NCBI RefSeq assembly: GCF_009708215.1
Contig: NZ_CP046175.1
Span: forward strand, 496,001 to 560,000
Length of the DNA: 64,000 bases
From: Occultella kanbiaonis
GTDB lineage: Bacteria; Actinomycetota; Actinomycetes; Actinomycetales; Beutenbergiaceae
Direction of reading: 5' to 3'
The position numbers were made by a program, and so were the translations under genes. Position 1 is the first letter of the stretch. Each line of letters starts with the position of its first letter. The notes beneath the pieces were generated by a model. The model was not told the DNA's origin and did no database searches. It saw only the letters and a program-made list of their open reading frames with translations. Below, piece after piece: positions 1 through 64,000 of this stretch.

Positions 1-1
1 C

Positions 2-562
2 TCACCCGGACACGCTGCGCCGGAACGATCGCACTGCGAGGTCGGCCGCCACGTGCCGCGGGATGTCGCCGGCGCTGACCTCGGCGGCCGTGTAGAGGAT
101 CGCGTAGAACAGGTTCGCGGCCCACGCGTTCGGGATGTCCGCGGCGATCGCGCCCTCGGCGCGGGCCCGGTCCAGGAGCGGGGTCAGTCCATCGTCGGAG
201 TCGTCCGACGGCCAGTTCGGGTTCTCGGCGAACCGGTCCGGGTCCGCGTAGAGGAAGATCACCCGGTCGCCGATCTCGATACCCGTCCGCAGGTACGCCT
301 CGAGGGCGTCCATCGGATCGGCGCTCGTCGTGTCGGTGGCGTCCACCGTCTCGAGACAGTTCAACGAGTCGAGCAGGAGTGCGTCGACGAGCGCCTGGCG
401 ATCGGGGAAGTAGCGGTGCAACGTCGAGCGGCTGACCTCGGCGCGCTCCGCGATCGCCCCGAACGACGCCGAGTAGTCGCGTGCCCAGACCGCCGCCGCG
501 GCGTCCAGGATCGCAGCGCGGGTGCGGGCCCGCGCGCCACGTTCGATCTGATCCGTCGTCAC
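2..562 (-). CDS. TetR-family transcriptional regulator
   Basis: A 186-residue DNA-binding repressor. The N-terminal helix-turn-helix is clear (about residues 14-60, with the motif SRSTLHRYFPDRQALVDALL), followed by an all-helical ligand-binding domain with no specific family signature. The start is GTG at 562; a -10-like TATCCT (575-570) lies 7 nt upstream, so the mRNA is probably leaderless. It is divergent from the ABC exporter at 686, and the shared 123-bp gap carries a dyad over the exporter promoter. By analogy with other TetR/exporter pairs it probably represses that exporter and itself; the inducer is unknown. Confidence 0.9.
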   Translation of the reverse strand: MTTDQIERGARARTRAAILDAAAAVWARDYSASFGAIAERAEVSRSTLHRYFPDRQALVDALLLDSLNCLETVDATDTTSADPMDALEAYLRTGIEIGDRVIFLYADPDRFAENPNWPSDDSDDGLTPLLDRARAEGAIAADIPNAWAANLFYAILYTAAEVSAGDIPRHVAADLAVRSFRRSVSG

Positions 563-569
563 GACGCCG

Positions 570-575
570 AGGATA
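570..575 (-). promoter_or_regulatory. -10 element of TetR gene (leaderless)
   Basis: On the minus strand TATCCT (4/6 to the actinobacterial -10) ends 7 nt before the GTG start at 562, placing +1 at or next to the start codon. No clear -35 is seen. Inference only. Confidence 0.4.
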
Positions 576-604
576 GGCCGTCCGAAGCGGGTGCGCCATT
601 CCTG

Positions 605-634
605 TTGTCAAATAGGACAATCGTGTCGCACAAT
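605..634 (+). promoter_or_regulatory. Promoter of ABC exporter with overlapping dyad (probable TetR operator)
   Basis: A -35 TTGTCA (605-610) and -10 CACAAT (629-634) are separated by 18 bp. The -35 lies inside a dyad TTGTC-N6-GACAA (605-620), a plausible TetR operator. A second dyad ACAAT-N8-ATTGT (630-647) covers the -10 and likely start site. Binding by the divergent TetR protein is inferred from position. Confidence 0.5.
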
Positions 635-685
635 AGACCGGCATTGTCCCCTCCGGTCGGGTGGGGTGGCGGACGGAGGATGGAC

Positions 686-2572
686 ATGACGGATGTGTCG
701 GGCGCGACGGATTTGGCGGGCGCCGCGGACGCGGCGGGCGAGACCCGGGCCGCCGGATCGGCAGCCACGCCGGAACGCAGCACGCGCGAGAAGGTGCGCA
801 TCCTCTGGGGCTACGCCCGCCCGCACAAGGCGGTGATCGCCGTCGCCCTGGTCCTCGGCGCCATCGGCACGGCGGCCGAGCTGGCCACCCCACTCGTCAC
901 GAAGGCGGTGCTAGACGGGCTCGAGATGTCGGCCTCGCTGCGCACCCCGATCACGATCCTCGGAGTGCTGCTCGTGGCCGGGTCGGCCGTCGCCCTGATC
1001 CAGGGGATCATGCTCGGCACGCTCGCCGAACGGATCATCCTCGCGGCCCGCACCGGCCTGGTAGGCCACCTCCTGCGCGCCCGGGTCCAGGAGGTCACCG
1101 CACGTCCACCGGGGGAACTGGTCACGCGCGTCACGTCGGACACCCTCCTGATCCGGGAGGCCACCACGTCCAGCATCGTCAACTTCGTGAACGGGATCAT
1201 CGGCCTGGTCGGGGCGATCGTGCTGATGGCGTACCTGGACGCGGTGCTCCTCGGCGTGACGGTCGCCGTCCTGATCCTCGTCGGGATCTCGGTGGTCGCA
1301 CTGATGCCGCGGCTGTCGAAGGCCCAACAGGAGGCACAGGAGCACGTGGGTGCGCTGGGCGGCCGGCTCGAGGGGGTCATCCGAGCCCTCCGCACCGTGA
1401 AGTCCGCCCGAGCCGAGTCCCGTGAGACCGAACGGATCGGCGGCCATGCGCAGGCGTCGGCGCGCAGCGGCATCCGGGCGGTCAGGCTGGAGAACATCTC
1501 CTGGACGATCACCGGCGCGGGCGTGAACCTCGCCGTGATGATGCTGCTCGGAGTGGGCGCCTGGCGCGTGTCCACGGGGGCGATCACCGTGACCACGCTG
1601 GTCGCCTTCCTGCTCTATGTGTTCCAGCTGATGATGCCCGTGATGCTGCTGACCATGTCGCTGACCTCGCTCCAGTCCGGCCTGGCCGCGGCCGCGCGGA
1701 TCAAGGACGTCGAGGACATGGAGCTGGAGGTGGACGACGACGGCGCCCGCAATCCGCGCACTGACGGCGCCCGGGCCGGGGGTGCTCCGGGCGCCGAGGC
1801 GCCGGTGCTCCGGCTGCGCGACGTCACTTTCCGGTACCCGGAGGCCGGCGCCACCGCGCTCGACGGTGTCAGCCTCGACGTGCCGCGCCGTGGGCACACC
1901 GCGATCGTGGGACCTTCTGGGGCCGGGAAGACCACGATCATGTCGCTCCTGCTCCGGTTCCTGCACCCCACGCAGGGCGGCATCGAGCTCGACGGCCGTC
2001 CGTACCGGGAGTGGACGACCGCGGAGATCCGGTCCCGGATCGCCTACGTCGAGCAGGACACCCCGATCGTGCCCGGCACGTTGCGGGAGAACATCGCCTA
2101 CGCCTCGCCCGAGGCCACGGACGAGCAGGTGCGGGCCGCCGTCGACGTCCTGCGGCTGACCGAGCGCGTCGCGGCGATGCCGGACGGCCTGGACACCGAG
2201 GTGACCTCGTCGAACCTTTCCGGCGGCGAGCGGCAGCGGGTGGCCGTGGCGCGCGCCCTGGTCGCGCGGCCGGAGATCCTGCTGCTCGACGAGGCGACCG
2301 CCCAGCTGGACGGGCTCACCGAGGCGGCCCTCGCAGGCGCGATCGGCGAGGTGGCCAGGACCGGAACGGTGATCACGATCGCGCACCGGCTCTCGACGGT
2401 GGTCGATGCCGACCAGATCGTCCTGCTCGAGCACGGCCGGGTGCGGGGGATCGGGCGGCACGCCGAACTGCTCGAGAGCGATGAGCTGTACCGCGAGCTC
2501 GTCGCCGCGCTTCGGCTGGACGCGAGCACCGCGCGCACGGGCGAGGGGGAGCGGGTTCCGGCCCGGGCCTGA
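686..2572 (+). CDS. ABC exporter with fused membrane and ATPase domains
   Basis: A 628-residue type I ABC half-transporter: six predicted membrane segments in the first ~310 residues, then a nucleotide-binding domain. Visible motifs are Walker A GPSGAGKTT (about 409-417), signature LSGGERQR (from 511) and Walker B ILLLDEAT. Such proteins act as homodimers or heterodimers exporting drugs, lipids or peptides; the substrate cannot be read. The start was set at ATG 686 because GGAGG (675-679) is well spaced from it; the in-frame ATG at 680 abuts that site. It is the only gene in its transcript, so a homodimer is likely. Regulation is probably by the divergent TetR. Confidence 0.9.
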   Translation: MTDVSGATDLAGAADAAGETRAAGSAATPERSTREKVRILWGYARPHKAVIAVALVLGAIGTAAELATPLVTKAVLDGLEMSASLRTPITILGVLLVAGSAVALIQGIMLGTLAERIILAARTGLVGHLLRARVQEVTARPPGELVTRVTSDTLLIREATTSSIVNFVNGIIGLVGAIVLMAYLDAVLLGVTVAVLILVGISVVALMPRLSKAQQEAQEHVGALGGRLEGVIRALRTVKSARAESRETERIGGHAQASARSGIRAVRLENISWTITGAGVNLAVMMLLGVGAWRVSTGAITVTTLVAFLLYVFQLMMPVMLLTMSLTSLQSGLAAAARIKDVEDMELEVDDDGARNPRTDGARAGGAPGAEAPVLRLRDVTFRYPEAGATALDGVSLDVPRRGHTAIVGPSGAGKTTIMSLLLRFLHPTQGGIELDGRPYREWTTAEIRSRIAYVEQDTPIVPGTLRENIAYASPEATDEQVRAAVDVLRLTERVAAMPDGLDTEVTSSNLSGGERQRVAVARALVARPEILLLDEATAQLDGLTEAALAGAIGEVARTGTVITIAHRLSTVVDADQIVLLEHGRVRGIGRHAELLESDELYRELVAALRLDASTARTGEGERVPARA

Positions 2573-2609
2573 ACCGGACCTGCCCTCGGAGCGGCCGGGC
2601 CGGGCCGGG

Positions 2610-3314
2610 TCACGTCGGGGGGTCGTCCCAACTGCGATCGGAGACCTGGAAGGAGTCGCCGGGTGCGAACTCGTCGACGACGTCCCCCGCGAACCGCCTG
2701 ACCGTGCCCGCACCGAGGGCGGTCGCGATCCCGGCGGAGCACCGAACGCCCATGGTCTCCGGCAGCCCGATCACCGTGGTGTCATGGGTGCTCGACCAGT
2801 GGCTGGCGCTGGCATGCTGGGCGTCGGTGAAATGCGGCAGCACAGCGACGCCTGCGATGAGCGCCAGCCCGGTCAGGTCGCTGAGTCCGGGCTCGTTGGC
2901 GTCGTTGCCTTCGGCGATTGCAATGCTCTCGCACGCCAGCACGGCGCCGGCGCTACCTCCGTAGTAGTCGCCGCCGTCGCGCCAGAACTCGCGTATCGGT
3001 CGGGTGAAGCCGTGGGAGCGCACCTCGTCGAGGAGACGGAACGTGTTGCCACCACCGACGAACAGCAGGTCGGTGGACCCCGGGCACAGCTCCGAGGGCG
3101 CATGCTGCGCGAGGCCCTGCCAGGTCACGAGCTCATAGTCGACACCGAGCCGATCGAGGTTCCCGCGCAACCAGCCGTCAGCTGACGGCAGCATCTCGCG
3201 AGGTAGGGCGAAGGGCCAGTAGAGGATCCTCGTCCGAGGCCGATCCAGGATCGACCGCCACAGCGGCTCCTCATCGAGGGCACTGCCGCATCCGAGCCAG
3301 ACGGTCCCGCGCAT
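2610..3314 (-). CDS. Peptidase E-like (S51 family) protein
   Basis: A 234-residue cytoplasmic protein of the peptidase E/cyanophycinase-type serine hydrolase family, which cleaves Asp-X dipeptides. The nucleophile elbow GGSAGA places the catalytic serine at residue 121 and a histidine follows at 161 (LPHFTD), matching the spacing in E. coli PepE; the upstream loop GGGNTF is also typical. The frame is open further upstream to 3434, but the extension has no family similarity, so ATG at 3314 was chosen and gives the usual length. It stands alone, convergent with the exporter and divergent from the ZIP transporter. Confidence 0.85.
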   Translation of the reverse strand: MRGTVWLGCGSALDEEPLWRSILDRPRTRILYWPFALPREMLPSADGWLRGNLDRLGVDYELVTWQGLAQHAPSELCPGSTDLLFVGGGNTFRLLDEVRSHGFTRPIREFWRDGGDYYGGSAGAVLACESIAIAEGNDANEPGLSDLTGLALIAGVAVLPHFTDAQHASASHWSSTHDTTVIGLPETMGVRCSAGIATALGAGTVRRFAGDVVDEFAPGDSFQVSDRSWDDPPT

Positions 3315-3439
3315 GCTCAGACGATAGGCGGTCGCGTTGCCGCGTCGAGGACACGCCGCTAAATCACCGTCGCAGACATCTGCCGTCCGAACGTAGCGAG
3401 CCGCCACCACTCGCCGGGACCCTTGTCCTACCATCGGGC

Positions 3440-4129
3440 ATGCTCACGGCGCTCCTGTACGGGTTGGGCACCTCGGTGCCGATGCTGATAGGCGCGGTGA
3501 TCGGGTTGCGTTACGACCTGCCCACCAAGGTCCTCGCGGCGATGATGGCGTTCGGTGCGGGCACCATGATCGCGGCGGTGACCACCGAGCTGTTCCAGCC
3601 CGCGTTCGACAGCGAGGGCCTGCTGATCGCCGGCGCGGCGCTCCTGGGTGGTGCGCTCGTCTACGTGCTCGCGGACCGGCTGATCGAGCGCAAGCTCGGG
3701 CCGGCCGCGCTCGGCCCCGCGCTCATGCTCGGCGCGCTCCTCGACGGAATCCCGGAGAACACCGCGCTGGGTGTCAGCCTGACCGGTGCCGGCGGGATCG
3801 TGCTGCTGGTGGCGGTCGCCGTCGGCAACGTCCCCGAGGCGATGGCGGGTGCGGCCTCGATGCGCAGGCAGCCGGGCTTCGCGCCGCGGCGCGCGCTCTG
3901 GATGTGGGCGGGCACGGCGATCCTGCTGACCGTGGTCGTCGTGGCGGCGTGGGCGGTCAGCGACGTGATCTCCGCCCGCAGCATCTCGGTGGTCCAGGCG
4001 TTCGCCGGCGGCGCCACCCTCGCGGTACTCGCCGACTCGCTGATGCCGGAGGCCTATCGCGACGGCGGATGGTGGGTCGGGCTGTCCACGGCCGTCGGGT
4101 TCCTGGTCGCCTTCGCGCTCGGCGGGTGA
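3440..4129 (+). CDS. ZIP-family metal transporter
   Basis: A 229-residue integral membrane protein with about eight hydrophobic helices, related to ZIP transporters that import Zn2+ or other divalent metals. The metal-site helices are visible as LDGIPENTALG (about residues 101-111) and VGNVPEAMAG (about 131-140), equivalent to the H-x-x-P-E-G/N helices IV and V. The usual histidine of helix IV is replaced by aspartate, so metal specificity may differ. It stands alone; no metal-responsive regulator is adjacent. Confidence 0.8.
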   Translation: MLTALLYGLGTSVPMLIGAVIGLRYDLPTKVLAAMMAFGAGTMIAAVTTELFQPAFDSEGLLIAGAALLGGALVYVLADRLIERKLGPAALGPALMLGALLDGIPENTALGVSLTGAGGIVLLVAVAVGNVPEAMAGAASMRRQPGFAPRRALWMWAGTAILLTVVVVAAWAVSDVISARSISVVQAFAGGATLAVLADSLMPEAYRDGGWWVGLSTAVGFLVAFALGG

Positions 4130-4133
4130 CCCC

Positions 4134-4191
4134 TTGCCAGGTGCCCGCCTCCTCACGTAGCATCATCGTCGATGCGTATCGATGACGATCG
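4134..4191 (+). promoter_or_regulatory. Leaderless promoter and autoregulatory operator of LacI gene
   Basis: A -35 TTGCCA (4134-4139), 18-bp spacer and -10 TAGCAT (4158-4163) put +1 at about 4170-4172, where the ATG (4172) lies. A 14-bp palindrome TCGAT-GCGT-ATCGA (4169-4182) covers +1 and the start codon. The surrounding 25 bp (4167-4191) recur almost exactly, inverted, at 5301-5326 after the gene. A LacI-type site with a central CG is the natural reading, implying that this protein represses its own gene. Confidence 0.6.
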
Positions 4192-5263
4192 TGCCGACGA
4201 GCGGACGGACCCCGTGGGTCCGGCCGGGAGCGTGCCGCCGGGGCGCCGGGGCAGGCTCGCTCCGACGAGCAAGGACGTCGCGCGGGTCGCGGGCGTCTCG
4301 CAGAGCACGGTCTCCTACGTGATGAGCGGCAAGCGCCCGATCTCGGAGAAGACCCGCCGCAGCGTGCTCGAGGCGATCGACCAGCTCACCTATGAGCCGA
4401 ACGCCGGTGCCCGGGCACTCGCCGGCCACCGCACGAACGTCGTCGGTCTGGTGGTGCCGTTCCACAATCCGGAGGCGGCGAGCGGGCTGATGGCCTTCGC
4501 CGAGGAGATCGCGGTCATCGCCCGCGGTCGCGACTACGACGTGCTGATGCTGACGGCGGCCGAAGGGCCGGCCGGGCTCGTCCGGGTGCAGCGGCGGGCG
4601 ATGTGCGATGCCGCGATCGTCATGGAGATCACGACCGACGACCCCCGCGCGGCCATCGCCCGCGAGCTCGAGATGCCGGTCATCTTCATCGGCGTCCCGG
4701 ACGACCGGGACGGCCTGCACTGCATCGACTTCGACTTCGAGACCGCCGGCCGGCTGCTCGTCGACGAGCTCGCCGACGCCGGTTGCCCGGAGATCGCCGT
4801 ACTCGGGTGGTCCGAGGAGCGGGTCGGTCTGGGCATCAACTACGTCCCACGGTTCCGGGAGAGCGCCCGGGCGCGCGCGGCCGAGCGTGGGGTCCCACTG
4901 CGCTGGATCAGCGCGCCGCACACCCGCACCGGGGTCGAGGGCTACCTCGACGCCGCGCTCGGGCCCGACGGCGGCCCCCATCCCGGGCTGCTCACCGTGC
5001 ACAGTCCGCATGACGTCGGCGCCGCACTGCAGCAACGCGCCCTGGTGCCGGGCCGCGACCTCGATGTGGTGTCGCTGTGCACCGATGTGGAGGCGCAGGC
5101 GCAGCCCGTCCCGCCCACCGCGGTATCCACCCAGCCCCGGGACGTGTCCCGGCTGGCGATGGCCTGGATGTTCGACCTGCTCGCCGGGGACGTTCCCGCC
5201 GAACTGCGTCTCGTGGAGGCGCGCCTGACCAGGCGCGGCTCCGTCCGTCCGAGCGGCAGCTAG
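4172..5263 (+). CDS. LacI-family transcriptional regulator
   Basis: A 363-residue repressor. After a ~30-residue N-terminal extension the HTH is evident (SKDVARVAGVSQSTVSYVM, about residues 32-50), followed by the hinge helix region (NAGARALAG) and a periplasmic-binding-protein-like effector domain. It precedes the sugar operon at 5395 in the same orientation. Two copies of one operator-like sequence lie at its own start (4167-4191) and in front of the operon (5301-5326), so it probably represses both until the imported sugar or a metabolite binds. The start at ATG 4172 is supported by the promoter spacing (leaderless). Confidence 0.92.
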   Translation: MRIDDDRADERTDPVGPAGSVPPGRRGRLAPTSKDVARVAGVSQSTVSYVMSGKRPISEKTRRSVLEAIDQLTYEPNAGARALAGHRTNVVGLVVPFHNPEAASGLMAFAEEIAVIARGRDYDVLMLTAAEGPAGLVRVQRRAMCDAAIVMEITTDDPRAAIARELEMPVIFIGVPDDRDGLHCIDFDFETAGRLLVDELADAGCPEIAVLGWSEERVGLGINYVPRFRESARARAAERGVPLRWISAPHTRTGVEGYLDAALGPDGGPHPGLLTVHSPHDVGAALQQRALVPGRDLDVVSLCTDVEAQAQPVPPTAVSTQPRDVSRLAMAWMFDLLAGDVPAELRLVEARLTRRGSVRPSGS

Positions 5264-5300
5264 CTCCGCTCGCGACAACCCATGTCCGCCACAACCCATC

Positions 5301-5347
5301 CGATCGTCCATCGATACGCATCGACGCCGCCCGATCCAGATGATCGG
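5301..5347. promoter_or_regulatory. LacI operator before sugar operon, plus second dyad
   Basis: Bases 5301-5326 are the inverted copy of 4167-4191, differing by one inserted base, and contain TCGATACGCATCGA (5311-5324). Just downstream lies CCGATC-N5-GATCGG (5331-5347). A further hairpin GCCCAC-N6-GTGGGC (5357-5374) precedes the ribosome-binding site of the binding-protein gene. No convincing -35/-10 pair was found here. Confidence 0.55.
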
Positions 5348-5394
5348 TCCGGTTCAGCCCACGAGGACGTGGGCCTGACAGAGAGGAACGAGAG

Positions 5395-6636
5395 ATGACC
5401 AGGTTCTCCAGAGCCCGAGTTGCGATCGCCGCGGCGGCCGCGCTGCCGCTGGTGCTCGTGGCCGCGTGCAGCGGCTCCGACGGTGGCACGGACGGCGACG
5501 GCGGTGGTGACGGCGATGTCACCGAGCTGCACGTCCTCGACTACTACAACAACGACCCGAACAAGACGGTCTGGCAGGGCGTCCTCGATGCCTGCGCCGC
5601 CGAGGTCGGCGTGGAACTGAACCGCGAGTCGGTTCCGGGCGGCGACCTGATCGCGAAGGTGCTGCAGATGAGCTCCTCGCGCACCCTGCCCGACGTCCTC
5701 ATGCTCGACAACCCCGACGTCCAGCAGATCGCCGAGAGCGGGGCGCTGGCGCCGCTGTCCCAGTTCGGGCTCGACCCGGGCGGGATCGCCGAGGGCGTCC
5801 TGTCCGCCTCCACCTACGAGGACGAGCTGTACGCGCTGCAGCCGGTGACCAACACGATCGCGCTCTTCTACAACACCCAGGTCCTGGCGGACGCCGGGAT
5901 CGAACCGCCCACCACCTGGGAGGAGCTCGAGACCGCGGCGGCCGCGTTGACCGAGGGGGACCAGTACGGTCTCGCCCTGTCGGCGATCAACACCTACGAG
6001 GGCACCTGGCAGTTCCTGCCGTTCATGTGGTCCAACGGCGGCGACGAGGCGGACATCGCGACCGAGGAGGTCGCCGGGGCACTGCAGCTGTGGAAGGACC
6101 TGCTGGACTCGGGGTCCATGTCGCAGTCGGTGGTCACCTGGTCGCAGGCGGACGTCGCGGACCAGTTCTCCAGTGGCAACGCCGCGATGATGGTCAACGG
6201 CCCCTGGAACTTCGGCACGCTCGCGGAGAACGCCGAGCTCGAGTACGGCATCGTCCCGATCCCGGCGCCCGCGGCCGGCGACACCGTGGTCTCGCCCTTC
6301 GGCGGCGAGGCCTGGGCGGTCCCGCAGACCGGCGACGACGCGCGGATGGCCGTCGCCGCCGAGTTCGTCCAGTGCCTGGTCGGTGAGGATGCGGTGGTCG
6401 ACGCCGCGGTCGGGACCAACACGGTGCCGACCGACCCGTCCCTGTCCGCCGCCGTCGTCGAGCAGGTCCCGAACCTCGCCTCGTTCGCCGAACAGGTCCC
6501 GGACCTGCGCGCACGCACCGGTGAGCTCGGGCCCGAGTGGCCGACCCAGGCGACGGCGATCTACGAGGCGGTCCAGAACGCTCTCGTCGGAGGCATGAGC
6601 CCGGAGGACGCGTTGGCCCAGGCGCAGAACGGCTGA
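5395..6636 (+). CDS. Sugar ABC transporter solute-binding lipoprotein
   Basis: A 413-residue extracellular family 1 substrate-binding protein. The N-terminus has an Arg-rich n-region, a hydrophobic stretch and the lipobox LVAAC with Cys at residue 24, so it is exported and lipid-anchored. The rest has the usual maltose-binding-protein layout, with NGPWNFG near residues 266-272. A good ribosome site (GAGAGG) precedes ATG. It heads an operon with two permeases (6641, 7615), a ThuA-like protein and a Gfo/Idh/MocA enzyme. The ligand is unknown, probably an oligosaccharide or glycoside. Confidence 0.9.
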   Translation: MTRFSRARVAIAAAAALPLVLVAACSGSDGGTDGDGGGDGDVTELHVLDYYNNDPNKTVWQGVLDACAAEVGVELNRESVPGGDLIAKVLQMSSSRTLPDVLMLDNPDVQQIAESGALAPLSQFGLDPGGIAEGVLSASTYEDELYALQPVTNTIALFYNTQVLADAGIEPPTTWEELETAAAALTEGDQYGLALSAINTYEGTWQFLPFMWSNGGDEADIATEEVAGALQLWKDLLDSGSMSQSVVTWSQADVADQFSSGNAAMMVNGPWNFGTLAENAELEYGIVPIPAPAAGDTVVSPFGGEAWAVPQTGDDARMAVAAEFVQCLVGEDAVVDAAVGTNTVPTDPSLSAAVVEQVPNLASFAEQVPDLRARTGELGPEWPTQATAIYEAVQNALVGGMSPEDALAQAQNG

Positions 6637-6640
6637 GCCG

Positions 6641-7600
6641 GTGACCTCCACCGAAGTACGGGTCGGGTCCGGTGGGCTGGCCCCGCCGGGCCCGGCCCGG
6701 CCGGCCCGCCGCCGATCGTCCGGTCGCGGACGCCTCGTCCAGGTCGCATTCCTGATCCCTGCCGCTGTCTATCTGGTGCTGTTCTTCGGCTACCCCGTCG
6801 TCAAGAACATCACCATGGGCTTCCAGGAGTACACGACCAGGACCTTCTACACGGGCGAGGCGCCCTGGGTCGGGTTCGCGAACTACGTCACCGCCGTGAC
6901 CGACCCGGTGTTCGACCGTGCCCTGCTCAACACCGGCCTGTTCACGGTCGGATCCATCCTCGGGCAGTTCACGATCGGCCTGGCCATCGCACTGTTCTTC
7001 CACCGGCGGTTCCACCTCTCCGGCGTGCTGCGCTCGTTGTTGCTGCTGCCGTGGCTGGTGCCGATGATCGCTGCGTCGGCGGTCTGGCGGTGGATCCTCG
7101 ACACCGATCACGGGGTCCTGAACCGGACCCTCGACCTGCTGCCGTTCCTGGACGGCCGCCCTGCCTGGCTGACGTCGACCACGTTGGCGCTGGTCGCCGT
7201 CATCATCGTGAACATCTGGCTCGGGATCCCGTTCAACGCGACGATCCTGTACGGCGGCCTGCAGGAGATCCCCGAGGAGCTGTACGAGGCGGGCTCGCTC
7301 GACGGCGCCACCGGGGCCCGCGCGTTCCGGCACATCACCTGGCCGCTGCTGCGCGGCGTGGTCACGGTCGTTCTCGTGCTGGGCGTCGTCTACACGCTGA
7401 AGGTGCTCGACGTCATCCTGGGTCTGACCAACGGTGGTCCCGCCAACGCGACCCAGACGATCTCGACGTTCTCGTACCACATGTCGTTCCGCGAGTTCGA
7501 CTTCGGGGTGGGCGCCGCACTGGGCAACATCCTGGTGTTGATCTCGCTCGTGTTCGCCATCGTCTACCTGCGCCTCAACCGGCGCGCCATCGACGAGTAG
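6641..7600 (+). CDS. Sugar ABC transporter permease (MalF type)
   Basis: A 319-residue inner-membrane permease with about six transmembrane helices and the cytoplasmic EAA loop (LYEAGSLDGATGARAF, from about residue 214) that docks the ATPase. GTG start four nucleotides after the binding-protein stop. It pairs with the permease at 7615. No ATP-binding subunit is encoded in this operon, so a shared ATPase must act from elsewhere. Confidence 0.9.
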   Translation: MTSTEVRVGSGGLAPPGPARPARRRSSGRGRLVQVAFLIPAAVYLVLFFGYPVVKNITMGFQEYTTRTFYTGEAPWVGFANYVTAVTDPVFDRALLNTGLFTVGSILGQFTIGLAIALFFHRRFHLSGVLRSLLLLPWLVPMIAASAVWRWILDTDHGVLNRTLDLLPFLDGRPAWLTSTTLALVAVIIVNIWLGIPFNATILYGGLQEIPEELYEAGSLDGATGARAFRHITWPLLRGVVTVVLVLGVVYTLKVLDVILGLTNGGPANATQTISTFSYHMSFREFDFGVGAALGNILVLISLVFAIVYLRLNRRAIDE

Positions 7601-7614
7601 AGGCTGGAGGTCTC

Positions 7615-8496
7615 ATGAGTGCCGCAGTTCCGATCGCCCGGCGAGCAGCCGGCGGCGACACCGCCGGTCGCGCGTCGAGGGTGCCAACCCCGCGCCGGCC
7701 CGGCCACACGATCCTCGGCGTGATCATCATCGCCGTCATGCTGTTTCCGCTCTATTGGATGCTCAACGTCTCGCTGCAACCGGCGGGCAACGCCTCGGCG
7801 ACGCCGTGGCTGCCCCTCGACCTCTCCTTGGACGGCTACCGGACCGCGCTGGCCGAGCAGGGCGGCAACCTGGTCACGAGCCTGATCATCAGCCTCGGCG
7901 CCGTGGTGTTCAGCCTGCTGATCGCGGCGCCGGCCGCGTACGCCCTGGCGCACTTCCGGTTCGGCAAGTGGGTCGTCGTGTTCCTGTTCGCCGTGCTGAC
8001 CACCCAGATGGTGCCAGGCATCGTCGTCGCGAACGCCCTGTACAGCGCGTACAGCGACCTCGGGCTGCTGAACACCTACGTCGGCCTGATCCTGGCCGAC
8101 TCGGCGGCAGGCATCCCGTTCTCGATCATCCTGATGCGGGCCTTCATGATGGGCATCCCGGCTTCGATCGTCGAGGCGGCCTACGTCGACGGCGCGGGTC
8201 CGGTCCGCGCGTTCGTGTCCGTCGTGCTGCCGATCAGCCGCAACGCCCTCATCACCTCGGCGCTGTTCATCTTCCTGTTCGCGTGGGGCGACTTCCTGTT
8301 CGCGCTCACGCTGACGACGTCGGAGAGCATGCGTCCGATCACGCTCGGCCTGTACAGCTACATCGGCGGCTTCGTGAGCGACTGGTCGCCGATCATGGCG
8401 ACCGCCGTGCTCTCCTCGCTGCCGGCCATCGCCCTGCTGGTCCTCGCCCAGCGCTACGTCGCGGCCGGGGTCACCGGCGGCGCGGTCAAGTCCTGA
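7615..8496 (+). CDS. Sugar ABC transporter permease (MalG type)
   Basis: A 293-residue permease with about six transmembrane helices, a MalG-type first periplasmic loop and an EAA-loop region [18 protein letters not shown] at 7615 follows a CTGGAGG ribosome site; the frame is open upstream only as an antisense-like shadow of the preceding permease. It is the heterodimer partner of the 6641 protein. Confidence 0.9.
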
Positions 8497-8527
8497 GTTC
8501 CTTCACCAACAACCTAGGAGTCCACAC

Positions 8528-9349
8528 ATGTCCGAACCGATCCGGGTCCTCGTCTGGGGCGAGAACCGTCACGAGCAGCTCGAACCGGCCGTCGCGCAGC
8601 GCTATCCCGACGGGATGCATGGGGCGATCGCGCAGGGGATCGAGGCGAACCTCGGCAGCCGCGTCCGGGTGCGCACCACCACCCTGGACGAGCCCGAGCA
8701 CGGCCTCACCGAGGAGGTGCTGGCCGACACCGACGTGCTGATCTGGTGGGGCCACGCCGCGCACGGCGAGGTTGCCGACGAGGTGGTCGAGCGGGCCCAC
8801 CGGCACGTGCTGGAGGGCATGGGGCTGATCGTGCTGCACTCGGGGCACTGGTCGAAACTGTTCATGAAGCTGATGGGCACCACCTGCACGCTGCGGTGGC
8901 GTACCGAGCATGACCGCGAGCTGGTGTGGACGGTCGACGCGACGCACCCGATCGCGCAGGGCATCCCGCACCCGATGATCATCGAGGAGGACGAGATGTA
9001 CGGGGAGCAGTTCGACATCCCCACCCCGGACGAGCTCATCTTCATCTCCTCCTTCAGTGGCGGCGAGGTGTTCCGGTCCGGTTGCACGTTCCGGCGCGGC
9101 CACGGCAGGATCTTCTACTTCCGCCCCGGCGACCAGGACTTCCCGACCTACTTCCACGAGGGCGTGCGCCGGGTCATCTCGAACGGTGTCGAGTGGGCGC
9201 ACACGGTGCGGCCCGAGCGGAGCCTGCCGACCCTGTTGCGGTACGAGACGGAGGACTTCTACAACGGGCACGGCTACGGCGGTGCGCTGAGCGCCGAAGC
9301 CACGGTGGCGGCCGAGCAGCGGGCCACCGCACCCGCGGGCGCCGAGTGA
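8528..9349 (+). CDS. ThuA-like trehalose utilization family protein
   Basis: A 273-residue protein of the ThuA family, a glutamine-amidotransferase-like fold. Recognisable stretches are [10 protein letters not shown] at the N-terminus, [25 protein letters not shown] and [16 protein letters not shown]. ThuA proteins occur with ThuB-type oxidoreductases in disaccharide catabolism via 3-keto sugars in rhizobia. The same pairing occurs here, since the next gene is a Gfo/Idh/MocA enzyme overlapping by four bases. It is cytoplasmic. The precise reaction is unknown even for the family. Confidence 0.88.
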
Positions 9350-10479
9350 GCCCGGCGGCCCCCTCGGTGGCGCCGCTGCGGCTCGTCCAGGTCGGCGCCG
9401 GCAGCATGGGCCGGGCCTGGCTGAACGTGATCGCGGCCAATCCGGACACCGAGCTCGTCGGCCTGGTCGACCTTGACCTCGACGGGGCGACGGCGGCACT
9501 CGCCGCCGCCCCGGCCGGGCTCGCCGCAGGCGACGTCGTGGTGGGCACGGACCTGGTGGCGGTCGCCCGCGAGACCGGTGCGACCGCCGTCGTCGACGTG
9601 GCGGTCCCGACGGCGCACCACGCGATCACGACGGCGGCCCTGTTCGCCGGGCTCGACGTGCTCGGTGAGAAGCCGGTCACCGAGACCGTCGCCGAGGCCC
9701 TCTCGCTGGTGGCGGCGACCCAGGTGACCGGGCGGCGGGTCGTCGTCAGCCAGTCCCGGCGCTACCTCCGGGAGGCGTTCCAGTTGCGCGAGGCCGCCCG
9801 TGCACTCGGGCAAGCGGGGACCCTCGCCGTCGACTTCTACAAGGCGCCGCACTTCGGCGGGTTCCGTGAGCACATGCCGCAGCCGCTGATCGTCGACATG
9901 GCGATCCACCAGTTCGACCTGGCCCGGTTCCTGCTCGACGCCGACCCGGTCGCGGTCTACGCCGAGTCGTTCAACCCGCCGTGGAGCTGGTTCGACGGCG
10001 ACGCCAGCGCGATCGCGACGTTCGAGATGAGTGACGGCGCACGGTTCTCCTACGGCGGGTCCTGGTGCGCGCCCGGGCTGGAGACGTCCTGGAACGGGGC
10101 CTGGCGGCTCTCGGCCGAGCGCGGCAGCGCGACCTGGGACGGTGACCGGCTGCCGGTCGTGGAGGGGCAGGAGCCGGTCGACCTCACCGATGTGGCCGAT
10201 CCCGGCCGGGAACTCGTCGGGTCCCTGGCCGCGTTCGTCGCCGGTCTGCGCGGTGCTCCGGTGATGTGCGAGGTCGCGGACAACGTGCTCAGCCTCGCGA
10301 TGGTCGAGGCCGCGGTCGCGTCGGCGGGCACCGGGCAGCGGGTCGCGATCGACGACGTCCTCGAGCGCGCCTACGCCGACGCGCTCGCGGCCGAGCAGCG
10401 CGACGACGTCCGCGCCGCGCTGCTGTCGTGGCCGTCCGTGCGCGAGGGGCTCGGGAGGGCGAACCGAGGTCAGCCGTAG
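9346..10479 (+). CDS. Gfo/Idh/MocA-family NAD(P)-dependent oxidoreductase
   Basis: A 377-residue dehydrogenase. The N-terminal Rossmann fold has [10 protein letters not shown] near residues 16-25 and the family EKP motif (LGEKPVTET, near residue 107); the C-terminal domain is the alpha/beta substrate half. Members oxidise sugars, inositols or make 3-keto glycosides. The start is GTG at 9346, overlapping the ThuA stop (GTGA), and it is the last gene of the operon. Its stop overlaps the convergent ankyrin gene by 10 bp. With ThuA it probably performs the first oxidation of the imported sugar. Confidence 0.88.
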
Positions 10480-11240
10480 GCCTCCGGGTTGACGGGAACC
10501 CCGTTCGACTCCAGCCACGCGATGACGTCGGCGCGCTCGGCGGCGGCCCGCTCGTTCAGCAGCTCCGGGTCATAGCCGAAGTAGTAGTCCTGGAAGCTCG
10601 CGCCGCCGCTGGTCAGGGCGAGCGGGTCCGCCCCGGCGTCCAGCAGCACGATCAGCTGGGCGCCGCGGTTGACCCGTGCGCAGCCGTGCAGTGGCCGACT
10701 CCCGTTGGCGTCGGCACCGTCCGGGTCCGCGCCACCGTCGAGGAGGAGGCCGATGGCGAGGTCGGAGGAGGTCACGCACGCCACTCCCAGCGCGGTTTCT
10801 CCGGTGATCGCGTTCTGCGCGTTCACGTCGGCGCCGGCCGCGAGCAGGATCGGGACCATCGTCTCCGAGGTGGCGTCGGAGGTGTTGACGTCCACCGTGT
10901 CCTCCAGCGGGGTCTTCCCGGCCCAACCGGTCAGGTCCGGGTCCGCACCGGTGTCGAGGAGCGCGGCGAGTCCGTCCGCGTTCTCGACATGGATCGCCCA
11001 CTGCAGCATCGTGAGGTCGTCGGTGCCCTGCGCGTCCGGGTCGGCGCCATCGGCCACGAGCCGGGCGATCTCGTCGGCGTCCCCGGCCGCGACCGCCTCG
11101 GCCAGCGCCAGGTCATCGGCCTCGGTGAAGAACTCGGTGGGCTCCGGCCCGCTCGCGGTGCCGGGCAGCAGCCCGCAGCCGGCGAGCAGGCCGATGCCGA
11201 TCCCCAGGGTGGCCAGGCCGCGGCCGGCTCGCGTGGTCAT
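10470..11240 (-). CDS. Ankyrin-repeat lipoprotein
   Basis: A 256-residue predicted surface lipoprotein. The start at ATG 11240 gives a short basic n-region, hydrophobic core and lipobox LLAGC (Cys at about residue 22). The mature part is built from about five ankyrin-type repeats; LLDTGADPDL, LLAAGADVNAQN and LLLDGGADPDG are typical repeat ends. It probably binds protein partners outside the membrane. It stands alone and is unrelated to the neighbouring sugar genes; its 3' end overlaps the oxidoreductase gene by 10 bp. Confidence 0.85.
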   Translation of the reverse strand: MTTRAGRGLATLGIGIGLLAGCGLLPGTASGPEPTEFFTEADDLALAEAVAAGDADEIARLVADGADPDAQGTDDLTMLQWAIHVENADGLAALLDTGADPDLTGWAGKTPLEDTVDVNTSDATSETMVPILLAAGADVNAQNAITGETALGVACVTSSDLAIGLLLDGGADPDGADANGSRPLHGCARVNRGAQLIVLLDAGADPLALTSGGASFQDYYFGYDPELLNERAAAERADVIAWLESNGVPVNPEAYG

Positions 11241-11455
11241 GCCCGAATGCAACCACAGGGCCTGCACCGGCACGCGTGGTCGTTGGGTGGAACCTTCCGC
11301 CGGCACCCATCTGGAGTGCCGAGCCCGCGCCGCACCCGTCGAGGTAGTCGGTTGCGCATCGAGTTCGCCGCGTACTTCCGGCGATCTCGAGGCATATCCG
11401 ACTAGGTCGGCGACGTGCCGCTGCGGGTGCGGGCTCCGGCGTGGCGCGTTTCCGG

Positions 11456-11821
11456 TCAGAGCCCTACGGACGGGTACTCCCTGCCCAGCCAGTGGCTCAG
11501 CTTCCGGCCGAACTCGCGCTGGAAGGACAACGGGCCCTGCTCGCGGGTGTACTCCTCGTCGTACAGCGCGATGAACGGGGTCAGGTTCAGGAAGAAGTGC
11601 GCCCCGTGCTCGAACAGCCAGACGTAGTCGTGCGCAGCCAGTGCGGCCCGCTCGTCGTCGGTGAACGAGAGCACGGTGGTCTCCTCGGCATCGTTGAGCC
11701 TGCGCCCCACCTCCTGCTCCCACGCCTCGATGGTGCCGGCCGGGTCGTCCTTGTACCGCTGCACCCACGTCGGGTCCCGGTCGATCGTGTAGAGGAACTT
11801 GTCCACGTAGTACGTGCTCAT
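11456..11821 (-). CDS. LigA-type dioxygenase alpha-subunit-like protein
   Basis: A 121-residue protein resembling the small alpha subunit (LigA) of protocatechuate 4,5-dioxygenase/gallate dioxygenase, extradiol ring-cleavage enzymes. Family-like stretches are DKFLYTIDRDPTW, the acidic DDERAALAAHDY and the all-helical composition. It is downstream of, and overlaps by four bases, a LigB-like reading frame that has lost its N-terminal half. LigA needs LigB, which carries the active-site iron, so this gene is probably non-functional in its present context although intact. Confidence 0.75.
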   Translation of the reverse strand: MSTYYVDKFLYTIDRDPTWVQRYKDDPAGTIEAWEQEVGRRLNDAEETTVLSFTDDERAALAAHDYVWLFEHGAHFFLNLTPFIALYDEEYTREQGPLSFQREFGRKLSHWLGREYPSVGL

Positions 11822-12300
11822 GCCGGGGCTCCGTTCGGGTACCAGGTCAGGTACATCTCGCGCGTGTGGAACAGGTCGAACTCGTCGACGTAGTCCGCCT
11901 GGACGCCGTCACCGGCGATGCCCGTCATCAGCAGCAGGTCCATGAACCCATGCGTGGCATTGCCCGCGCCCGCCATCGACTCGTGGGTCACGTTCGCCAG
12001 GATCGCGTCGATGTTCCCTGTTGCGAGCCACTCGATCGCGTTCCGGTCGAACTCCGGGTCCGGGCCGTGCTCACCGAACTGGCGTGGTCCGCCGAGCTCG
12101 AGGGACAGGTGGCCGGTGCCGATCGCCGCCACCCGCAGGTCCGAGGGGTAGGCGTCGATGATCTCCCGGATCGCCCGGCCGACCTGCCAGAACCGTCTCG
12201 GCGACGGCATCGGTGGCGCGAAGATGTTCGTGTAGATCGGCACCACCGGCAGGTCCGCCCCGGGCCGCACGGTGACGATCGGGCAGATGATCGGGCACAG
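11818..12300 (-). pseudogene. Truncated LigB-type extradiol dioxygenase catalytic subunit (C-terminal part)
   Basis: The last ~160 residues of a LigB-type dioxygenase are readable (from about TVRPGADLPVVPIYTN through AAIGTGHLSLEL to HTREMYLTWYPNG). Family members are roughly 270-300 residues, so the N-terminal half, with metal-binding histidines, is missing. The frame stays open beyond 12300, but there the sequence is the antisense of an amidohydrolase fragment. The break is at about 12277-12305, where a 12-bp imperfect tandem (GATCGGGCAGAT/GATCGGGCACAG, 12277-12300) sits. It is read as a deletion remnant. Confidence 0.7.
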
Positions 12301-12738
12301 GACGTCGTCGGCTGGGCCACCCGCGGTGGCGCACGTACCCTCGGGCTGGACTCCGCCGTCGGGAGCCCGGAGCCGGGCAAGAAGGCGGACGTCGTGCTGA
12401 TCAAGAACGACGACTCGCCTGTGATGTTCCCGGTGCTGCACCCATACGGGCACATCGCGTTCCAGGCCCAGCGGGGCGACGTGCACACCGTGGTCGTGAA
12501 TGGCCGGGTGCTCAAGCACGAGCACCGCCTGCTCGGCACCGACCTCGCGAAGGCGCGCACCGCCGTCGAGCAGACGGTCGAACACCTGCGCACCACCCTC
12601 GGCGAGGACGAGTGGCGCCAGGGGATGAGCCCGGAGATCCCCGAGTCGAAGGTGCTCGACAACCCCTACATGTACACCGACTACGCGGACGACTCGACGC
12701 ACCGCGCGTGCGGTGTGCGCACGCCGCTGCGCCACTGA
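12289..12738 (+). pseudogene. Truncated amidohydrolase (C-terminal fragment)
   Basis: About 148 codons match the end of TrzA/AtzB/cytosine-deaminase-type amidohydrolases: ATRGGARTLGLDS then GSPEPGKKADVVLI (the beta-sandwich return), and VVVNGRVLKHEH. Such enzymes are about 450 residues and their metal-binding barrel would lie before this point; it is absent and no start codon with ribosome site is apparent. It lies head-to-head with the truncated LigB, so one deletion could have removed both 5' halves and the shared promoter. The native stop at 12736 is followed by a strong hairpin. Confidence 0.75.
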
Positions 12739-12763
12739 CCCGTGCGGTGGGTCAGTGGCGCAG
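12727..12763. terminator. 15-bp perfect stem-loop between convergent genes
   Basis: Arms CTGCGCCACTGACCC (12727-12741) and its exact complement (12749-12763) enclose a 7-nt loop. It spans the amidohydrolase stop codon and lies before the GntR stop, so it can act as a bidirectional terminator. There is no U-tract, as is common in actinobacteria. Confidence 0.75.
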
Positions 12764-12777
12764 CAACTACGACACCG

Positions 12778-13464
12778 TCACTCGGGCCGGTCCGACTCGG
12801 TCGGCAGCTCGAGCTGGCGCAGGCGTGTGTAGGCGCCGCTGAGATGGTCCTCGGCGGCGGCCCGGGCGAGGACCGGGTCGCCCTGCGCGAGGGCCATCCG
12901 GAGTTCGTAGTGCTCGGGATACCCGACGGTCGGGAAGTCGGGGAAGTTCACGTTCCGGGTGTGCAGGAAGAAGAACACCTGGCTGCGGATGGAGACCCAC
13001 GCACGGCTGAGCCGCTGATGGTCCGCCGCGTCATACAACACGTCATGGAAGGCGAGGTCCAGTCGGACCGCCTCCTGCGGGGCGACGGATCCGGAGGTCT
13101 CCTTCATCGCGTCGAGCACCCGGTCCAGTTCCGCGAAGTGGGCAGGCGTCATTCGCGTTGATGCGCGTTCGGCGGCAAGGGACTCGATGGCGGCGCGAAA
13201 GGTGTGCACCTCCTCCACGTCCACCTGGGTGAGCACGCTCACGAACGCGCCGCGATGGCGCCGGATCTCGACCTGCCCCTCGGACTCGAGGAACGCCAGG
13301 GCCTCGCGCACCGGACCGCGGCTCACGTCCAGGCTGGCGGCGAGCTCCATCTCGCGCAGGTGCTGACCGGGCGCGAGCACGCCGGTGGCGATCTGCTCAC
13401 GGAGCACCGCCAACACGTACTCGGCCATGGACGTCCGGGGCGGAGAGTTCCCGGTGTCGATCAC
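12778..13464 (-). CDS. GntR-family regulator (FadR/FCD subfamily)
   Basis: A 228-residue regulator. A winged-helix N-terminal domain is visible (REMELAASLDVSRGPVREAL, about residues 36-55), followed by an all-helical FCD ligand domain (histidines and aspartates in RLDLAFHDVLYDAADH). FCD regulators sense small organic acids or sugars and usually repress divergent catabolic genes. GTG start at 13464 with GGGAGG upstream. The divergent neighbour is the GH39 operon, whose promoter carries two 19-bp repeats with ATTG-N-CAAT cores. It could equally have served the decayed dioxygenase/amidohydrolase pair downstream. Confidence 0.88.
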   Translation of the reverse strand: MIDTGNSPPRTSMAEYVLAVLREQIATGVLAPGQHLREMELAASLDVSRGPVREALAFLESEGQVEIRRHRGAFVSVLTQVDVEEVHTFRAAIESLAAERASTRMTPAHFAELDRVLDAMKETSGSVAPQEAVRLDLAFHDVLYDAADHQRLSRAWVSIRSQVFFFLHTRNVNFPDFPTVGYPEHYELRMALAQGDPVLARAAAEDHLSGAYTRLRQLELPTESDRPE

Positions 13465-13682
13465 CGTGCGCCTCCCAGGGGACCGGTGGCCGATACCTCG
13501 GCCGTCGAACCCGGTCCCGGTCCCGCCGTGGTGCCGCCGTGCCGGCTGGCCCGTTCGATCCGAAGAGGCCCGACGGGCCCGCAGATCATGCGCATGTTTC
13601 CCCTCAATCTCCGCCGCTACGTCGTGCTGCTGTCTACGAACGGTAGCGCCTGAAACGCCTCGGTGTGGAGCAGTCTAGCCGG

Positions 13683-13724
13683 TTGAAGATCATTGACAAT
13701 CACGATTGAAGATCATTGACAATC
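13683..13724 (+). repeat. Tandem 19-bp direct repeats (probable regulator binding sites)
   Basis: TTGAAGATCATTGACAATC occurs twice without mismatch at 13683-13701 and 13706-13724, 23 bp apart (about two helical turns). Each copy contains ATTG-A-CAAT, an odd palindrome resembling FCD-GntR half-sites. The second copy embeds the -35 TTGACA of the GH39 promoter. Confidence 0.75.
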
Positions 13725-13743
13725 TGAGAACGGGCGGTCTAGC
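13716..13743 (+). promoter_or_regulatory. Promoter of GH39 operon
   Basis: A consensus -35 TTGACA (13716-13721) is followed after 16 bp by TCTAGC (13738-13743) as -10. The -35 is inside the second direct repeat, so a bound regulator would block RNA polymerase. Confidence 0.5.
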
Positions 13744-13805
13744 CTCGCCGGAGGTCGCCAGGGACGGTGGCCGCGATGACCCCCCGAGAGAGGCAGAGTC
13801 CGGAC

Positions 13806-15533
13806 GTGAACTTCACCGCTGAAGTCAACCCAGGTGTGGGACTGGACAAGAGTTCCTTCCCGCACGCCGCGCCCAGCGACCCGAATGCGCCGCACGTCCG
13901 TGCGGCCGAGGTGACCATCGACGCCGCCGTGGACCGCGGCGCGCTCGCCCGGATCTGGGAGAGCATCGGATACGACGAGATCAACTGGACCTACACCCCC
14001 ACGGGGCGCTCCCTGCTCGGCCGGTTCGGTGAGCTGAGCGACAAGGGCTTCCACGTGCGCCCGCACTACGTGTTCTGCTCGGGCACCGGCTTCGGGATCC
14101 CGCACTGGGGCACCGGCAACGTTTTCCACCTCGACGCCGACGGGAACGCGTTCTACGACTTCACCATCGCCGACCAGGTCTACGACGCGATCGTCGAGTC
14201 CGGCAACCACGTGCTCGTCGAGCTCGCCTTCACGCCGCGCGACCTGGTGCCCGATCACGCCGCCGAGCTCGAGGTGGTGCCCAGTCCCACCGTGTACAGC
14301 AACTACGAGGCCGGCGCCTGGGGCTACCCGCCCAAGGACTACGCCGCCTGGGGCGAGCTGATCGCCGCCCACGCCCAGCACTGCCTGGACCGCTACGGCG
14401 CCGACGAGGTCGACACCTGGCTCTGGGAGCTGTGGAACGAGCCGGACATCTTCTACTGGCGTGGCACCCCCGAGGAGTTCTACGAGCTCTACTCGGTGAC
14501 GGCGGCCGCGGTCCGGCGCGTGCTCCCGACGGCGAAGGTCGGCGGCCCGGCCGTCACCGGCTCCGGTGCCGAGTTCCTCCGCGGCTTCCTCGCCCACACC
14601 AGCGCGCGCAAGGATCCGCTCGACTTCGTCTCCTTCCACACCAAGGGGTCCGCGTTCCGCCCGTGGCGCGTCTACGGGCCCACCGGCGGTCCGGCGCCGG
14701 AGCAGCAGAGCCCGAGCGCACACAAGATGCTCTTCGAGATCCGCACCCTGTCCCGCGTGATCGAGGAGTTTCCCGAGTACCACGGCCTGCCCGCCATCGT
14801 CGACGAGTGTGACGCCGGGGTCCCGGCCCACTACAGCGTCTACGACAACGCGAACTTCCGGTTCCAGAACACCGAGTACTACCCGGTGTTCCAGGTCAAG
14901 CTCATGAAGAAGATCCTCGACCTGAACGCCACCGAGACCGTGCAGGTCGAGCAGGCGACCTCGTGGAGCTTCTACTTCGAGGGCGAGCGCTACTTCGAGG
15001 GCACCCGCGCGTTCCTGACCGCCGGCGGAGTGGAGAAGCCGTTCCTGAACGCCTACCGGGCACTGGCGCGGCTCGGCGAGCGCCGCGTCGAGGCCGGTTC
15101 TGACGTGGCCCACCCGGTCACGGCCCTGGACGACTGCGGTGGTGCCAGCATGCCGGAGGAGGTCGACGTGCTCGCCTCCCGGGCCACGGACGGCACCGTG
15201 GCAGCGCTCGTCTGGCGGCACATCGACGACCAGTACCACGCGGACGACACCGAGGCCGCTGTGAACGTGAACATTTCCGGCCTGGACGGCGCCGCCTACA
15301 CGCTGCGGCACTACCGGATCGACGCCACCCACTCCAACGCGCACACGATCTGGGAGGGGCTCGGCTCCCCGCAGCTGCCCACGGACGACCAGCTTGCCGC
15401 GATCAAGGCGCGGCAGGGACTCGAGGAGTTCGAGGCCGCCCACGACGTGACGCCCGTCGACGGCGCGGCGCAGGTTGCTCTCCGCCTGCCGCTGCCGTCG
15501 GTGTCGTTGCTGGTGTGGGAGCCGAAGGCATGA
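13806..15533 (+). CDS. GH39-like glycoside hydrolase (beta-xylosidase family)
   Basis: A 575-residue clan GH-A (beta/alpha)8 hydrolase with a C-terminal beta-sandwich, resembling GH39 beta-xylosidases. The acid/base motif LWELWNEPD places Glu212, and VDECDAG places the likely nucleophile at Glu334 (numbering from 13806). There is no signal peptide, so it cleaves an imported glycoside in the cytoplasm. The start is uncertain: GTG 13806 was preferred, with ATG 13776 and GTG 13767 possible. It heads an operon with an aldo/keto reductase (ATGA overlap), an importer and a tetrulose-type pathway, suggesting the aglycone or sugar released feeds that pathway. Confidence 0.82.
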   Translation: MNFTAEVNPGVGLDKSSFPHAAPSDPNAPHVRAAEVTIDAAVDRGALARIWESIGYDEINWTYTPTGRSLLGRFGELSDKGFHVRPHYVFCSGTGFGIPHWGTGNVFHLDADGNAFYDFTIADQVYDAIVESGNHVLVELAFTPRDLVPDHAAELEVVPSPTVYSNYEAGAWGYPPKDYAAWGELIAAHAQHCLDRYGADEVDTWLWELWNEPDIFYWRGTPEEFYELYSVTAAAVRRVLPTAKVGGPAVTGSGAEFLRGFLAHTSARKDPLDFVSFHTKGSAFRPWRVYGPTGGPAPEQQSPSAHKMLFEIRTLSRVIEEFPEYHGLPAIVDECDAGVPAHYSVYDNANFRFQNTEYYPVFQVKLMKKILDLNATETVQVEQATSWSFYFEGERYFEGTRAFLTAGGVEKPFLNAYRALARLGERRVEAGSDVAHPVTALDDCGGASMPEEVDVLASRATDGTVAALVWRHIDDQYHADDTEAAVNVNISGLDGAAYTLRHYRIDATHSNAHTIWEGLGSPQLPTDDQLAAIKARQGLEEFEAAHDVTPVDGAAQVALRLPLPSVSLLVWEPKA

Positions 15534-16387
15534 CGACGGCGGCGCTCACCTCGTTGGATCGGCGCACCATGCTGCCGGGTGGGGTCGAGATCCCCCAGGT
15601 GGGCCTCGGCGTCTTCCAGGTGCCGACGGCGCAGGCGCAGCGGGTGGTCGAGGAGGCCCTCGAGGTCGGGTACCGCCACGTCGACACCGCGGCCGCGTAT
15701 GTGAACGAGGAGGGGGTCGGCGCCGCGCTCGGGTCCGCGGGGCTGCCGCGCGAGGAGGTGTTCATCACCTCGAAGCTCCGGAACGGTGACCAGGGCTATG
15801 AGAGTGCCCTGCGCGCCTACGACGACACCCTCGCCCGGCTCGGCCTGGAGGCCCTTGACCTGTACCTGATCCACTGGCCGAACCCGGCCGCCGGGCTGTG
15901 GCAGGACAGCTGGCGGGCGCTCGAACGGATCCTGGACGAGGGGCGGGTCCGCGCGATCGGCGTCTCGAACTTCATGGTCGAGCACCTGCGCGAGCTCCTC
16001 GGCCGAGCCGAGCACGTGCCGGCCGTGAACCAGATCGAGGTCCATCCGACCTTCGCTCAGTCGGACCTTGCCGGCTTCTGCGCAGAGCATGCGATCACGG
16101 TGCAGGCGTACTCCCCACTCGGGCAGGGCGCCGATCTGTCCGCCCCCACGGTCACCGCGATCGCGGACCGGCTCGGGGTCACCGCCGCCCAGGTGGTACT
16201 CCGCTGGCACCTGGATCGCGGCCGGGTGGTGATCCCGAAGACCACGTCCCGAGCTCGGATGGTCTCCAACGCGGACCTCGACGGCACCGACCTCACCGAC
16301 GACGACCTGGCGGGCCTGGACGCCCTGGAGACGGGAGTGCGGATCGGCAACGACCCGCGCACCTTCGCACTCAGCCAGATCCGCTGA
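15530..16387 (+). CDS. Aldo/keto reductase
   Basis: A 285-residue NADPH-dependent reductase of the AKR (beta/alpha)8 family. The catalytic tetrad is readable: Asp in VDTAAAY, Tyr in the same segment, Lys in ITSKL and His in LIHWPNP. The C-terminal cofactor motif VIPKTTSRARM is present. It overlaps the GH39 stop by ATGA, so the two are co-translated; it probably reduces the aldose released by the glycosidase to an alditol, or acts in reverse on an alditol. Substrate not determinable from sequence. Confidence 0.88.
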   Translation: MTTAALTSLDRRTMLPGGVEIPQVGLGVFQVPTAQAQRVVEEALEVGYRHVDTAAAYVNEEGVGAALGSAGLPREEVFITSKLRNGDQGYESALRAYDDTLARLGLEALDLYLIHWPNPAAGLWQDSWRALERILDEGRVRAIGVSNFMVEHLRELLGRAEHVPAVNQIEVHPTFAQSDLAGFCAEHAITVQAYSPLGQGADLSAPTVTAIADRLGVTAAQVVLRWHLDRGRVVIPKTTSRARMVSNADLDGTDLTDDDLAGLDALETGVRIGNDPRTFALSQIR

Positions 16388-16418
16388 CCCCGACCCGACA
16401 CCCGATGGAGCGTGTTCG

Positions 16419-17387
16419 ATGGCGACACAAGTAATGCCGGTGCGAGAAATTCGCACCGCGGCACCCGCAGCGCCACCATCGCCGGCCCGGCGCCGGCGCG
16501 AGCGGAAACGCAACCTCTGGATCTACGCCTTCCTGCTGCCCACGTTCATCCTCTACGGGATGTACACGCTGTACCCGATCGTGGCCAGCTACTGGTACTC
16601 ACTCGTGGAGTGGAACGGGTTCTCCGCGGACCAGCGATTCGTGGGCCTGGACAACTACGAGGCCGTCCTCGCGGACCCGCTGTTCTGGTCCTCGGTACGG
16701 GTCACGCTCCTGTTCATGCTGATCGTTGCCCCGCTGCGGGTGTTCGGCGCGTTCGCCCTGGCGATCCTGCTGAACTCGCCGCGGTTGCCGTTCAGCTCGT
16801 TCTTCCGGACCGCCTACTTCCTGCCAGTGGTGACCACCACAGCGATCGTCGGCGTCGTGATGCGGTTCATCCTCGACCCGGCGAGTGGCCCGGTTGCATC
16901 GGTGCTGCAACTCTTCGGGCTCGGCCCGGTCGATCTGCTCGGCTCATCCTCGACCGCCCTGCTGACCGCCGGCGTGATCTACGTGTGGAAGTTCTTCGGC
17001 ATCACGATGATCTACTGGCTGGCCGCGCTCCAGACGATCCCCAAGGATCTGTACGAGGCCGCGCGGATCGACGGCGCCGGTGCGCTCAAGCTGTTCCGGC
17101 ACATCACGCTGCCGCTGCTCATCCCGTTCCTGCTGATCATCTCCGTGCTGACGATCGAGGACTGCTTCCACGCCTTCGACCTGATGCAGTCGATGACGGC
17201 CGGCGGCCCGTTCTTCAGCACCGAGATCATCGAGATCTACATCTACCGATGGGCGTTCGCGGCCACGATCCCTCAGCTCGGGTTCGCCTCGGCCGCAGCG
17301 GTCCTGTTCGGCATCATCGTGCTGGTCGTGGTGATCGCCCAGGTGTGGGCCACCATGGTCTCCCGGCGGCTGCGGGCGCGAGCATGA
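16419..17387 (+). CDS. Sugar ABC transporter permease (MalF type)
   Basis: A 322-residue permease with about six helices. The EAA loop reads LYEAARIDGAGALKLF followed by HITLPLL. The ATG at 16419 has GGAG eight bases upstream. It is paired with the permease at 17384 (ATGA overlap) and the binding protein at 18307, in the GH39 operon. No ATPase is encoded nearby. Confidence 0.9.
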   Translation: MATQVMPVREIRTAAPAAPPSPARRRRERKRNLWIYAFLLPTFILYGMYTLYPIVASYWYSLVEWNGFSADQRFVGLDNYEAVLADPLFWSSVRVTLLFMLIVAPLRVFGAFALAILLNSPRLPFSSFFRTAYFLPVVTTTAIVGVVMRFILDPASGPVASVLQLFGLGPVDLLGSSSTALLTAGVIYVWKFFGITMIYWLAALQTIPKDLYEAARIDGAGALKLFRHITLPLLIPFLLIISVLTIEDCFHAFDLMQSMTAGGPFFSTEIIEIYIYRWAFAATIPQLGFASAAAVLFGIIVLVVVIAQVWATMVSRRLRARA

Positions 17388-18256
17388 GCGCCACGACCGC
17401 GTCGACCGGCTCGCGGACCTGGAGCCGGTTGCGGAGCCGGATGCCCTGGTGGGTCCTCGTCCTGTTGCTCACTGTGCTGGCATTCATCTGGGTCTTCCCG
17501 TTCATCTGGATGGTCTCGGCCTCGCTCAAGACCTCTGCCGAGATCTTCGGCGGCGGACTGAATCTCATCCCCGAGACCCTGCAATGGGAGAACTACGTCC
17601 GAGCCTGGCAGGACGGGAACTTCCGGGTCTACCTGCTGAACACGGTGATCGTCACGGTCGCGACCGTCGCGATCGTGGTCGCCAGGTGTGCCCTGGCCGG
17701 CTATGTGCTCGGCCGCTACCGGTTCCCCGGGTCGCGTCTGGTGATCGGGATCCTGGTGGCCACCCTGTTCGTGCCCACCGGCTACACGATCATTCCGATC
17801 GTCAAGATCTCTCTCGAACTGGGACTGCTGGACCAGCTCGGCGGCATGATCCTGGCCCTGGCCGGCGGTGCGAACGTGGCCGCGATCCTCATCTATGCGG
17901 GGTACTTCCGGGGCATGCCGGCCGAGCTCGAGGAGGCTGCCATCGTCGACGGCGCGGGCTTCCTGCGCACCTTCGCACGCATCATGCTGCCGCTGTCCAT
18001 GCCGGTCACGGCGACGGTCGGCATCCTCACTTTCCTGTTCACCTGGAACGCCTTCTTCCTGCCCCTGGTCTTCTCGTTCAGCAACCCTGCGCTGCGCACG
18101 GTGAGCGTGGGCATGCAGGCGTTCGTGGGCGAGAACTCCACCGACTGGCCCGGCATGGCCGCCGCAGGCGTGATCTCGCTGCTGCCGATCGTCGTGCTCT
18201 TCGCCTTCATGCAGCGCTACTTCATCGAAGGCATCGCGGGCGCCGTCAAGTCCTGA
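17384..18256 (+). CDS. Sugar ABC transporter permease (MalG type)
   Basis: A 290-residue permease with six predicted helices and the EAA-loop region LEEAAIVDGAGFLRTF. The ATG overlaps the stop of the first permease. The C-terminus FIEGIAGAVKS is typical of MalG-type subunits. It is the second subunit of the importer feeding the GH39/tetrulose operon. Confidence 0.9.
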   Translation: MSATTASTGSRTWSRLRSRMPWWVLVLLLTVLAFIWVFPFIWMVSASLKTSAEIFGGGLNLIPETLQWENYVRAWQDGNFRVYLLNTVIVTVATVAIVVARCALAGYVLGRYRFPGSRLVIGILVATLFVPTGYTIIPIVKISLELGLLDQLGGMILALAGGANVAAILIYAGYFRGMPAELEEAAIVDGAGFLRTFARIMLPLSMPVTATVGILTFLFTWNAFFLPLVFSFSNPALRTVSVGMQAFVGENSTDWPGMAAAGVISLLPIVVLFAFMQRYFIEGIAGAVKS

Positions 18257-18306
18257 CGGGCCCGCCTGAACCCTCAACCCCCCCAATCTCAACGAGGAGA
18301 ATCCCC

Positions 18307-19743
18307 ATGTCCCGAACAGCACTCAGCCGCCGCCACTTCATGGGCGGCGTCGGACTCACCGGCATGGCCGGCCTGTTGGCCGCGTGCGGCGGCGAGAGCC
18401 CACCGCCCGGACCCGGCGGCGGTGGTGGCGACGCCGGCTCGTTGCGCTGGTGGGATCACCTTGGCGGCCTGCAGGACCTGCACGACGAGTGGGCCGTGAC
18501 CCAGGGCGAGTCGCTCGGGGTCACCATCGAGCACACCTACAACGAGCCGGGCAAGGCCACCGAGGCCCTGCAACTGGCCAACCAGAGCAACCAGCTCCCG
18601 GACGTCTACTCCCCGGTGATCGGGCTGCCGCTGCCGGCGCTTGTGGAAGCGGGGTGGGTCCAGGCGATCACCGTCTCCGACGACGTCATCGCCCGGCTGC
18701 CGGAGGGCACCTTCGTCGAAGGGCTGTCCATGCTCGACGGCGTGATCTACGGGCTCCCGGCGTTCACGGACAAGCAGTACGTCGCCTGCACCTGGTACAA
18801 CGCGGAGATCGCCGACGAGGTCGGCTTCGACCCGCCGAAGAGCTATGACGACTTCCTCGCCGCGCTGCGCGCGATCGCGGAGCACGGCGAGTACGCACCG
18901 ATGACCATCGCACTCGGCGCTGTCGGCCGGATGCGCGAGCAGATCGACGACCTCGCGCAGGCCGGCGGCTTCCCAGGATTCATGGGGCTGCGATTCGACA
19001 CCGGCGAGTACGAGTACCACCACGACGCCTACGTCAACGCCATCGAGCTGTACAAGGAGATCTCGGAGAACGGCTGGCTGTTGCCGGGCACGAACGGGTT
19101 CCAGATCCCCGACGCGCGTGGGCGGTGGGCCGCCGGAGGGATCGGGTTCCACATCGACGGCCCCTACTCACCCGGCGCGGTGCGGTCGCTGAACGCGGAC
19201 ATGTTGCCCAACATGGCCGTCGCCGGGATGCTCACGCCGGACGGCGAGGACGTCGTCGCGACGAAGGGTGCCCGCGGCGGCGACTGGGTGATCGGCGGCA
19301 CCAGCGAGCTCGCCGAGATCGCGAGCCGCTTCGTGGAGACGTTCACCCAGGACGACTACCAGACGGCGCTGGCCACCGGGATGGACCAGCCCCCGTTGAA
19401 CCTGGACGTGGTCGCGGACGCAGACGTCATCGAGCCGTACGCGTGGCTGGTCGATGACTTCCGGGCGCGGGTGTTCCGGGCCCCTCAGCCGCAGGTTCGC
19501 AACGTCGACGTGACGCAGGTCCAGGCCCGGCAGGCACCGGTGGCGCCTGAACTCGGCAACGTGATCCAGGGCTACCTCGGTGGCGAACTCACCGACCTGC
19601 GCGCCGAACTGACCAAGCTGAGCGACGCCTACTCGGCCGCGCTGGACGAGGCCATCGCCGGTGCTACCGGCGAGGGCGCGAACGTGAGCCGGGCCGACTG
19701 GGAGTTCCCGGACTGGCAACGCGGCGTGGACTACACCTACTGA
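18307..19743 (+). CDS. Sugar ABC transporter binding lipoprotein (Tat-type signal)
   Basis: A 478-residue solute-binding protein. The N-terminus has the twin-arginine-like SRRHFMGG followed by a hydrophobic core and lipobox GLLAAC, then a Gly/Pro-rich linker. ATG at 18307 has GAGGAG upstream. It is longer than the 413-residue protein of the first operon, in keeping with a different ligand. Position after the permeases in the operon suggests it binds the substrate of the GH39 enzyme, perhaps a glycoside of a short polyol; this is inference. Confidence 0.9.
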   Translation: MSRTALSRRHFMGGVGLTGMAGLLAACGGESPPPGPGGGGGDAGSLRWWDHLGGLQDLHDEWAVTQGESLGVTIEHTYNEPGKATEALQLANQSNQLPDVYSPVIGLPLPALVEAGWVQAITVSDDVIARLPEGTFVEGLSMLDGVIYGLPAFTDKQYVACTWYNAEIADEVGFDPPKSYDDFLAALRAIAEHGEYAPMTIALGAVGRMREQIDDLAQAGGFPGFMGLRFDTGEYEYHHDAYVNAIELYKEISENGWLLPGTNGFQIPDARGRWAAGGIGFHIDGPYSPGAVRSLNADMLPNMAVAGMLTPDGEDVVATKGARGGDWVIGGTSELAEIASRFVETFTQDDYQTALATGMDQPPLNLDVVADADVIEPYAWLVDDFRARVFRAPQPQVRNVDVTQVQARQAPVAPELGNVIQGYLGGELTDLRAELTKLSDAYSAALDEAIAGATGEGANVSRADWEFPDWQRGVDYTY

Positions 19744-19796
19744 CCTGCATGCACGCACAGTCCACCGACACCAACTGAGAGGACAGGGACCACACC

Positions 19797-20564
19797 ATGG
19801 GCGTCTTTCCCACCGAACGCACCGCGGTCATCACCGGGGCCGGATCCGCCCGAGGCATCGGGCGGGCCACCGCGCACCGGCTCGCCGCCGAGGGCTGGAG
19901 CCTCGGGCTCGTCGATATCGACGGCCCCGCCGTCGAGTCGCTCGCGACCGAGTTGACGCAGACGCACGGGGTCGCGGCGGTGGGCCACCGGGTCGACGTG
20001 AGCGACCCGGACGACGTACGCACCGCCGTCGGGAAGCTCGAGGCGGAACTGCCGCCGCTGCTGGCGCTCGCGAACGTGGCCGGGGTCAGCTCCCCGACCC
20101 CGTACCTGGAGCTTCCGGACGAGGAGTGGACCCGCGTGATGCGGGTCAACCTCGACGGCGTCCACTACGTCAGCAAACGCGTCGCCGAGTCGATGGCAGC
20201 CCGGGGCGTCGGCCGCATCGTGTCGATCTCGTCGGTCTCCGCACAGCGGGGTGGGGGTACCTACTCCAAGACCCCGTACTCCGTGGCGAAGGCCGGCGTG
20301 ATCGGGCTGACCAGGGCGCTCGCCCGCGAGCTCGGGCCGTACGGGATCACGGTGAACGCGATCTGCCCGGGCCCGATCGACACCGACATCATGGGCGGCA
20401 CCCTCACCGAGGAGCGCAAGCGGGAGCTGGTCGCGGAACTCCTGGTCGACCGGGTCGGCACCACGGCGGACATCGCCGCCGCGATCAGCTTCCTGCTCGG
20501 CCCGGACGCGGGCTACATCACCGGCCAGACGTTGAACGTCGACGGCGGCCTCTACATGCACTGA
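19797..20564 (+). CDS. Short-chain dehydrogenase (tetritol/polyol dehydrogenase-like)
   Basis: A 255-residue classical SDR. The NAD site TGAGSARGIG, the NAG-like segment ANVAGV, the catalytic Ser in SISSVSAQ and YSVAK (Tyr/Lys) are present, as is the GGLYMH end. In Mycolicibacterium smegmatis an SDR (D-threitol dehydrogenase) starts the D-threitol pathway beside a DhaK-like kinase and RpiB/TPI-like isomerases; the same set follows here. Oxidation of a C4 polyol to erythrulose is therefore likely, but other polyols cannot be excluded. Confidence 0.88.
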   Translation: MGVFPTERTAVITGAGSARGIGRATAHRLAAEGWSLGLVDIDGPAVESLATELTQTHGVAAVGHRVDVSDPDDVRTAVGKLEAELPPLLALANVAGVSSPTPYLELPDEEWTRVMRVNLDGVHYVSKRVAESMAARGVGRIVSISSVSAQRGGGTYSKTPYSVAKAGVIGLTRALARELGPYGITVNAICPGPIDTDIMGGTLTEERKRELVAELLVDRVGTTADIAAAISFLLGPDAGYITGQTLNVDGGLYMH

Positions 20565-20599
20565 CGGCACCCGCCGTCCGTGCTCAGGGAAGGAACACA

Positions 20600-21574
20600 G
20601 TGCGCACCATCACCACCGTGGCGGTCATCGGGTCCGGGTACATGGGCGGCGGGATCGCCCAGACGCTCGCGGACGCGGGCCTGGCCGTGCGGATCGCGGA
20701 CGCCACCGCCGACCGGGCCAGGGCCGCGCACGCGCGGATCCTGGCGGAGGCCGCCGAGCTCGAGGCGTCGGGCCTGATGCCCGCCGGCCATGCCGGGCGG
20801 GTCCGAGACAACCTCACCTGGAGCGAGTCGCTCCCGGCGGCGGTCGACGGCGCCGACTTCATCGAGGAGGCGGTGCCGGAGGACCCGGACACCAAGCGCC
20901 GGGTCCTCGCCGAGATCAGCGCCGCGGCAGCTCCCGCGGCGCTGATCGGGACGAACACCTCGACGATCCCGCTCGCCCGGCTCGCCGACGCGGTGAGCCA
21001 CCCGGACCGGTTCCTGGTGGTCCACTTCAGCAACCCCGCGCACCTCGTGCCCGGCGTGGAGCTGGTGGCCGGGGCACAGACCGCGGACTCGACCGTGGCG
21101 GCCATCCGGACCATGCTCACCGGGATCGGCCGACCGAGTGCCGTGGTCGCGGACGCGCCCGGCTTCGTCCTGAACCGCGTGCAGTACGCGATGGTGAAGG
21201 AAGCCCTGCTGATCGTGCAGGAGGGGCACGCGAGCCCGGAGGACGTGGACACCATCCTGCGCTCAACGCTCGGGTTCCGGGCCGCGTTCTTCGGGCCGCT
21301 CGCGATGCTGGACATGGCCGGCCTCGACGTCTACGCCGACTCCTTCCGGCTGCTCGCCGACGCGCTCGGGGACAGGTTCACCCCGCCGGAGATCCTCACG
21401 GACGCGGCGGACGCGGGCCGGCACGGCATGAAGAACGGTGCCGGATTGTGGCGCGACTACACCGACCAGGACACCGGCGCCATCCAGGCCTGGCGGGCGC
21501 AGGCCTACTCGCGGATGAGCGCCCTGCTCGCCGACCTCCCCCCGGCTCCCACCCTGACCAGGAGAACGGCATGA
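20600..21574 (+). CDS. 3-hydroxyacyl-CoA-dehydrogenase-like NAD(P) enzyme
   Basis: A 324-residue two-domain dehydrogenase of the 3-hydroxyacyl-CoA dehydrogenase/lambda-crystallin/L-gulonate 3-dehydrogenase superfamily. The Rossmann motif VIGSGYMGGG is at residues 8-17; the catalytic-region signature HFSNPAHLVPGVELV and the C-terminal-domain entry PGFVLNRVQYAM are seen. In a sugar operon an acyl-CoA substrate is unlikely; a 3-hydroxy sugar acid or branched sugar acid is more probable. GTG start with AGGGAAGGA upstream. It overlaps the TIM-barrel gene (ATGA). Confidence 0.82.
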   Translation: MRTITTVAVIGSGYMGGGIAQTLADAGLAVRIADATADRARAAHARILAEAAELEASGLMPAGHAGRVRDNLTWSESLPAAVDGADFIEEAVPEDPDTKRRVLAEISAAAAPAALIGTNTSTIPLARLADAVSHPDRFLVVHFSNPAHLVPGVELVAGAQTADSTVAAIRTMLTGIGRPSAVVADAPGFVLNRVQYAMVKEALLIVQEGHASPEDVDTILRSTLGFRAAFFGPLAMLDMAGLDVYADSFRLLADALGDRFTPPEILTDAADAGRHGMKNGAGLWRDYTDQDTGAIQAWRAQAYSRMSALLADLPPAPTLTRRTA

Positions 21575-22515
21575 CGGCGCCGTTCACGGCCGACACCTGG
21601 CCGATCGGCGTCGGCCTGCCCCAGCTCGTCGGCACCCTGTCCGACGGCCGCGACGTCACCACGACCGGCCCGCAGGCCTGGCGGCCGACCTTCCACGAGG
21701 TCGCCGCGGCCGGCTTCACCGAGATCGACCTGTTCACCACCTTCATCCGGATCTCCGACCTGGACGACGACGGCCGCGGCGGCCTGCAGCGACTGCTCAC
21801 CGAGTACGGCCTGCGGATCAGCGCGATCCCGCTCGCGCGCCGCAGCATCCTCGATCCGGACCCCGACCGCGCCGCCGCCAACCTGGAGTTCGCCCTCGAT
21901 ACGGTGCGGGCCGCCGGAGAACTCGGCGTCGGCACCGTCTGCGTCGGACTGCACCAGCCACTGACCACCGAGCAGCAGCGGGCGGAGTGGTTCTGGCTCG
22001 CCCCCGGCGAGGAGAACCCGGAGGACCCCGCGGTCTGGGCGGCCGCCGTCGACGGCTTCCGCCGGATCGGCGAGGAGGCGGCGCGGGCCCAGGTCCAGGT
22101 CTCCCTGGAGATGTACGAGGGCACCTACCTGGGGACGTCGGAGAGTTCGGTGCGACTCGTCACCGACATCGGGCTGCCCAACGTGGGCCTGTGCCCGGAC
22201 ATCGGCAACATCGTCCGACTGCACCGGCCCGTCGAGGACTGGCGGGTGATGCTCGAACGGATGCTGCCCTACGCCAACTACTGGCAGCTGAAGAACTACC
22301 TGCGCGACCACGACCCGGCCACCGGTGCCTACTTCTCGGCGCCGGCGCCGCTGGAGACCGGCTACATCGACTACCGGACCGCCGTCGGGATGGCCCTGGC
22401 GGCCGGCTTCTCCGGCCCGCTGTGCGTGGAGCACTACGGCGGCGACGGGCTGAGCGTGGCCGCCACCAACCGTGACTACCTGCGCCGCATCCTCGCGGCG
22501 AAGATCGCGAGCTGA
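21571..22515 (+). CDS. Xylose-isomerase-superfamily TIM barrel (sugar phosphate isomerase/epimerase)
   Basis: A 314-residue AP-endonuclease-2/xylose-isomerase-type barrel. Likely metal ligands are visible in SLEMYEG (Glu), GLCPDIGN (Asp) and CVEHYGG (Glu/His). Brucella EryC, the tetrulose-4-phosphate racemase, belongs to this superfamily and works with TPI-like EryH and RpiB-like EryI, the homologues of which end this operon. An isomerase or epimerase acting on a tetrulose or its phosphate is thus a reasonable inference; a dehydratase or an enzyme for a branched sugar is the alternative. Confidence 0.78.
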   Translation: MTAPFTADTWPIGVGLPQLVGTLSDGRDVTTTGPQAWRPTFHEVAAAGFTEIDLFTTFIRISDLDDDGRGGLQRLLTEYGLRISAIPLARRSILDPDPDRAAANLEFALDTVRAAGELGVGTVCVGLHQPLTTEQQRAEWFWLAPGEENPEDPAVWAAAVDGFRRIGEEAARAQVQVSLEMYEGTYLGTSESSVRLVTDIGLPNVGLCPDIGNIVRLHRPVEDWRVMLERMLPYANYWQLKNYLRDHDPATGAYFSAPAPLETGYIDYRTAVGMALAAGFSGPLCVEHYGGDGLSVAATNRDYLRRILAAKIAS

Positions 22516-22516
22516 C

Positions 22517-24259
22517 ATGACCCACCTCGTCAACGACCCGAAGACGTTCGCCGCGGACGTCCTCACCGGCTTCGCCCGGGCGCACGCCGACCGGGTCCGG
22601 GAGGTGTCCGGCGGCGTGGTCCGGGCCGCCCCCGCGCCGCCCGGGAAGGTCGCGGTGGTGCTCGGCGGCGGGTCCGGGCACTACCCCGCCTTCGCGGGGT
22701 GGGTGGGGGACGGGATGGCCGACGGCGTCGTGTGCGGCAACATCTTCGCCTCGCCCTCCGCGGACCAGGCCGTCACGGTGATCCGCGCCGCGGACCGCGG
22801 CGCCGGGGTGCTGCTCGGCTTCGGCAACTACGCCGGGGACCAGCTGCAGTTCGGTCAGGCGGCCCAGGAACTGCGAGCGGACGGCATCGACGTGCGGATC
22901 GTCACCGTGACCGACGACCTCGCCTCGGCCACCGAGCCGGAGCAGCGCCGGGGTATCGCCGGCGACCTGATCGTGTTCAAGATCGCCGGCGCCGCTGCGG
23001 CCGCCGGCGCGGACCTGGACGAGGTCGAACGCGTCGCGACCCGGGCCAACGCCCGCACCCGCACCATCGGGATCGCGCTCGCCGGATGCACCCTGCCGGG
23101 CCAGGACGAGCCGCTTTTCACCGTCCCGGCGGGCCGGATCGCCCTCGGCCTCGGCATCCACGGCGAGCCCGGCCTGAGCACCGAGGATCTCGGCAGCGCG
23201 AGGGAGGTCGCCGACGACCTGGTCGACCGGATCCTCGCCGAGGCGCCAGAGGACGCCGACCGGGTCGCCGTCCTGGTCAACGGTCTCGGCGCCACCACCC
23301 ACGAGGAACTGTTCGCCGTGTACGGCCGGGTGGCCGATCGGCTCACCGCGGCCGGCCTCGTGATCGTCGCCCCCGAGGTCGGCGAACAGGTGACCAGCCT
23401 GGACATGGCGGGCCTGTCCCTGACCGTCACCTTCCTCGACCCCGAGCTCGAGCGCCACTGGACGGCGCCCGCGGACACGCCCGCGTTCCGTCGTGGTCGG
23501 CCCGACCCGATCCGGACGGTCGACGGGCCTGCCGTCGCAGACCCGCCCGTGGAGACGCTCACCCCGGCGCCCAGCGCGACGGCCGTGGCTCCCGGCACGG
23601 AGGACTCCCGACGGGCGACCGAGGAGGTGCTGCGCACCGCCGCGGCGATCGCCCTCGCGCTCACCGAACACGAGGCGGAGCTCGGCCGGCTGGACGCCGT
23701 GGCCGGCGATGGCGATCACGGGCAGGGCATGGTGCTGGGCATCGGCGGCGCGGTCCGTGCCGCCGAACGGGCGCACCTCGCCGGGGCCGGCCTCGGAGAC
23801 GTCCTCGACGCCGCCGGCCGGGCCTGGTCGAACGCCGCCGGTGGCACGTCGGGGGCACTGTGGGGTGCGGCGCTACGGGCCGCCGGCGCCGAGGTCGGCA
23901 ACGAGCGAGCCCCGGATGCCGCAGGCCTCGCCCGCGCCGTGGATCGCGCCGTCACCGCTGCCGCCGACCTGGGCGGCGCCCGGGAGGGCGACAAGACCGT
24001 CATCGACGCGGCGGTGCCGTTCGCCGCCCAGCTGCGCTCCGCCGTCGGGCAGGGCACGGCGGCGCCCGCCGCGTGGGCGAGCGCGGCGACCGCGGCCGAG
24101 GAGGCCGCACGCGGCACGGCCGCACTCACGGCCCGGCTCGGCCGGGCCCGCACCCATGGCGAACGCGCGCGCGGTCACGCGGATCCGGGTGCCATCTCGT
24201 TCGCGCTCGTGGTCGGCACGGTCGCGCAGTCATCGACGGTCTCAGCGGAGGAATCATGA
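22517..24259 (+). CDS. DhaKL-type kinase (erythrulose/dihydroxyacetone kinase)
   Basis: A 580-residue ATP-dependent kinase with fused DhaK (about 1-330) and DhaL (about 360-580) domains. DhaK has [15 protein letters not shown] and the substrate-anchoring histidine His215 in GIHGEPG; DhaL has the metal-binding DGDHGQGM. The DAK family includes the D- and L-erythrulose kinases of M. smegmatis as well as dihydroxyacetone kinases. The company of an SDR, RpiB-like and TPI-like isomerases favours erythrulose. It is cytoplasmic, and its stop overlaps the RpiB-like start (ATGA). Confidence 0.88.
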
Positions 24260-24714
24260 ACTGGCGGATCGCGGTCGGTGCGGACAGCGCCGGCTACCAC
24301 TACAAGGAAGCCCTCAAGCGTGACCTGGAGGCCGACCCGCGGGTCCTGGAGGTGATCGACGTCGGCATCGTGGAGGGGGATGGCACGGACTACCCGCACG
24401 TCGCGCTCGACGCCGCTCAGCTGGTGGCCGACGGCCGCGCCGACCGGGCGCTGCTCGTCTGCGGGACCGGGCTCGGCGTCGCGATCTCGGCGAACAAGGT
24501 CCCCGGCGTCCGGGCCGTCACCGCGCACGACTCCTACTCGGTGGAACGGTCGGTGAAGTCGAACAACGCCCAGGTGCTCACCTTCGGGGAGCGGGTGATC
24601 GGGCTGGAGCTCGCCCGCCGGCTCGCCTCGGAGTGGCTCGGGTACACGTTCGACGGCGAATCCCCCTCCGCGGCGAAGGTCGCCGCCATCACGGCGTACG
24701 AGCGTCGTGACTGA
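24256..24714 (+). CDS. RpiB/LacAB-family sugar phosphate isomerase (tetrulose-phosphate isomerase-like)
   Basis: A 152-residue isomerase. [15 protein letters not shown] starts the Rossmann-like fold and [16 protein letters not shown] carries the catalytic Cys and phosphate loop. In the erythritol and threitol pathways RpiB homologues (EryI; DerI1/DerI2) convert the 4-phosphate of D-erythrulose to D-erythrose 4-phosphate, which enters the pentose phosphate pathway. A second RpiB at 44364 stands outside any catabolic operon and may be the housekeeping copy. Strong ribosome site GCGGAGGAA within the kinase 3' end. Confidence 0.88.
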
Positions 24715-25444
24715 GTTCTGGGTCGGCACCAGCTGGAAGATGACGAAGACGCTCGCGCAGGCGCGCGAGTTCGCCCGCGGGGTCGGGGCGCGTGCGGACT
24801 GGCCGGTGCGCCCGTTCGTCGTGCCGCCGGCCACCGCGCTGGCCGCCGTCGCCGCCGAGCTCGGGCCGGCGTCCCCGGTACGCGTCGGTGCGCAGGACGC
24901 GCACTGGGAGGACGCCGGAGCCTGGACCGGGGAGGTCTCGGTGCCGCAGGTCGCCGACGCCGGTGCGACGATGCTCGAGATCGGGCACTCCGAGCGGCGC
25001 GAGTACTTCGGTGAGACCGACGAGCGGGTCAACCTCAAGGTGCTGGCCGCCGTCCGGCACGGCCTACTCCCGCTGATCTGCGTCGGCGAGTCGGCCGACG
25101 TGCGCCGGACCGGTGGTGCCGCCGAGTTCGTCGCGGACCAGGTCCGCGCGGCCCTCGCCGCGGTCCCGGACGCGGCGCCGGTGCTGATCGCGTACGAGCC
25201 GATCTGGGCGATCGGGGCAGCCGGCCGACCGGCCCGGCCCGAGGCCGTGGCCGAGATGGCGGTGGTGATAGCCGCCGCGGCGGGTACCCGGGCGACCGTG
25301 CTCTACGGAGGTTCGGTGAACCTGGGCAACGCGGTGGAACTGGCCCGGGTGCCCGGGATCGGTGGACTGTTCATCGGGCGGGCCGCCTGGGAGGTGTCCG
25401 ACTACCTGTCCATCGTGGACGCGGTGGGCGATCTCGTCGGCTGA
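24707..25444 (+). CDS. TPI-like isomerase (EryH/LerI type)
   Basis: A 245-residue triosephosphate-isomerase-fold enzyme with all catalytic residues: Lys11 in TSWKMTK, His94 in IGHSERREY, Glu164 in AYEPIWAIG and the phosphate loop YGGSVN. Canonical TPIs begin with NWKMN; SWKM is the form seen in the tetrulose-phosphate isomerases (Brucella EryH, mycobacterial LerI), as far as I recall. The operon context supports isomerisation of an L-tetrulose phosphate to the D form handled by RpiB-like enzymes. GTG start overlaps the preceding gene by 8 bp; last gene of the operon. Confidence 0.85.
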
Positions 25445-25493
25445 CGGCGACCGGGCGTCGATTCGGGCTGCGTCGGCACGGGCACTCGCCCTA

Positions 25494-25508
25494 CCCTGGC
25501 TCCCAGGG
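25494..25508 (+). terminator. Short hairpin after tetrulose operon
   Basis: CCCTGG-CTC-CCAGGG, 50 bp after the last stop of the operon. The stem is only 6 bp with a 3-nt loop, so termination is a weak inference. Confidence 0.25.
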
Positions 25509-25547
25509 ACGCGCGAGGACGCCGTCCGTGCGGGAGGGGAGGCGCGA

Positions 25548-25892
25548 ATGCGTTACGAGCCGGTCGTGGACCCGAGTCAGGACGGCGTGATGACGGCCGG
25601 GCGGATCGTCGCGATCGTGCTCTCGGTGCTGTTCGGCCTGCCCTTCCTGGCCGGCGTGTGGGTGGTGCTGCAGAGCACCGTGCTCGGACACCCCGAGTCC
25701 GACCAGCACGGCTACGGTCTGATCTTCGGCACCCTCCTCGCGGTCGTCGCCGGGCTCCTGACACTAGCCGCGCTGCCGTTCGCGCTCCGGGGCACCGCCC
25801 GCAAGATCGTCGGCGCGATCGGCATCGTGGCGGTCCTGGTCGCGCTCGGATTCGTCGGGTACGCCGCCTACTCGGTGCTCACCGGTTCCTGA
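25548..25892 (+). CDS. Small integral membrane protein, unknown function
   Basis: A 114-residue protein with three predicted transmembrane helices (about residues 18-40, 58-78 and 88-110). ATG at 25548 is preceded by a strong GGGAGG ribosome site. No family was recognised. It lies between the tetrulose operon and a toxin-antitoxin pair and is not evidently linked to either. Confidence 0.7.
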   Translation: MRYEPVVDPSQDGVMTAGRIVAIVLSVLFGLPFLAGVWVVLQSTVLGHPESDQHGYGLIFGTLLAVVAGLLTLAALPFALRGTARKIVGAIGIVAVLVALGFVGYAAYSVLTGS

Positions 25893-25977
25893 GCCGTCCA
25901 CAGGCCCAGTGCAGGCCTCCCGCCGGTCCGCCAGGATCGTGTGATGAAGCCACCCATGCGTGTACGACGGCAGGTCC

Positions 25978-26007
25978 TACAATCGTGAGTATGCCAAGTA
26001 TTACGAT
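25978..26007 (+). promoter_or_regulatory. Leaderless -10 and dyad at toxin-antitoxin start
   Basis: TACAAT (25978-25983) ends 7 nt before the antitoxin ATG (25991), placing +1 at the start codon. A dyad ATCGT-N16-ACGAT (25982-26007) spans the start and may be where the RHH antitoxin autoregulates. No clear -35 was found. Confidence 0.4.
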
Positions 26008-26221
26008 CCGTACCGACGACCAGGTCGAGCGAGCGCTGGCCGAACTGACCAGCCGCGGCTCCAATCGTTCGGACGTGGTCCGGCGGGCGATCCTCGAGCT
26101 GGCGCGAACGGAGCACGCGGCGGCGCTGCGCGCGGAAGCCGAGGCCCTACGCGACGATCCGGACGACGCTGCCGCAGCAAAGGCTCTTGCGCATGAGATG
26201 GGCGGGATCAGTGCGTGGTGA
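25991..26221 (+). CDS. Ribbon-helix-helix antitoxin (MazE/CopG-like)
   Basis: A 76-residue protein with a typical RHH DNA-binding N-terminus: beta strand PSITIRTDDQ then helices ERALAELTSRGSNRSDVVRR. The acidic C-terminal tail (EALRDDPDDAAA) would wrap around the toxin. It is followed, with an 11-bp overlap, by a MazF-like gene, the normal antitoxin-toxin order. It probably neutralises that toxin and represses the pair. Confidence 0.85.
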   Translation: MPSITIRTDDQVERALAELTSRGSNRSDVVRRAILELARTEHAAALRAEAEALRDDPDDAAAAKALAHEMGGISAW

Positions 26222-26528
26222 CGTCTACGAACTGAAGGCACCCCGGAACGCGCGAGGGCACGAGCAAGCCGGCCGACGGTTCGCCGTCGTGCTCCAGTCC
26301 GATGATCTCCCGCTGTCCACCTGGGTGGTCGCGCCAACGTCCACGGGGCGGCGTGCGGCGTCCTTCCGGCCGGAGATCAGCATCGCCGGCTCACCGACCC
26401 TGGTGCTCGTCGAACAGTTGACGGCGGTGGATCCAGAGCTCAGGCTCGGGGCCCGGGTCGGGAGACTGACCCGAGGCGAGATGACCCGTATCGACGGGGC
26501 TGTGGCCGACCTGCTGGGCCTGGGCTGA
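26211..26528 (+). CDS. MazF/PemK-family toxin
   Basis: A 105-residue protein with the MazF/PemK barrel: VRGDVYELK at the N-terminus, RRFAVVLQSDDL, WVVAPTSTG and LVEQLTAVDPELR. MazF proteins are sequence-specific endoribonucleases that cut mRNA, or in actinobacteria sometimes tRNA or rRNA. GTG start at 26211 inside the antitoxin gene ensures coupled translation. The set of expected motifs appears complete, so it is probably active. Confidence 0.85.
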   Translation: MRGDVYELKAPRNARGHEQAGRRFAVVLQSDDLPLSTWVVAPTSTGRRAASFRPEISIAGSPTLVLVEQLTAVDPELRLGARVGRLTRGEMTRIDGAVADLLGLG

Positions 26529-26549
26529 TCTGCCCCGAGCTCACCCGAT

Positions 26550-26577
26550 CCGGCCGGCCGACGTGTGGGCCGGCCGG
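26550..26577. terminator. GC-rich stem-loop between convergent genes
   Basis: CCGGCCGGCC (26550-26559) and GGCCGGCCGG (26568-26577) form a perfect 10-bp stem with an 8-nt loop, between the toxin gene stop and the FAD oxidoreductase stop. It is likely a bidirectional terminator without U-tract. Confidence 0.65.
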
Positions 26578-26585
26578 CCGCCGGA

Positions 26586-28853
26586 TCAGCTCTGCCCGTC
26601 CGCCCACGCCCGCAGCGACACCACGCGGGCGCTGTCGGTCCCGTTCGTCGCGGTCACCACGAGCCGCACGGCGCTCGCGGACACCGGCACCTCGAGCGGG
26701 TGCCGCCGGTGCCGGCGCCGGTTGTCGGTGACGTCGGCGACGACCTGCCATCCGCCGTCGACCTCGGCCTCGACGCGGTAGTCCCGGACCAGGGTCGGCA
26801 GCACGTCGAACGGCGTCCGGTGGTGGTGCAGGTTGATGAGGTCCTCGTCGAGGTCGTCGTCGAAGATGACCGCGACCTCGGCCAGGTCCGCACCCTCGTC
26901 CCAGGCCAGGGATAGGGTCGGTTCGGGGTCGTGCGCCAGGGGCTGGGAGATCCACATCTGCGGTCCGCCGAACGGACGCGCGTACCCACCGACGGCGCGC
27001 TCGGCCGCGTACGCGTCCGTGGGAGCCTCGAGCCGCACGCACAGCGAGCCGCGCTGCAGCACCTGCTTCCACTCCCGCCACTGCTCGGTGTAGCGCTCGT
27101 CCTCGCCCGGGTCGCGGTGGGTGAACGTCAGGACGCCCGGCAGCGGGGTGTCCGCGGTGTGCACGCGCACCTGGGCGTTCGCACGCAGCACCAGGAACGC
27201 GTTGCGCGCCGAGGCCGGGCGCCACTGCGCGGGCAGCCGGACCCACTGCTTCTCACCGGCGGGCACCGCCACGGTCACGGTGTCGACGAGGTCGCGCGGG
27301 ACGTAGTTCTGGCCGAGCTCGGGGTCGTGCACCTCGAGCACCAGCTCGGTGTCGACGTCGGCATCGAGAAGGATCTCGATGCCGTCCAGCGCCGGGTTCA
27401 CCGGGACCACGAGCGCCACCTTGGTGGCCAGGTCGAGAATGCCCGACGGCGTCTGCGCGGCCAGGGTGCGCAGCGTCGAGGACGCGCTCACTCGCGCGGT
27501 CAACGCGGCGTCGGCCGGGTCGTCGTGGACCACGCCGAGCACCGCCGCGTCGGCGCGCACGAGCGCTCGCCTGACCAGCTCGAAACGGGACGTCGCGAGC
27601 TCGCGGGGACTGACGCCGTCGGCCACCGCGACGGCCGCCGCCACGCCGGCGGCCTCGCCGATGACCGCGCAGGTGGCCATCACCCGGGTGGTGCCGAACG
27701 CCACGTGCGAGGCCGAGATGTTGCGCCCGGCCATCCACATGTTCGTGACGTTCTGCGAGTAGAGCGAGCGCAGCGGGACGTGATAGTTCCCGTCCGGGTG
27801 CCAGTGCCGCGACCCGTGCTCGGTGGCGTACATCCCGCCCGGGGGGTGCAGGTCGATGGACCAGCCGCCGAACGCGACCCGGTCGTCGAACTGCTCCTGG
27901 CCGAGCACCTCGTGCTGGGTGAGCGTGTGGTCGCCGACGAAGCGGCGGTACTCGCGCTTGCCGGGCACCGACCCGACCCACTCGAGGGTCAGGTTGTCCG
28001 CGTCGTACTTCCCGGAGTTCTTGATGTGGTCCCAGATGCCGTACACCGCGGCCTGCAGCTCGTCCCGGATCAGCTCGTTGTCCGCGACGACGTCCCGGTC
28101 GCCGCCCCACTCGATCCACCAGTAGTCGCACCCGTTCGCGTCCACCCGGATGCCGCGCAGCTCCGGGATGGAGGTCCGGGCGATGTCCTTCGCGAACGAC
28201 GGCGGCACGAACTTCACGGGGTGCCCGACGTCCTTGGTGTAGAAGAGGATGGTCGAGCCGAGGGTCTGCGCGTCGCGCTCCTCGGGCGCCCAGGACTCGC
28301 CCAGGTCCGCCCGCGACTCCCGGCCGGTGCGGTACCGGGCGCCGGCGAGGAACCCGACCAGCCCGTCCCCGGTGGCGTCCACGAACGAGGTCGACGTGAA
28401 CCGCAGGCGTCGCTCGGAACCCATCTGCCAGCCGGTGACCGACCGGATCGAGCGGGCGTCCTCGGGGCCGTCCGCCTCGACCTCGCGCACGTCCGTGTTC
28501 AGGAAGAGGGTGATGTTCGGCTCCGCGCGGACCGCCTCGCCGACCACGAGGTCCCAGTAGTAGGGGTTGCCGTCGGCGTTCGTGAACTGGTTCTCGACGA
28601 ACAGCTCGCCCATGATCCCGGTCTCGCGGGCGTAGTGCTGCACGCCGTGCGCGGTCGCGCCGCACACCCACACCCGGACCTCGCTCGAGGAGTTGCCGCC
28701 CAGCACCGAGCGGTTCTGGATGAGGGTCACGCGCGCGCCCTGGCGCGCCGCACCGATCGCGGCGCACACGCCGGCGAGTCCGCCGCCGATGACGGTCAGG
28801 TCCGCGTGGACGTCCTCGGTCGCGATGACGGGCGACGGCGTTGGCTGGGTCAC
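26586..28853 (-). CDS. FAD-dependent oxidoreductase (FAD_oxidored type) with C-terminal beta domain
   Basis: A 755-residue flavoenzyme. The dinucleotide fold LTVIGGGLAGVCAAIGAARQ begins near residue 17, then LGGNSSSEVRVW and the FAD-closing FVDATGDGLVG; MAGRNISASHVAFG marks the end of the flavin domain. About 280 C-terminal residues look like beta-sandwich modules, the last discoidin-like (VTATNGTDSARVVSLRAW). GTG start at 28853 overlaps the RpiR stop (GTGA); the long His/Pro-rich in-frame extension upstream is rejected. It is the last gene of the importer operon. These enzymes oxidise sugar-type substrates in several catabolic clusters; the substrate here is unknown. Confidence 0.82.
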   Translation of the reverse strand: MTQPTPSPVIATEDVHADLTVIGGGLAGVCAAIGAARQGARVTLIQNRSVLGGNSSSEVRVWVCGATAHGVQHYARETGIMGELFVENQFTNADGNPYYWDLVVGEAVRAEPNITLFLNTDVREVEADGPEDARSIRSVTGWQMGSERRLRFTSTSFVDATGDGLVGFLAGARYRTGRESRADLGESWAPEERDAQTLGSTILFYTKDVGHPVKFVPPSFAKDIARTSIPELRGIRVDANGCDYWWIEWGGDRDVVADNELIRDELQAAVYGIWDHIKNSGKYDADNLTLEWVGSVPGKREYRRFVGDHTLTQHEVLGQEQFDDRVAFGGWSIDLHPPGGMYATEHGSRHWHPDGNYHVPLRSLYSQNVTNMWMAGRNISASHVAFGTTRVMATCAVIGEAAGVAAAVAVADGVSPRELATSRFELVRRALVRADAAVLGVVHDDPADAALTARVSASSTLRTLAAQTPSGILDLATKVALVVPVNPALDGIEILLDADVDTELVLEVHDPELGQNYVPRDLVDTVTVAVPAGEKQWVRLPAQWRPASARNAFLVLRANAQVRVHTADTPLPGVLTFTHRDPGEDERYTEQWREWKQVLQRGSLCVRLEAPTDAYAAERAVGGYARPFGGPQMWISQPLAHDPEPTLSLAWDEGADLAEVAVIFDDDLDEDLINLHHHRTPFDVLPTLVRDYRVEAEVDGGWQVVADVTDNRRRHRRHPLEVPVSASAVRLVVTATNGTDSARVVSLRAWADGQS

Positions 28854-29722
28854 TGGGTCTCTCCGATGGTGATGGTGGTGGGGTTCTGGGGGATGCCGAG
28901 GGCGTCGGGGACCCGCTGGGCGACGAGCACCCAGAGCAGGGCGGCGGTGAGGGTGTCGCCGACGCGGCCGGCGAAGTGGTCGGTCCACGCGGTGCCCTCG
29001 CGGGTCCCGGTGTAGAGGGTGGCGTCGGCGTCCGTGGCGAGCTGCGCCGTCGGGTCTCCGGTGATGACCACGGAGTGGGCGCCGTTGGCGCGGGCCCGGG
29101 CGAGGAAGTCCACCGCGATCTCGTCACGCCCCGAGCGGGACAGTGCGAGGGCGACGTCGCCGGCGCCCATCAGTCCGGCGGCGACCCGGGCTGCCTGCGC
29201 GCCCTCGTGCCACCACACCGGGCGCCCGATCCGGAGCAGCCGCAGGTAGAGCTCGTGCAGCGCGACCGAGTCCCCCCACTCGCCGTACAGGTGGATCCGG
29301 GCGGCGTGGGCGATCCAGTCCGCCACCTGATCCGCGGTGCGCAGGTGCACCGCGCCCATCGCCTGCCTGGCCGCCCGGTGCTGGGCCGCGACGAGGACGC
29401 CGAGGACCTGCTCGGGTGGGTCGTTCGGACCGATCTCGGTGCCGATGTCCCGCTGCCATCCGCCCTGGACCTCGCGGCCGTGCTCGGTGGCGATCGCCGC
29501 GCGCAGTGCCGGGAAGCCGTCGAAGCCGAGCAGGTCCGCCAGCCGGGTCAGCGTCGCCGCGGACACCCCGGCAGCCTCGGCGAGCCGGGTGATCGACTCC
29601 CGGCCGGCCGCGGCCGGGTCCGCGACGATGTGCGCGGCGGCCCGCGCCGTGGCACCGGTCAGGGTCGGCAGGGAGTCGCGCAGGGCCTGCAGCGGGCTCG
29701 TGGAATCGGCATGGGTGCTCAT
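28850..29722 (-). CDS. RpiR/MurR-family transcriptional regulator (HTH plus SIS)
   Basis: A 290-residue regulator. The N-terminal RpiR HTH is seen in ITRLAEAAGVSAATLTRLAD (about residues 44-63) and the C-terminal SIS domain, which binds sugar phosphates or amino-sugar phosphates, in ALSRSGRDEIAVDFLARA and SVVITGD. It is embedded in the operon between an unknown protein and the FAD enzyme, each with four-base overlaps. A phosphorylated sugar intermediate is thus the likely signal, although no kinase is encoded in the operon. Targets probably include the operon promoter at about 34350-34400. Confidence 0.88.
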   Translation of the reverse strand: MSTHADSTSPLQALRDSLPTLTGATARAAAHIVADPAAAGRESITRLAEAAGVSAATLTRLADLLGFDGFPALRAAIATEHGREVQGGWQRDIGTEIGPNDPPEQVLGVLVAAQHRAARQAMGAVHLRTADQVADWIAHAARIHLYGEWGDSVALHELYLRLLRIGRPVWWHEGAQAARVAAGLMGAGDVALALSRSGRDEIAVDFLARARANGAHSVVITGDPTAQLATDADATLYTGTREGTAWTDHFAGRVGDTLTAALLWVLVAQRVPDALGIPQNPTTITIGETQ

Positions 29723-31116
29723 GTGTAGAAGAATTGCGCACTCGCGCGCGCGTCGTGGTCACTTGTCAGCCGGGCCCAGTGCGCGCTGAACCCGGGCGGG
29801 AAGGTGTGCGTGACGAGCGCCCCGGGCGCCACCTCGAGGGTGGTCACCCGCCCGAACGTGCCGTCACCGCGGGCGTCGATCTCCAGGTGCACGGTCATCG
29901 GGGTCGCGCCGTGGTTCTGCACGTGCACGCACTTGTTGTCGAAGCCGGTCATCAGGTACGGGTCGGACGCCTCGCCCGCGACCACCTCCGTGTCCCACCA
30001 GGGTCCGCCCCACCCGGCCGGCTTGCCGAAGGACCAGAGGTCGTCGGTCTTGCCGAAGAACATGCCGGACTGGGGCTCCGCCGTCGTCGGGTTGAGCCCG
30101 TGGCTGGGCGAGGCGTTGTCCGCGCCGGCCACGAACATGCCACGCCAGCTGCAGAAGTCGCCGAGCACCCACAGGTGCGTGGAGATCGGCCGCACGCCCC
30201 AGATCCGGTTCCCGTAGGCCCAGGGGGAGAGCTCGTAGAACATGCCGTGGTGGTCCAGGAGCAGGCGCTCGTGCTCGACCTCCCGGATCCGCGGCCACTC
30301 GGTCTGCCACTTGTGGTCGAAGGTGTGCGAGGCCTTCGGCAGCCGGTACCGGCGCCAGGTGCCCTCGGCCTCGGTGAACACCTCGAGGATGGCCGAGGCG
30401 GCGTCCCAGCCGGACGCGAAGATCGTGCCGCCGAACTCGTGGCGCCCACCGATCGCCGTGAACGGCTTGCGTTCCAGGATCCGCCAGGATTCGCCGTCGA
30501 ACTCCGCGAGGCGCCCGCGGGCGCGCTCGCCGCGCCATTCCGGCTCGGCGTACTCGTTGGAGCAGACCACGAGCCGGCCGAAGCTGGAGTAGCAGTCCTT
30601 GTAGTGGACCTTCCACTCGCCCTCGGTGTCGAGCTCGTCGTTCAGGTCCCAGGCGAGCTCGCAGGCCAGGGTGGTCAGGTCGAGCGAGAAGACCTCGCCC
30701 TCCATCGTCAGCACGTACACGTGCGTGTCCGGCTCGGTCAGGTGGCGGGTGGTACCGCACAGGCGGTGCCCGGTCAGCTCGGGGACGGTGCGGATCGTGT
30801 GGTCGGGGGAGATCACGTGCGGCCCGATGACCAGGTACCCGGTGGGGTAGTGCACGAACCGGTTCGTGTAGGTGCCGTCCACCCCGAGGGTCTCGGCCAC
30901 CACCTCCATGCGCAGGTCCGCGTCGATCCGGCGCAGGCTCACCCCCGCGCCGCTCGCGGCCTTGTGCGAGTTGTAGTTCTGCACGTACAGCACGCCGTTG
31001 TACGGCATCAGGGCGCCGACGCCGAGCTCGCTGCGGGGCGGGCCGAAGTCGCCGACCTGGGCGAGGGAGGGGAAGACGCCGGAGACCTGGAGGGGGGCGT
31101 CGGTTGAGGAGGTCAT
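29719..31116 (-). CDS. Unrecognised protein, probable beta-propeller enzyme
   Basis: A 465-residue cytoplasmic protein without signal peptide. It is rich in Trp, Tyr, His and Gly and has repeating short strands (LYVQNYNSH, VYVLTMEGEVFSLDL, LVVCSNEY, GTIFASGWDAAS, HLWVLGDFCSWRGMFVAG), which suggests a propeller followed by a small beta-sandwich from about residue 385 (CVHVQNHGATPMTVHLEID). I do not recognise a family. It is co-translated with a permease (ATGA) and with RpiR, so it must act on the imported sugar, perhaps as a lyase, hydrolase or isomerase; this is inference. Confidence 0.6.
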   Translation of the reverse strand: MTSSTDAPLQVSGVFPSLAQVGDFGPPRSELGVGALMPYNGVLYVQNYNSHKAASGAGVSLRRIDADLRMEVVAETLGVDGTYTNRFVHYPTGYLVIGPHVISPDHTIRTVPELTGHRLCGTTRHLTEPDTHVYVLTMEGEVFSLDLTTLACELAWDLNDELDTEGEWKVHYKDCYSSFGRLVVCSNEYAEPEWRGERARGRLAEFDGESWRILERKPFTAIGGRHEFGGTIFASGWDAASAILEVFTEAEGTWRRYRLPKASHTFDHKWQTEWPRIREVEHERLLLDHHGMFYELSPWAYGNRIWGVRPISTHLWVLGDFCSWRGMFVAGADNASPSHGLNPTTAEPQSGMFFGKTDDLWSFGKPAGWGGPWWDTEVVAGEASDPYLMTGFDNKCVHVQNHGATPMTVHLEIDARGDGTFGRVTTLEVAPGALVTHTFPPGFSAHWARLTSDHDARASAQFFYT

Positions 31117-32012
31117 TTGATCCCGGTGTGGGTGAGGGCCTGTACGAACCGCTTCTGCAGCAGCAGGAAGACGATCAGCACGGGGATGATGGAGACCACC
31201 GAGGCGGCCATGGACAGGTTCGGGGCGAGCGCGCCCTGCTCGTCGGCGAACCCGGTCAGGCTCAGCGGCAGGGTGTAGACCTCGGGGCTGGAGATGAGCA
31301 CCAGCGGGGTCTCGTAGTCGTTCCAGGACCAGACGAACGCGAGGATGCCGAGCGCGCTGATCACCGGGGTGGCCATCGGCAGGTACAGCCGCCAGAAGAT
31401 CTGCCACTCGTTGGCACCGTCGATCCGGGCCGCCTCCGCGAACGCCGCCGGCTGCGCCACGAAGAACTGGCGCATCAGGAACGTGCCGAGCACCGTGAAC
31501 ATGCCGGGCAGGATGAGCGCCAGGAGGGTGTCGTAGAGGCTCAACTGCTGGAAGTAGATGAACCGCGGCACCAGGAGCAGCTGGGCCGGGATGATCGACG
31601 TCGCCAGGTAGGCCAGGAAGATCTTGTCCCGTCCGCGGAAATGCAGCCGGGCGAAGGCGTACCCGGCCATGGTGGCGGTCAGGACCTCGCCGAGCACGCG
31701 GGCGACGGCGACGATCACCGAGTTCGCGAACGCCGGCAGGATCGAGTTCTCGCCGGTGAGGACCTCCACGTAGGAGTCCCACTGGGCCGGATCCGGGATC
31801 CACTGCATCGGGATCGTGAACGCGTCCAGGTTGGACTTCAGGGAGGTCGAGACCATCCAGGCGAACGGCGCCAGGAACGCCAGCGCGAGCAGCCACAGCG
31901 GGATCCCCCAGAGCCAGCGGTTGCGCCGCGCCCGCCGTTGCCGCGGGGTCAGGTTCGCGCGCGGGGCGGCTGCGGTGCGCGCCGGGACTCGGGTCAGGGT
32001 CGCGTCAGTCAT
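31113..32012 (-). CDS. Sugar ABC transporter permease (MalG type)
   Basis: A 299-residue permease with six predicted helices; EAA-loop segment FAEAARIDGANEWQIF then WRLYLPMATP. ATG at 32012 has GGAAAGG six bases upstream and overlaps the first permease by 8 bp; an upstream in-frame GTG at 32027 lacks a spaced ribosome site. Part of the 34.3-26.6 kb operon. Confidence 0.9.
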   Translation of the reverse strand: MTDATLTRVPARTAAAPRANLTPRQRRARRNRWLWGIPLWLLALAFLAPFAWMVSTSLKSNLDAFTIPMQWIPDPAQWDSYVEVLTGENSILPAFANSVIVAVARVLGEVLTATMAGYAFARLHFRGRDKIFLAYLATSIIPAQLLLVPRFIYFQQLSLYDTLLALILPGMFTVLGTFLMRQFFVAQPAAFAEAARIDGANEWQIFWRLYLPMATPVISALGILAFVWSWNDYETPLVLISSPEVYTLPLSLTGFADEQGALAPNLSMAASVVSIIPVLIVFLLLQKRFVQALTHTGIK

Positions 32013-32946
32013 TGAGGGCCTTTCCACGCTGGGCCCGCCACATCGCGAGCGTCAGGGCGAGCACGCCCACGAACGTGACCATGCCGATCGCCGCGGCGTA
32101 CCCGAACCGGTAGAACTGGAAGCCGGTCTGGTACATGTAGAAGGAGAGCACCGTGGTCGCGTCACCCGGCCCGCCCGCGGTCAGCAGGGCCACCAGTCCG
32201 AATCCCTGTGAGGTGCCGATGAAGAGGGTGACCAGGAGGAACACCGTGGTGGGCAGCAACGAGGGCCAGGTGATGGTGCGGAACCGCCGCCAGGGGCCGG
32301 CACCGTCCATCTCGGCGGCCTCGTACAGGTCGGTCGGGGCGTCCTGCAGAGCGGACAGGTAGATGACCGCGGCGTAGCCCATACCGCTCCAGATGGCGAT
32401 CACGATGAGCGCCGGGAGAGCCCAGTAGGAGGATGCGAACCAGCCGGGCAGGTCGGTGAGGCCGAACGCGCCGAGCACCTGGTTGACCAGGCCCGAGGAG
32501 GGGTTCATCAGCATCAGCCAGGTCATCCCGATGGCGACCGTGCTGACGATGTAGGGCATGAAGAAGACCGCGCGCAACGCTCCGCGGCCAGGGATGTCCC
32601 GGTCGAGGGCCAGCGCCAGGGCCATCCCGAGCAGCACCGTGAGCGGCACGCTGACCCCGGCGTAGACCACCGTGCGGCCCACGCTGCCCCAGAACAGCGG
32701 GTCGGCGAGCACGTTCGTGAAGTTGTCGACGCCGATGAACTCGATGCCGCCGAGGCCGGAGACCAGGTTCCAGTCGGTGAACGCCAGGATCACTACCGAG
32801 ACCAGGGGCACGAACGTGAACAGCGCCACGCCCACCAGGTTCGGCAGGATGAAGAGCCAGCCGACCCGGTCCGGCGGGCCGAGCCGGCGCCGGTTGCCGG
32901 GAGCCGGCGGCGCGCTGGTGACTGCGGGCGCGGTGACGGTCGCCAT
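32005..32946 (-). CDS. Sugar ABC transporter permease (MalF type)
   Basis: A 313-residue permease with six predicted helices; EAA-loop LYEAAEMDGAGPWRRF and TITWPSLLP. The start ATG overlaps the TGA of the binding-protein gene (TGATG), so translation is coupled. No ATPase gene in the operon. Confidence 0.9.
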   Translation of the reverse strand: MATVTAPAVTSAPPAPGNRRRLGPPDRVGWLFILPNLVGVALFTFVPLVSVVILAFTDWNLVSGLGGIEFIGVDNFTNVLADPLFWGSVGRTVVYAGVSVPLTVLLGMALALALDRDIPGRGALRAVFFMPYIVSTVAIGMTWLMLMNPSSGLVNQVLGAFGLTDLPGWFASSYWALPALIVIAIWSGMGYAAVIYLSALQDAPTDLYEAAEMDGAGPWRRFRTITWPSLLPTTVFLLVTLFIGTSQGFGLVALLTAGGPGDATTVLSFYMYQTGFQFYRFGYAAAIGMVTFVGVLALTLAMWRAQRGKALND

Positions 32947-34250
32947 CAGTTCCTCCGTCCGTAGCGCTCGATCGCGGCGGTGGCCTGGGCGTCGATCGAG
33001 GCGATCGCGTCCTCCGGCGAGCGCTCGCCGATCCAGCACACGTCGCGCTGCTGCTCGACGGCGAGGGTGATCTCGGGGAAGGCCGTCAGGTTGGTGTCCA
33101 CGAACAGCTCGGGGTCGTCGTCGAAGAGCACCCGCCGGAAGGACTCGACGTCGAACCAGTCCTCGGCCTCGGGACCGAGGAGGCTGTCGAGCATCTGGTC
33201 GGTGTCGACGTTCTGCAGCGTGGGAATCTTGCCGCCGGGCGCCATGAACTGCGAACCCTCGGTGATCCAGAACCGGACGAACTGCCAGGCGAGGTCGTGC
33301 TTGGTCGACTTCGGATTGATCATCACGAAGTTGCCGAACACGCCGGTGTTCCAGCTCCCGGTGTCACTGGTGGGGATCGGCGCGGCCGCGGCCCGGAACT
33401 CGTGGGGGTAGTTCGTCGCGTCGTACAGGTACCGGAGGCTGAACGGCGCGGTGACCCAGAGTGCGAACTCCTCCGAGATGAAGGCGTTCTGCTGGTAGGC
33501 CTCGAGCTGGCGGGCGAGCACCTCCGTCCACGGGAACAGCACCCCGTCGGAGATGAGGTCGCGGCTGCGGGTGAAGTGCTCGAGGAACAGCGGCTCGGAG
33601 AAGTTCGAGTCGCCGTCGGGCGTGAACCAGAAGTTCGGTCCGAGGCCGATCCGGGGCACGTCGGGCATGCTGTAGCAGCCGTGGGCGCCGTCCGTGGTCA
33701 GGATCCGCGCGGTCTCGACGAACTCCTCCACGGTCCACTCGGTCGGCAGCTCGAGGCCCGCCGCCTCGAGGCGATCGAGGTTGGCCACCACCATGTTGGG
33801 CTCGCGGGTGGTGGCCAGGGCGCTGACCTGCCCGTCCTGCCAGTACGCCTTCGGTGCCTCGGTGTCCAGGAACGGCGCCAGCTCGGGGGCCGCCTCGATC
33901 CGGTCGGTGACGTCCAGCGCCAACCCGGAGCCGGCCCGCAGCGCCATCGACTCCATCGAATAGGTGAAGTAGACGTCGATGTCCACGCCGCCCTGCAGGG
34001 CGGTGTCCAGCTTGAGGTTGCCCCGGTCGTCGTTGATGAACCGCGTGTAGACCACGGTGTACTCGGGGTGGGCCGCCTCGAACGCCTCCACCAGGGCACC
34101 TGGTCCCGACTCGGGCGGCACGCCGCCCCACACGTTCAGCGTGGTCGCCGACGACGTCGACGTGCCCTGCCCGCACGCGGTCAGGGCCCCGAGCGCGCCG
34201 AGGCCGAGCGCGCCGCCCAGCACATGCCGGCGGCTGGGCCCGGTGGGCAT
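32946..34250 (-). CDS. Sugar ABC transporter binding lipoprotein
   Basis: A 434-residue extracellular solute-binding protein. The N-terminus reads PSRRHVLGGALGLGAL followed by lipobox ALTAC, a Tat-style lipoprotein signal. Typical family 1 features follow (LNVWGGVPPE, FMAPGGKIPT). The ATG at 34250 has no good ribosome site of its own; it overlaps the stop of a 22-codon reading frame with a strong one (34318-34250), which suggests translational coupling. GTG at 34253 is an alternative start. First substantial gene of the propeller/FAD operon. Confidence 0.88.
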   Translation of the reverse strand: MPTGPSRRHVLGGALGLGALGALTACGQGTSTSSATTLNVWGGVPPESGPGALVEAFEAAHPEYTVVYTRFINDDRGNLKLDTALQGGVDIDVYFTYSMESMALRAGSGLALDVTDRIEAAPELAPFLDTEAPKAYWQDGQVSALATTREPNMVVANLDRLEAAGLELPTEWTVEEFVETARILTTDGAHGCYSMPDVPRIGLGPNFWFTPDGDSNFSEPLFLEHFTRSRDLISDGVLFPWTEVLARQLEAYQQNAFISEEFALWVTAPFSLRYLYDATNYPHEFRAAAAPIPTSDTGSWNTGVFGNFVMINPKSTKHDLAWQFVRFWITEGSQFMAPGGKIPTLQNVDTDQMLDSLLGPEAEDWFDVESFRRVLFDDDPELFVDTNLTAFPEITLAVEQQRDVCWIGERSPEDAIASIDAQATAAIERYGRRN

Positions 34251-34318
34251 CACCCGACGGTCCCGACGGTGGTCATGGCGTCGACCGCCGACGCGGTGGT
34301 GGTTGGCACTTCGAGCAC
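34250..34318 (-). CDS. Putative 22-residue leader peptide, translationally coupled
   Basis: GTG at 34318 follows AAGGAG (34329-34324) at 5 nt, the best ribosome site of the region. The frame encodes 22 residues (starting MLEVPTTTASAV) and ends in TGA overlapping the ATG of the binding-protein gene (TGATG). The frame differs from that of the binding protein, so it is not an extension. No family resemblance is expected at this length. It may deliver ribosomes to the weakly initiated downstream gene or regulate it. Confidence 0.45.
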   Translation of the reverse strand: MLEVPTTTASAVDAMTTVGTVG

Positions 34319-34347
34319 GCGATCTCCTTCGACCGAATCCATGGCGT

Positions 34348-34403
34348 GTAAGAAGTTACCGTTGTGGTTGGCAATATGCAAGGCACCTGAAAATCTCTTG
34401 CAT
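34348..34403 (-). promoter_or_regulatory. Probable promoter with inverted repeats, propeller/FAD operon
   Basis: On the minus strand TTGCAT (34381-34376), 17-bp spacer and TAACTT (34358-34353) form a weak promoter. The -35 lies in an inverted repeat ATGCAAG (34376-34382) / CTTGCAT (34397-34403), and the -10 in GTAA-N4-TTAC (34348-34359). The dyads may bind the operon's RpiR protein or the LacI at 34438. Confidence 0.4.
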
Positions 34404-34437
34404 GCGCCTCACGGCCGAGCGGTGTGCTCCCGGTGGC

Positions 34438-35472
34438 TCAGGCCGGAGGCTCGTCGGCGTGCGCCCCCGTCGTGCTGGTCCGCGCGACGAGAGTCGGCTC
34501 GAAGACCTGATGGGTGTGCTCGTGGTCCGGCCCGGCCGCGATCTCCGCCAGGAGCAGGCTCGCCGCGGCCACGCCCATCTCGCGGATCGGCTGGCGCACC
34601 GAGGTCAGGGGTACGGCGGCGCCGGCGGCGAACGGGATGTCGTCGTAGCCGACCACGGCCAGGTCGCCCGGGACGCCGACGCCCCGGGCCGTCGCTGCCT
34701 GCAGGAGGCCGAGGGCGAGCAGGTCGTTGGCGCAGAACACGGCGCGGGGCGGACGCTGCGAGTCCAGCAGCCGCTGCCCGGCCTCGATCCCCTGCTCGAT
34801 CGTGTCCTGGGCGCAGTCGAGGATGTGCTCGGGGCGCGGCTCGTGACCGGCGGCACGCAGCCCGTCGACGTAGCCGGACTTGCGCTGCTGATAGACGGCG
34901 GCCTCGCCGGGACCGCCGACATACCCGAAGCTGACGTGCCCGAGGGAATTCAGGTGCTCGGCCACCAGAGTGCCGCCGCGGACGTCGTGTCCGCCGACGG
35001 TGCAGGCGTCCAGCTCGTCCCCGGCGCTCGCGATCACGACCACCGCGAGGCCACTCGCGCGGGTGCGAGCGAGGTTCGCCCGGAGCGCCGGGCTGAAGCG
35101 GGTGGACGCCAGGATCACGCCGAGGGAGCGCAGCTCCGTGAACTGGCGCAGCGTGCCGTCCTCACGCTCGGCACTGTTGTGCGTGCTCGCGATGAAGACG
35201 GTGATTCCTTCGTCCTCGAGGACGCCCTCGACCCCGGCCGCCAGTTCTCCGTAGAACGGGCTCACCGCCTCGAGGACGGCCAGGCCGACCACGCGGCTGC
35301 GGCCGGACTTCAGTGCGCGCGCCGAGGCGTTGCGAACGTAGCCGGTCGCCTGGATCGCCTCCTCCACCTTCCGGCGGTTCTCCGCGGTCACCGTGGCGCG
35401 CGCGTTGAGAACGTTGGAGACGGTCATGGGCGAGACCCCGGCGATGCGGGCCACGTCACCGATCGTCGGCAT
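34438..35472 (-). CDS. LacI-family transcriptional regulator
   Basis: A 344-residue repressor: HTH TIGDVARIAGVSPMTVSNVL at the extreme N-terminus, hinge NASARALKSGRS, then the sugar-binding core ending in GYDDIPFAAGAAVPLTSVRQP. It is divergent from the ADP-ribosylglycohydrolase-like gene at 35625, and two tandem LacI-type operators (35566-35577, 35587-35598) lie on that gene's promoter. It also sits just upstream, in the same orientation, of the propeller/FAD operon (34.3 kb), which it might regulate too. Confidence 0.92.
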   Translation of the reverse strand: MPTIGDVARIAGVSPMTVSNVLNARATVTAENRRKVEEAIQATGYVRNASARALKSGRSRVVGLAVLEAVSPFYGELAAGVEGVLEDEGITVFIASTHNSAEREDGTLRQFTELRSLGVILASTRFSPALRANLARTRASGLAVVVIASAGDELDACTVGGHDVRGGTLVAEHLNSLGHVSFGYVGGPGEAAVYQQRKSGYVDGLRAAGHEPRPEHILDCAQDTIEQGIEAGQRLLDSQRPPRAVFCANDLLALGLLQAATARGVGVPGDLAVVGYDDIPFAAGAAVPLTSVRQPIREMGVAAASLLLAEIAAGPDHEHTHQVFEPTLVARTSTTGAHADEPPA

Positions 35473-35543
35473 GTCTTCCTCGTTCCGGTCCAGTCCGCTG
35501 CGGTGCCCGAGCCGCCCCTGACTGGGCGGTCGGTGCTCAGGGT

Positions 35544-35599
35544 CTTGACGTCCCCTCGAGATGAATGTAACGCTACACCGACGCGATGTAGCGCTACAT
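35544..35599 (+). promoter_or_regulatory. Promoter with tandem LacI operators before ADP-ribosylglycohydrolase-like gene
   Basis: A -35 TTGACG (35544-35549), 16-bp spacer and -10 TGTAAC (35566-35571). Two operator-like sites: TGTAACGCTACA (35566-35577) on the -10 and the perfect palindrome ATGTAGCGCTACAT (35586-35599) just after +1. Their centres are 21 bp apart, so both lie on the same DNA face. Both have the central CG of LacI operators. Confidence 0.7.
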
Positions 35600-35624
35600 C
35601 CAATCGATGACGAGGTGACGTGGC

Positions 35625-37115
35625 ATGAAGCAGGTGGATCGCCGGCGAGTGATGGGGTGCTGGCTCGGCAAGGCGGTCGGGGGCACTCTGGGTCAGACCT
35701 TCGAAGGGCTCGAGGGCCCGCTCGAGGCGGAGTTCTACGTACCGGTGCCCACGGAGATGGTCCCGAACGACGACCTCGACCTCCAGGTCCTCTACGCCTG
35801 CGTGATGGACCTGATGGACTCGCCCGCCGTGGACCGGCACGTGTTGGCGGAGTCCTGGCGCAACCACGTGGAGTTCCCCTGGAACGAGTACGGCGTCGGC
35901 ATGCGCAACCAGGCCGAGGGCATCGAGCCGCCCCACTCCGGAAGCTTCGACAACTGGTTCACCTGTGGCGAGGGTGCGGCGATCCGGAGCGAGCTCTGGG
36001 CCTGCCTGGCGGCCGGTGACGCGGACCTGGCCGGCGCCTACGCCTACGAGGACGCCTGCTTCGACCATGCGGGCGACGGGATCGATGCGGCGGTCTTCCT
36101 CGCGCGGATCCAGGCGCTCGCCTTTGTCGAGTCCGACCCCAGGACCTTGATCGACGGCGCCCTGGCCGGCCTGTCCCCGGAGAGCGGGATCACGCGTGTG
36201 GTGCGGGACACGCTGTCCTGGCTGGGCGAGGGCCTGGCCTGGCTGGCGGTCCGCGAGCAGATCGTGGCGCGCTACGGCAACAGTGACTTCACCGACGTGC
36301 GGATCAACACCGGCTTCGTCATCCTCGGCTGGCTGGCCGGAGCGTCCTTCGGTGAGCGGATCCTGATCACGAACAACTGCGGCGGGGATTGCGACTCGTC
36401 CACCGCGTCCATCGGTGCCCTGCTGGGGATCCTCGACCCCGACTCCATCGAGGAGCGTTGGCTGGCGCCGATCGGTCGTGACCTCGTGCTCAACCCGGAG
36501 ATCACCGGGATCGAGGCGCCACCCACCCTTGACGCGTTCACCGATCTCGTCCTCGACCTTCGGGCACGGCTGGACGGGCGGCGCCCAGACGCCGTCAGCG
36601 GCCCCTTCGATCCGCAGGACCACCGCATCGAGGTCGGGCTCGGCTGGATGACCACCGCGAACGGCAAGTGGGACGTCCGTGACCAGACCGAGCTCCCGCC
36701 CGCCGGCAGCCCGGTGCCCGAGGTGGGCCTCACGGCGACGACCCTGCCGGGCACCTGGGTGCGGATGCCCGCAGCCGATTTCCAGGACAGGATCCTGGTG
36801 CTCCGCTACCGCTTCGACGCGCGCGGACGCACCGACGTCCGGCTGATGTTCAACTGCACCGAGCACTACCGGATCTGGTTCGACGGCGAGTACCTGCACG
36901 GAGCGCAGGGCAGCCAGTACCAGTTCCCGGCGCCGCACATGGCGCCGCTCGGCCAGTTCATCGACTTCCGGCCCGGCGCGGGCGTGCACGAGGTGACGGT
37001 CGCCGTGAAGCGGCCGCCCGCGCACCGCGAGGTCGCGGAGTGGGTGATCGGTGCCGTCGAGCTGCCCGGGCACATGTGGATCGAGAACGCGTTCCGACCT
37101 GACGTCGCCGGATGA
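35625..37115 (+). CDS. ADP-ribosylglycohydrolase-fold protein with C-terminal beta domain
   Basis: A 496-residue protein. Residues ~1-320 match the ADP-ribosylglycohydrolase family (GCWLGKAVGGTLG; NDDLDLQV, the first metal site; NNCGGDCDSSTASIGALLG, the second). The usual second motif is GGDTD, here GGDCD. The last ~150 residues form a beta-sandwich-like module (MFNCTEHYRIWFDGEYLHG) as in sugar-binding domains. Family members hydrolyse ADP-ribose linkages, but some act on other N- or O-glycosides. Control by a divergent LacI repressor points to a sugar or nucleoside-type substrate rather than protein ADP-ribosylation. No signal peptide. Confidence 0.82.
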   Translation: MKQVDRRRVMGCWLGKAVGGTLGQTFEGLEGPLEAEFYVPVPTEMVPNDDLDLQVLYACVMDLMDSPAVDRHVLAESWRNHVEFPWNEYGVGMRNQAEGIEPPHSGSFDNWFTCGEGAAIRSELWACLAAGDADLAGAYAYEDACFDHAGDGIDAAVFLARIQALAFVESDPRTLIDGALAGLSPESGITRVVRDTLSWLGEGLAWLAVREQIVARYGNSDFTDVRINTGFVILGWLAGASFGERILITNNCGGDCDSSTASIGALLGILDPDSIEERWLAPIGRDLVLNPEITGIEAPPTLDAFTDLVLDLRARLDGRRPDAVSGPFDPQDHRIEVGLGWMTTANGKWDVRDQTELPPAGSPVPEVGLTATTLPGTWVRMPAADFQDRILVLRYRFDARGRTDVRLMFNCTEHYRIWFDGEYLHGAQGSQYQFPAPHMAPLGQFIDFRPGAGVHEVTVAVKRPPAHREVAEWVIGAVELPGHMWIENAFRPDVAG

Positions 37116-37145
37116 GGTTCGCGGCCGCGTGGTGCGGTGAAACGA

Positions 37146-37164
37146 GGCCTCGCGCTCAGAGGCC
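37146..37164. terminator. Weak hairpin between convergent genes
   Basis: GGCCTC (37146-37151) and GAGGCC (37159-37164) with a 7-nt loop, between the ADP-ribosylglycohydrolase-like stop and the PhyH stop. The short stem makes termination uncertain. Confidence 0.3.
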
Positions 37165-38007
37165 GTCGCGGTCGTGCCAGTGCTGCTGCCAGCGCCAGTC
37201 GATCGGCTCGCTGGCACGCTGATACCGGATGTCGGTGGACAGGCGCATCCGCTCGTCCGGGTCCACGTTGTCCAGCGCCGCGTGGATGATGTGCGCGGAG
37301 TGGATCACCACGTCGCCCGCCCGGTAGTCGGTCACCAGCCACCGGGCGTCGTGGGCGTCGGCGAGGCCGGGCAGGTCCGCGGTGATGGACGCCGCCGGTC
37401 GCTTCAGCCGGCCCTGCGCCTCCTCCGCGAGGGTCACCCGGTGTGAGCCCTCGAGGTAGGTGAGGCCACCGAGCGTCGTCGGGCAGTCGCCGAGCGGGAT
37501 CCACATCGACAGCACCCGGTCGGTGCCGTCGCGCAGGTACACGAGGTCGTAGTGGGCCTGCGTGGCCGTGCCGATCCCGTTCTGGCCCGGCCTCGTGTGC
37601 CGCAGGATCTTGCGCCGGTGCAGGTGCACGTCGTCGCCGAGGAACCAGCCGAACCAGTCCGCGATCGCGGGCAGCCGACACAGGCGGTCGTACTCGGCCG
37701 AGGGAACGACGTGCCCGAACAGCGCCTGCCGGTAGGTGGCCTGATCGATGGGTCCCGGGCCGGCGATCCCGTCCTCCGGTCCGGTGCCCGGCCGGGTGAC
37801 GCCCGCGGGCGCGAGGGTCTCGAAGTAGAACCTGCGGAACGCCGCCACCTCCTCGGTCGGGAGCTGGTCCCGCAACAGCAGGTAGCCCTGGGCGCGCAGG
37901 CGACGCCACAGCGCGTCCCGGTCGCCGCGCTCGGCGTCCGGGGTCTCGGCGAGTTGACCAAGACGGTCTGGACTTTCCGCCAGCTCGTAGCCGTTCGACG
38001 TCAGCAT
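37156..38007 (-). CDS. Phytanoyl-CoA dioxygenase (PhyH)-family oxygenase
   Basis: A 283-residue Fe(II)/2-oxoglutarate-dependent oxygenase. The iron facial triad is likely His152 and Asp154 (QAHYDLVY) with His242 (HAALDN), and an arginine after it (MRLSTDIR) would bind 2-oxoglutarate. Bacterial PhyH proteins hydroxylate diverse small molecules. ATG at 38007 was chosen; the in-frame extension to 38064 would run into the divergent AraC gene. It is divergent from that regulator by ~57 bp, a common arrangement in which the AraC protein activates PhyH. Confidence 0.85.
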   Translation of the reverse strand: MLTSNGYELAESPDRLGQLAETPDAERGDRDALWRRLRAQGYLLLRDQLPTEEVAAFRRFYFETLAPAGVTRPGTGPEDGIAGPGPIDQATYRQALFGHVVPSAEYDRLCRLPAIADWFGWFLGDDVHLHRRKILRHTRPGQNGIGTATQAHYDLVYLRDGTDRVLSMWIPLGDCPTTLGGLTYLEGSHRVTLAEEAQGRLKRPAASITADLPGLADAHDARWLVTDYRAGDVVIHSAHIIHAALDNVDPDERMRLSTDIRYQRASEPIDWRWQQHWHDRDGL

Positions 38008-38011
38008 TCGA

Positions 38012-38027
38012 CGTACGCTAGCGTGCG
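38012..38027. promoter_or_regulatory. 16-bp near-perfect palindrome in PhyH/AraC gap
   Basis: CGTACGCTAGCGTGCG has a perfect 10-bp core ACGCTAGCGT and CG ends with one mismatched pair. It sits immediately upstream of the PhyH start codon, so a protein bound there would affect PhyH expression. Regulator unknown. Confidence 0.45.
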
Positions 38028-38064
38028 GCGAACCTCCTGCCCATGGACGATCGGCGGCGAACAC

Positions 38065-38931
38065 TTGGACTTTTCTGCACCCAGTAGCGGTCCGGGCTGG
38101 CGAGCCTACCCGGCGGCGGAGCCCGCCCTGCGGGACAGCGGCCTGAGCTGCCGCGGAGCCGGGGAGCAGAGCGGTCCGTCACGGCACACCCGGGACCGCC
38201 GCCTCGCCACGCACGGCCTCGTGCTCGTCACCGAGGGTCGCGGCCGGTACGCCGACGAGGCGCACCCCGACGGCGTCGCCGTGCAGGCACCGGCGGTGAT
38301 CTGGCTGTTCCCCGGGCTGGCGCACGGATACGGGCCCGACGGCGGTGGCTGGCAGGAGCACTGGCTCCTCTTCGAAGGGGTCGGCACGCGCGCGCTCGAG
38401 GGTTTCGGTGCCTGGGACCGCGACGAACCTGTGCGTCGCGCGGCGCCGGAGCTCGTCGGGCGGGTCACCCCCGTGTTCGCCCACCTGCGCCGGCTGCTCG
38501 CCGTGCCCGGCGGGCGCGGGGCGATGCTCGCGGCGGCGCTGACCCACCAGCTCATCGCGGTCGCGGCGGAGTGCGCGCCGCCGGCATCCGCGGCGCAGGC
38601 GCCGGACGTGATCGAGTCCCTGGCCGCTGCCGCGCTGGTCCCGATGCCCGTCGAGCGCCGCGCCCGCGCGCTGGGCCGCACCGAGGCCGAGTTGCGCGAG
38701 GCGGTGCTGCGGGCCACCGGGCTCACCCCGCACGAGTTCGTGCTCGCGACCCGCCTGGAGCGGGCCCAGTTCCTGCTGGCGGAGACCACGGCGGGCGTGG
38801 CCGAGGTCGCCGTCCAGGTCGGCTACGACGACCCGGCCTACTTCAGTCGGCTGTTCCACCGCCGGGTCGGGATGTCGCCGTCGGCGTTCCGGGAGCAGGA
38901 GACCCGTCGCGGCGAGCCAGCTCGGTCATGA
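38065..38931 (+). CDS. AraC-family transcriptional regulator
   Basis: A 288-residue regulator with an N-terminal cupin-like ligand domain (LVLVTEGRGRYADE, IWLFPGLAHGYGP) and a C-terminal double HTH (AEVAVQVGYDDPAYFSRLFHRRVGMSPSAFR). The start is uncertain: TTG 38065 gives a typical N-terminus, GTG 38023 is the alternative. The first HTH is less conserved than the second. It is divergent from the PhyH dioxygenase gene and its last 89 bp overlap the convergent DUF4091 gene. Confidence 0.82.
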   Translation: MDFSAPSSGPGWRAYPAAEPALRDSGLSCRGAGEQSGPSRHTRDRRLATHGLVLVTEGRGRYADEAHPDGVAVQAPAVIWLFPGLAHGYGPDGGGWQEHWLLFEGVGTRALEGFGAWDRDEPVRRAAPELVGRVTPVFAHLRRLLAVPGGRGAMLAAALTHQLIAVAAECAPPASAAQAPDVIESLAAAALVPMPVERRARALGRTEAELREAVLRATGLTPHEFVLATRLERAQFLLAETTAGVAEVAVQVGYDDPAYFSRLFHRRVGMSPSAFREQETRRGEPARS

Positions 38932-40588
38932 TCGCCGCGTCGACCTCGCGGCGTGAAGCCAGGTAGTGCTCGCGGTCGTAGCTGAACGTGGCGTACCCGA
39001 GTTCGCCGGCCTGGTCCACGGTGGCCCGCGCCGTGGCCGCGTCGGTCAGGTCACGCAGCAGCTGGAGCGCGCGGTGATCGTCCATGGCCTGGGCGAACAC
39101 CCGGTACCTGATGCTCGGCCACGGCCGCCCGTCCGGTCCCGGGTAGACGATGAACGGGTCCCCGGCCGGGAACGCGGCGCCCGCGCTGGTGTCCGTGAAC
39201 GGGTCGATCGGACGTGTCGAGTACTGGGCGGCCCAGAAGTTGAAGCCCCAGTGCAGGAAGCCGGGCGCGCCGGCCACGAACAGCTGCCGCCCGAGCACCC
39301 GGTTGCGCAGCGACGGCAGCCCGATGAACCGGTTCGCGACGTCGCGGTGCTGGGACACGCAGTAGTACACCCACGGGCTCATTCCGTGGTCGAGGAACTC
39401 CTGCACGTGGTTGGTGGCCACGATCGGAGTGTCCACGGTTCCGGAGCGTGCGAACTCGAAGTCGCTCAGCGCGTCCACGACCGTGGCTCCGGCGAGCAGG
39501 TCCTCGACCACGGCCCGCGCGGCCCGGTAGTCGACCAGCATGCGCTCGCCCGGTTCGTCGCTGATGTGGAAGAGCACGCCGCCGTCCCAGTGCTCGGCAA
39601 GGTAGGCGCGAAGCGCGGGCAGCAACTCCGCCAGGAGGGCCCGGTAGGCCGGGTCGGTCGCGGGCACGTCCCACCCGAACCGCCGCTCGACGCCGGCCGG
39701 GGTCCGGACGTAGATGGCCGGGGTCGCCTTAGCGCCCCACTGCGTGAACAGGTGGGCGATCTCCACGGTGGTGATCCCGTGCTTGCGGCACAGACCCAAC
39801 CACCTACCCAGGAGGTCGAAGTCGAAGACGTGACCTCCGCCGTCGGGCGTGATGCCGACCAGCTGCACCGGCGTGCGCTCGGACCCCACCGCGGTGTCCA
39901 GCGGCGGCGTCCAGGTGGGCGTGAGCACGGAGTTCACACGCATCCGCGCGGCGGCGCCGAGGTAGGCGTCGAGCAGGTCCCAGTGCTCCTCGCTGAACAC
40001 AGGCACGTCGTAGTACTCGGCCAGGCTGTCCGCATGCAGCCAGTGCGTGTTGACGATGTCCAGCGCGGGCAGCTCGACCGGGTGGACCACGACCTCGATC
40101 GTCGCGGTGAACAGCGTGGCACCGTCGGCGTCCGCCACGCTCAGGCGCAGGTCGTGGCGCCCGGCGAGAGCCGGGTCGCTCACCTCGACGTCGAACCACA
40201 GCGCCTGCCAGTACCCGACGGCGGGGCGCACCGGAGTCCCGGACGGCACGGGCCGGAGCAGGTCCGGGTAGAGACCGGGGGAGTCGCGCAGGTAGCCGTG
40301 GTCATGCCCGTCGAACGCCACCAGGGCGCAGGGCACGAGTTCGACCGTCGACACCTTCACCAGGTGCGCGAGCGGACCGTCCACCCGCGGGTGCAGTGTG
40401 CCGAGCGCACTCAGGCTCTCCGCGGCGGGCGGCAGGTAGGCGAGCTGGACGGACAACGTCTCACCGAGGAACCCGGACAGCGGCGCACCGGCCGCCATCG
40501 GTGCCGGGCGCTCGTCCGCGAACACCTTCTCCAGGGTGTCGACGAGCTGGAACGTCCAGTCCGGGCGGGGGTGGGGGCGATCGGTCAC
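38843..40588 (-). CDS. DUF4091/GH123-like glycoside hydrolase family protein
   Basis: A 581-residue protein whose central and C-terminal parts resemble DUF4091 and GH123-type proteins: an N-terminal beta-sandwich (to ~190), a (beta/alpha)8 barrel with FHISDEPGERML (possible catalytic Asp-Glu pair) and LHWGFNFWAAQYS, and the GRPWPSIRYRVFAQAMDD end motif. No signal peptide, so a cytoplasmic role. GTG start at 40588 with GAGGAAG upstream. The C-terminal ~29 codons overlap the AraC gene on the other strand. Confidence 0.75.
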   Translation of the reverse strand: MTDRPHPRPDWTFQLVDTLEKVFADERPAPMAAGAPLSGFLGETLSVQLAYLPPAAESLSALGTLHPRVDGPLAHLVKVSTVELVPCALVAFDGHDHGYLRDSPGLYPDLLRPVPSGTPVRPAVGYWQALWFDVEVSDPALAGRHDLRLSVADADGATLFTATIEVVVHPVELPALDIVNTHWLHADSLAEYYDVPVFSEEHWDLLDAYLGAAARMRVNSVLTPTWTPPLDTAVGSERTPVQLVGITPDGGGHVFDFDLLGRWLGLCRKHGITTVEIAHLFTQWGAKATPAIYVRTPAGVERRFGWDVPATDPAYRALLAELLPALRAYLAEHWDGGVLFHISDEPGERMLVDYRAARAVVEDLLAGATVVDALSDFEFARSGTVDTPIVATNHVQEFLDHGMSPWVYYCVSQHRDVANRFIGLPSLRNRVLGRQLFVAGAPGFLHWGFNFWAAQYSTRPIDPFTDTSAGAAFPAGDPFIVYPGPDGRPWPSIRYRVFAQAMDDHRALQLLRDLTDAATARATVDQAGELGYATFSYDREHYLASRREVDAAIMTELARRDGSPAPGTPTATSRPGGGTAD

Positions 40589-40667
40589 GTGAGCTTCCTC
40601 GGGTCGCGGTGTTGCGTGGAGACTAACGGGCCCGCGCCCCCGTGACCTCACGCGCTCGCGGGCGCCG

Positions 40668-41156
40668 TCACCAACCGGGCGCGCCGGCAGGGGCAGCCGG
40701 GGTGTCCCTGCGGTTGCCGAGGATCGCGCCGATGGTCGCCAGCATGCCGCCGGCCACGGCAACGAATCCCGCCGGCCCCCGCTGGATCAGGACGTAGCCT
40801 CCGGTCGCGAGGCCCTGCTCGTCGACGCCGTCCCAGATGACCTCCGCGGTGGGCACGAGGACCAGGGCCAGCACCAGGATGAGGAGGCCGAGACCCGCGA
40901 GCAGCACCGGCCACGTGCGGGTGCGGCGCCAGACCAGCGCAGCCACGCCGCCGAGCGCGAGGAGTCCCGTGATGTACAGGCTGATGGTCGCGACGGGATC
41001 CTCGCTGAAGTCCGGGTCCCCGGGGGTGGCGTTGCTGACCGTCCAGGGCAGGATCGCCGCGACGAGGGCGATCGCGAGCCCACCGACGGCGAACACCAGC
41101 GCGGTGGTCGGTGCGCGCGACGGACGTCCGACCTGGTGATCCGGGTGCCCCTGCAT
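40668..41156 (-). CDS. Four-helix membrane protein, unknown function
   Basis: A 162-residue protein with four predicted transmembrane helices (about residues 18-40, 57-75, 83-101 and 126-146). No family was recognised. The second hydrophobic pair is joined by a short loop containing the basic WRRTRTW. It appears to be a single-gene unit. Confidence 0.7.
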   Translation of the reverse strand: MQGHPDHQVGRPSRAPTTALVFAVGGLAIALVAAILPWTVSNATPGDPDFSEDPVATISLYITGLLALGGVAALVWRRTRTWPVLLAGLGLLILVLALVLVPTAEVIWDGVDEQGLATGGYVLIQRGPAGFVAVAGGMLATIGAILGNRRDTPAAPAGAPGW

Positions 41157-41206
41157 TCCCGGAGTGTAGGCAGCCGGCTGGGCGCCGGCCCGGTCGTGGC
41201 GTGGGT

Positions 41207-41233
41207 GCAGGTGCCCATTGACCCCGCACCTGC
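41207..41233 (-). terminator. Stem-loop downstream of glycolate-oxidase-like gene
   Basis: GCAGGTGC (41207-41214) and GCACCTGC (41226-41233) form an 8-bp perfect stem with an 11-nt loop, about 80 bp past the stop of the FAD-linked oxidase. A terminator role is likely but unproven. Confidence 0.4.
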
Positions 41234-41315
41234 CGTGCCAAGATCGCCCCTCGTGACGGACGAGGTCGACGGCGCAGTCACTGGGTCGGCGGGGCGGCGG
41301 TCGGGTCGGGGCTGC

Positions 41316-42728
41316 TCAGAGGATGGCGCCGGGGTTGAGCAGGCCCCTCGGGTCGAGCGCGTCCTTGATCGTCCGGTTCAGCCGGAGCACGTCCTCGCCG
41401 ACATAGCCGGGCAGCCACGCCTTCTTGGTGCGGCCGACGCCGTGCTCGCCGGTGATGGTGCCGCCGAGCCGGATGGCCAGGTCCATCACCTCGCCGTAGG
41501 CGACCTCGGCGCGGGCGGCCTGGCCGGCGTCGTCCGGGTCGAAGACCACGAGCGGGTGGGTGTTGCCGTCCCCGGCGTGGGCGATCACGCTGATGATCAC
41601 GTCCCGGGCGGCGGAGATGTCCGCGATCCCGGTGACCAGGGCGCCGAGCTCGGGCACCGGCACGCCGACGTCGCCGAGCAGCAGCCGGCCCTTGGTCTCC
41701 ACCGCGGGGATCGCACCGCGGCGCGCGGCGGTGTAGGTCTCGCCGAGCTCGACGTCCGCGGTCACCAGGACCTCCTGGGCACCGAACTCCCGGCAGACGG
41801 CGGCGATCGCCTCGATCTCGCGGGTAGCCGCCTCGCCGGGCTGGTCGGACTGCGCGATCAGCATCGCCTGGGCGGTGCGGTCCAGGCCGTAGCCGTGGAT
41901 GTCCTCGACGGCGTTGATCGCGACGTTGTCCATGAACTCGAGCATCGAGGCGCGGGTGCTGCTGGCGACCGCGAGCACGGCCCGGCAGGACGCGCCCAGA
42001 TCGGCGAACGTCGCCACCATCGTGGCCGACGGCGGCGGCTGGGGCACCAACCGCAGCACGATCCGGGTGATGATCCCAAGGGTGCCCTCGCTGCCCACGA
42101 AGAGCTTGGTCAGCGACAGTCCGGCGGCCTCCTTCAGGCGCGGGCCGCCGAGGTCGACGGCGGTTCCGTCCGCGAGCACGACAGTCAGGCCGAGCACATA
42201 GTCAGTGGTGACGCCGTACTTCACGCAGCACAGGCCGCCGGCGTTCGTGGCGACGTTGCCACCGATCGAGGAGAAGCCGATGCTCGCCGGGTCCGGCGGG
42301 TACCAGAGCCCGACGGCGGCGGCCGCGGCCTTGAGGTCGGCGTTGATCACGCCGGGCTCAACGAAGGCCATCCGGGTGACCGGGTCGATCTCGACGTGTG
42401 TCATCTCCGCCATCGACACCACGATCCCGCCCTCGACGGCGGACGCGCCCCCGGACAGGCCGGAGCCGGCGCCGCGCGGGACGATCGGGATCGAACGCGC
42501 GCCGGCGTAGCGCACGACCTGCTGGACCTGCTCGGTGGTCTGCGGCAGGACCACGGCCATCGGCAGCCCGGCGTTCGGGTCGAGCGCACGGTCCCAACGG
42601 TGCGCCTCCCGCTCGTCGATGCCGTGCAGCACCTTCAGACCTGGCAGGGCTTGGACCAGGTCCTCGATCCGATCGGTGTCGGATTCGGGAGTCGTCATCG
42701 TCTGGTTCACTCCGTCGGTCGTCATCAT
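41316..42728 (-). CDS. FAD-linked oxidase (GlcD / D-lactate dehydrogenase type)
   Basis: A 470-residue flavoprotein of the VAO/GlcD family, oxidising 2-hydroxy acids such as glycolate or D-lactate. FAD-binding motifs PRGAGSGLSGGA and VGSEGTLGIITR are present, as are the C-terminal HAGDGNTHP and GEHGVGRTKK. ATG 42728 (or 42725) was taken; an ATG at 42698 is possible. No GlcE/GlcF partner is adjacent. The next gene upstream is a pseudogene fragment on the other strand. Confidence 0.9.
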   Translation of the reverse strand: MMTTDGVNQTMTTPESDTDRIEDLVQALPGLKVLHGIDEREAHRWDRALDPNAGLPMAVVLPQTTEQVQQVVRYAGARSIPIVPRGAGSGLSGGASAVEGGIVVSMAEMTHVEIDPVTRMAFVEPGVINADLKAAAAAVGLWYPPDPASIGFSSIGGNVATNAGGLCCVKYGVTTDYVLGLTVVLADGTAVDLGGPRLKEAAGLSLTKLFVGSEGTLGIITRIVLRLVPQPPPSATMVATFADLGASCRAVLAVASSTRASMLEFMDNVAINAVEDIHGYGLDRTAQAMLIAQSDQPGEAATREIEAIAAVCREFGAQEVLVTADVELGETYTAARRGAIPAVETKGRLLLGDVGVPVPELGALVTGIADISAARDVIISVIAHAGDGNTHPLVVFDPDDAGQAARAEVAYGEVMDLAIRLGGTITGEHGVGRTKKAWLPGYVGEDVLRLNRTIKDALDPRGLLNPGAIL

Positions 42729-42830
42729 CGGCGCCTGTCCTGGACCGCTGCATCCTCGTCCGCAACGATAGTCGCGTGGCGCGGGCCAGATTGCCGCGTC
42801 CGGCGAGAACCGGCAGAACATGCATCAGCA

Positions 42831-43106
42831 CAGGATCTGCGCATCATCGACCGAGTCCCCGCGTGGCACACCAGCCGGTTCTCTCGTCCGGTCAGGACGC
42901 CGAAGTGCTACGTGATGGTTCCAGGTCGGGCGGCACGGTTGGTCGGTGTTGACCGCGAGGCCGCCCTGCGATCGGGAGACGTGCTCGGGCGTCTCATCGA
43001 CGCGTTCGTCACGGCGCAGATTCGACCGCTGCTCGCGTTGGGGACGGGACCGGTCAGTCTGTCGCACTTGCGAGACCGTGGCGGAGCCACAGCCATGTCC
43101 GGCTGA
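42831..43106 (+). pseudogene. C-terminal remnant of DUF4143 ATPase
   Basis: About 91 codons resemble the end of AAA-type ATPases with a DUF4143 tail: RIIDRVPAWHTSRFSRPV, RTPKCYVMVPGRAARLVGV, LGRLIDAFVTAQIRPLL and SLSHLRDRGG. The ATP-binding N-terminal ~330 residues are absent, and the metal-site end EVD of the family is lost (ATAMSG). No start codon with ribosome site is seen. It is a decayed fragment between intact genes. Confidence 0.65.
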
Positions 43107-43145
43107 TCTTCCTCGCAGGCCGGGCACCGACACCGAGAGTGATGT

Positions 43146-44207
43146 CTACGTTGCGGCGAACCAGGACAGCAGGCGACCCTTCGACCAGCACCGGCCGAGC
43201 GCCTCCGAGTGCCGCCCCGCCCGGTCGAAGGTGGCCAGCCCGATGATGCTGTGGCCGGAGGCGGGACGGTCACCGAGCGTCGGGATCGTCGGTGCGACGC
43301 CGACGCCCTCCGCGGACACCCAGGCCACCGGGCGGTCGCCGGCCGCTTCCTCGAGGCTGTCCAGGAAGAGTCGCCGGCCCTCGAGGGGCAACCGGGACAG
43401 CGCCCACGTGGAGGTGATGACCGGCACGGCGTGCGCCGGGACCCGGGCGATGGCGTTCGGCAGCATCGACGCCGGGGCGCCCTGGAGCAGCACCGGTGGT
43501 TCGCTCCTCGCGAGCGAGACCTCGGCGTCCAGCCGCTCCAGCTGCTCGCGCCGGTCGGGTGCCACGCAGGCGCGCAGCCAGCGGGCGTCGTCGGGGTCGG
43601 TCACGTCCACCGGGTCCCGGTCGATGCCGACCCGGGCGACGACCTCGGGCAGGGCGAGCTCCGGCAGCGGCCGGTCGCCGACGATCGAGGCCGACCGCTG
43701 GGCCGGCGAGGCCAGGTCCCCGAGCGTCTGACCGTTGCCGTAGGTCAGGCCGACCCGGTCGACGGTCAGGTTGAGCCCGGCCGAGCAGCCGACGTCGATC
43801 AGCCCGATCGCGTTCGCGCCGACGCGGTGCGCGGCGTGCGCGATGGCCGGATACAGCACCGTGGCCCGTCCGGTCTCCTCGGCCCGCAGCTGTCGGCTGG
43901 TGACGATCGCGACGACGGCGTCGGCCATCGCGGTGAGCGTCTCGACGGCGGCGCTGGCGGCAGCGTCACCGTCGCCGGCCGCGTAGGCCTCGGCGAGCGC
44001 GGGGGCCCGACCGGTGAGGGCGAGGTCGTGCAGCGCGGCGAGGACCATCGCGGGACGTCGCCTACGGGCCGGCGCCGTCTCGACGGCGCGCAGCGCCGCG
44101 CTCGACCGGCTCACGGCGATGGCGACGCGTCCGGACAGGGGCGACGCCCCGCCGTCGTCCTCCGCGAAGCGCCGATACGCCTCGGCGAGTGCGCGTGAAC
44201 TACCCAC
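43146..44207 (-). CDS. DUF2332 family protein
   Basis: A 353-residue protein of the actinobacterial DUF2332 family. A methyltransferase-like glycine loop LIDVGCSAGLNL and the pattern PVITSTWALSRLP are visible, but no proven activity is known to me. GTG 44207 was chosen; TTG 44216 is an in-frame alternative. It is divergent from the RpiB gene at 44364. Confidence 0.75.
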   Translation of the reverse strand: MGSSRALAEAYRRFAEDDGGASPLSGRVAIAVSRSSAALRAVETAPARRRRPAMVLAALHDLALTGRAPALAEAYAAGDGDAAASAAVETLTAMADAVVAIVTSRQLRAEETGRATVLYPAIAHAAHRVGANAIGLIDVGCSAGLNLTVDRVGLTYGNGQTLGDLASPAQRSASIVGDRPLPELALPEVVARVGIDRDPVDVTDPDDARWLRACVAPDRREQLERLDAEVSLARSEPPVLLQGAPASMLPNAIARVPAHAVPVITSTWALSRLPLEGRRLFLDSLEEAAGDRPVAWVSAEGVGVAPTIPTLGDRPASGHSIIGLATFDRAGRHSEALGRCWSKGRLLSWFAAT

Positions 44208-44363
44208 GGCTGCCAACGATCTGCCGTCGTCTCCGGTCGGTGTCTGGCATCGGCGACGATCCTAGCCAGGGCGCGGCCCGCCGTCGTGACTACGTGGTGG
44301 ACACCCGCCGGTCACCGCGTCGTTCGAGGTTAGGCTGGAGGCGATCACGCCAGGAGGATATTC

Positions 44364-44819
44364 ATGAAGATCGCCATCGGGTCCGACAGCTCGGGACACG
44401 GATTGAAGGACGCCGTCGCCGCGCATCTGCGCGAGGGCGGCCACGAGATTATCGACGTCGGCTGGGACGGCGCGGGTGAGGCGGAGTACTCCGCCCACTA
44501 CGCCAAGCAGGTCGCGCACCTGATCCGCGACGAGGCGGCCGACCGCGGCGTCCTGATCTGCGGTACCGGCATCGGGATCTCGATCTCGGCGAACAAGGTC
44601 CGCGGCATCCGGGCTGCGGTGTGCTCGGAGCCGTTCACGGCGAAGCACACCCGCGAGCACAACGGTTCGCAGATCATCGCGTTCGGTGCCTTCGTGGTGG
44701 CTCCGGAGATGGCGTTCGCGATCACCGACGCGTTCCTCGGCGCCGAGTTCAAGGGCGGCATCTACCAGGAGCGCTTCGAGATCATCGCCGGTATCGAGGC
44801 CGAGGAAGCCCGGGTCTGA
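44364..44819 (+). CDS. rpiB: Ribose-5-phosphate isomerase B family protein
   Basis: A 151-residue isomerase. GSDSSGHGLKDAVAAHL begins the fold; CGTGIGISISANKVRGIRA holds the catalytic Cys. It interconverts ribose 5-phosphate and ribulose 5-phosphate or related sugar phosphates. AGGAGG lies 6 nt before ATG. It is not in a catabolic operon, unlike the paralogue at 24256, so a housekeeping role is more likely. Identity to that paralogue looks moderate. Confidence 0.88.
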   Translation: MKIAIGSDSSGHGLKDAVAAHLREGGHEIIDVGWDGAGEAEYSAHYAKQVAHLIRDEAADRGVLICGTGIGISISANKVRGIRAAVCSEPFTAKHTREHNGSQIIAFGAFVVAPEMAFAITDAFLGAEFKGGIYQERFEIIAGIEAEEARV

Positions 44820-44829
44820 CGCGGCCCGG

Positions 44830-45273
44830 TCAGGCACCGTCCGCGGCCGTCCCGGTGAGCCGGGTCCGCAGCTGGTCGGCGCTGGGGTTGCGCAGCACCT
44901 GATCGCCGATCAGCACCGTCGGCGTCAGTTCGTCCCCGTTGTTGAGCCGGCGGACCTCGGTGTTCGCCTGCGGGTCCGCCCACACGTTCACCCAGGTGAT
45001 CCGGTCGTCACCACGCAGGTCGTGGAGCAGACGCTCGCAGTAGACGCAGCCGGGCTTCCAGAACACGACCGCGCCGCCGGTGCCGAGGCGCTGCGCGGCG
45101 GACCGCCACGGGGTGTGCCGCCCGCGTCGGGCGAGCAGTGCGACCAGGAGCAGCCCGGCCACCACCACGGCACCGATGAGCCACGGGCTCCCGTCGCCCA
45201 GGACCAGCAGGACCAGAGCGAGAAGGACGGGCAGGAGCCCGAGGAGCAACTGCTTGCGGCGTTCCGGAGCCAT
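44830..45273 (-). CDS. Membrane-anchored glutaredoxin/mycoredoxin-like protein
   Basis: A 147-residue protein: two N-terminal transmembrane helices (about residues 8-50), then a thioredoxin-fold domain with redox motif KPGCVYCERLL (CxxC) and cis-proline TPTVLIGD. This C-terminal domain is mycoredoxin/glutaredoxin-like; mycoredoxins use mycothiol in actinobacteria. The N-in topology would place the domain in the cytoplasm. It is convergent with rpiB. Confidence 0.82.
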   Translation of the reverse strand: MAPERRKQLLLGLLPVLLALVLLVLGDGSPWLIGAVVVAGLLLVALLARRGRHTPWRSAAQRLGTGGAVVFWKPGCVYCERLLHDLRGDDRITWVNVWADPQANTEVRRLNNGDELTPTVLIGDQVLRNPSADQLRTRLTGTAADGA

Positions 45274-45311
45274 CGTTCGAGACTAATCCGACGGTGGCAC
45301 AATCCATGCCC

Positions 45312-45680
45312 ATGAGCGCAATCGAACTGCTACGTCAGCTCGGCGATGTTCTCGACGGCCACCGCTGGGACGACCTGCCGGCACTGCTCCATCCGGCCTT
45401 CCGAGGCGACTACGTCCACACCGGAGAGCAGTTCGGGCGGGATGACTTCGTTCGGCTGAACGTCGACTACCCGGGATTCCAGCGGTTTCGATGGGAGGAC
45501 CTCGTCGACGCCGGCGATCGGGCGGTTGGCCGCGCTCTGGTGACGGGTACCGTCGACGAACAGGAGCAACGCTTCGGGGTGGCGACCTTCATCACCGCGC
45601 GCGACGGGCTGATCGCGGAGCTGACCGAGGTGTGGACCGACGTCGAGCAGACACCGCCGAGTGACCGCCGACCGGTCTGA
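45312..45680 (+). CDS. SnoaL/NTF2-like small protein
   Basis: A 122-residue protein with a cone-like NTF2 fold pattern: N-terminal helices (LLRQLGDVLDGHRWDDLPALLHPAF), then HTGEQFGRDDFVRLN and strands VGRALVTGTVDEQEQRFGVATFITARDG. Such proteins bind or transform small ligands. A CACAAT -10 (45298-45303) eight bases before ATG 45312 suggests a leaderless mRNA; ATG 45306 and GTG 45294 are alternatives. Confidence 0.7.
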   Translation: MSAIELLRQLGDVLDGHRWDDLPALLHPAFRGDYVHTGEQFGRDDFVRLNVDYPGFQRFRWEDLVDAGDRAVGRALVTGTVDEQEQRFGVATFITARDGLIAELTEVWTDVEQTPPSDRRPV

Positions 45681-45705
45681 CCGCCATCCGCGACACAATG
45701 GCTCC

Positions 45706-46734
45706 ATGACCGATCCCGAGTCCGCAGGCCCCGCGACCGTCCGGTCCGTGGCCCGGGCCGCCGGCGTCTCGGTCGCCACGGTGAGCCGGGTGATGGCGGG
45801 CACCGGGGTGGTCAGCCCCGCGCGGACCGAGCGAGTACTGGCGGCCGCCCGAGAGCTCGGGTACCGACCGGACCCCATCGCCAGGAGCCTGGCCACGGGC
45901 ACCTCCCGCCGCATCGCCGTGCTGGTCCCGAACCTGTCCAACCCGTACTTCTACGACATCATCCGCGGGATCGGCCGGGCCAGCGCCGCGGACGGCTACA
46001 CCATGATCGTCGCGGACTCGATGGAGGACGCCGCCGCCGAACGGGCCCTCGCCGTCGACATGCTCCAGCAGGCGGACGCGCTGCTGCTGGTGGCACCGCG
46101 CTCCGACCGGGCCACGCTGGAGGCGCTGCAGGGTTCGCGCCGGCCGGTCCTGATGCTGCTCGGCCCCAGGTCCGAGACCGAGCTGCCGGATCTCAGCGTG
46201 GACAACCTCGGCGGGATGACCAAGCTCTACCGGCACCTGGCCGACATCGGTCACCGGCGGGTGATCTACCTGTCCGGACCGCCCGGGGCGTGGCAGAACC
46301 TGCGCCGGCTCGAGGCGGCGCGCCGCGCCGAACGGTTCGGCGTGCAGGTCACGGTCCTGGAGGCGGGTGGCACCATCGCCGCCGGGCACGGCGCGGCCGA
46401 TGCCGCCCTCGACATCGGCCCGACGGCGATCGCGTGCTTCAACGATCTCGTCGCCTTCGGGGTGTTGAACCGGCTCACCGAGCGTGGCATCGGCGTCCCG
46501 ACCGACATCTCTCTCACCGGGTACGACGACATCGACTTCAGCGCCTACTCCTCACCGGCCCTGACCACGGTCCGCACGCCCCGCGAGCGGCTGGGCAGCG
46601 AGGGCTGGCAGACGCTGCGCCGGATGATCGACGGCGAGCGCGTCGACCCGGCGCCGGCAGAGCTGGCCGCCGAGCTCGTGGTCCGCGACTCGACCGGACC
46701 GGTTCCGAGCGAAGCCGCTCAGGCCAGCGCGTAA
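45706..46734 (+). CDS. LacI-family transcriptional regulator
   Basis: A 342-residue repressor: HTH TVRSVARAAGVSVATVSRVM (from about residue 11), hinge PIARSLATGTS and a ligand core with GYDDIDFSAYSSPALTTVRTP. A -10-like CACAAT (45694-45699) ends 6 nt before ATG, so it is probably leaderless. It is convergent with, and overlaps by 16 bp, the SDR at the end of the CoA-transferase operon. The nearest LacI-type palindrome is on that operon's promoter (49847-49862), so it likely controls it. Confidence 0.9.
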   Translation: MTDPESAGPATVRSVARAAGVSVATVSRVMAGTGVVSPARTERVLAAARELGYRPDPIARSLATGTSRRIAVLVPNLSNPYFYDIIRGIGRASAADGYTMIVADSMEDAAAERALAVDMLQQADALLLVAPRSDRATLEALQGSRRPVLMLLGPRSETELPDLSVDNLGGMTKLYRHLADIGHRRVIYLSGPPGAWQNLRRLEAARRAERFGVQVTVLEAGGTIAAGHGAADAALDIGPTAIACFNDLVAFGVLNRLTERGIGVPTDISLTGYDDIDFSAYSSPALTTVRTPRERLGSEGWQTLRRMIDGERVDPAPAELAAELVVRDSTGPVPSEAAQASA

Positions 46735-47453
46735 CCGCCGTCGACGGGCAGCGTGTGCCCGGTCACGAAGCCGGCCGCCGGGGAGAGCAGGAACAACGCC
46801 GGACCGGTCACGTCCGCGGGCGAGCCCAGCCGCTTCATCGGGGTGCGGCCCACGATGCGCTCGTGGTTGGCGGGGTCGGCGAGCAGCTGGGCCGTCATCT
46901 CGGTGCGGATGTACCCAGGCGCGATCGCGTTCAGCCGGATCCCCTCCTCGCCCAGCTCCACCGCGAGCCCCGCGATGAGCTGTGACAGCGCCGCCTTGAC
47001 CGAGCCGTACGGCACGATCCCGGCCAGCACCCGCTCCGCCGACATCGAGGACATCGCCAGGACCGATCCCGGGCGGGTGCCGTCCCCGGCGCGCAACGCC
47101 CCGTGCAGCGCGCGCACGATGCGGTAGAACGAGGACAGGTTGACGTCGACCAGCCGCGCCCAGTCCTCCTCGGCGATCTCGATGCCCGGGGTGCGGACCT
47201 GGATGCCGGCGGCCGTGACCAGGTGGGACAGGCCACGCCCGTCGAGCCAGTCGGTGATCCGGGCCGGGAAGTCGGCCGCGGCGACGTCGGCGACGAGGCC
47301 CTCGGCCCCGGCCCGCTCGGCGATCTCGTCCACGGCAGGGGAGCGGTCGACGAACAGCACCCGGGCACCCGCGCCGGACAACGCGGTCGCGATGTCGCGG
47401 CCGATGCCGCTCGCGGCCCCGGTGACGACGGCGGTCTGGTCCGTGAACGTCAC
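46719..47453 (-). CDS. Short-chain dehydrogenase/reductase
   Basis: A 244-residue classical SDR: TGAASGIGRDI cofactor motif, catalytic Ser in AMSSMSAER and YGSVKAAL (Tyr/Lys), PVDGGYALA at the end. GTG start overlaps the enoyl-CoA hydratase stop (GTGA). In this operon with an enoyl-CoA hydratase and CoA-transferase it probably oxidises a 3-hydroxyacyl-CoA-type or related hydroxy acid. Substrate unknown. Confidence 0.88.
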   Translation of the reverse strand: MTFTDQTAVVTGAASGIGRDIATALSGAGARVLFVDRSPAVDEIAERAGAEGLVADVAAADFPARITDWLDGRGLSHLVTAAGIQVRTPGIEIAEEDWARLVDVNLSSFYRIVRALHGALRAGDGTRPGSVLAMSSMSAERVLAGIVPYGSVKAALSQLIAGLAVELGEEGIRLNAIAPGYIRTEMTAQLLADPANHERIVGRTPMKRLGSPADVTGPALFLLSPAAGFVTGHTLPVDGGYALA

Positions 47454-48232
47454 TTCGCCCCCTCCCGGGCCGCGGTACGTGCCGCCTTGGCCGCGTGGAA
47501 CGCGTCCATCCGGTCGGTGAACTCGACCCCTTGGAGCGTCTCCTCGCTCAGCTCGTTCAGCGCCGCCTCGCTCGCGGCGAGCCCGTCGTCGAGCAGTTCC
47601 CGGTTGAGCCAGCGCTTGGAACGGGCCAGTGCGTCCGGCGCTGCCGCGCGGACGCCGTTCAGCACCCGCTCGAGCGTGCCGTCCAGTTCCTCCTGCCCGA
47701 CGGCGTAGGTCGCCAGGCCGAGGTCCCTCGCCTCCTTGTGGCCGAGGGTGTCGCCGGCGAGCGCCAACCGCGCGCCGAGGCGCCGGCTCGACGCCGCGGG
47801 CATGGCGCCGAAGTAGACGGTCGCCCACACCCCGATCTTCGCCTCCGGCAGCGCGAACGTGGCGTTCTCGCCGGCGATCACGATGTCGCTCCAGGTGACG
47901 AGCTCGACCCCGCCGCCCAGCGCGGCGCCCTCGACGACGGCGATCACCGGCAGTGGCGAGGCGGCGATCGCGTGGAAGGTGGGCAGCATGCCCGTGACGA
48001 AGTAGTCCTTGGCGCCCTGGACGCCGTCGAGTGCGCTCATCGCGTCGATGTCGTTGCCCGCGCAGAAGGACCGCCCGTCACCGCGCAGCACGATCGCGCG
48101 CTGCGCCGGGTCCTGCTGCGCCGCCCGGACCGCCGCACCGAGGGACTGCCAGGCGGCGAGGTCCATCGAGTTGCGCTTGTGCGGCCGGTCGAAGGTGATG
48201 ACGGTGTGGTCCGGGTGGACGTGGACGGGCAC
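47450..48232 (-). CDS. Enoyl-CoA hydratase/isomerase family protein
   Basis: A 260-residue crotonase-fold protein. FDRPHKRNSM (CoA-binding entry), SFCAGNDIDAM and EGAALGGGVELV (oxyanion hole) are present, with the second glutamate region in LPEAKIGV. It hydrates or isomerises a short acyl-CoA. GTG start at 48232 with AAGGAG at 5 nt. It is 41 bp downstream of the CoA-transferase that would activate the acid. Confidence 0.88.
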   Translation of the reverse strand: MPVHVHPDHTVITFDRPHKRNSMDLAAWQSLGAAVRAAQQDPAQRAIVLRGDGRSFCAGNDIDAMSALDGVQGAKDYFVTGMLPTFHAIAASPLPVIAVVEGAALGGGVELVTWSDIVIAGENATFALPEAKIGVWATVYFGAMPAASSRRLGARLALAGDTLGHKEARDLGLATYAVGQEELDGTLERVLNGVRAAAPDALARSKRWLNRELLDDGLAASEAALNELSEETLQGVEFTDRMDAFHAAKAARTAAREGAK

Positions 48233-48273
48233 GAGGGCTCCTTCGGGGGATGGCAGGCGGGCGAGGGGCTGCG

Positions 48274-49818
48274 TCAGGGCAGCGGGAGCGCGGCCGCGAC
48301 CGGTGCGAACACCTCGGCAGCCATCGGCCTGATCTCGCCGATGACGGGCTGGAAGTCGAGGTGGGCGAGGATGTCGCGCTCGACATCGATGCCGGGCGCG
48401 ACCTCGGTCAGCGCGAGCCCGGCCGGGGTGAGCTCGAAGACGCAGCGCTCGGTGACGTAGAGCGCGCGGCGACCCTCCCCGGCCGCGAACGGTCCGGCGT
48501 AGGTCACCTGCTCGACCTCGGGGACGAACTTGGCGACCGCACCCTCGGAGTCGATGACGAGGCGCCCGTCCTCGACGTGGACACGCAGACCCTTGGCGCG
48601 GAACGCACCGCAGAACACCGCCGTTCGTGCGTTCTGGCTGATGTCGACGAACCCGCCGGGGCCCATCACCTTCCCGCCGAACGAGGAGACGTTGACGTTC
48701 CCGCGGGCGTCCACCTGGGCCATGCCCAGGCAGGTGACGTCGATGATGCCGCCGGCGAAGATGTCGAACTGCACCGACGAGCTCACCCGTGCCGCCGGGC
48801 CCCGGGACATGCCGAAGAGATCTCCGAGCTCCGGTTCGCCGCCGTACAGGCCCTGTTCCACGGCGAGCTGGACCGTGTCCAGGCGCCCTTGCTCGCGCAG
48901 CACCTTGGCCACGTCGGCGCTCATCCCGAAGCCGAGGTTGAGGACGTCGCCCGCGCTGACCTCGAGGGCCGCGCGCCGCGCCACGACGGCGCGGATCGGG
49001 TCCGTGATCGGCTCGGCGACGGACTCCTCGGCGGGCACCGGGTGGAACAGGCCCGGGTCCTCCTCGGTGAGGTAGGTCTGCATCTGGGTCGGCTCGACGA
49101 CGACGTAGTCGACGAGGGCCGCCGGCAGCAGCACCCGGCGCGGGTCGAGGCGGCCGGCGATGCGTCGCTTCACCTGGACGATCACCGTGCCGCCGCAGCC
49201 GCGGGCGGCCTGCGCGGCCTCGAGGGCGTCGAGGATCGCAGGCTCGGCGTCGGCGCCGATGTTCCCGAGCTCGTCGACCTCGGTGCCCCGCACCAGGGCG
49301 ATGTCCACGTGCAGCGGCCGGTAGCGCAGGTACTCCTGCCCGTCGAGCTCGAGGACCTCGACGAGCTCCTCGCGGGCGCTGGAGTTGGCTCGGCCACCCT
49401 GGTTGCGGGGGTCGGCGAACGTGTGCAGGCCGGTCCGGGTGATGTATCCCGGTCGCCGCGCACCGGACTCACGGAACAGGTGGGTGATGACTCCGGCCGG
49501 CAGCACGTAGGCCTCGAGTTTGTTCTCGGCCGCCAGCGCCATCATCGCGGGGGACCAGGTCCAGTGCCCGCCGATGACCCGCGTGGTCATGCCCTCGTGG
49601 GCGAAGCCGTTCACGCCGCGCTTGTCGCGGTCGCCCACCCCGAGGGCGTGCACCAGCCGCAGGCCCCGTGGGGTGCCGGCGGTGCGGAAGCGGCGCTCGA
49701 CGGCGGCGATCACCGCGGTGGGCTCGAGCTGGCCACCACCGTTCGCGGCCAGCGCGACGGTGTGGCCGTCCTGGACGCGCTGGGCGGCTTCGTCGGCGGA
49801 GACGATCTGGACGGGCAT
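48274..49818 (-). CDS. Fused acyl-CoA:carboxylate CoA-transferase
   Basis: A 514-residue family I CoA-transferase with alpha and beta parts fused (YdiF/propionate CoA-transferase type). The catalytic Glu is in VEQGLYGG and the N-terminal half shows GGQLEPTA and HTFADPRNQGG. It transfers CoA from acetyl-CoA or similar to an organic acid. The operon (CoA-transferase, crotonase, SDR) suggests degradation of a short hydroxy or unsaturated acid. ATG has GAGAGG upstream; the promoter at 49846-49874 carries a perfect palindrome. Confidence 0.88.
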   Translation of the reverse strand: MPVQIVSADEAAQRVQDGHTVALAANGGGQLEPTAVIAAVERRFRTAGTPRGLRLVHALGVGDRDKRGVNGFAHEGMTTRVIGGHWTWSPAMMALAAENKLEAYVLPAGVITHLFRESGARRPGYITRTGLHTFADPRNQGGRANSSAREELVEVLELDGQEYLRYRPLHVDIALVRGTEVDELGNIGADAEPAILDALEAAQAARGCGGTVIVQVKRRIAGRLDPRRVLLPAALVDYVVVEPTQMQTYLTEEDPGLFHPVPAEESVAEPITDPIRAVVARRAALEVSAGDVLNLGFGMSADVAKVLREQGRLDTVQLAVEQGLYGGEPELGDLFGMSRGPAARVSSSVQFDIFAGGIIDVTCLGMAQVDARGNVNVSSFGGKVMGPGGFVDISQNARTAVFCGAFRAKGLRVHVEDGRLVIDSEGAVAKFVPEVEQVTYAGPFAAGEGRRALYVTERCVFELTPAGLALTEVAPGIDVERDILAHLDFQPVIGEIRPMAAEVFAPVAAALPLP

Positions 49819-49845
49819 CGCGGGTACCTCTCGCTTGGTCCATCT

Positions 49846-49874
49846 GTTGTAACCGGTTACAAAATGGAAGTCAA
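49846..49874 (-). promoter_or_regulatory. Promoter of CoA-transferase operon with LacI-type palindrome
   Basis: On the minus strand -35 TTGACT (49874-49869), 17-bp spacer and -10 TACAAC (49851-49846). The perfect 16-bp palindrome TTGTAACCGGTTACAA (49847-49862) spans the spacer and -10. The TGTAA-CG-TTACA pattern is a LacI-family operator type. The probable regulator is the LacI at 45706, at the far end of the operon. Confidence 0.75.
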
Positions 49875-49914
49875 GCGAGTCGCCCGTGGGTGGGGCGGTT
49901 CAGCGGCGATCCGG

Positions 49915-51452
49915 TCAGGCGCCGAGCGAACGGAGCAGTTCGACGACGGGGTCCCATCGGGTGGGTCGGTCCGACATGGACGTGAGTGCGTCATGGAGTT
50001 CACGGGCCTTGGCGACCAGGTCTGCCTCCCGATCCTCCAGCAGCGCCTCGTACCGCTCGTCGAGCAGGTGGCTGTTCCCGGCTGCGAGGAGGGCGATGTG
50101 GTCGAGGAAGATGGTCAGCGACCGCGCGCGGGACTCCTCGGGATCGCCCGACGCGGACACCGGCACGTAATCGAACCGACTGTGCCAGAGTTCGGCCTGG
50201 GCGGGCTCGGGCCTGAGCGGGAGGACGGTGCCGAGCGGTCGCTCCTTGTCCTCGGTCGACATGGACCCCGCCGCACGGAACGCGATCACCTCGTGCGTCA
50301 GACGAAGGAAGTTGTCGTCCGTCATGGAGGCTCCGACGACCAGGAGGTGCCGGGTCACCATCAGCGACTGGACGAGCGAGCCCATCGGCCGTGACGTGGC
50401 GTCATAGCTGACGAAGTCGCTGCGGGTGAGATGATCGTCTCGGGGCGTTCGGCATCACCATGCATCTTCAGCACCCAGGGGCGGTCCTGCTGGGCCCTGT
50501 CGAAGGGCAGGACGGCGACCCCCGCGTTCGCCTGGACGTCACCGGCCGCGAGCTCGTACAACCGGTCGTAGTTCGTGGTGACGACTTCGCGGCATCCGAG
50601 CGCGGCGAGGATCGCGTGGGTCATCGCGTAGCGGCGTTGATGGGTGACCTGGGCGGCGATGGCGGCGCCGAAGTCAGCGCCGTACTTGATCCGCAGGAGC
50701 TCGGCCCGGTCGAGGGTCGAGGAGAGCTGCGTCAGATCGACGTCCTTGCCCTCCGCGAGACTGCCGAGCAGGCTGTTCCATGACGGGAGTCCGGCCCCGA
50801 TGCTCACCCCGGCGCCGAGGAACAGTGCCAGCTCCCCGGAACGCGCGACGGCGGCGAGGCGCTCCGCGGCCGCACGCAGTTCCGGCGTGAGCAGTGCATC
50901 CCCGGAGCCGAGTTCACGCCGCCGCTCCTGGAGCGCCGTGTAGTCGGACGTGGAGTTCGCAACGATGACGATGTCGATGCCCAGAGCGGCGGACTCCTCA
51001 CGGCAGACCCGCAACTGGGTGTCGATGACCTGACCGCGGTTCGGACCGAACCCGCCGTGCCCGGTGCCGAGCAGTGGCATCGAGACGAGCACGTGGGATC
51101 GCCCCTGCCCCGGATCGAGACGTGCCACCTCGGCGAGCACCCGGCGGAGCCGGGCCATCACGTCGTCGAGGTCCTCGGTCAAGGAGCGGGAGAAGTAGGA
51201 CGCCACGTCCACGAACCACGTCGGCTTCGGTGGCTCGGCGGGGCCGGTCGCCGTGGCGCGGCCCCACCGTCGCTCACTCCAGCCATCCGGCTGCAGGGTC
51301 CGAACCGCCTCCCCGAACCCGGCATCGGGTAGACCGAGGGTCGGTGCCCAGTGACCGCTCACGCTGAAGTACCGATCGGTGGCGAGGATCACCGCATCGC
51401 TGTCGAGGTTCTCCATCCGTCCCTGGACGACGAACACATGCCCGTTGCTCAT
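49915..51452 (-). pseudogene. Macro-like plus SIR2-like protein, frameshifted
   Basis: The reading frame from ATG 51452 encodes a macro-domain-like N-terminus (about residues 1-175; SMPLLGTGHGGFGPN loop) and a SIR2-like NADase domain (ELALFLGAGVSIGAGLPSW at about 208-224, TTNYD 292-296, KMHGD 329-333). After Ile341 one base is missing at about 50428-50429; restoring it continues with TRSDFVSYDATSRPMGS and a helical C-terminus (VVGASMTDDNFLRLTHEV) to 49915, giving ~512 residues. SIR2-like proteins of this form often deplete NAD in antiphage defence (for example Thoeris ThsA). The shift could be decay, an error or a programmed event. Confidence 0.75.
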
Positions 51453-51494
51453 GAACGGACGGTATCGACGTTCGTGTGGTGCCGGGGGCACGGT

Positions 51495-51950
51495 TCAGTC
51501 GTTGACCACGATGTACCCGACGTTGAATGAGGCGGCGACGTTGGCGGTGCCGACGGTCATGACGTCGCCGCCGGGTGCGTCGAAGGCTTCGGAGTCCGAG
51601 GTGAGCGCCGTGTAGCCGTCCTCGTCCACGGTGCCGCACTCAGCGGTGTGGCTGACCAGGTCGACATCGTCGATTGCCACGGTCACCGTCAACGTGGAAC
51701 CGTCGATGCTCGTACAGGCGACCCGCAGGAGGTAGCGACCGGCGGGGAGATGGAACCCCACGTACGCATTGGAGTCCGCCGCCGGATCCACCTGGCCGCC
51801 GGCGCCACCGGAGAACCCCTCGGCCTGGGCAAGGGTCGGGTCGAGAACCGCCGGGTCGGGCAGGTCGGGTCCGGCCGGAGCTCCGGTGCAGGCCGCGAGC
51901 AGGACCGCGCCCGCCAGGGTGGACACGAGGGTCCGTGCAGGGTGGCGCAT
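51495..51950 (-). CDS. Small secreted lipoprotein, unknown function
   Basis: A 151-residue predicted lipoprotein: signal RHPARTLVSTLAGAVLLAAC with the lipobox LLAAC at about residues 17-21, a Pro/Asp-rich linker, then a beta-rich domain with two cysteines (VACTSID, TAECGTVDE) that may form a disulfide. Alternating strands (LTVTVAIDDVDL, VMTVGTANVAASFNVGYIVV) suggest a jelly-roll. No family recognised. Confidence 0.75.
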   Translation of the reverse strand: MRHPARTLVSTLAGAVLLAACTGAPAGPDLPDPAVLDPTLAQAEGFSGGAGGQVDPAADSNAYVGFHLPAGRYLLRVACTSIDGSTLTVTVAIDDVDLVSHTAECGTVDEDGYTALTSDSEAFDAPGGDVMTVGTANVAASFNVGYIVVND

Positions 51951-52094
51951 GGGTGAACCGTAGCGACTCGGCTCGCCCGACCTCCACGCGGCGGACATCG
52001 CCGAGCGCGTCAGGGCAAGGACAACTCCGGACGGCCCCTCGGTCGAGGCGACGAAGTCCGTCCCCGCGGGTGCGCGCGGCCCGGGGACGCGAGT

Positions 52095-53525
52095 TCAGAC
52101 GGGCGACCCGATGTACTTCTCCTCGAGGAACTCCTCGATCCCCTCGGCGCTGCCCTCGCGCCCGAGGCCGGACTGCTTCATGCCACCGAACGGTGCGGCG
52201 GGGTCGCTGAGCACGGCACGGTTCACGCCGATCATGCCGGCGTCGATGGCGAGCGCGATCGTCATGGCGTCACCGGGTGGGCCGTAGACGTAGGCGATCA
52301 GCCCGTAGATGGTGTCGTTGGCCATCCGGATCGCGTCGGCCGGGTCGTCGAAGCCGATCAGCGTGATCACCGGGCCGAAGATCTCGGTGCGGGTGATCTC
52401 GCTGCCGTGGGTGACATCGGCCAGGACCGTCGGCGGGTAGAAAGCACCGACACCGCTGGCGGTGGCGCCGCCGAGCACGACTCGGGCTCCGCCGTCGACG
52501 GCGGTGTCGACCAACGCGGCGACCTTGTCCCGCTCGGTCACCGAGACCAGGGCGCCCAGGTCGTTCTCCGGGTCGCGACCCGGCCCCGTCCGGACGCGGG
52601 ACATGGCCGCCGTCAGTTCGGTCGAGAACTCCTCGAGCACGCTGGTGTGCACGTAGAACCGGTTCGCTGCCGTGCAGGCGGAGCCGCCGTTGCGCATCTT
52701 CGCGACCATCGCCCCGGCCACGGAGTCCGCGACGTCGGCCCCCTCGAGCACGACGAACGGTGCGTTCCCACCGAGTTCCATGGCCGAGCTGATCACGTTG
52801 TCGGCCGCCTCGTGCAGAAGCAGCCGGCCCACCTCGGTCGAACCGGTGAAGGAGAGCTTGCGCACGGCCGGATGGTGCAGCATCGCGCGTACGGCCGGAG
52901 CGGTGGGCGCGGGGGTCACCAGGTTGACGACGCCCGACGGCACGCCTGCCCGCTCGAGGACGCCGATCACGTAGGCCGCGGTCAGCGGTGTCTCGGAGGC
53001 GGGCTTCAGCACCACCGTGCAGCCGGCGGCGAGGGCCGGCGCGATCTTCCGGGTGGCCATCGCCGCCGGGAAGTTCCACGGGGTGATCAGGACGCTGACG
53101 CCGATCGGCTGGCGGGTGACGGTGATGCGCTTGTCCCCGGCCGGTGACAACCGGAAGTCGCCACCGATGCGGACGGCCTCCTCGGCGAACCAGCGGAAGA
53201 ACTCCCGCGCGTAGCGTGCTTCGGCGAGCGCGTCGGCGTGGGCCTTGCCGTTCTCGCTGACGATGATGTCGGTCATCGTCTGCTCCTCCGCCGCCAGGAG
53301 CTCGTAGCAGCGCCGCAGCAGTTCCGATCGTTCGCGTGGCGGCGTGGCGGACCACGCCGGGAGCGCGCGCTCCGCGGCGGCGACGGCGTCGAGGCAGTCG
53401 CCGGTGGTGGCAACCGCGAACGTGGTCAGCTCGGTGCCGTCGGCCGGGTCGACGACGGAGAAGCGGCGGTCCTCCGACCCGGGCCGCCACACACCGTCGA
53501 TGAAGAGATCGTTCAGGTAGGTCAT
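52095..53525 (-). CDS. Aldehyde dehydrogenase (succinate-semialdehyde dehydrogenase-like)
   Basis: A 476-residue NAD(P)-dependent dehydrogenase of the ALDH superfamily. The oxyanion Asn in TPWNFP, FTGSTEVGR cofactor loop, general-base Glu in MELGGNAP and nucleophilic Cys in NGGSACTAANR are all present. It resembles GabD-type semialdehyde dehydrogenases. It follows the Fe-alcohol dehydrogenase by 14 bp and would oxidise an aldehyde to an acid in the sugar-acid cluster. Confidence 0.9.
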   Translation of the reverse strand: MTYLNDLFIDGVWRPGSEDRRFSVVDPADGTELTTFAVATTGDCLDAVAAAERALPAWSATPPRERSELLRRCYELLAAEEQTMTDIIVSENGKAHADALAEARYAREFFRWFAEEAVRIGGDFRLSPAGDKRITVTRQPIGVSVLITPWNFPAAMATRKIAPALAAGCTVVLKPASETPLTAAYVIGVLERAGVPSGVVNLVTPAPTAPAVRAMLHHPAVRKLSFTGSTEVGRLLLHEAADNVISSAMELGGNAPFVVLEGADVADSVAGAMVAKMRNGGSACTAANRFYVHTSVLEEFSTELTAAMSRVRTGPGRDPENDLGALVSVTERDKVAALVDTAVDGGARVVLGGATASGVGAFYPPTVLADVTHGSEITRTEIFGPVITLIGFDDPADAIRMANDTIYGLIAYVYGPPGDAMTIALAIDAGMIGVNRAVLSDPAAPFGGMKQSGLGREGSAEGIEEFLEEKYIGSPV

Positions 53526-53539
53526 GGGTGCTCTCCCGC

Positions 53540-54763
53540 TCAGGTGTGGTCGCCGCGCCAGGCGGCGGTGACTATTCCGGGGATCCGTTCGATCGGCCTG
53601 GCAGCCGCCACGTTCCCCGCGAGCCTGCTGATGCCCGCCGCTCGTGCCGAGATGTCCGGAAGGTCCTGGGCACGGACTCCGAGTTCGGCGAGGCTCGCCG
53701 GGATCCCGATGTCGGCGACGATCTGCTCGATCCGGCGGATCGCATCGAGAGCCGGGTCGGAGCCGGATTCGGCGACGCCGAGGAGCGTGCCTATCCGGCG
53801 CAGCGCGGGGTCGATGTCCGGTCGGCACCCACGCAGCACATACGGCAGGAGCAGGCCGGTGCCGAGGCCGTGCGGGGTCTTGGTGAGGGCCCCGATCGGG
53901 TACTGGATCGCGTGCGACAGGTGGGTTCCGGCACTCCCGAAGGCCATCCCGGCCAGCAGGCTGCCGTAGGCCATCTCGGTCCGTGCGGCGCCATCATCGG
54001 GGTCGGTGACCGCGCGGACCAGGTTCGCCGCGATGACGGTGATCGCCTCCTCGGCGAGCAGGCCCGCCAGTCGGTTCCGACCCACGAACACAGGAAGCTG
54101 GTCGGGCCACTCGGGAGTCCTGACCGCCGCCGTGTAGGACTCGATCGCGTGCACGAACGCGTCGACGCCGGCGTGTGCGGTGACCGAGGCCGGTGCACCG
54201 TGGGTCAGGGTCGGGTCGACGACGGCGAACCGCGGGATCAGGTGCGGGCTCGAGATCCCGACCTTGAGGTCCCGGCTCGGATCGGAGACCACGGCCACCG
54301 GGGTCACCTCCGACCCCGTGCCCGCCGTGGTCGGCACGGCGATCACCGGGGTGATGGGTCCCGGGACCGCGTTCTCGCCGTAGTAGTCACTGAGCCGACC
54401 CCCGTGACTGCGCAGCAGCGCCACCAGCTTCGCCAGATCCAGCGCGCTTCCACCCCCGAAACCGATGACCAGGTCGGGACCCCAGGCCGAGGCCGCGTCC
54501 GCGGCACGTTGCACCGAGTCGACCGGGAGCTCGGGCTCCACCTCGGTCCAGACCTGCAGGACCGCTCCGGAGTCCCGTAGTTCCTCGCAGGTCCGTTCGA
54601 ACTGCGGCGTCTCGGCCAGGAACGGATCGCAGCACACGAACACCCGCCCGCCCAGCTCTCGCGCGAGCGGCGCGATCGACGACGCGGCGCCGTTCCCGAA
54701 GTGGATCCGGGTCGGCAGCCGGAGCAGCCCGAACCCGTCGGAGTGTGTCCGGGTGTGGCTCAT
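53540..54763 (-). CDS. Iron-containing alcohol dehydrogenase
   Basis: A 407-residue group III alcohol dehydrogenase. GFGGGSALDLAK binds the nucleotide, PTTAGTGSEVTP the metal region, and HAGVDAFVHAIESY and HGLGTG bring iron-binding histidines. Some members reduce or oxidise lactaldehyde, semialdehydes or hydroxy acids. ATG overlaps the Ldh2-family stop by four bases; the ALDH follows, so an alcohol-aldehyde-acid sequence is likely. Confidence 0.9.
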   Translation of the reverse strand: MSHTRTHSDGFGLLRLPTRIHFGNGAASSIAPLARELGGRVFVCCDPFLAETPQFERTCEELRDSGAVLQVWTEVEPELPVDSVQRAADAASAWGPDLVIGFGGGSALDLAKLVALLRSHGGRLSDYYGENAVPGPITPVIAVPTTAGTGSEVTPVAVVSDPSRDLKVGISSPHLIPRFAVVDPTLTHGAPASVTAHAGVDAFVHAIESYTAAVRTPEWPDQLPVFVGRNRLAGLLAEEAITVIAANLVRAVTDPDDGAARTEMAYGSLLAGMAFGSAGTHLSHAIQYPIGALTKTPHGLGTGLLLPYVLRGCRPDIDPALRRIGTLLGVAESGSDPALDAIRRIEQIVADIGIPASLAELGVRAQDLPDISARAAGISRLAGNVAAARPIERIPGIVTAAWRGDHT

Positions 54764-55800
54764 GCGCCGTGCTCCTCGAGGAGTTGTTCGACCTCTCGCC
54801 AGACCTGGGGGTTGACCGGGATGCCGTTGGCCAGCCGCTCGGCCCGGGTCGCCCTCGCCCGGTCGCCCGGCACCGTGACCGGGTCCGGGCCGGTCCCGCT
54901 GGCGCGGACGTCATGGAGGTAGGCCTCCACGAGGCTGAGATGGGGGAGCCGGCCGATGCGGTCGAGTGAGATCGCGACGAAGATGTCGCCCTTCGTGGCG
55001 ATGTGTTCGACGTCCAGCGTGCCCTGCTTCCGAGGGCCGAACGCCGTCCCGGTGACCGTGCCCACGAGGACCTCCAGGGCGATCCCGAGGGCGTATCCCT
55101 TCGGGCCACCGAACGGCGAGAGGGCCCCGTCGGACACCTCGGCGGGATCGGTGACCGGCCTGCCGTGACGATCGACCGCCCAGCCGAGTGGGATCGGCCG
55201 CGAGGTGGCGGCGTGGTCGAGGACCTTGCCCATCGAGACCGCCGCCGTCGACATGTCGAGGACGAGCGGCTCGCTCTCGGTCGGCACCGCGATGCCCACC
55301 GGGTTGGTGCCGACCATCGGCCGTGCGCTGCCCCAGGGGTGGACGAGCGCTTCGCTGGTCGTCAGGGCGATGCCGATCTGGCCGGCCGCGGCGATGCGTT
55401 CCACGTACGGGGCGAGCATGCCCATGTGATTGGCGTTGTGCACCGCGGCCAGGGCGACGCCGCTCTCGGCGGCCCGTCGGGTGATCGCCTCGATGGCCAC
55501 CCCCGCCACCACGGGACCGAAGCCGCGCTCGCCGTCGACGCTCAGGAACGCGTCGCTGATCCACGTCGTGCGTGGCGCGACTCCGGTCCGGATGAGCCCG
55601 TTGCGCATGCGGCCGACCAGCACGGCGAGCCGCCGCACCCCGTGCGAGGGGTGGCCGCGGAGGTCGCCCTCGACGAGCACGTCCGCCTGTTGAGCGGCGT
55701 CGGCGAAGGTGGCACCCTCACCCACAAGGATCTGGACCACGGCGTCGTGCAGACGATCTGCGCTCACGGCCACGTCGGTGCCGACGCTGTTCGTCGTCAT
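54760..55800 (-). CDS. Malate/L-lactate dehydrogenase family (Ldh2) oxidoreductase
   Basis: A 346-residue NAD(P)-dependent enzyme of the Ldh2/YiaK/sulfolactate dehydrogenase family, unrelated to classical lactate dehydrogenase. RGHPSHGVRRL carries the catalytic His, HNANHMG the second, and GGPKGYALG the family end motif. It oxidises 2-hydroxy acids or related keto acids. GAGGAGG lies 6 nt before ATG. First gene of the minus-strand half of the sugar-acid cluster, divergent from IclR. Confidence 0.88.
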   Translation of the reverse strand: MTTNSVGTDVAVSADRLHDAVVQILVGEGATFADAAQQADVLVEGDLRGHPSHGVRRLAVLVGRMRNGLIRTGVAPRTTWISDAFLSVDGERGFGPVVAGVAIEAITRRAAESGVALAAVHNANHMGMLAPYVERIAAAGQIGIALTTSEALVHPWGSARPMVGTNPVGIAVPTESEPLVLDMSTAAVSMGKVLDHAATSRPIPLGWAVDRHGRPVTDPAEVSDGALSPFGGPKGYALGIALEVLVGTVTGTAFGPRKQGTLDVEHIATKGDIFVAISLDRIGRLPHLSLVEAYLHDVRASGTGPDPVTVPGDRARATRAERLANGIPVNPQVWREVEQLLEEHGA

Positions 55801-55811
55801 AGGTATCCTCC

Positions 55812-55830
55812 TCGGTCACGTCTGGACCGA
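55812..55830. promoter_or_regulatory. Dyad TCGGTC-N7-GACCGA in Ldh2/IclR gap
   Basis: Perfect 6-bp arms 7 bp apart in the 57-bp gap between the divergent Ldh2 and IclR genes, with a wider GGTCA/TGACC pair (55814-55838). It is a plausible IclR site controlling both genes; inference from position. Confidence 0.45.
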
Positions 55831-55857
55831 TGATGACCATCACGGAAGGAAGCGGCT

Positions 55858-56628
55858 ATGACCCGTCCCGAACAGCAGGACGCAAGCTCTTCGCTCATCA
55901 AGGGCTTGTCCCTGCTCAACCTCTTCTCGGTGACCGACTTCGAGATCAGCATCAGCGAGATGGCCCGGACGTCGGGGATCCCGAAGTCCACGGCCCATCG
56001 CCTGGTGACCGATCTCGTGGAATGGGGCGCCCTCGAGCGTGGCCGGAACGGATACCGGCTCGGGGTGCGCATGTTCGAGCTCGGGCACCTGGTGCCCGCC
56101 CAGCGGACGCTGCGCGAGGTGGCGCTCCCGTATGCGCACAACCTCAACGAGGTGACCGGCCTGACCTGCAACCTCGCCGTCCGGGACAAGCACGAGATCA
56201 TCTACCTCGAGAAGATCTCCCGCCGTGACCTGTTGGTCCCGCACTCGCGCCTCGGGGGCCGGCTGCCGCTGCACTGCACCGGCCTCGGCAAGGCGATCCT
56301 CGGTTTCAGCGACCACGACTTCGTGGAGTCGGTGTTGAGCGCACCCCTGACGAGGCTCTCGCCCAAGACGATCACCGACCCCACCGCGCTGCGGCGAGAG
56401 CTGGCGCGGGTGCGGGAGACCAAGGTCGCCTACGACGTCGAGGAGTCGCAGCCCGGCCTGTTCTGTGTGGCAGCACCGATCTTCGGGATGGGCAACCACC
56501 TGGTCGGAGCGATCTCGGTGACCGGTGCGACCGCGTTGTCCCAGGCCCAACGCTACGCATCCGCGGTGCGGATGACGGCGATGGCGATCTCCCGCGTGCT
56601 GGGATCGAGGCCCGGTCGTCCGGCATAG
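55858..56628 (+). CDS. IclR-family transcriptional regulator
   Basis: A 256-residue regulator. Winged HTH ISISEMARTSGIPKSTAHRL (about residues 27-46) and the IclR ligand domain (CNLAVRDKHEIIYLEK, CTGLGKAIL, GAISVTG). IclR proteins sense organic acids. It sits between the divergent dehydrogenases and the importer operon at 56755, so it probably controls both halves of the sugar-acid cluster. Confidence 0.92.
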   Translation: MTRPEQQDASSSLIKGLSLLNLFSVTDFEISISEMARTSGIPKSTAHRLVTDLVEWGALERGRNGYRLGVRMFELGHLVPAQRTLREVALPYAHNLNEVTGLTCNLAVRDKHEIIYLEKISRRDLLVPHSRLGGRLPLHCTGLGKAILGFSDHDFVESVLSAPLTRLSPKTITDPTALRRELARVRETKVAYDVEESQPGLFCVAAPIFGMGNHLVGAISVTGATALSQAQRYASAVRMTAMAISRVLGSRPGRPA

Positions 56629-56676
56629 CGGGACGACCGCTTGATGCCCCTCGCCTTCCGCGCGATCGTCGGAGCC

Positions 56677-56702
56677 CATCGGGACGAGGACGTAGCCCGA
56701 TG
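56677..56702 (+). promoter_or_regulatory. Inverted repeat upstream of sugar-acid importer
   Basis: CATCGGG (56677-56683) and CCCGATG (56696-56702), 12 bp apart, lie in the 126-bp gap between IclR and the permease gene. It may be a regulator site or a weak terminator for IclR. Confidence 0.4.
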
Positions 56703-56754
56703 TCCGACGGTCGTACCCCCCCGGCCGCGGACCTCTCGAGGGAGATGAGAGCCA

Positions 56755-57693
56755 GTGGCGAACACGCAGGTCTCGGCATCCGCGCCGGATGTCGCGCCGG
56801 CCAGGAGCCGCAAGGAGAAGCCGCGGCGCCAGAATCTCGCGGGCTGGATGTTCGTCGGCCCGGTGATCTTCGGAGTGCTCGCGTTCCAGATCGTCCCGGT
56901 CATCGCCTCACTCGGCGTCTCGATGACGAACTGGACCGGGCTGAACGAGCCGGACTTCCTCGGTCTCGGGAACTTCGTCGCGTTGTTCACGACCGACGCC
57001 CGCTTCTACTCGACGCTGCTGAACACGGCGATCTTCACCATCGCGATGGTTGTCCTCTCGATCGCGATCGGACTCGCGCTGGCCGTTCTGTGCAATCAGC
57101 GGATCCGCGGTGTCGGCGTGTTCCGGACGCTCTACTACTCCCCGGCGATCACCAATGTCGTGGCCATCGGGTTCGTCTGGTTCTGGCTGTACGAGCCGAA
57201 CAACGGCCTGATCAACTCGACCCTGCGCGGAGTCGGGATCACTGGTCCGGCGTGGCTCTCCGACCCCAGCACGGCCCTGATCGCGGTGATCATCGTGGCG
57301 CTGTGGCAGGGCGTCGGCTACCCGATGGTGATCCTGCTCGCCGGGCTGCAATCCATCGACAAGTCGCTCCTGGAGGCCGCGACCGTCGACGGCGCCTCCA
57401 ACTGGCTTCGATTCTGGCGGGTCACCTTCCCGCTGCTGACCCCGAGCATCTTCTTCCTGACCATCATGCAGTTCATCTCGTCGTTCCAGGTCTTCGGCAT
57501 CATCTACGTGATGACGTCCGGCGGGCCGAACAACGCGACGTCGGTCCTGATCTTCGAGATCTATCAGGTGGCTTTCGCGCAGGGGCGTCTCGGCTATGCC
57601 TCGGCGATGGGCTGGGTGCTGTTCCTGATCGTCGGCCTCGTGACCGTCTTCCAATGGAAGATGGAGAAGCGGTGGGTGCACTATGACAGCTGA
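56755..57693 (+). CDS. Sugar ABC transporter permease (MalF type)
   Basis: A 312-residue permease with about six helices; EAA-loop LLEAATVDGASNWLRF then WRVTFPLL. GTG start with GGGAG upstream. First gene of the operon permease-permease-enolase-binding protein-enolase. No ATPase nearby. Confidence 0.9.
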   Translation: MANTQVSASAPDVAPARSRKEKPRRQNLAGWMFVGPVIFGVLAFQIVPVIASLGVSMTNWTGLNEPDFLGLGNFVALFTTDARFYSTLLNTAIFTIAMVVLSIAIGLALAVLCNQRIRGVGVFRTLYYSPAITNVVAIGFVWFWLYEPNNGLINSTLRGVGITGPAWLSDPSTALIAVIIVALWQGVGYPMVILLAGLQSIDKSLLEAATVDGASNWLRFWRVTFPLLTPSIFFLTIMQFISSFQVFGIIYVMTSGGPNNATSVLIFEIYQVAFAQGRLGYASAMGWVLFLIVGLVTVFQWKMEKRWVHYDS

Positions 57694-58603
57694 ACGCGTC
57701 GTGGCCCGAGCGCCACAGGGACGTGTGGTGAGCTCCGCCGACGGAGTCGAGGGTCCTCGGGCAGCACCCGCCCGACGGCGTCGCCCGCGCGGCATCGGAC
57801 GGCGGACCGCGGTCATGATCACGCTGATCGTCCTGGCGGGCGTCTTCGCGATGCCGCTGCTGTGGATGGTGAGCGCGTCCCTGAAGCCGGAGAACGAGGT
57901 GCTCGCCTCGCCGCCCACGTTCATCCCGTCCGTCTTCCAGTGGGAGAACTATGCAGCTGCCGCGGACGGCCTCCTGCCGTTCTTCCTGAACAGCGTGAAG
58001 CTTGCGGCGCTCAACGTGACCGGACTGCTGTTCTTCGCATCGCTGGCCGGGTACGGGTTCGCACGCCTGAACTTCGTGGGAAAGAACGTCGCGTTCGCAT
58101 TGTTGTTGGCGACGGCGATGATTCCGAGCATGGTGTACCTGATCCCGCAATACATGCTCTTCCGGGAGATCGGCTGGATCGACACGCACTTCCCGCTCTG
58201 GGTCCCCAATGTGCTGACGCCGGTGTTCGGGACATTCCTGCTGCGGCAGTCGTTCCGTGGCGTGCCGAGGGAACTGGAGGAGGCGGCGAAGCTGGACGGG
58301 GCGTCCGTGTTCGGGACGTTCTGGCGGATCATGCTGCCCCAGGTCAAGCCCGCCCTGGCCGCCGTCGGTGCCCTGACCTTCATGGCGTCCTGGAACGACC
58401 TGTTCGGGCCGTTGATCTTCCTGAACTCCACCCGGCTGCAGACCATGCCCATCGCACTCGTGCTCTTCCAGGGAGAGTTCTTCACCCAGACGAATCTCAT
58501 GATGGCGGCGGCCACCCTCACGATCATTCCGCCGCTCATCCTCTTCTTCCTCGCCCAACGGTATTTCGTTCAGGGCATCACCATGTCAGGTCTGAAAGGT
58601 TAG
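57683..58603 (+). CDS. Sugar ABC transporter permease (MalG type)
   Basis: A 306-residue permease with six predicted helices; EAA-loop LEEAAKLDGASVFGTF and WRIMLPQVKP. It overlaps the first permease by 11 bp. The basic N-terminal ~40 residues are cytoplasmic. Confidence 0.9.
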   Translation: MTAERVVARAPQGRVVSSADGVEGPRAAPARRRRPRGIGRRTAVMITLIVLAGVFAMPLLWMVSASLKPENEVLASPPTFIPSVFQWENYAAAADGLLPFFLNSVKLAALNVTGLLFFASLAGYGFARLNFVGKNVAFALLLATAMIPSMVYLIPQYMLFREIGWIDTHFPLWVPNVLTPVFGTFLLRQSFRGVPRELEEAAKLDGASVFGTFWRIMLPQVKPALAAVGALTFMASWNDLFGPLIFLNSTRLQTMPIALVLFQGEFFTQTNLMMAAATLTIIPPLILFFLAQRYFVQGITMSGLKG

Positions 58604-58614
58604 GTCGCCGTTTC

Positions 58615-59697
58615 ATGCGCATCACACAGGTCGAGTCCATCATCCTGCTCGAGCAGTTCCATATCGTGAAGGTCCACACCGACGAAGGGCTCATCGGGAT
58701 CGGCGAGATCAGCCCGATGAAGGCGGCGGTCACGCACGCGATCGTCGAGCATGCCCTGGCGCCGCTGCTCGTGGGTGAGGACCCAGGGGACATCGAGCGG
58801 CTCTGGCGCCGGATGTACACCAAGCCCTACAAGCTCGGACCGATGGGCGCCCAGCTCGAGGCCATCGCCGGCATCGACATCGCGCTCTGGGATCTGCTCG
58901 GCAAGGCCGCGAACCTACCCGTCTACGCGCTCACCGGTGGCAAGTACCGCACCGGCATGAAGGTCTACGCGAGCTCGATGTCGCGCAGCATGAGCCCGCA
59001 GGAGGAGGCCGAGCGGGCGGTGTCGTTCCAGGAGCAGGGCTATCACGGCTACAAGATCCACTCCTCGACCCCGTGGATGCATGACGACGGCTTCGACCAG
59101 ACGATCGACACCGTCGCGGCGGTCCGCGCCGCGGTCGGTGACGACTTCCCGATCCTCGTCGACGTCAACAACGCCTACTACGAGCACACCGCGATCCGGA
59201 TCGCGCGTGAACTCGAGGCGTACGGCGTCTGGCACTTCGAGGAACCACTCGCCGCGCACGACTACGCCGCCTACGCCCGGCTGGCGGACGCCGTCGACAT
59301 CCCCATCGCGGCGGGCGAGCAGGAGTACACGAGCTGGCAGTTCCGCGACCTGATCACCCAGGGCCGGGTCGACATCCTGCAACCCGACGTCATCAAGTGC
59401 GGCGGCATCACCGAGTTCCGCAAGATCGCCGTACTCGCGGACGTCCACACGAAGCCGATCACGGTGCACAACACCCAGCAGACGATCGGCACCTCGGCAC
59501 ACGCGCACCTGTGGGTGAGCACGCCTTCGTGCGTGTACCCGCAGGAGTACAACATCGAGCACAACCCGGTGCTCGACGACGTCCCGATCTGGACCAACCC
59601 CCTCGTCCCGGTCGATGGCGTCATCACCCCGTGGGACCTGCCCGGTCTCGGGGTCGAACTCGACGAGGACGCGGTGGCGCGGTTGCGCAGCAACTGA
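58615..59697 (+). CDS. Enolase-superfamily sugar-acid dehydratase-like enzyme (copy 1)
   Basis: A 360-residue mandelate-racemase/galactonate-dehydratase-type protein. Metal ligands Asp183 (VDVNNAY), Glu209 (HFEEPL) and Glu235 (AGEQEYT). The catalytic base region reads YKIH (Lys147, His149) rather than KxK, and His285 (VHNTQQ) is at the seventh/eighth-strand position. This pattern is seen in acid-sugar dehydratases, which remove water to 2-keto-3-deoxy acids. It lies between the permeases and the binding protein. Confidence 0.85.
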   Translation: MRITQVESIILLEQFHIVKVHTDEGLIGIGEISPMKAAVTHAIVEHALAPLLVGEDPGDIERLWRRMYTKPYKLGPMGAQLEAIAGIDIALWDLLGKAANLPVYALTGGKYRTGMKVYASSMSRSMSPQEEAERAVSFQEQGYHGYKIHSSTPWMHDDGFDQTIDTVAAVRAAVGDDFPILVDVNNAYYEHTAIRIARELEAYGVWHFEEPLAAHDYAAYARLADAVDIPIAAGEQEYTSWQFRDLITQGRVDILQPDVIKCGGITEFRKIAVLADVHTKPITVHNTQQTIGTSAHAHLWVSTPSCVYPQEYNIEHNPVLDDVPIWTNPLVPVDGVITPWDLPGLGVELDEDAVARLRSN

Positions 59698-59805
59698 CGG
59701 CGCGTCCTTCATTCGGAGCGCCGCATCACGGCGACTCCGGCTCACCGGCCCGACTCCTCGGCCGGCTCATCAGCACGGCTCAGCACACAAGGACAGGACG
59801 AACCA

Positions 59806-61131
59806 ATGGCGGTAGATCAGGTCTCACGACGATCGTTGCTCAAGACCCTGGGAGTGGCCTCCGGCGCCGCGCTCATCGGTGGCCCACTCGCCGGCTGTGG
59901 GGGCGGCGGCTCCGGCTCCGACTCCGGGTCGGGCGGGACCTTCGCCTTCATGAGCTGGGACGCCACCTCCGACACCCCGCTGTACCAGGTCGCCCAGAAC
60001 TGGGCGGAACAGGCCTCCCGGGAGATCGACGTGCAGTCGGTGCCGGGCGGCGGCGACTACGAGACGAAGCTTCGCACCGTGCTCTCGTCGGGCGCCCACC
60101 CGGACGTCATCCGCATCAACGACGACTTCGTGCAGGCGTACTACAGCGAGGGCTCACTGCTCGATCTCACCCCCTATCTCGAGCAGGACTCGATCGACGC
60201 GGACGACTTCTACCCGGTGGCGTTCAACTTCGCCAAGCAGGCCGACGGCGCGCACGCGGCCTGGCCGATCCTGACGAACCCGGGGATCATCTACTGCAAC
60301 GTGGACGCCTTCGAGGAGGCGGGCGTGCCGCTCCCGCCGACTGACTGGGACGCCGACGGGTGGACCTGGGACGACTTCCTCGACGCAGCCACGAAGCTCA
60401 CCAAGCCGGGCGGCGAACGCTGGGGCGCGCTGCTCTTCCACGACACCGCCCTGGAGACCGTCTGGCCCGTCAACAACGGCACGACCGGCATCTACTCCGA
60501 GGACGCCCAGACGTTCACGCTCGCCGACGAGGGCAGCACGGACGCGCTGCAGTGGGCCGCCGACCTTGCGCTCGTGCACGGCGTCCACCCGGACTTCGGC
60601 ACGGTCAGCACCGGGAAGTCCACTCCGAACTGGGCCCAGTCCCTGTTCGGGACCGGGCAGGTCGCGATGCTCCTCGGGCTGACCAGCTCGATCCCCTACC
60701 TCCGCGAGAACGCGGAGGTGAACTGGGACATCTTCCCGCCGCCGCAGCAGGTGACCCGGCAGACCGTGAACACCATGACGGTCCTGGCCGTGCCGTCCGA
60801 GTCGCCGGATCCCGATGCCGCCTGGGACTTCCTGAAGTACTGCGTCGGCCCTGAGGCCGCCGAGCTCTTCGCCGAGTCGCGCGGTTTCGTACCCGTGGCC
60901 ACCGCCTCCGCCGACCTGTTCGTCGCCGACGATCAGGCACCCCAGAACCTCGCGATGGTCAGCCAGGCCCTGGCGAACGCCGTCAACGAGAACTTCGGTC
61001 TGTACATCGAGCGGGCGCGCACGGTCTACCGGCCCGTCCTCGACGAGATCTGGAGCGGCCGCCAGACCGCCGCCGACGCGCTCGGTGGGATCCGGGCCGA
61101 GGTCGAGGCGATCCTGGCCGGGCAGGGTTGA
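59806..61131 (+). CDS. ABC transporter binding lipoprotein (Tat-type signal)
   Basis: A 441-residue solute-binding protein: SRRSLLKTL twin-arginine motif, hydrophobic core and lipobox PLAGC, then a Gly/Ser linker. It probably binds a sugar acid or related ligand for the permeases at 56755 and 57683. The 109-bp gap before it shows no clear separate promoter. It is followed at 3 bp by the second enolase-superfamily gene. Confidence 0.9.
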   Translation: MAVDQVSRRSLLKTLGVASGAALIGGPLAGCGGGGSGSDSGSGGTFAFMSWDATSDTPLYQVAQNWAEQASREIDVQSVPGGGDYETKLRTVLSSGAHPDVIRINDDFVQAYYSEGSLLDLTPYLEQDSIDADDFYPVAFNFAKQADGAHAAWPILTNPGIIYCNVDAFEEAGVPLPPTDWDADGWTWDDFLDAATKLTKPGGERWGALLFHDTALETVWPVNNGTTGIYSEDAQTFTLADEGSTDALQWAADLALVHGVHPDFGTVSTGKSTPNWAQSLFGTGQVAMLLGLTSSIPYLRENAEVNWDIFPPPQQVTRQTVNTMTVLAVPSESPDPDAAWDFLKYCVGPEAAELFAESRGFVPVATASADLFVADDQAPQNLAMVSQALANAVNENFGLYIERARTVYRPVLDEIWSGRQTAADALGGIRAEVEAILAGQG

Positions 61132-61133
61132 GC

Positions 61134-62183
61134 ATGAAGATCACCAGAGTCACCGTCGAGGTCACCTCCGAGCCCAAGCAGCACGCGATCCGGGACGCGA
61201 TCCAGCTGCTGGACCGCAACGGCCGCTGCGACGTGACGGTCGAGACGGACGCCGGCGTCAGCGGCACCAGCAGCACCTATTTCGGTCGCGTCGCCAGCTC
61301 GCCCGCGCTGCTCGGCGCCCTGATCACCGAGCAGCTCGGCCCGGCGATCATCGGCCAGGACGCCACCATGATCCGGCACATCCGCGACCTGCTCAGGACC
61401 CTGACCGACTACCAGGGCACGGCGGGCCTGTCGACCTTCGGCATCTCCGCGATCGATCAGGCCCTCTGGGACCTGCTCGGCAAGTCGCTCGGGGTGCCGG
61501 TCTGGAAACTGCTGGGTGCCAACCGGACGGCGATCCCCACCTACGCGATGGTGGGGTGGCTCGAGCTGGACGTTCCGCAGCTGCAGGACGTCTGCGCCCG
61601 GGCCATGGAACAGGGCTTCCAGGGCGTGAAGATGAAGGTGGGCGGTGGCCCTCTGGCCGAGGATCTCGAACGGATCGGTGCGGTCCGCGCGGTGATCGGC
61701 GACGGGGTCCCGCTGATGGTCGACGCCAACCAGGCGTTCGACCTCGCCGAGGCGATCCGGCGTGGGCGCGCGTACTCCGACCTCGGCTGCCGGTGGTTCG
61801 AGGAACCGCTACGAGCCGCGGACACGGCGGCGCACATCCGGCTGGCCGAGAAGCTGGACATCCCGATCGCCACCGGGGAGAACCGCTACGGGCAGGAACA
61901 GTTCCGGGACCTGTTCGTCGGTGGCGGCGTCGGCGTGGTCCAACCGGACCTGCGCCGGGCCGGCGGGCTCACCGACTGCTACGAGATCGGACTGATGGCG
62001 GCCGGGTTCGGCATCCCGTACGCCTCGCACGGCGGCGGTGCGCACATCCACGTCCTCGCGGCGCTGCCGAACACGATCTACGTCGAGAGCGGGCTGCTGC
62101 CGGCGGACGGATCGGTCACCCTGACCGACGGCTGCTACCCGCTGCCCACCGAACCCGGCCTGTCCTCCTGGAGCGCGCACTGA
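61134..62183 (+). CDS. Enolase-superfamily sugar-acid dehydratase/racemase-like enzyme (copy 2)
   Basis: A 349-residue protein of the mandelate-racemase subgroup. It has a canonical KMK (Lys166, Lys168), metal ligands Asp197 (VDANQ), Glu223 (WFEEPL) and Glu249 (TGENRY), and base His299 (SHGGGAHIH). It is clearly different from the copy at 58615. Two such enzymes in one operon suggest either sequential steps or two epimeric substrates. ATG 61134 chosen; TTG 61128 alternative. Confidence 0.88.
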   Translation: MKITRVTVEVTSEPKQHAIRDAIQLLDRNGRCDVTVETDAGVSGTSSTYFGRVASSPALLGALITEQLGPAIIGQDATMIRHIRDLLRTLTDYQGTAGLSTFGISAIDQALWDLLGKSLGVPVWKLLGANRTAIPTYAMVGWLELDVPQLQDVCARAMEQGFQGVKMKVGGGPLAEDLERIGAVRAVIGDGVPLMVDANQAFDLAEAIRRGRAYSDLGCRWFEEPLRAADTAAHIRLAEKLDIPIATGENRYGQEQFRDLFVGGGVGVVQPDLRRAGGLTDCYEIGLMAAGFGIPYASHGGGAHIHVLAALPNTIYVESGLLPADGSVTLTDGCYPLPTEPGLSSWSAH

Positions 62184-62193
62184 GCGATACCGG

Positions 62194-62670
62194 TCAACCG
62201 ACCACCAGAGCGACGACCAGGCAGGCGAGCGCCGCCGTCGACGTGGCAGTGCGCACGTCGTTCCACCGGGACCACCGCGCCTCGAACGCGGCTCGCACCC
62301 CGGCCGGGTCGGCCGGGGTGGGGCCGGCCCGGTCGATGGCGTTGTTCAGCGGGATGTTCGCGCGGCCGGTGATGATCAGGCAGGCCAGGTAGCACGCCAC
62401 GGCGGCGCCGATCCACGGCACGGCGGCGGAGGAGGCGTCGCCGACCAGGTGCGCGATCAGCGCGAGGACGGACAGCACGATCGCCCCGCCGAACGCGAGC
62501 GCGAACCGCGGGTTCAGGATCGCGGTGTTGATGTGGTGCATCACCTCGACGAACGCCGCGTCACGCGCGCGCGCCACCCCGGGCATCACGGCCACGGAGA
62601 ACGTGTAGAACAGCCCCGCCGCGAGGCCCATCGCGACCGTGGCCGCGGCGAGGCTGAGGGTGGCGAACAT
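62194..62670 (-). CDS. DUF1772 (anthrone-oxygenase-like) membrane protein
   Basis: A 158-residue protein with four predicted helices and the DUF1772 pattern (GLFYTFSVAVMPGVA at residues ~19-33, then HHINTAILNP, NIPLNNAID). ATG overlaps the NmrA-like stop (TGATG), so the two are co-translated. DUF1772 members include small oxygenase-like proteins of unclear function. Confidence 0.85.
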   Translation of the reverse strand: MFATLSLAAATVAMGLAAGLFYTFSVAVMPGVARARDAAFVEVMHHINTAILNPRFALAFGGAIVLSVLALIAHLVGDASSAAVPWIGAAVACYLACLIITGRANIPLNNAIDRAGPTPADPAGVRAAFEARWSRWNDVRTATSTAALACLVVALVVG

Positions 62671-63521
62671 CAGCGCACCGGCGCGGGTACGCTGACCCAC
62701 GCGCCGCTCGCGGCAGCCTCGCGCGCCCAGTCGGAGAAGTCCCGGGCCGGGCGTCCGAGGACCTGCTGGACACCGTCGGCCGGGATCGAGTTGCGCCCGT
62801 CGAGGACCTCGGTGAACAGGTACATGAACAGGTCCACCAGCTCGGGCGGGGTGCCCTCGGCCGTGAGCCCGGCGCGGAACTCCTCGGCCGGGATCTCCTG
62901 GTGGCGCACCTCGAGGCCGCTCGCGGCCGAGATCTCGGCCATCGCGTCCGCGAAGGTGAGCGAGCGCGGGCCGGAGAGCTCGTACACCCGGCCGGCGTGG
63001 CCGTCCTCGGTGAGCACGGTCGCGGCCACCTCGGCGATGTCCTCGACGTCGGTGAACGGTTCCGGCTCGCCCGGCCCGGGTGCCGCGAACACGCCGCTGA
63101 GCACGGCCGGCAGCAGGAAGCTCTCGCTGAAGTTCTGGTTGAACCAGCTTGCGCGCAGCACGGTCCAGTCGGCGCCAGAGGCGCGCACGCGCTGTTCGGC
63201 GTGCTCGGCCGCGGTCTCCCCGCGGCCGGAGAGCAGCACCAGGCGGCGCACGCCGGCGGCGACGGCCTGCTCGGCGAACGCACCGATCACGTCGTCGGCG
63301 CCGGGCAAGGCCAGGTCGGGCACGTAGGCGATGTAGACGGCGCTCACGCCATCGAGGGCGTCGGCCCAGGTGGACGGGTCCTCCCAGTCGAACGGCGGCT
63401 CGGCCGATCGGGAGCCGAGGCGAACGGGATGCCCGACGGCGGTGAGTCGCTTGGCCACTCGGCTGCCGGTCTTGCCGGTGCCGCCGAGGACGAGGGTCAA
63501 GTCGTTCGTGGTGGTTGTCAT
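62670..63521 (-). CDS. NmrA-like NAD(P)-binding protein
   Basis: A 283-residue Rossmann-fold protein of the NmrA/atypical SDR group: LTLVLGGTGKTGSRVAKRL binds the cofactor, and the catalytic YxxxK is missing, as in the NmrA group. It is divergent from the AraC-type gene at 63604 and co-transcribed with a DUF1772 protein, a frequent actinobacterial trio. It may sense redox or act as a quinone/aldehyde reductase. Confidence 0.85.
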   Translation of the reverse strand: MTTTTNDLTLVLGGTGKTGSRVAKRLTAVGHPVRLGSRSAEPPFDWEDPSTWADALDGVSAVYIAYVPDLALPGADDVIGAFAEQAVAAGVRRLVLLSGRGETAAEHAEQRVRASGADWTVLRASWFNQNFSESFLLPAVLSGVFAAPGPGEPEPFTDVEDIAEVAATVLTEDGHAGRVYELSGPRSLTFADAMAEISAASGLEVRHQEIPAEEFRAGLTAEGTPPELVDLFMYLFTEVLDGRNSIPADGVQQVLGRPARDFSDWAREAAASGAWVSVPAPVR

Positions 63522-63568
63522 GTCCCCACTCAACAGGGCGCGCGTGAGACGATCCATAGTTCAGGCTC

Positions 63569-63597
63569 TTGATTTCATACGTGGGCGTCTACACACT
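63569..63597 (+). promoter_or_regulatory. Probable leaderless promoter of AraC-type gene
   Basis: TTGATT (63569-63574), 17-bp spacer and CACACT (63592-63597), ending six bases before ATG 63604. Confidence 0.35.
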
Positions 63598-63603
63598 GGG
63601 GTC

Positions 63604-64000
63604 ATGGATGCACTCACCGGACTCCTCGACGGCCCTCGTGCGCGCGGCGCGTTCCTGATGCGCTCGCTGATGGTGCCGCCGTGGGCGATCCGGATCCGGG
63701 ACGAGGCACCGCTCACCGTCGTGGTGATGACCAAGGGGACCACGTGGATCCGTCCGGACGCGGGTGAGCCGGTCCGGTTGACCGCGGGCGACGTGGCCCT
63801 CGTGCGTGGCCCGGACCCGTACACCGTGGCGGAGCCGCCGGACGCGCCGATCGGGGTCTACATCAACCCGGGCCAGCACTGCACCGCACCCGACGGTCGC
63901 TCCCTCGAGGAGGAGATGTACCTCGGTGTGCGCACCTGGGGCAACGACGCCGACGCCCCGACCGAGGTCATCACCGGGGCCTACGGCGTGGAGGGCGAGG
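63604..64000 (+). CDS. AraC-family regulator, N-terminal part (cut by window end)
   Basis: An open frame of 132 codons from ATG 63604 runs off the window. It begins MDALTGLLDGPRARGAF, typical of AraC regulators with a cupin ligand domain, and continues with WAIRIRDEAPLTVVV, DVALVRGPDPYTVAEPP and the long loop that precedes the DNA-binding domain. The HTH is beyond the window. It is divergent from the NmrA-like/DUF1772 pair, which it probably controls. Confidence 0.75.
   Translation, partial: MDALTGLLDGPRARGAFLMRSLMVPPWAIRIRDEAPLTVVVMTKGTTWIRPDAGEPVRLTAGDVALVRGPDPYTVAEPPDAPIGVYINPGQHCTAPDGRSLEEEMYLGVRTWGNDADAPTEVITGAYGVEGE

What the first reader, a model, noticed from the sequence alone, without database searches (positions are those of the whole stretch)
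13806..25444. GH39-linked tetrulose-phosphate operon: possible uptake and breakdown of a C4-polyol glycoside
One run of twelve same-strand genes joins a cytoplasmic GH39-like hydrolase and aldo/keto reductase to an importer, an SDR, a hydroxyacyl-CoA-dehydrogenase-like enzyme, a xylose-isomerase-type barrel, a DhaKL kinase, an RpiB-like and a TPI-like enzyme (SWKM). The SDR, kinase, RpiB-like and TPI-like set matches the erythritol/threitol pathways of Mycolicibacterium smegmatis; the barrel, RpiB-like and TPI-like enzymes match Brucella EryC/EryI/EryH. I know of no such pathway with a glycosidase at its head, so the real substrate may be a glycosylated tetritol or a branched sugar such as an apioside.
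Basis: partly seen in the sequence, partly recalled or inferred. Interest (0 to 1): 0.78.

Follow-up and report, generated by a model that had tools for sequence, protein, structure and literature searches.

The report
Sugar-acid-to-erythrose-phosphate operon with glycosidase
A soil-type actinobacterium carries one operon that appears to import a plant-type glycoside, cut it with a xylosidase-like enzyme and turn a five-carbon sugar acid into a four-carbon sugar phosphate; the last three enzymes resemble known ones, but the two that come before them have no assigned function.

Summary
The operon is real: 11 same-strand genes (not 12), 13806-25444, tightly spaced, with a divergent GntR regulator. 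The tetrulose-phosphate half of the reading holds for the TPI-like enzyme: it is closest to a solved L-erythrulose-1-phosphate isomerase and groups with the TPI of a Paracoccus erythritol locus, not with canonical TPI. The kinase and RpiB-like enzyme are consistent with it but unproven. The barrel (XIB) is not similar to the one EryC-type protein compared. Across 87 loci XIB sits with the DhaKL kinase in 77 and with one of three unrelated dehydrogenases in 76, often with acid permeases. An apionate-type cluster is a separate locus in 4 of 24 XIB genomes or records. Best reading: the 3HCDH-like enzyme oxidises a C5 aldonate, XIB decarboxylates the 3-oxo acid to erythrulose, and LerK/LerI/DerI-like enzymes deliver erythrose 4-phosphate; GH39, ABC, AKR and SDR are an add-on that supplies the sugar. 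The substrate is unproven; an L-pentoside is my leading guess, against which 11 of 11 genomes checked also have AraA and 5 of 11 checked lack a LerI-type isomerase. I found no published route of this kind, but key papers were not held.

The parts
12778..13464 (-). GntR/FCD regulator, divergent from the operon
   Evidence: Pfam GntR + FCD above cut-off; conserved in L014, L015, L017, L019
13683..13724 (+). Two direct copies of TTGAAGATCATTGACAATC (13683-13701, 13706-13724), candidate GntR operator overlapping a TTGACA (13716) / TAGCCT (13740) promoter-like pair with an 18-base spacer
   Evidence: by eye both copies recognisable in L014, one in L015, TTGACAATCTG alone in L017 and L019; function inferred
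13806..15533 (+). GH39 family glycoside hydrolase, 575 aa, catalytic glutamates E212 and E334 by alignment
   Evidence: Pfam PF01229 159.3 bits; best solved relatives are beta-xylosidases, E about 5e-37
15530..16387 (+). aldo/keto reductase, DkgA/DkgB-like
   Evidence: NCBIfam DkgA 263.9 bits, below its cut-off of 425
16419..17387 (+). ABC sugar permease 1
   Evidence: ORF and resemblance only; not submitted to a family search
17384..18256 (+). ABC sugar permease 2
   Evidence: ORF and resemblance only; not submitted to a family search
18307..19743 (+). substrate-binding lipoprotein of the importer (RR motif and LLAAC lipobox by eye); no ATPase gene in the run
   Evidence: Pfam SBP_bac_8 59.2 bits, cut-off 27
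19797..20564 (+). SDR oxidoreductase; 65-69% identical to the SDR next to the core in Arthrobacter-type XIB loci
20600..21574 (+). 3-hydroxyacyl-CoA-dehydrogenase-like enzyme (HAD), proposed beta-hydroxy-acid dehydrogenase
   Evidence: Pfam 3HCDH_N + 3HCDH; NCBIfam FHMPC_DH 229.3 bits, below its cut-off of 500
21571..22515 (+). xylose-isomerase-type barrel (XIB), proposed 3-oxo-acid decarboxylase; 5TNV family
   Evidence: Pfam AP_endonuc_2 98.4 bits; 5TNV 243.6 bits; E180, D210 and E287 the same in 82 of 82 sequences, position 239 Q in 16 and H in 66
22517..24259 (+). fused DhaK-DhaL kinase, proposed tetrulose kinase (LerK-like)
   Evidence: Pfam Dak1 + Dak2; NCBIfam 'dihydroxyacetone kinase family protein' 709.8 over its cut-off of 492; HGEPG motif; solved relatives all named dihydroxyacetone kinase
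24256..24714 (+). [quoted passage not shown]
   Evidence: NCBIfam RPI_actino 193.6 over 168.2 and ribose-5-phosphate isomerase B NF004051 142.9 over 135; DerI model 153.1 under 240; nearest solved relatives are putative ribose-5-phosphate isomerases
24707..25444 (+). [quoted passage not shown]
   Evidence: 11ef 237.8 bits; tree and SWKM motif; NCBIfam NF000722, named triose-phosphate isomerase, 324.8 over its cut-off of 293

Best explanation
Two modules have been joined. The core (20600-25444) turns a C5 sugar acid (an aldonate) into erythrose 4-phosphate. The 3HCDH-like enzyme oxidises the C3 hydroxyl with NAD, XIB decarboxylates the resulting 3-oxo acid to erythrulose and CO2, the DhaKL kinase phosphorylates erythrulose, the TPI-like enzyme converts L-erythrulose 1-phosphate to D-erythrulose 4-phosphate, and the RpiB-like enzyme makes D-erythrose 4-phosphate. 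The front module (13806-20564) supplies the substrate: an ABC importer brings in a glycoside, cytoplasmic GH39 releases a pentose, and the SDR and/or AKR oxidise or adjust it to the aldonate. Shown by sequence: gene families, GH39 catalytic residues, relation of the TPI-like enzyme to L-erythrulose-1-phosphate isomerase, conservation of the core, dissimilarity of the barrel to an EryC-type protein. Inferred: the C5 acid, oxidation at C3, decarboxylation by XIB, kinase and RpiB substrates, and the roles of SDR and AKR. Because an L-erythrulose-phosphate type of isomerase is present, the pentose is more likely of the L series at C4 (L-arabinose first guess).
For: XIB occurs with DhaKL in 77, RpiB in 52 and TPI in 45 of 87 loci, and is directly followed by the kinase on its strand in 62 of the 80 loci where my caller placed an XIB gene. 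In 76 of 87 loci it has one of three unrelated dehydrogenases (39 3HCDH-like, 33 PdxA-like, 4 HIBADH-like at 60% identity or more), never two at the thresholds used; all three families act mainly on beta-hydroxy acids (recalled). 40 of these 76 loci carry TTT or GntP permeases, as expected for acids. In five loci of genomes from the genus of the Mycobacterium record L029, with barrels 88-95% identical to 5TNV, the layout is GntP-HAD-XIB beside a divergent kinase set, with no other dehydrogenase in the set. The barrel next to PF16896 in the apionate-type loci is weakly similar to XIB (E about 2e-6 in a seven-sequence set) while the EryC-type protein is not. A GntR/FCD gene separates SDR from the 3HCDH-like gene in L017 and, by cluster, L019; L016/L018 have the core without GH39, AKR or that SDR. 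The four genomes of 394 with this GH39 all have a strong XIB (19 of 394 do), two of them unlinked: Fisher p = 3.9e-6; without the window's genus 2 of 2, p = 0.0018, uncorrected for phylogeny. Other HAD-XIB loci carry arabinofuranosidase ArfA over its cut-off (L091, L168) or GH127 (L047). LerI, DerI and LerK functions: PMC10733421, passages.
Against: No enzyme has been assayed. XIB could be an isomerase rather than a decarboxylase; 5TNV carries no assigned function in the data I saw. The kinase's solved relatives and curated model are dihydroxyacetone kinases, and the RpiB-like protein passes ribose-5-phosphate models but not the DerI model. The SDR occurs in loci whose transporter may import the acid directly, so it need not be an aldose dehydrogenase, and L047/L091 have glycosidases but no aldose dehydrogenase recognised nearby. 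AraA is in 11 of 11 genomes checked, the window's included, so L-arabinose already has a standard route. Of 11 XIB genomes checked, five (G205, G206, G451, G447, G511) have only a canonical-clade TPI; G205, G206 and G451 have HAD-XIB-kinase-RpiB, and G451's locus has an arabinofuranosidase, so an L-series product would be stranded there. The solved GH39 relatives are D-xylosidases. At lower thresholds some loci hold a second dehydrogenase: HIBADH-like in L024 and L060 (39-47%), 3HCDH-like in L043 (30%), HIBADH-like beside an OtnK-type gene in L165 and L169 (53-57%). 11 of 87 loci have none of the three.
Confidence: 0.52

Rival explanations
1. Apiose route: GH39 frees D-apiose from an apioside, SDR/AKR make D-apionate, the 3HCDH-like enzyme acts as an oxidoisomerase in place of ApnO, and XIB decarboxylates 3-oxo-isoapionate to L-erythrulose (OiaC role; names recalled from Carter 2018, not read).
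For: Same downstream enzymes and same L-erythrulose product as the recalled OiaC route; XIB is distantly similar to the barrel beside PF16896; a glycosidase and LerI-type isomerase fit an apioside. PMC11747546 (passages) lists apiose enzymes in another bacterium.
Against: PF16896 is absent from 20 of 24 XIB genomes or records searched, the window's genome among them (two of the 24 are plasmid records only). Where present it sits with its own barrel, and in L123-L125 with its own kinase and isomerases, on another contig than XIB. P. terrae (G202) has both the window-type operon and a PF16896-barrel pair. The 3HCDH-like enzyme shows no significant similarity to the PF16896 protein (E = 0.2 in a four-sequence set). 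None of the ten proteins scanned matches the ApnL model.
Confidence: 0.17
2. Tetritol glycoside route: GH39 frees erythritol or threitol, SDR oxidises it to erythrulose, then kinase and isomerases act.
For: SDR + kinase + RpiB-like + TPI-like could suffice, as with the tetritol enzymes EltD/LerK/LerI/DerI (PMC10733421, passages).
Against: It leaves the 3HCDH-like enzyme and XIB, the latter the kinase's usual neighbour, unused; XIB is not similar to the EryC-type protein compared; an SDR at 45% identity or more is in only 28 of 87 XIB loci; the SDR scores 151.7 against the GolD/DthD-family cut-off of 286.
Confidence: 0.1
3. D-series pentose route: GH39 is a true beta-xylosidase, D-xylose becomes D-xylonate, then 3-oxo-D-xylonate and D-erythrulose; the TPI-like enzyme handles a side isomer or is not essential.
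For: The seven solved GH39 relatives below E = 1e-25 are all beta-xylosidases; five of 11 XIB genomes checked have no LerI-type TPI; 4 of 4 HIBADH-type loci have RpiB and no TPI nearby (one of these genomes, G212, has a non-canonical TPI in its apionate-type locus).
Against: The window keeps the LerI/EryH-type isomerase, which D-erythrulose 4-phosphate would not need.
Confidence: 0.14

Closest known systems
M. smegmatis tetritol enzymes LerK / LerI / DerI (PMC10733421 and PMC12780249 passages; Huang 2015 recalled, not held)
   Same: DhaKL-type kinase, TPI-like and RpiB-like isomerases giving erythrose 4-phosphate
   Different: Here the tetrulose is proposed to come from a decarboxylated C5 acid (3HCDH-like + barrel), not from a tetritol, and a glycosidase and importer head the run
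D-apionate / 3-oxo-isoapionate decarboxylase route (Carter 2018, recalled; L123-L125 look like it)
   Same: Dehydrogenase, then xylose-isomerase-type barrel, then kinase, RpiB-like and TPI-like enzyme
   Different: Different dehydrogenase family (PF16896 against 3HCDH) and different barrel (25-28% identity over about 140 residues); separate locus in the same genomes
Brucella/rhizobial erythritol pathway EryABC, EryH, EryI (seen here as the Paracoccus locus L128, named by its gene set)
   Same: TPI-like EryH clade and RpiB-like partner
   Different: No FGGY kinase, no EryB-like gene in the run, and the barrel is not similar to that locus's barrel
Non-phosphorylative pentose pathways (Weimberg/Dahms type; PMC6336799, listing only)
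   Same: Oxidise a pentose to the aldonate before breaking it; distant GH39 homologues in L006/L008 sit by IlvD, DHDPS, Gfo and amidohydrolase genes
   Different: Those dehydrate the aldonate to 2-keto-3-deoxy acids; none of those genes is in this run

Membership tests
[quoted passage not shown]
   11ef 237.8 bits against 172.4 for the next hit; same clade as the TPIs of L127 and L128, SWKM motif. NCBIfam still calls the matching model triose-phosphate isomerase
[quoted passage not shown]
   needs an assay
[quoted passage not shown]
   NF051858, a rhizobial model by its name, 153.1 against 240; RPI_actino 193.6 against 168.2 and NF004051 142.9 against 135 are met
L-erythrulose kinase (LerK) | Clusters with LerK apart from dihydroxyacetone kinases | not tested
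   no kinase tree was built; solved relatives are all dihydroxyacetone kinases
EryC | Sequence similarity of the barrel to EryC | tested here: not met
   E = 2.1 against the barrel of the Paracoccus ery-type locus, the only EryC-type protein compared
Apionate pathway (ApnO/ApnL/OiaC) | PF16896-type oxidoisomerase in the operon or genome (family assignment recalled) | tested here: not met
   no match in G000
Apionate pathway (ApnO/ApnL/OiaC) | ApnL lactonase in the operon | tested here: not met
   none of the ten proteins scanned matches the ApnL model; the two permeases were not scanned
GH39 | GH39 family match with both catalytic glutamates | tested here: met
   PF01229 159.3 bits against 26; E212 and E334 aligned, invariant in 8 of 8 sequences aligned, the window's included
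GH39 | Substrate specificity (beta-xylosidase, arabinosidase or other) | not testable with these tools
   needs an assay

The most novel reading that the evidence does not exclude
XIB founds a family of 3-oxo-aldonate decarboxylases that funnels C5 sugar acids into erythrulose; three unrelated dehydrogenase families feed it, and in this operon it forms a further oxidative route for plant L-pentosides (such as L-arabinosides), ending in erythrose 4-phosphate with loss of CO2. The acid-importing versions might use L-xylonate and L-lyxonate from ascorbate breakdown.
Probability: 0.3. Interest if true: 0.74.

Novelty: new variant of a known kind. Interest (0 to 1): 0.55.

Why it matters
If right, it assigns a function to the structure 5TNV and to a barrel family found strongly in 19 of 394 sampled genomes of the window's class and in 93 plasmid records, mostly rhizobial. 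It would explain a recurrent kinase-isomerase cluster that current models name dihydroxyacetone kinase, ribose-5-phosphate isomerase and triose-phosphate isomerase, and add a pentose or pentonate route that enters metabolism at erythrose 4-phosphate. It also warns that a DhaKL + RpiB + TPI set does not by itself mean tetritol use.

Tried and rejected
EryC identity of the barrel: rejected on one EryC-type sequence (E = 2.1). Canonical TPI or a simple dihydroxyacetone pathway (C4 acid to dihydroxyacetone): set aside as main reading because RpiB and the LerI-type TPI would be superfluous and a canonical TPI is elsewhere. ApnO/OiaC membership: tested through PF16896 and its contexts, not met. AraA absence as an argument for an arabinose route: tested and failed, AraA is in 11 of 11. 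GH39 context in other genomes as a guide to substrate: two further genomes carry it alone or split, uninformative about chemistry. Paper searches: 'apionate' gave one paper, 'apiosidase' 20 (listing only); an over-wide 'anywhere' search returned noise; Carter 2018, Huang 2015 and Barbier 2014 are not held; pentonate and erythrulose terms gave 81 papers with at least two of six terms, 25 listed, of which four counted erythrulose at all and none of those four was opened. I did not run structure prediction and built no kinase tree.


Full report
What is there. The window lies at G000:C1:496001-560000 of a 5.65 Mb genome; its nearest named relatives are Occultella gossypii and O. glacieicola (barrel 96% identical). 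On the + strand 11 genes run from 13806 to 25444: GH39, aldo/keto reductase, two ABC permeases, a substrate-binding lipoprotein, an SDR, a 3HCDH-like dehydrogenase, a xylose-isomerase-type barrel (XIB below), a fused DhaK-DhaL kinase, an RpiB-like and a TPI-like isomerase (the permeases by resemblance only). Intergenic distances run from -8 to +53 bases. A GntR/FCD regulator is divergent. The 341-base gap in front of the GH39 gene holds two 19-base direct copies of TTGAAGATCATTGACAATC overlapping a promoter-like pair.

Which enzymes are what they look like. GH39 has its two glutamates in place (8 of 8 sequences). The seven solved relatives below E = 1e-25 are all beta-xylosidases. The TPI-like protein is nearest to 11ef, deposited as L-erythrulose-1-phosphate isomerase, by 65 bits over the next hit. 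In a tree of 68 TPI-type sequences (FastTree, midpoint root, support values not shown) it lies with the TPI of a Paracoccus ery-type locus (L128, named by its gene set), with a Pararhizobium TPI beside RpiB (L127) and with two TPIs of L112/L114, while the genome's own second TPI (L094) groups with NWKM-type TPIs of other genomes. A third clade (mostly GVSxK or AVSLK) accompanies Arthrobacter-type, some PdxA-type, the GH127 and the apionate-type loci. The RpiB-like protein passes two ribose-5-phosphate isomerase models but not the DerI model, and the genome has two more RpiB genes, one at window 44364-44819. The kinase passes the 'dihydroxyacetone kinase family protein' model; its solved relatives are dihydroxyacetone kinases. 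It is 45% and 37% identical to the genome's two other DhaK proteins over their aligned parts and 45-93% to XIB-linked kinases, so identity alone does not settle its substrate. XIB has one strong solved relative, 5TNV of M. smegmatis (organism recalled), whose molecule name is only 'AP endonuclease, family protein 2'.

Where XIB occurs. Using identity thresholds set, DhaKL is in 77, RpiB in 52 and TPI in 45 of 87. A 3HCDH-like dehydrogenase is in 39, a PdxA-like one in 33, a HIBADH-like one (60% or more) in 4, none of the three in 11, two in none. Below these thresholds L024, L029 and L060 hold HIBADH-like genes at 39-47% and L043 a 3HCDH-like one at 30%, so the exclusion is not absolute. TPI accompanies 31 of 39 3HCDH-like loci, 12 of 33 PdxA-like loci, 0 of 4 HIBADH-like loci and 2 of the 11 others. 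PdxA loci mostly carry a TTT importer; GntP occurs with HIBADH-like and some 3HCDH-like loci; Pfam confirmed GntP in L112; 21 3HCDH-like loci have an MFS transporter that I did not classify further. In the genus of the Mycobacterium record L029 a strong XIB (46% or more identical to 5TNV) is in 18 of 198 genomes, 15 of them at 88-95%. In the five of these 15 that I read, the layout is GntP-HAD-XIB with a divergent kinase set (RpiB or TPI not called in two of the five) and no other dehydrogenase in the set. This pattern is most simply read as acid in, oxidation, loss of one carbon, tetrulose, phosphorylation, isomerisation. The step from C5 to C4 needs a decarboxylase, and XIB is the best candidate. 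That is inference.

Two modules. In L017 and L019 (Pseudactinotalea) a regulator lies between the SDR and the 3HCDH-like gene; the L017 one is GntR/FCD by Pfam, and the L019 one is in the same cluster. In L016 (Ruania) and L018 (Actinotalea caeni) the core stands without GH39, AKR or SDR. So GH39-AKR-ABC-SDR is a front module attached to a core. The association looks real: of 394 class genomes, four have this GH39 at E <= 1e-60 and all four have a strong XIB, against 19 of 394 overall (Fisher p = 3.9e-6; without the window's genus p = 0.0018; I take the two searches to have used the same 394 genomes, as size and handles agree; no correction for phylogeny). In G423 the two genes are about 1.9 Mb apart, and in G421 they are on different contigs.

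Other glycosidases beside the core. L091 (Microbacterium oleivorans) has ArfA (702.6 bits, cut-off 625) and GH3; L168 has ArfA (726 bits) behind the core; both have a protein with two esterase stretches nearby; L047 has GH127. L044 has a levoglucosan-dehydrogenase-like Gfo, another barrel, ThuA and a second Gfo, and L050 the same clusters. Distant GH39 homologues (34-36%) in L006/L008 stand beside IlvD, DHDPS, Gfo and amidohydrolase genes; the L006 IlvD scores 667 bits against the L-arabinonate dehydratase model, under its cut-off of 882. These lean towards pentosides, with arabinose the commonest hint.

Why not apiose or a tetritol. PF16896, which I recall as the family of D-apionate oxidoisomerase, was found in 4 of 24 XIB genomes or records and not in the window's. 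In three of the four its gene lies with a kinase, RpiB, TPI and a different barrel; L125 adds a protein whose only NCBIfam match is D-apionate lactonase ApnL (197.6 bits, under the cut-off of 750), plus an SDR. L126, in P. terrae, has only the PF16896-barrel pair without kinase or isomerases in the 17.5 kb read, while that genome also has the window-type operon. This looks like the recalled apionate route as a separate locus. A tetritol would not need the 3HCDH-like enzyme or XIB.

Results against the leading guess. AraA was found in 11 of 11 genomes tested. Five of 11 XIB genomes (G205, G206, G451, G447, G511) have only a canonical-clade TPI; the first three have the 3HCDH-like core. So the L configuration cannot be general. 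No aldose dehydrogenase was recognised near the glycosidases of L047 or L091. The SDR and AKR roles are open. I put 0.52 on the general scheme and about 0.3 on the L-pentoside version of it.

A further lead. Six of 107 XIB loci longer than 8 kb hold an OtnK-like (3-oxo-tetronate kinase) gene (some of the 107 are second copies of the same place). PMC11066805 (one passage; abstract start) reports that ascorbate breakdown yields L-lyxonate and L-xylonate besides the C4 acid L-threonate. These C5 L-acids would give L-erythrulose by the proposed chemistry. That fits the acid-importing versions but is untested.

Literature. PMC10733421 (passages) gives the roles of EltD, LerK, LerI, DerI and EryC; PMC12780249 (passages) summarises the two tetritol pathways; PMC11747546 (passages) lists apiose enzymes. 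Carter 2018, Huang 2015 and Barbier 2014 are not held, and what I say of them is recalled. I found no paper describing the 3HCDH-like + XIB route in searches, but these cover open-licence papers only, and I saw only listings of most hits.

Noticed in passing
window 11456-12738: LigA-like and LigB-like ORFs on the - strand beside the GntR gene; the LigB stretch overlaps on the other strand an amidohydrolase-like C-terminal fragment, which may be a deletion scar. Read by eye.
   Followed up: no
window 44364-44819 (+): A second RpiB-family gene in the window (37% identical to the operon's RpiB).
   Followed up: partly
window 25991-26528 (+): Small antitoxin-like and MazF-like ORFs downstream of the operon, by eye.
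   Followed up: no
L023: A record titled Vibrio cholerae strain 35D carries a 57% identical XIB cluster with Arthrobacter-like order; perhaps a mislabelled or contaminated assembly.
   Followed up: no
L171 and L173: XIB near nucleoside-type genes: an adenosine-deaminase family gene in L171, a Bmp-type binding protein and a nucleoside hydrolase in L173 (Pfam); L171 has kinase and RpiB without TPI. Suggests a nucleoside-derived sugar acid.
   Followed up: partly
L044 and L050: Core preceded by levoglucosan-dehydrogenase-like Gfo, another barrel, ThuA and a second Gfo (families tested in L044): possibly an oxidative deglycosylation front end instead of a hydrolase.
   Followed up: partly
window 21571-22515, residue 239 of XIB: Position 239 is Q in 16 of 82 XIB sequences, the window's among them, and H in 66; it may lie where related barrels have a metal-binding His (recalled).
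   Followed up: partly
L197 (9086-10818): A GH39 homologue split over two overlapping frames in G421; described only.
   Followed up: no
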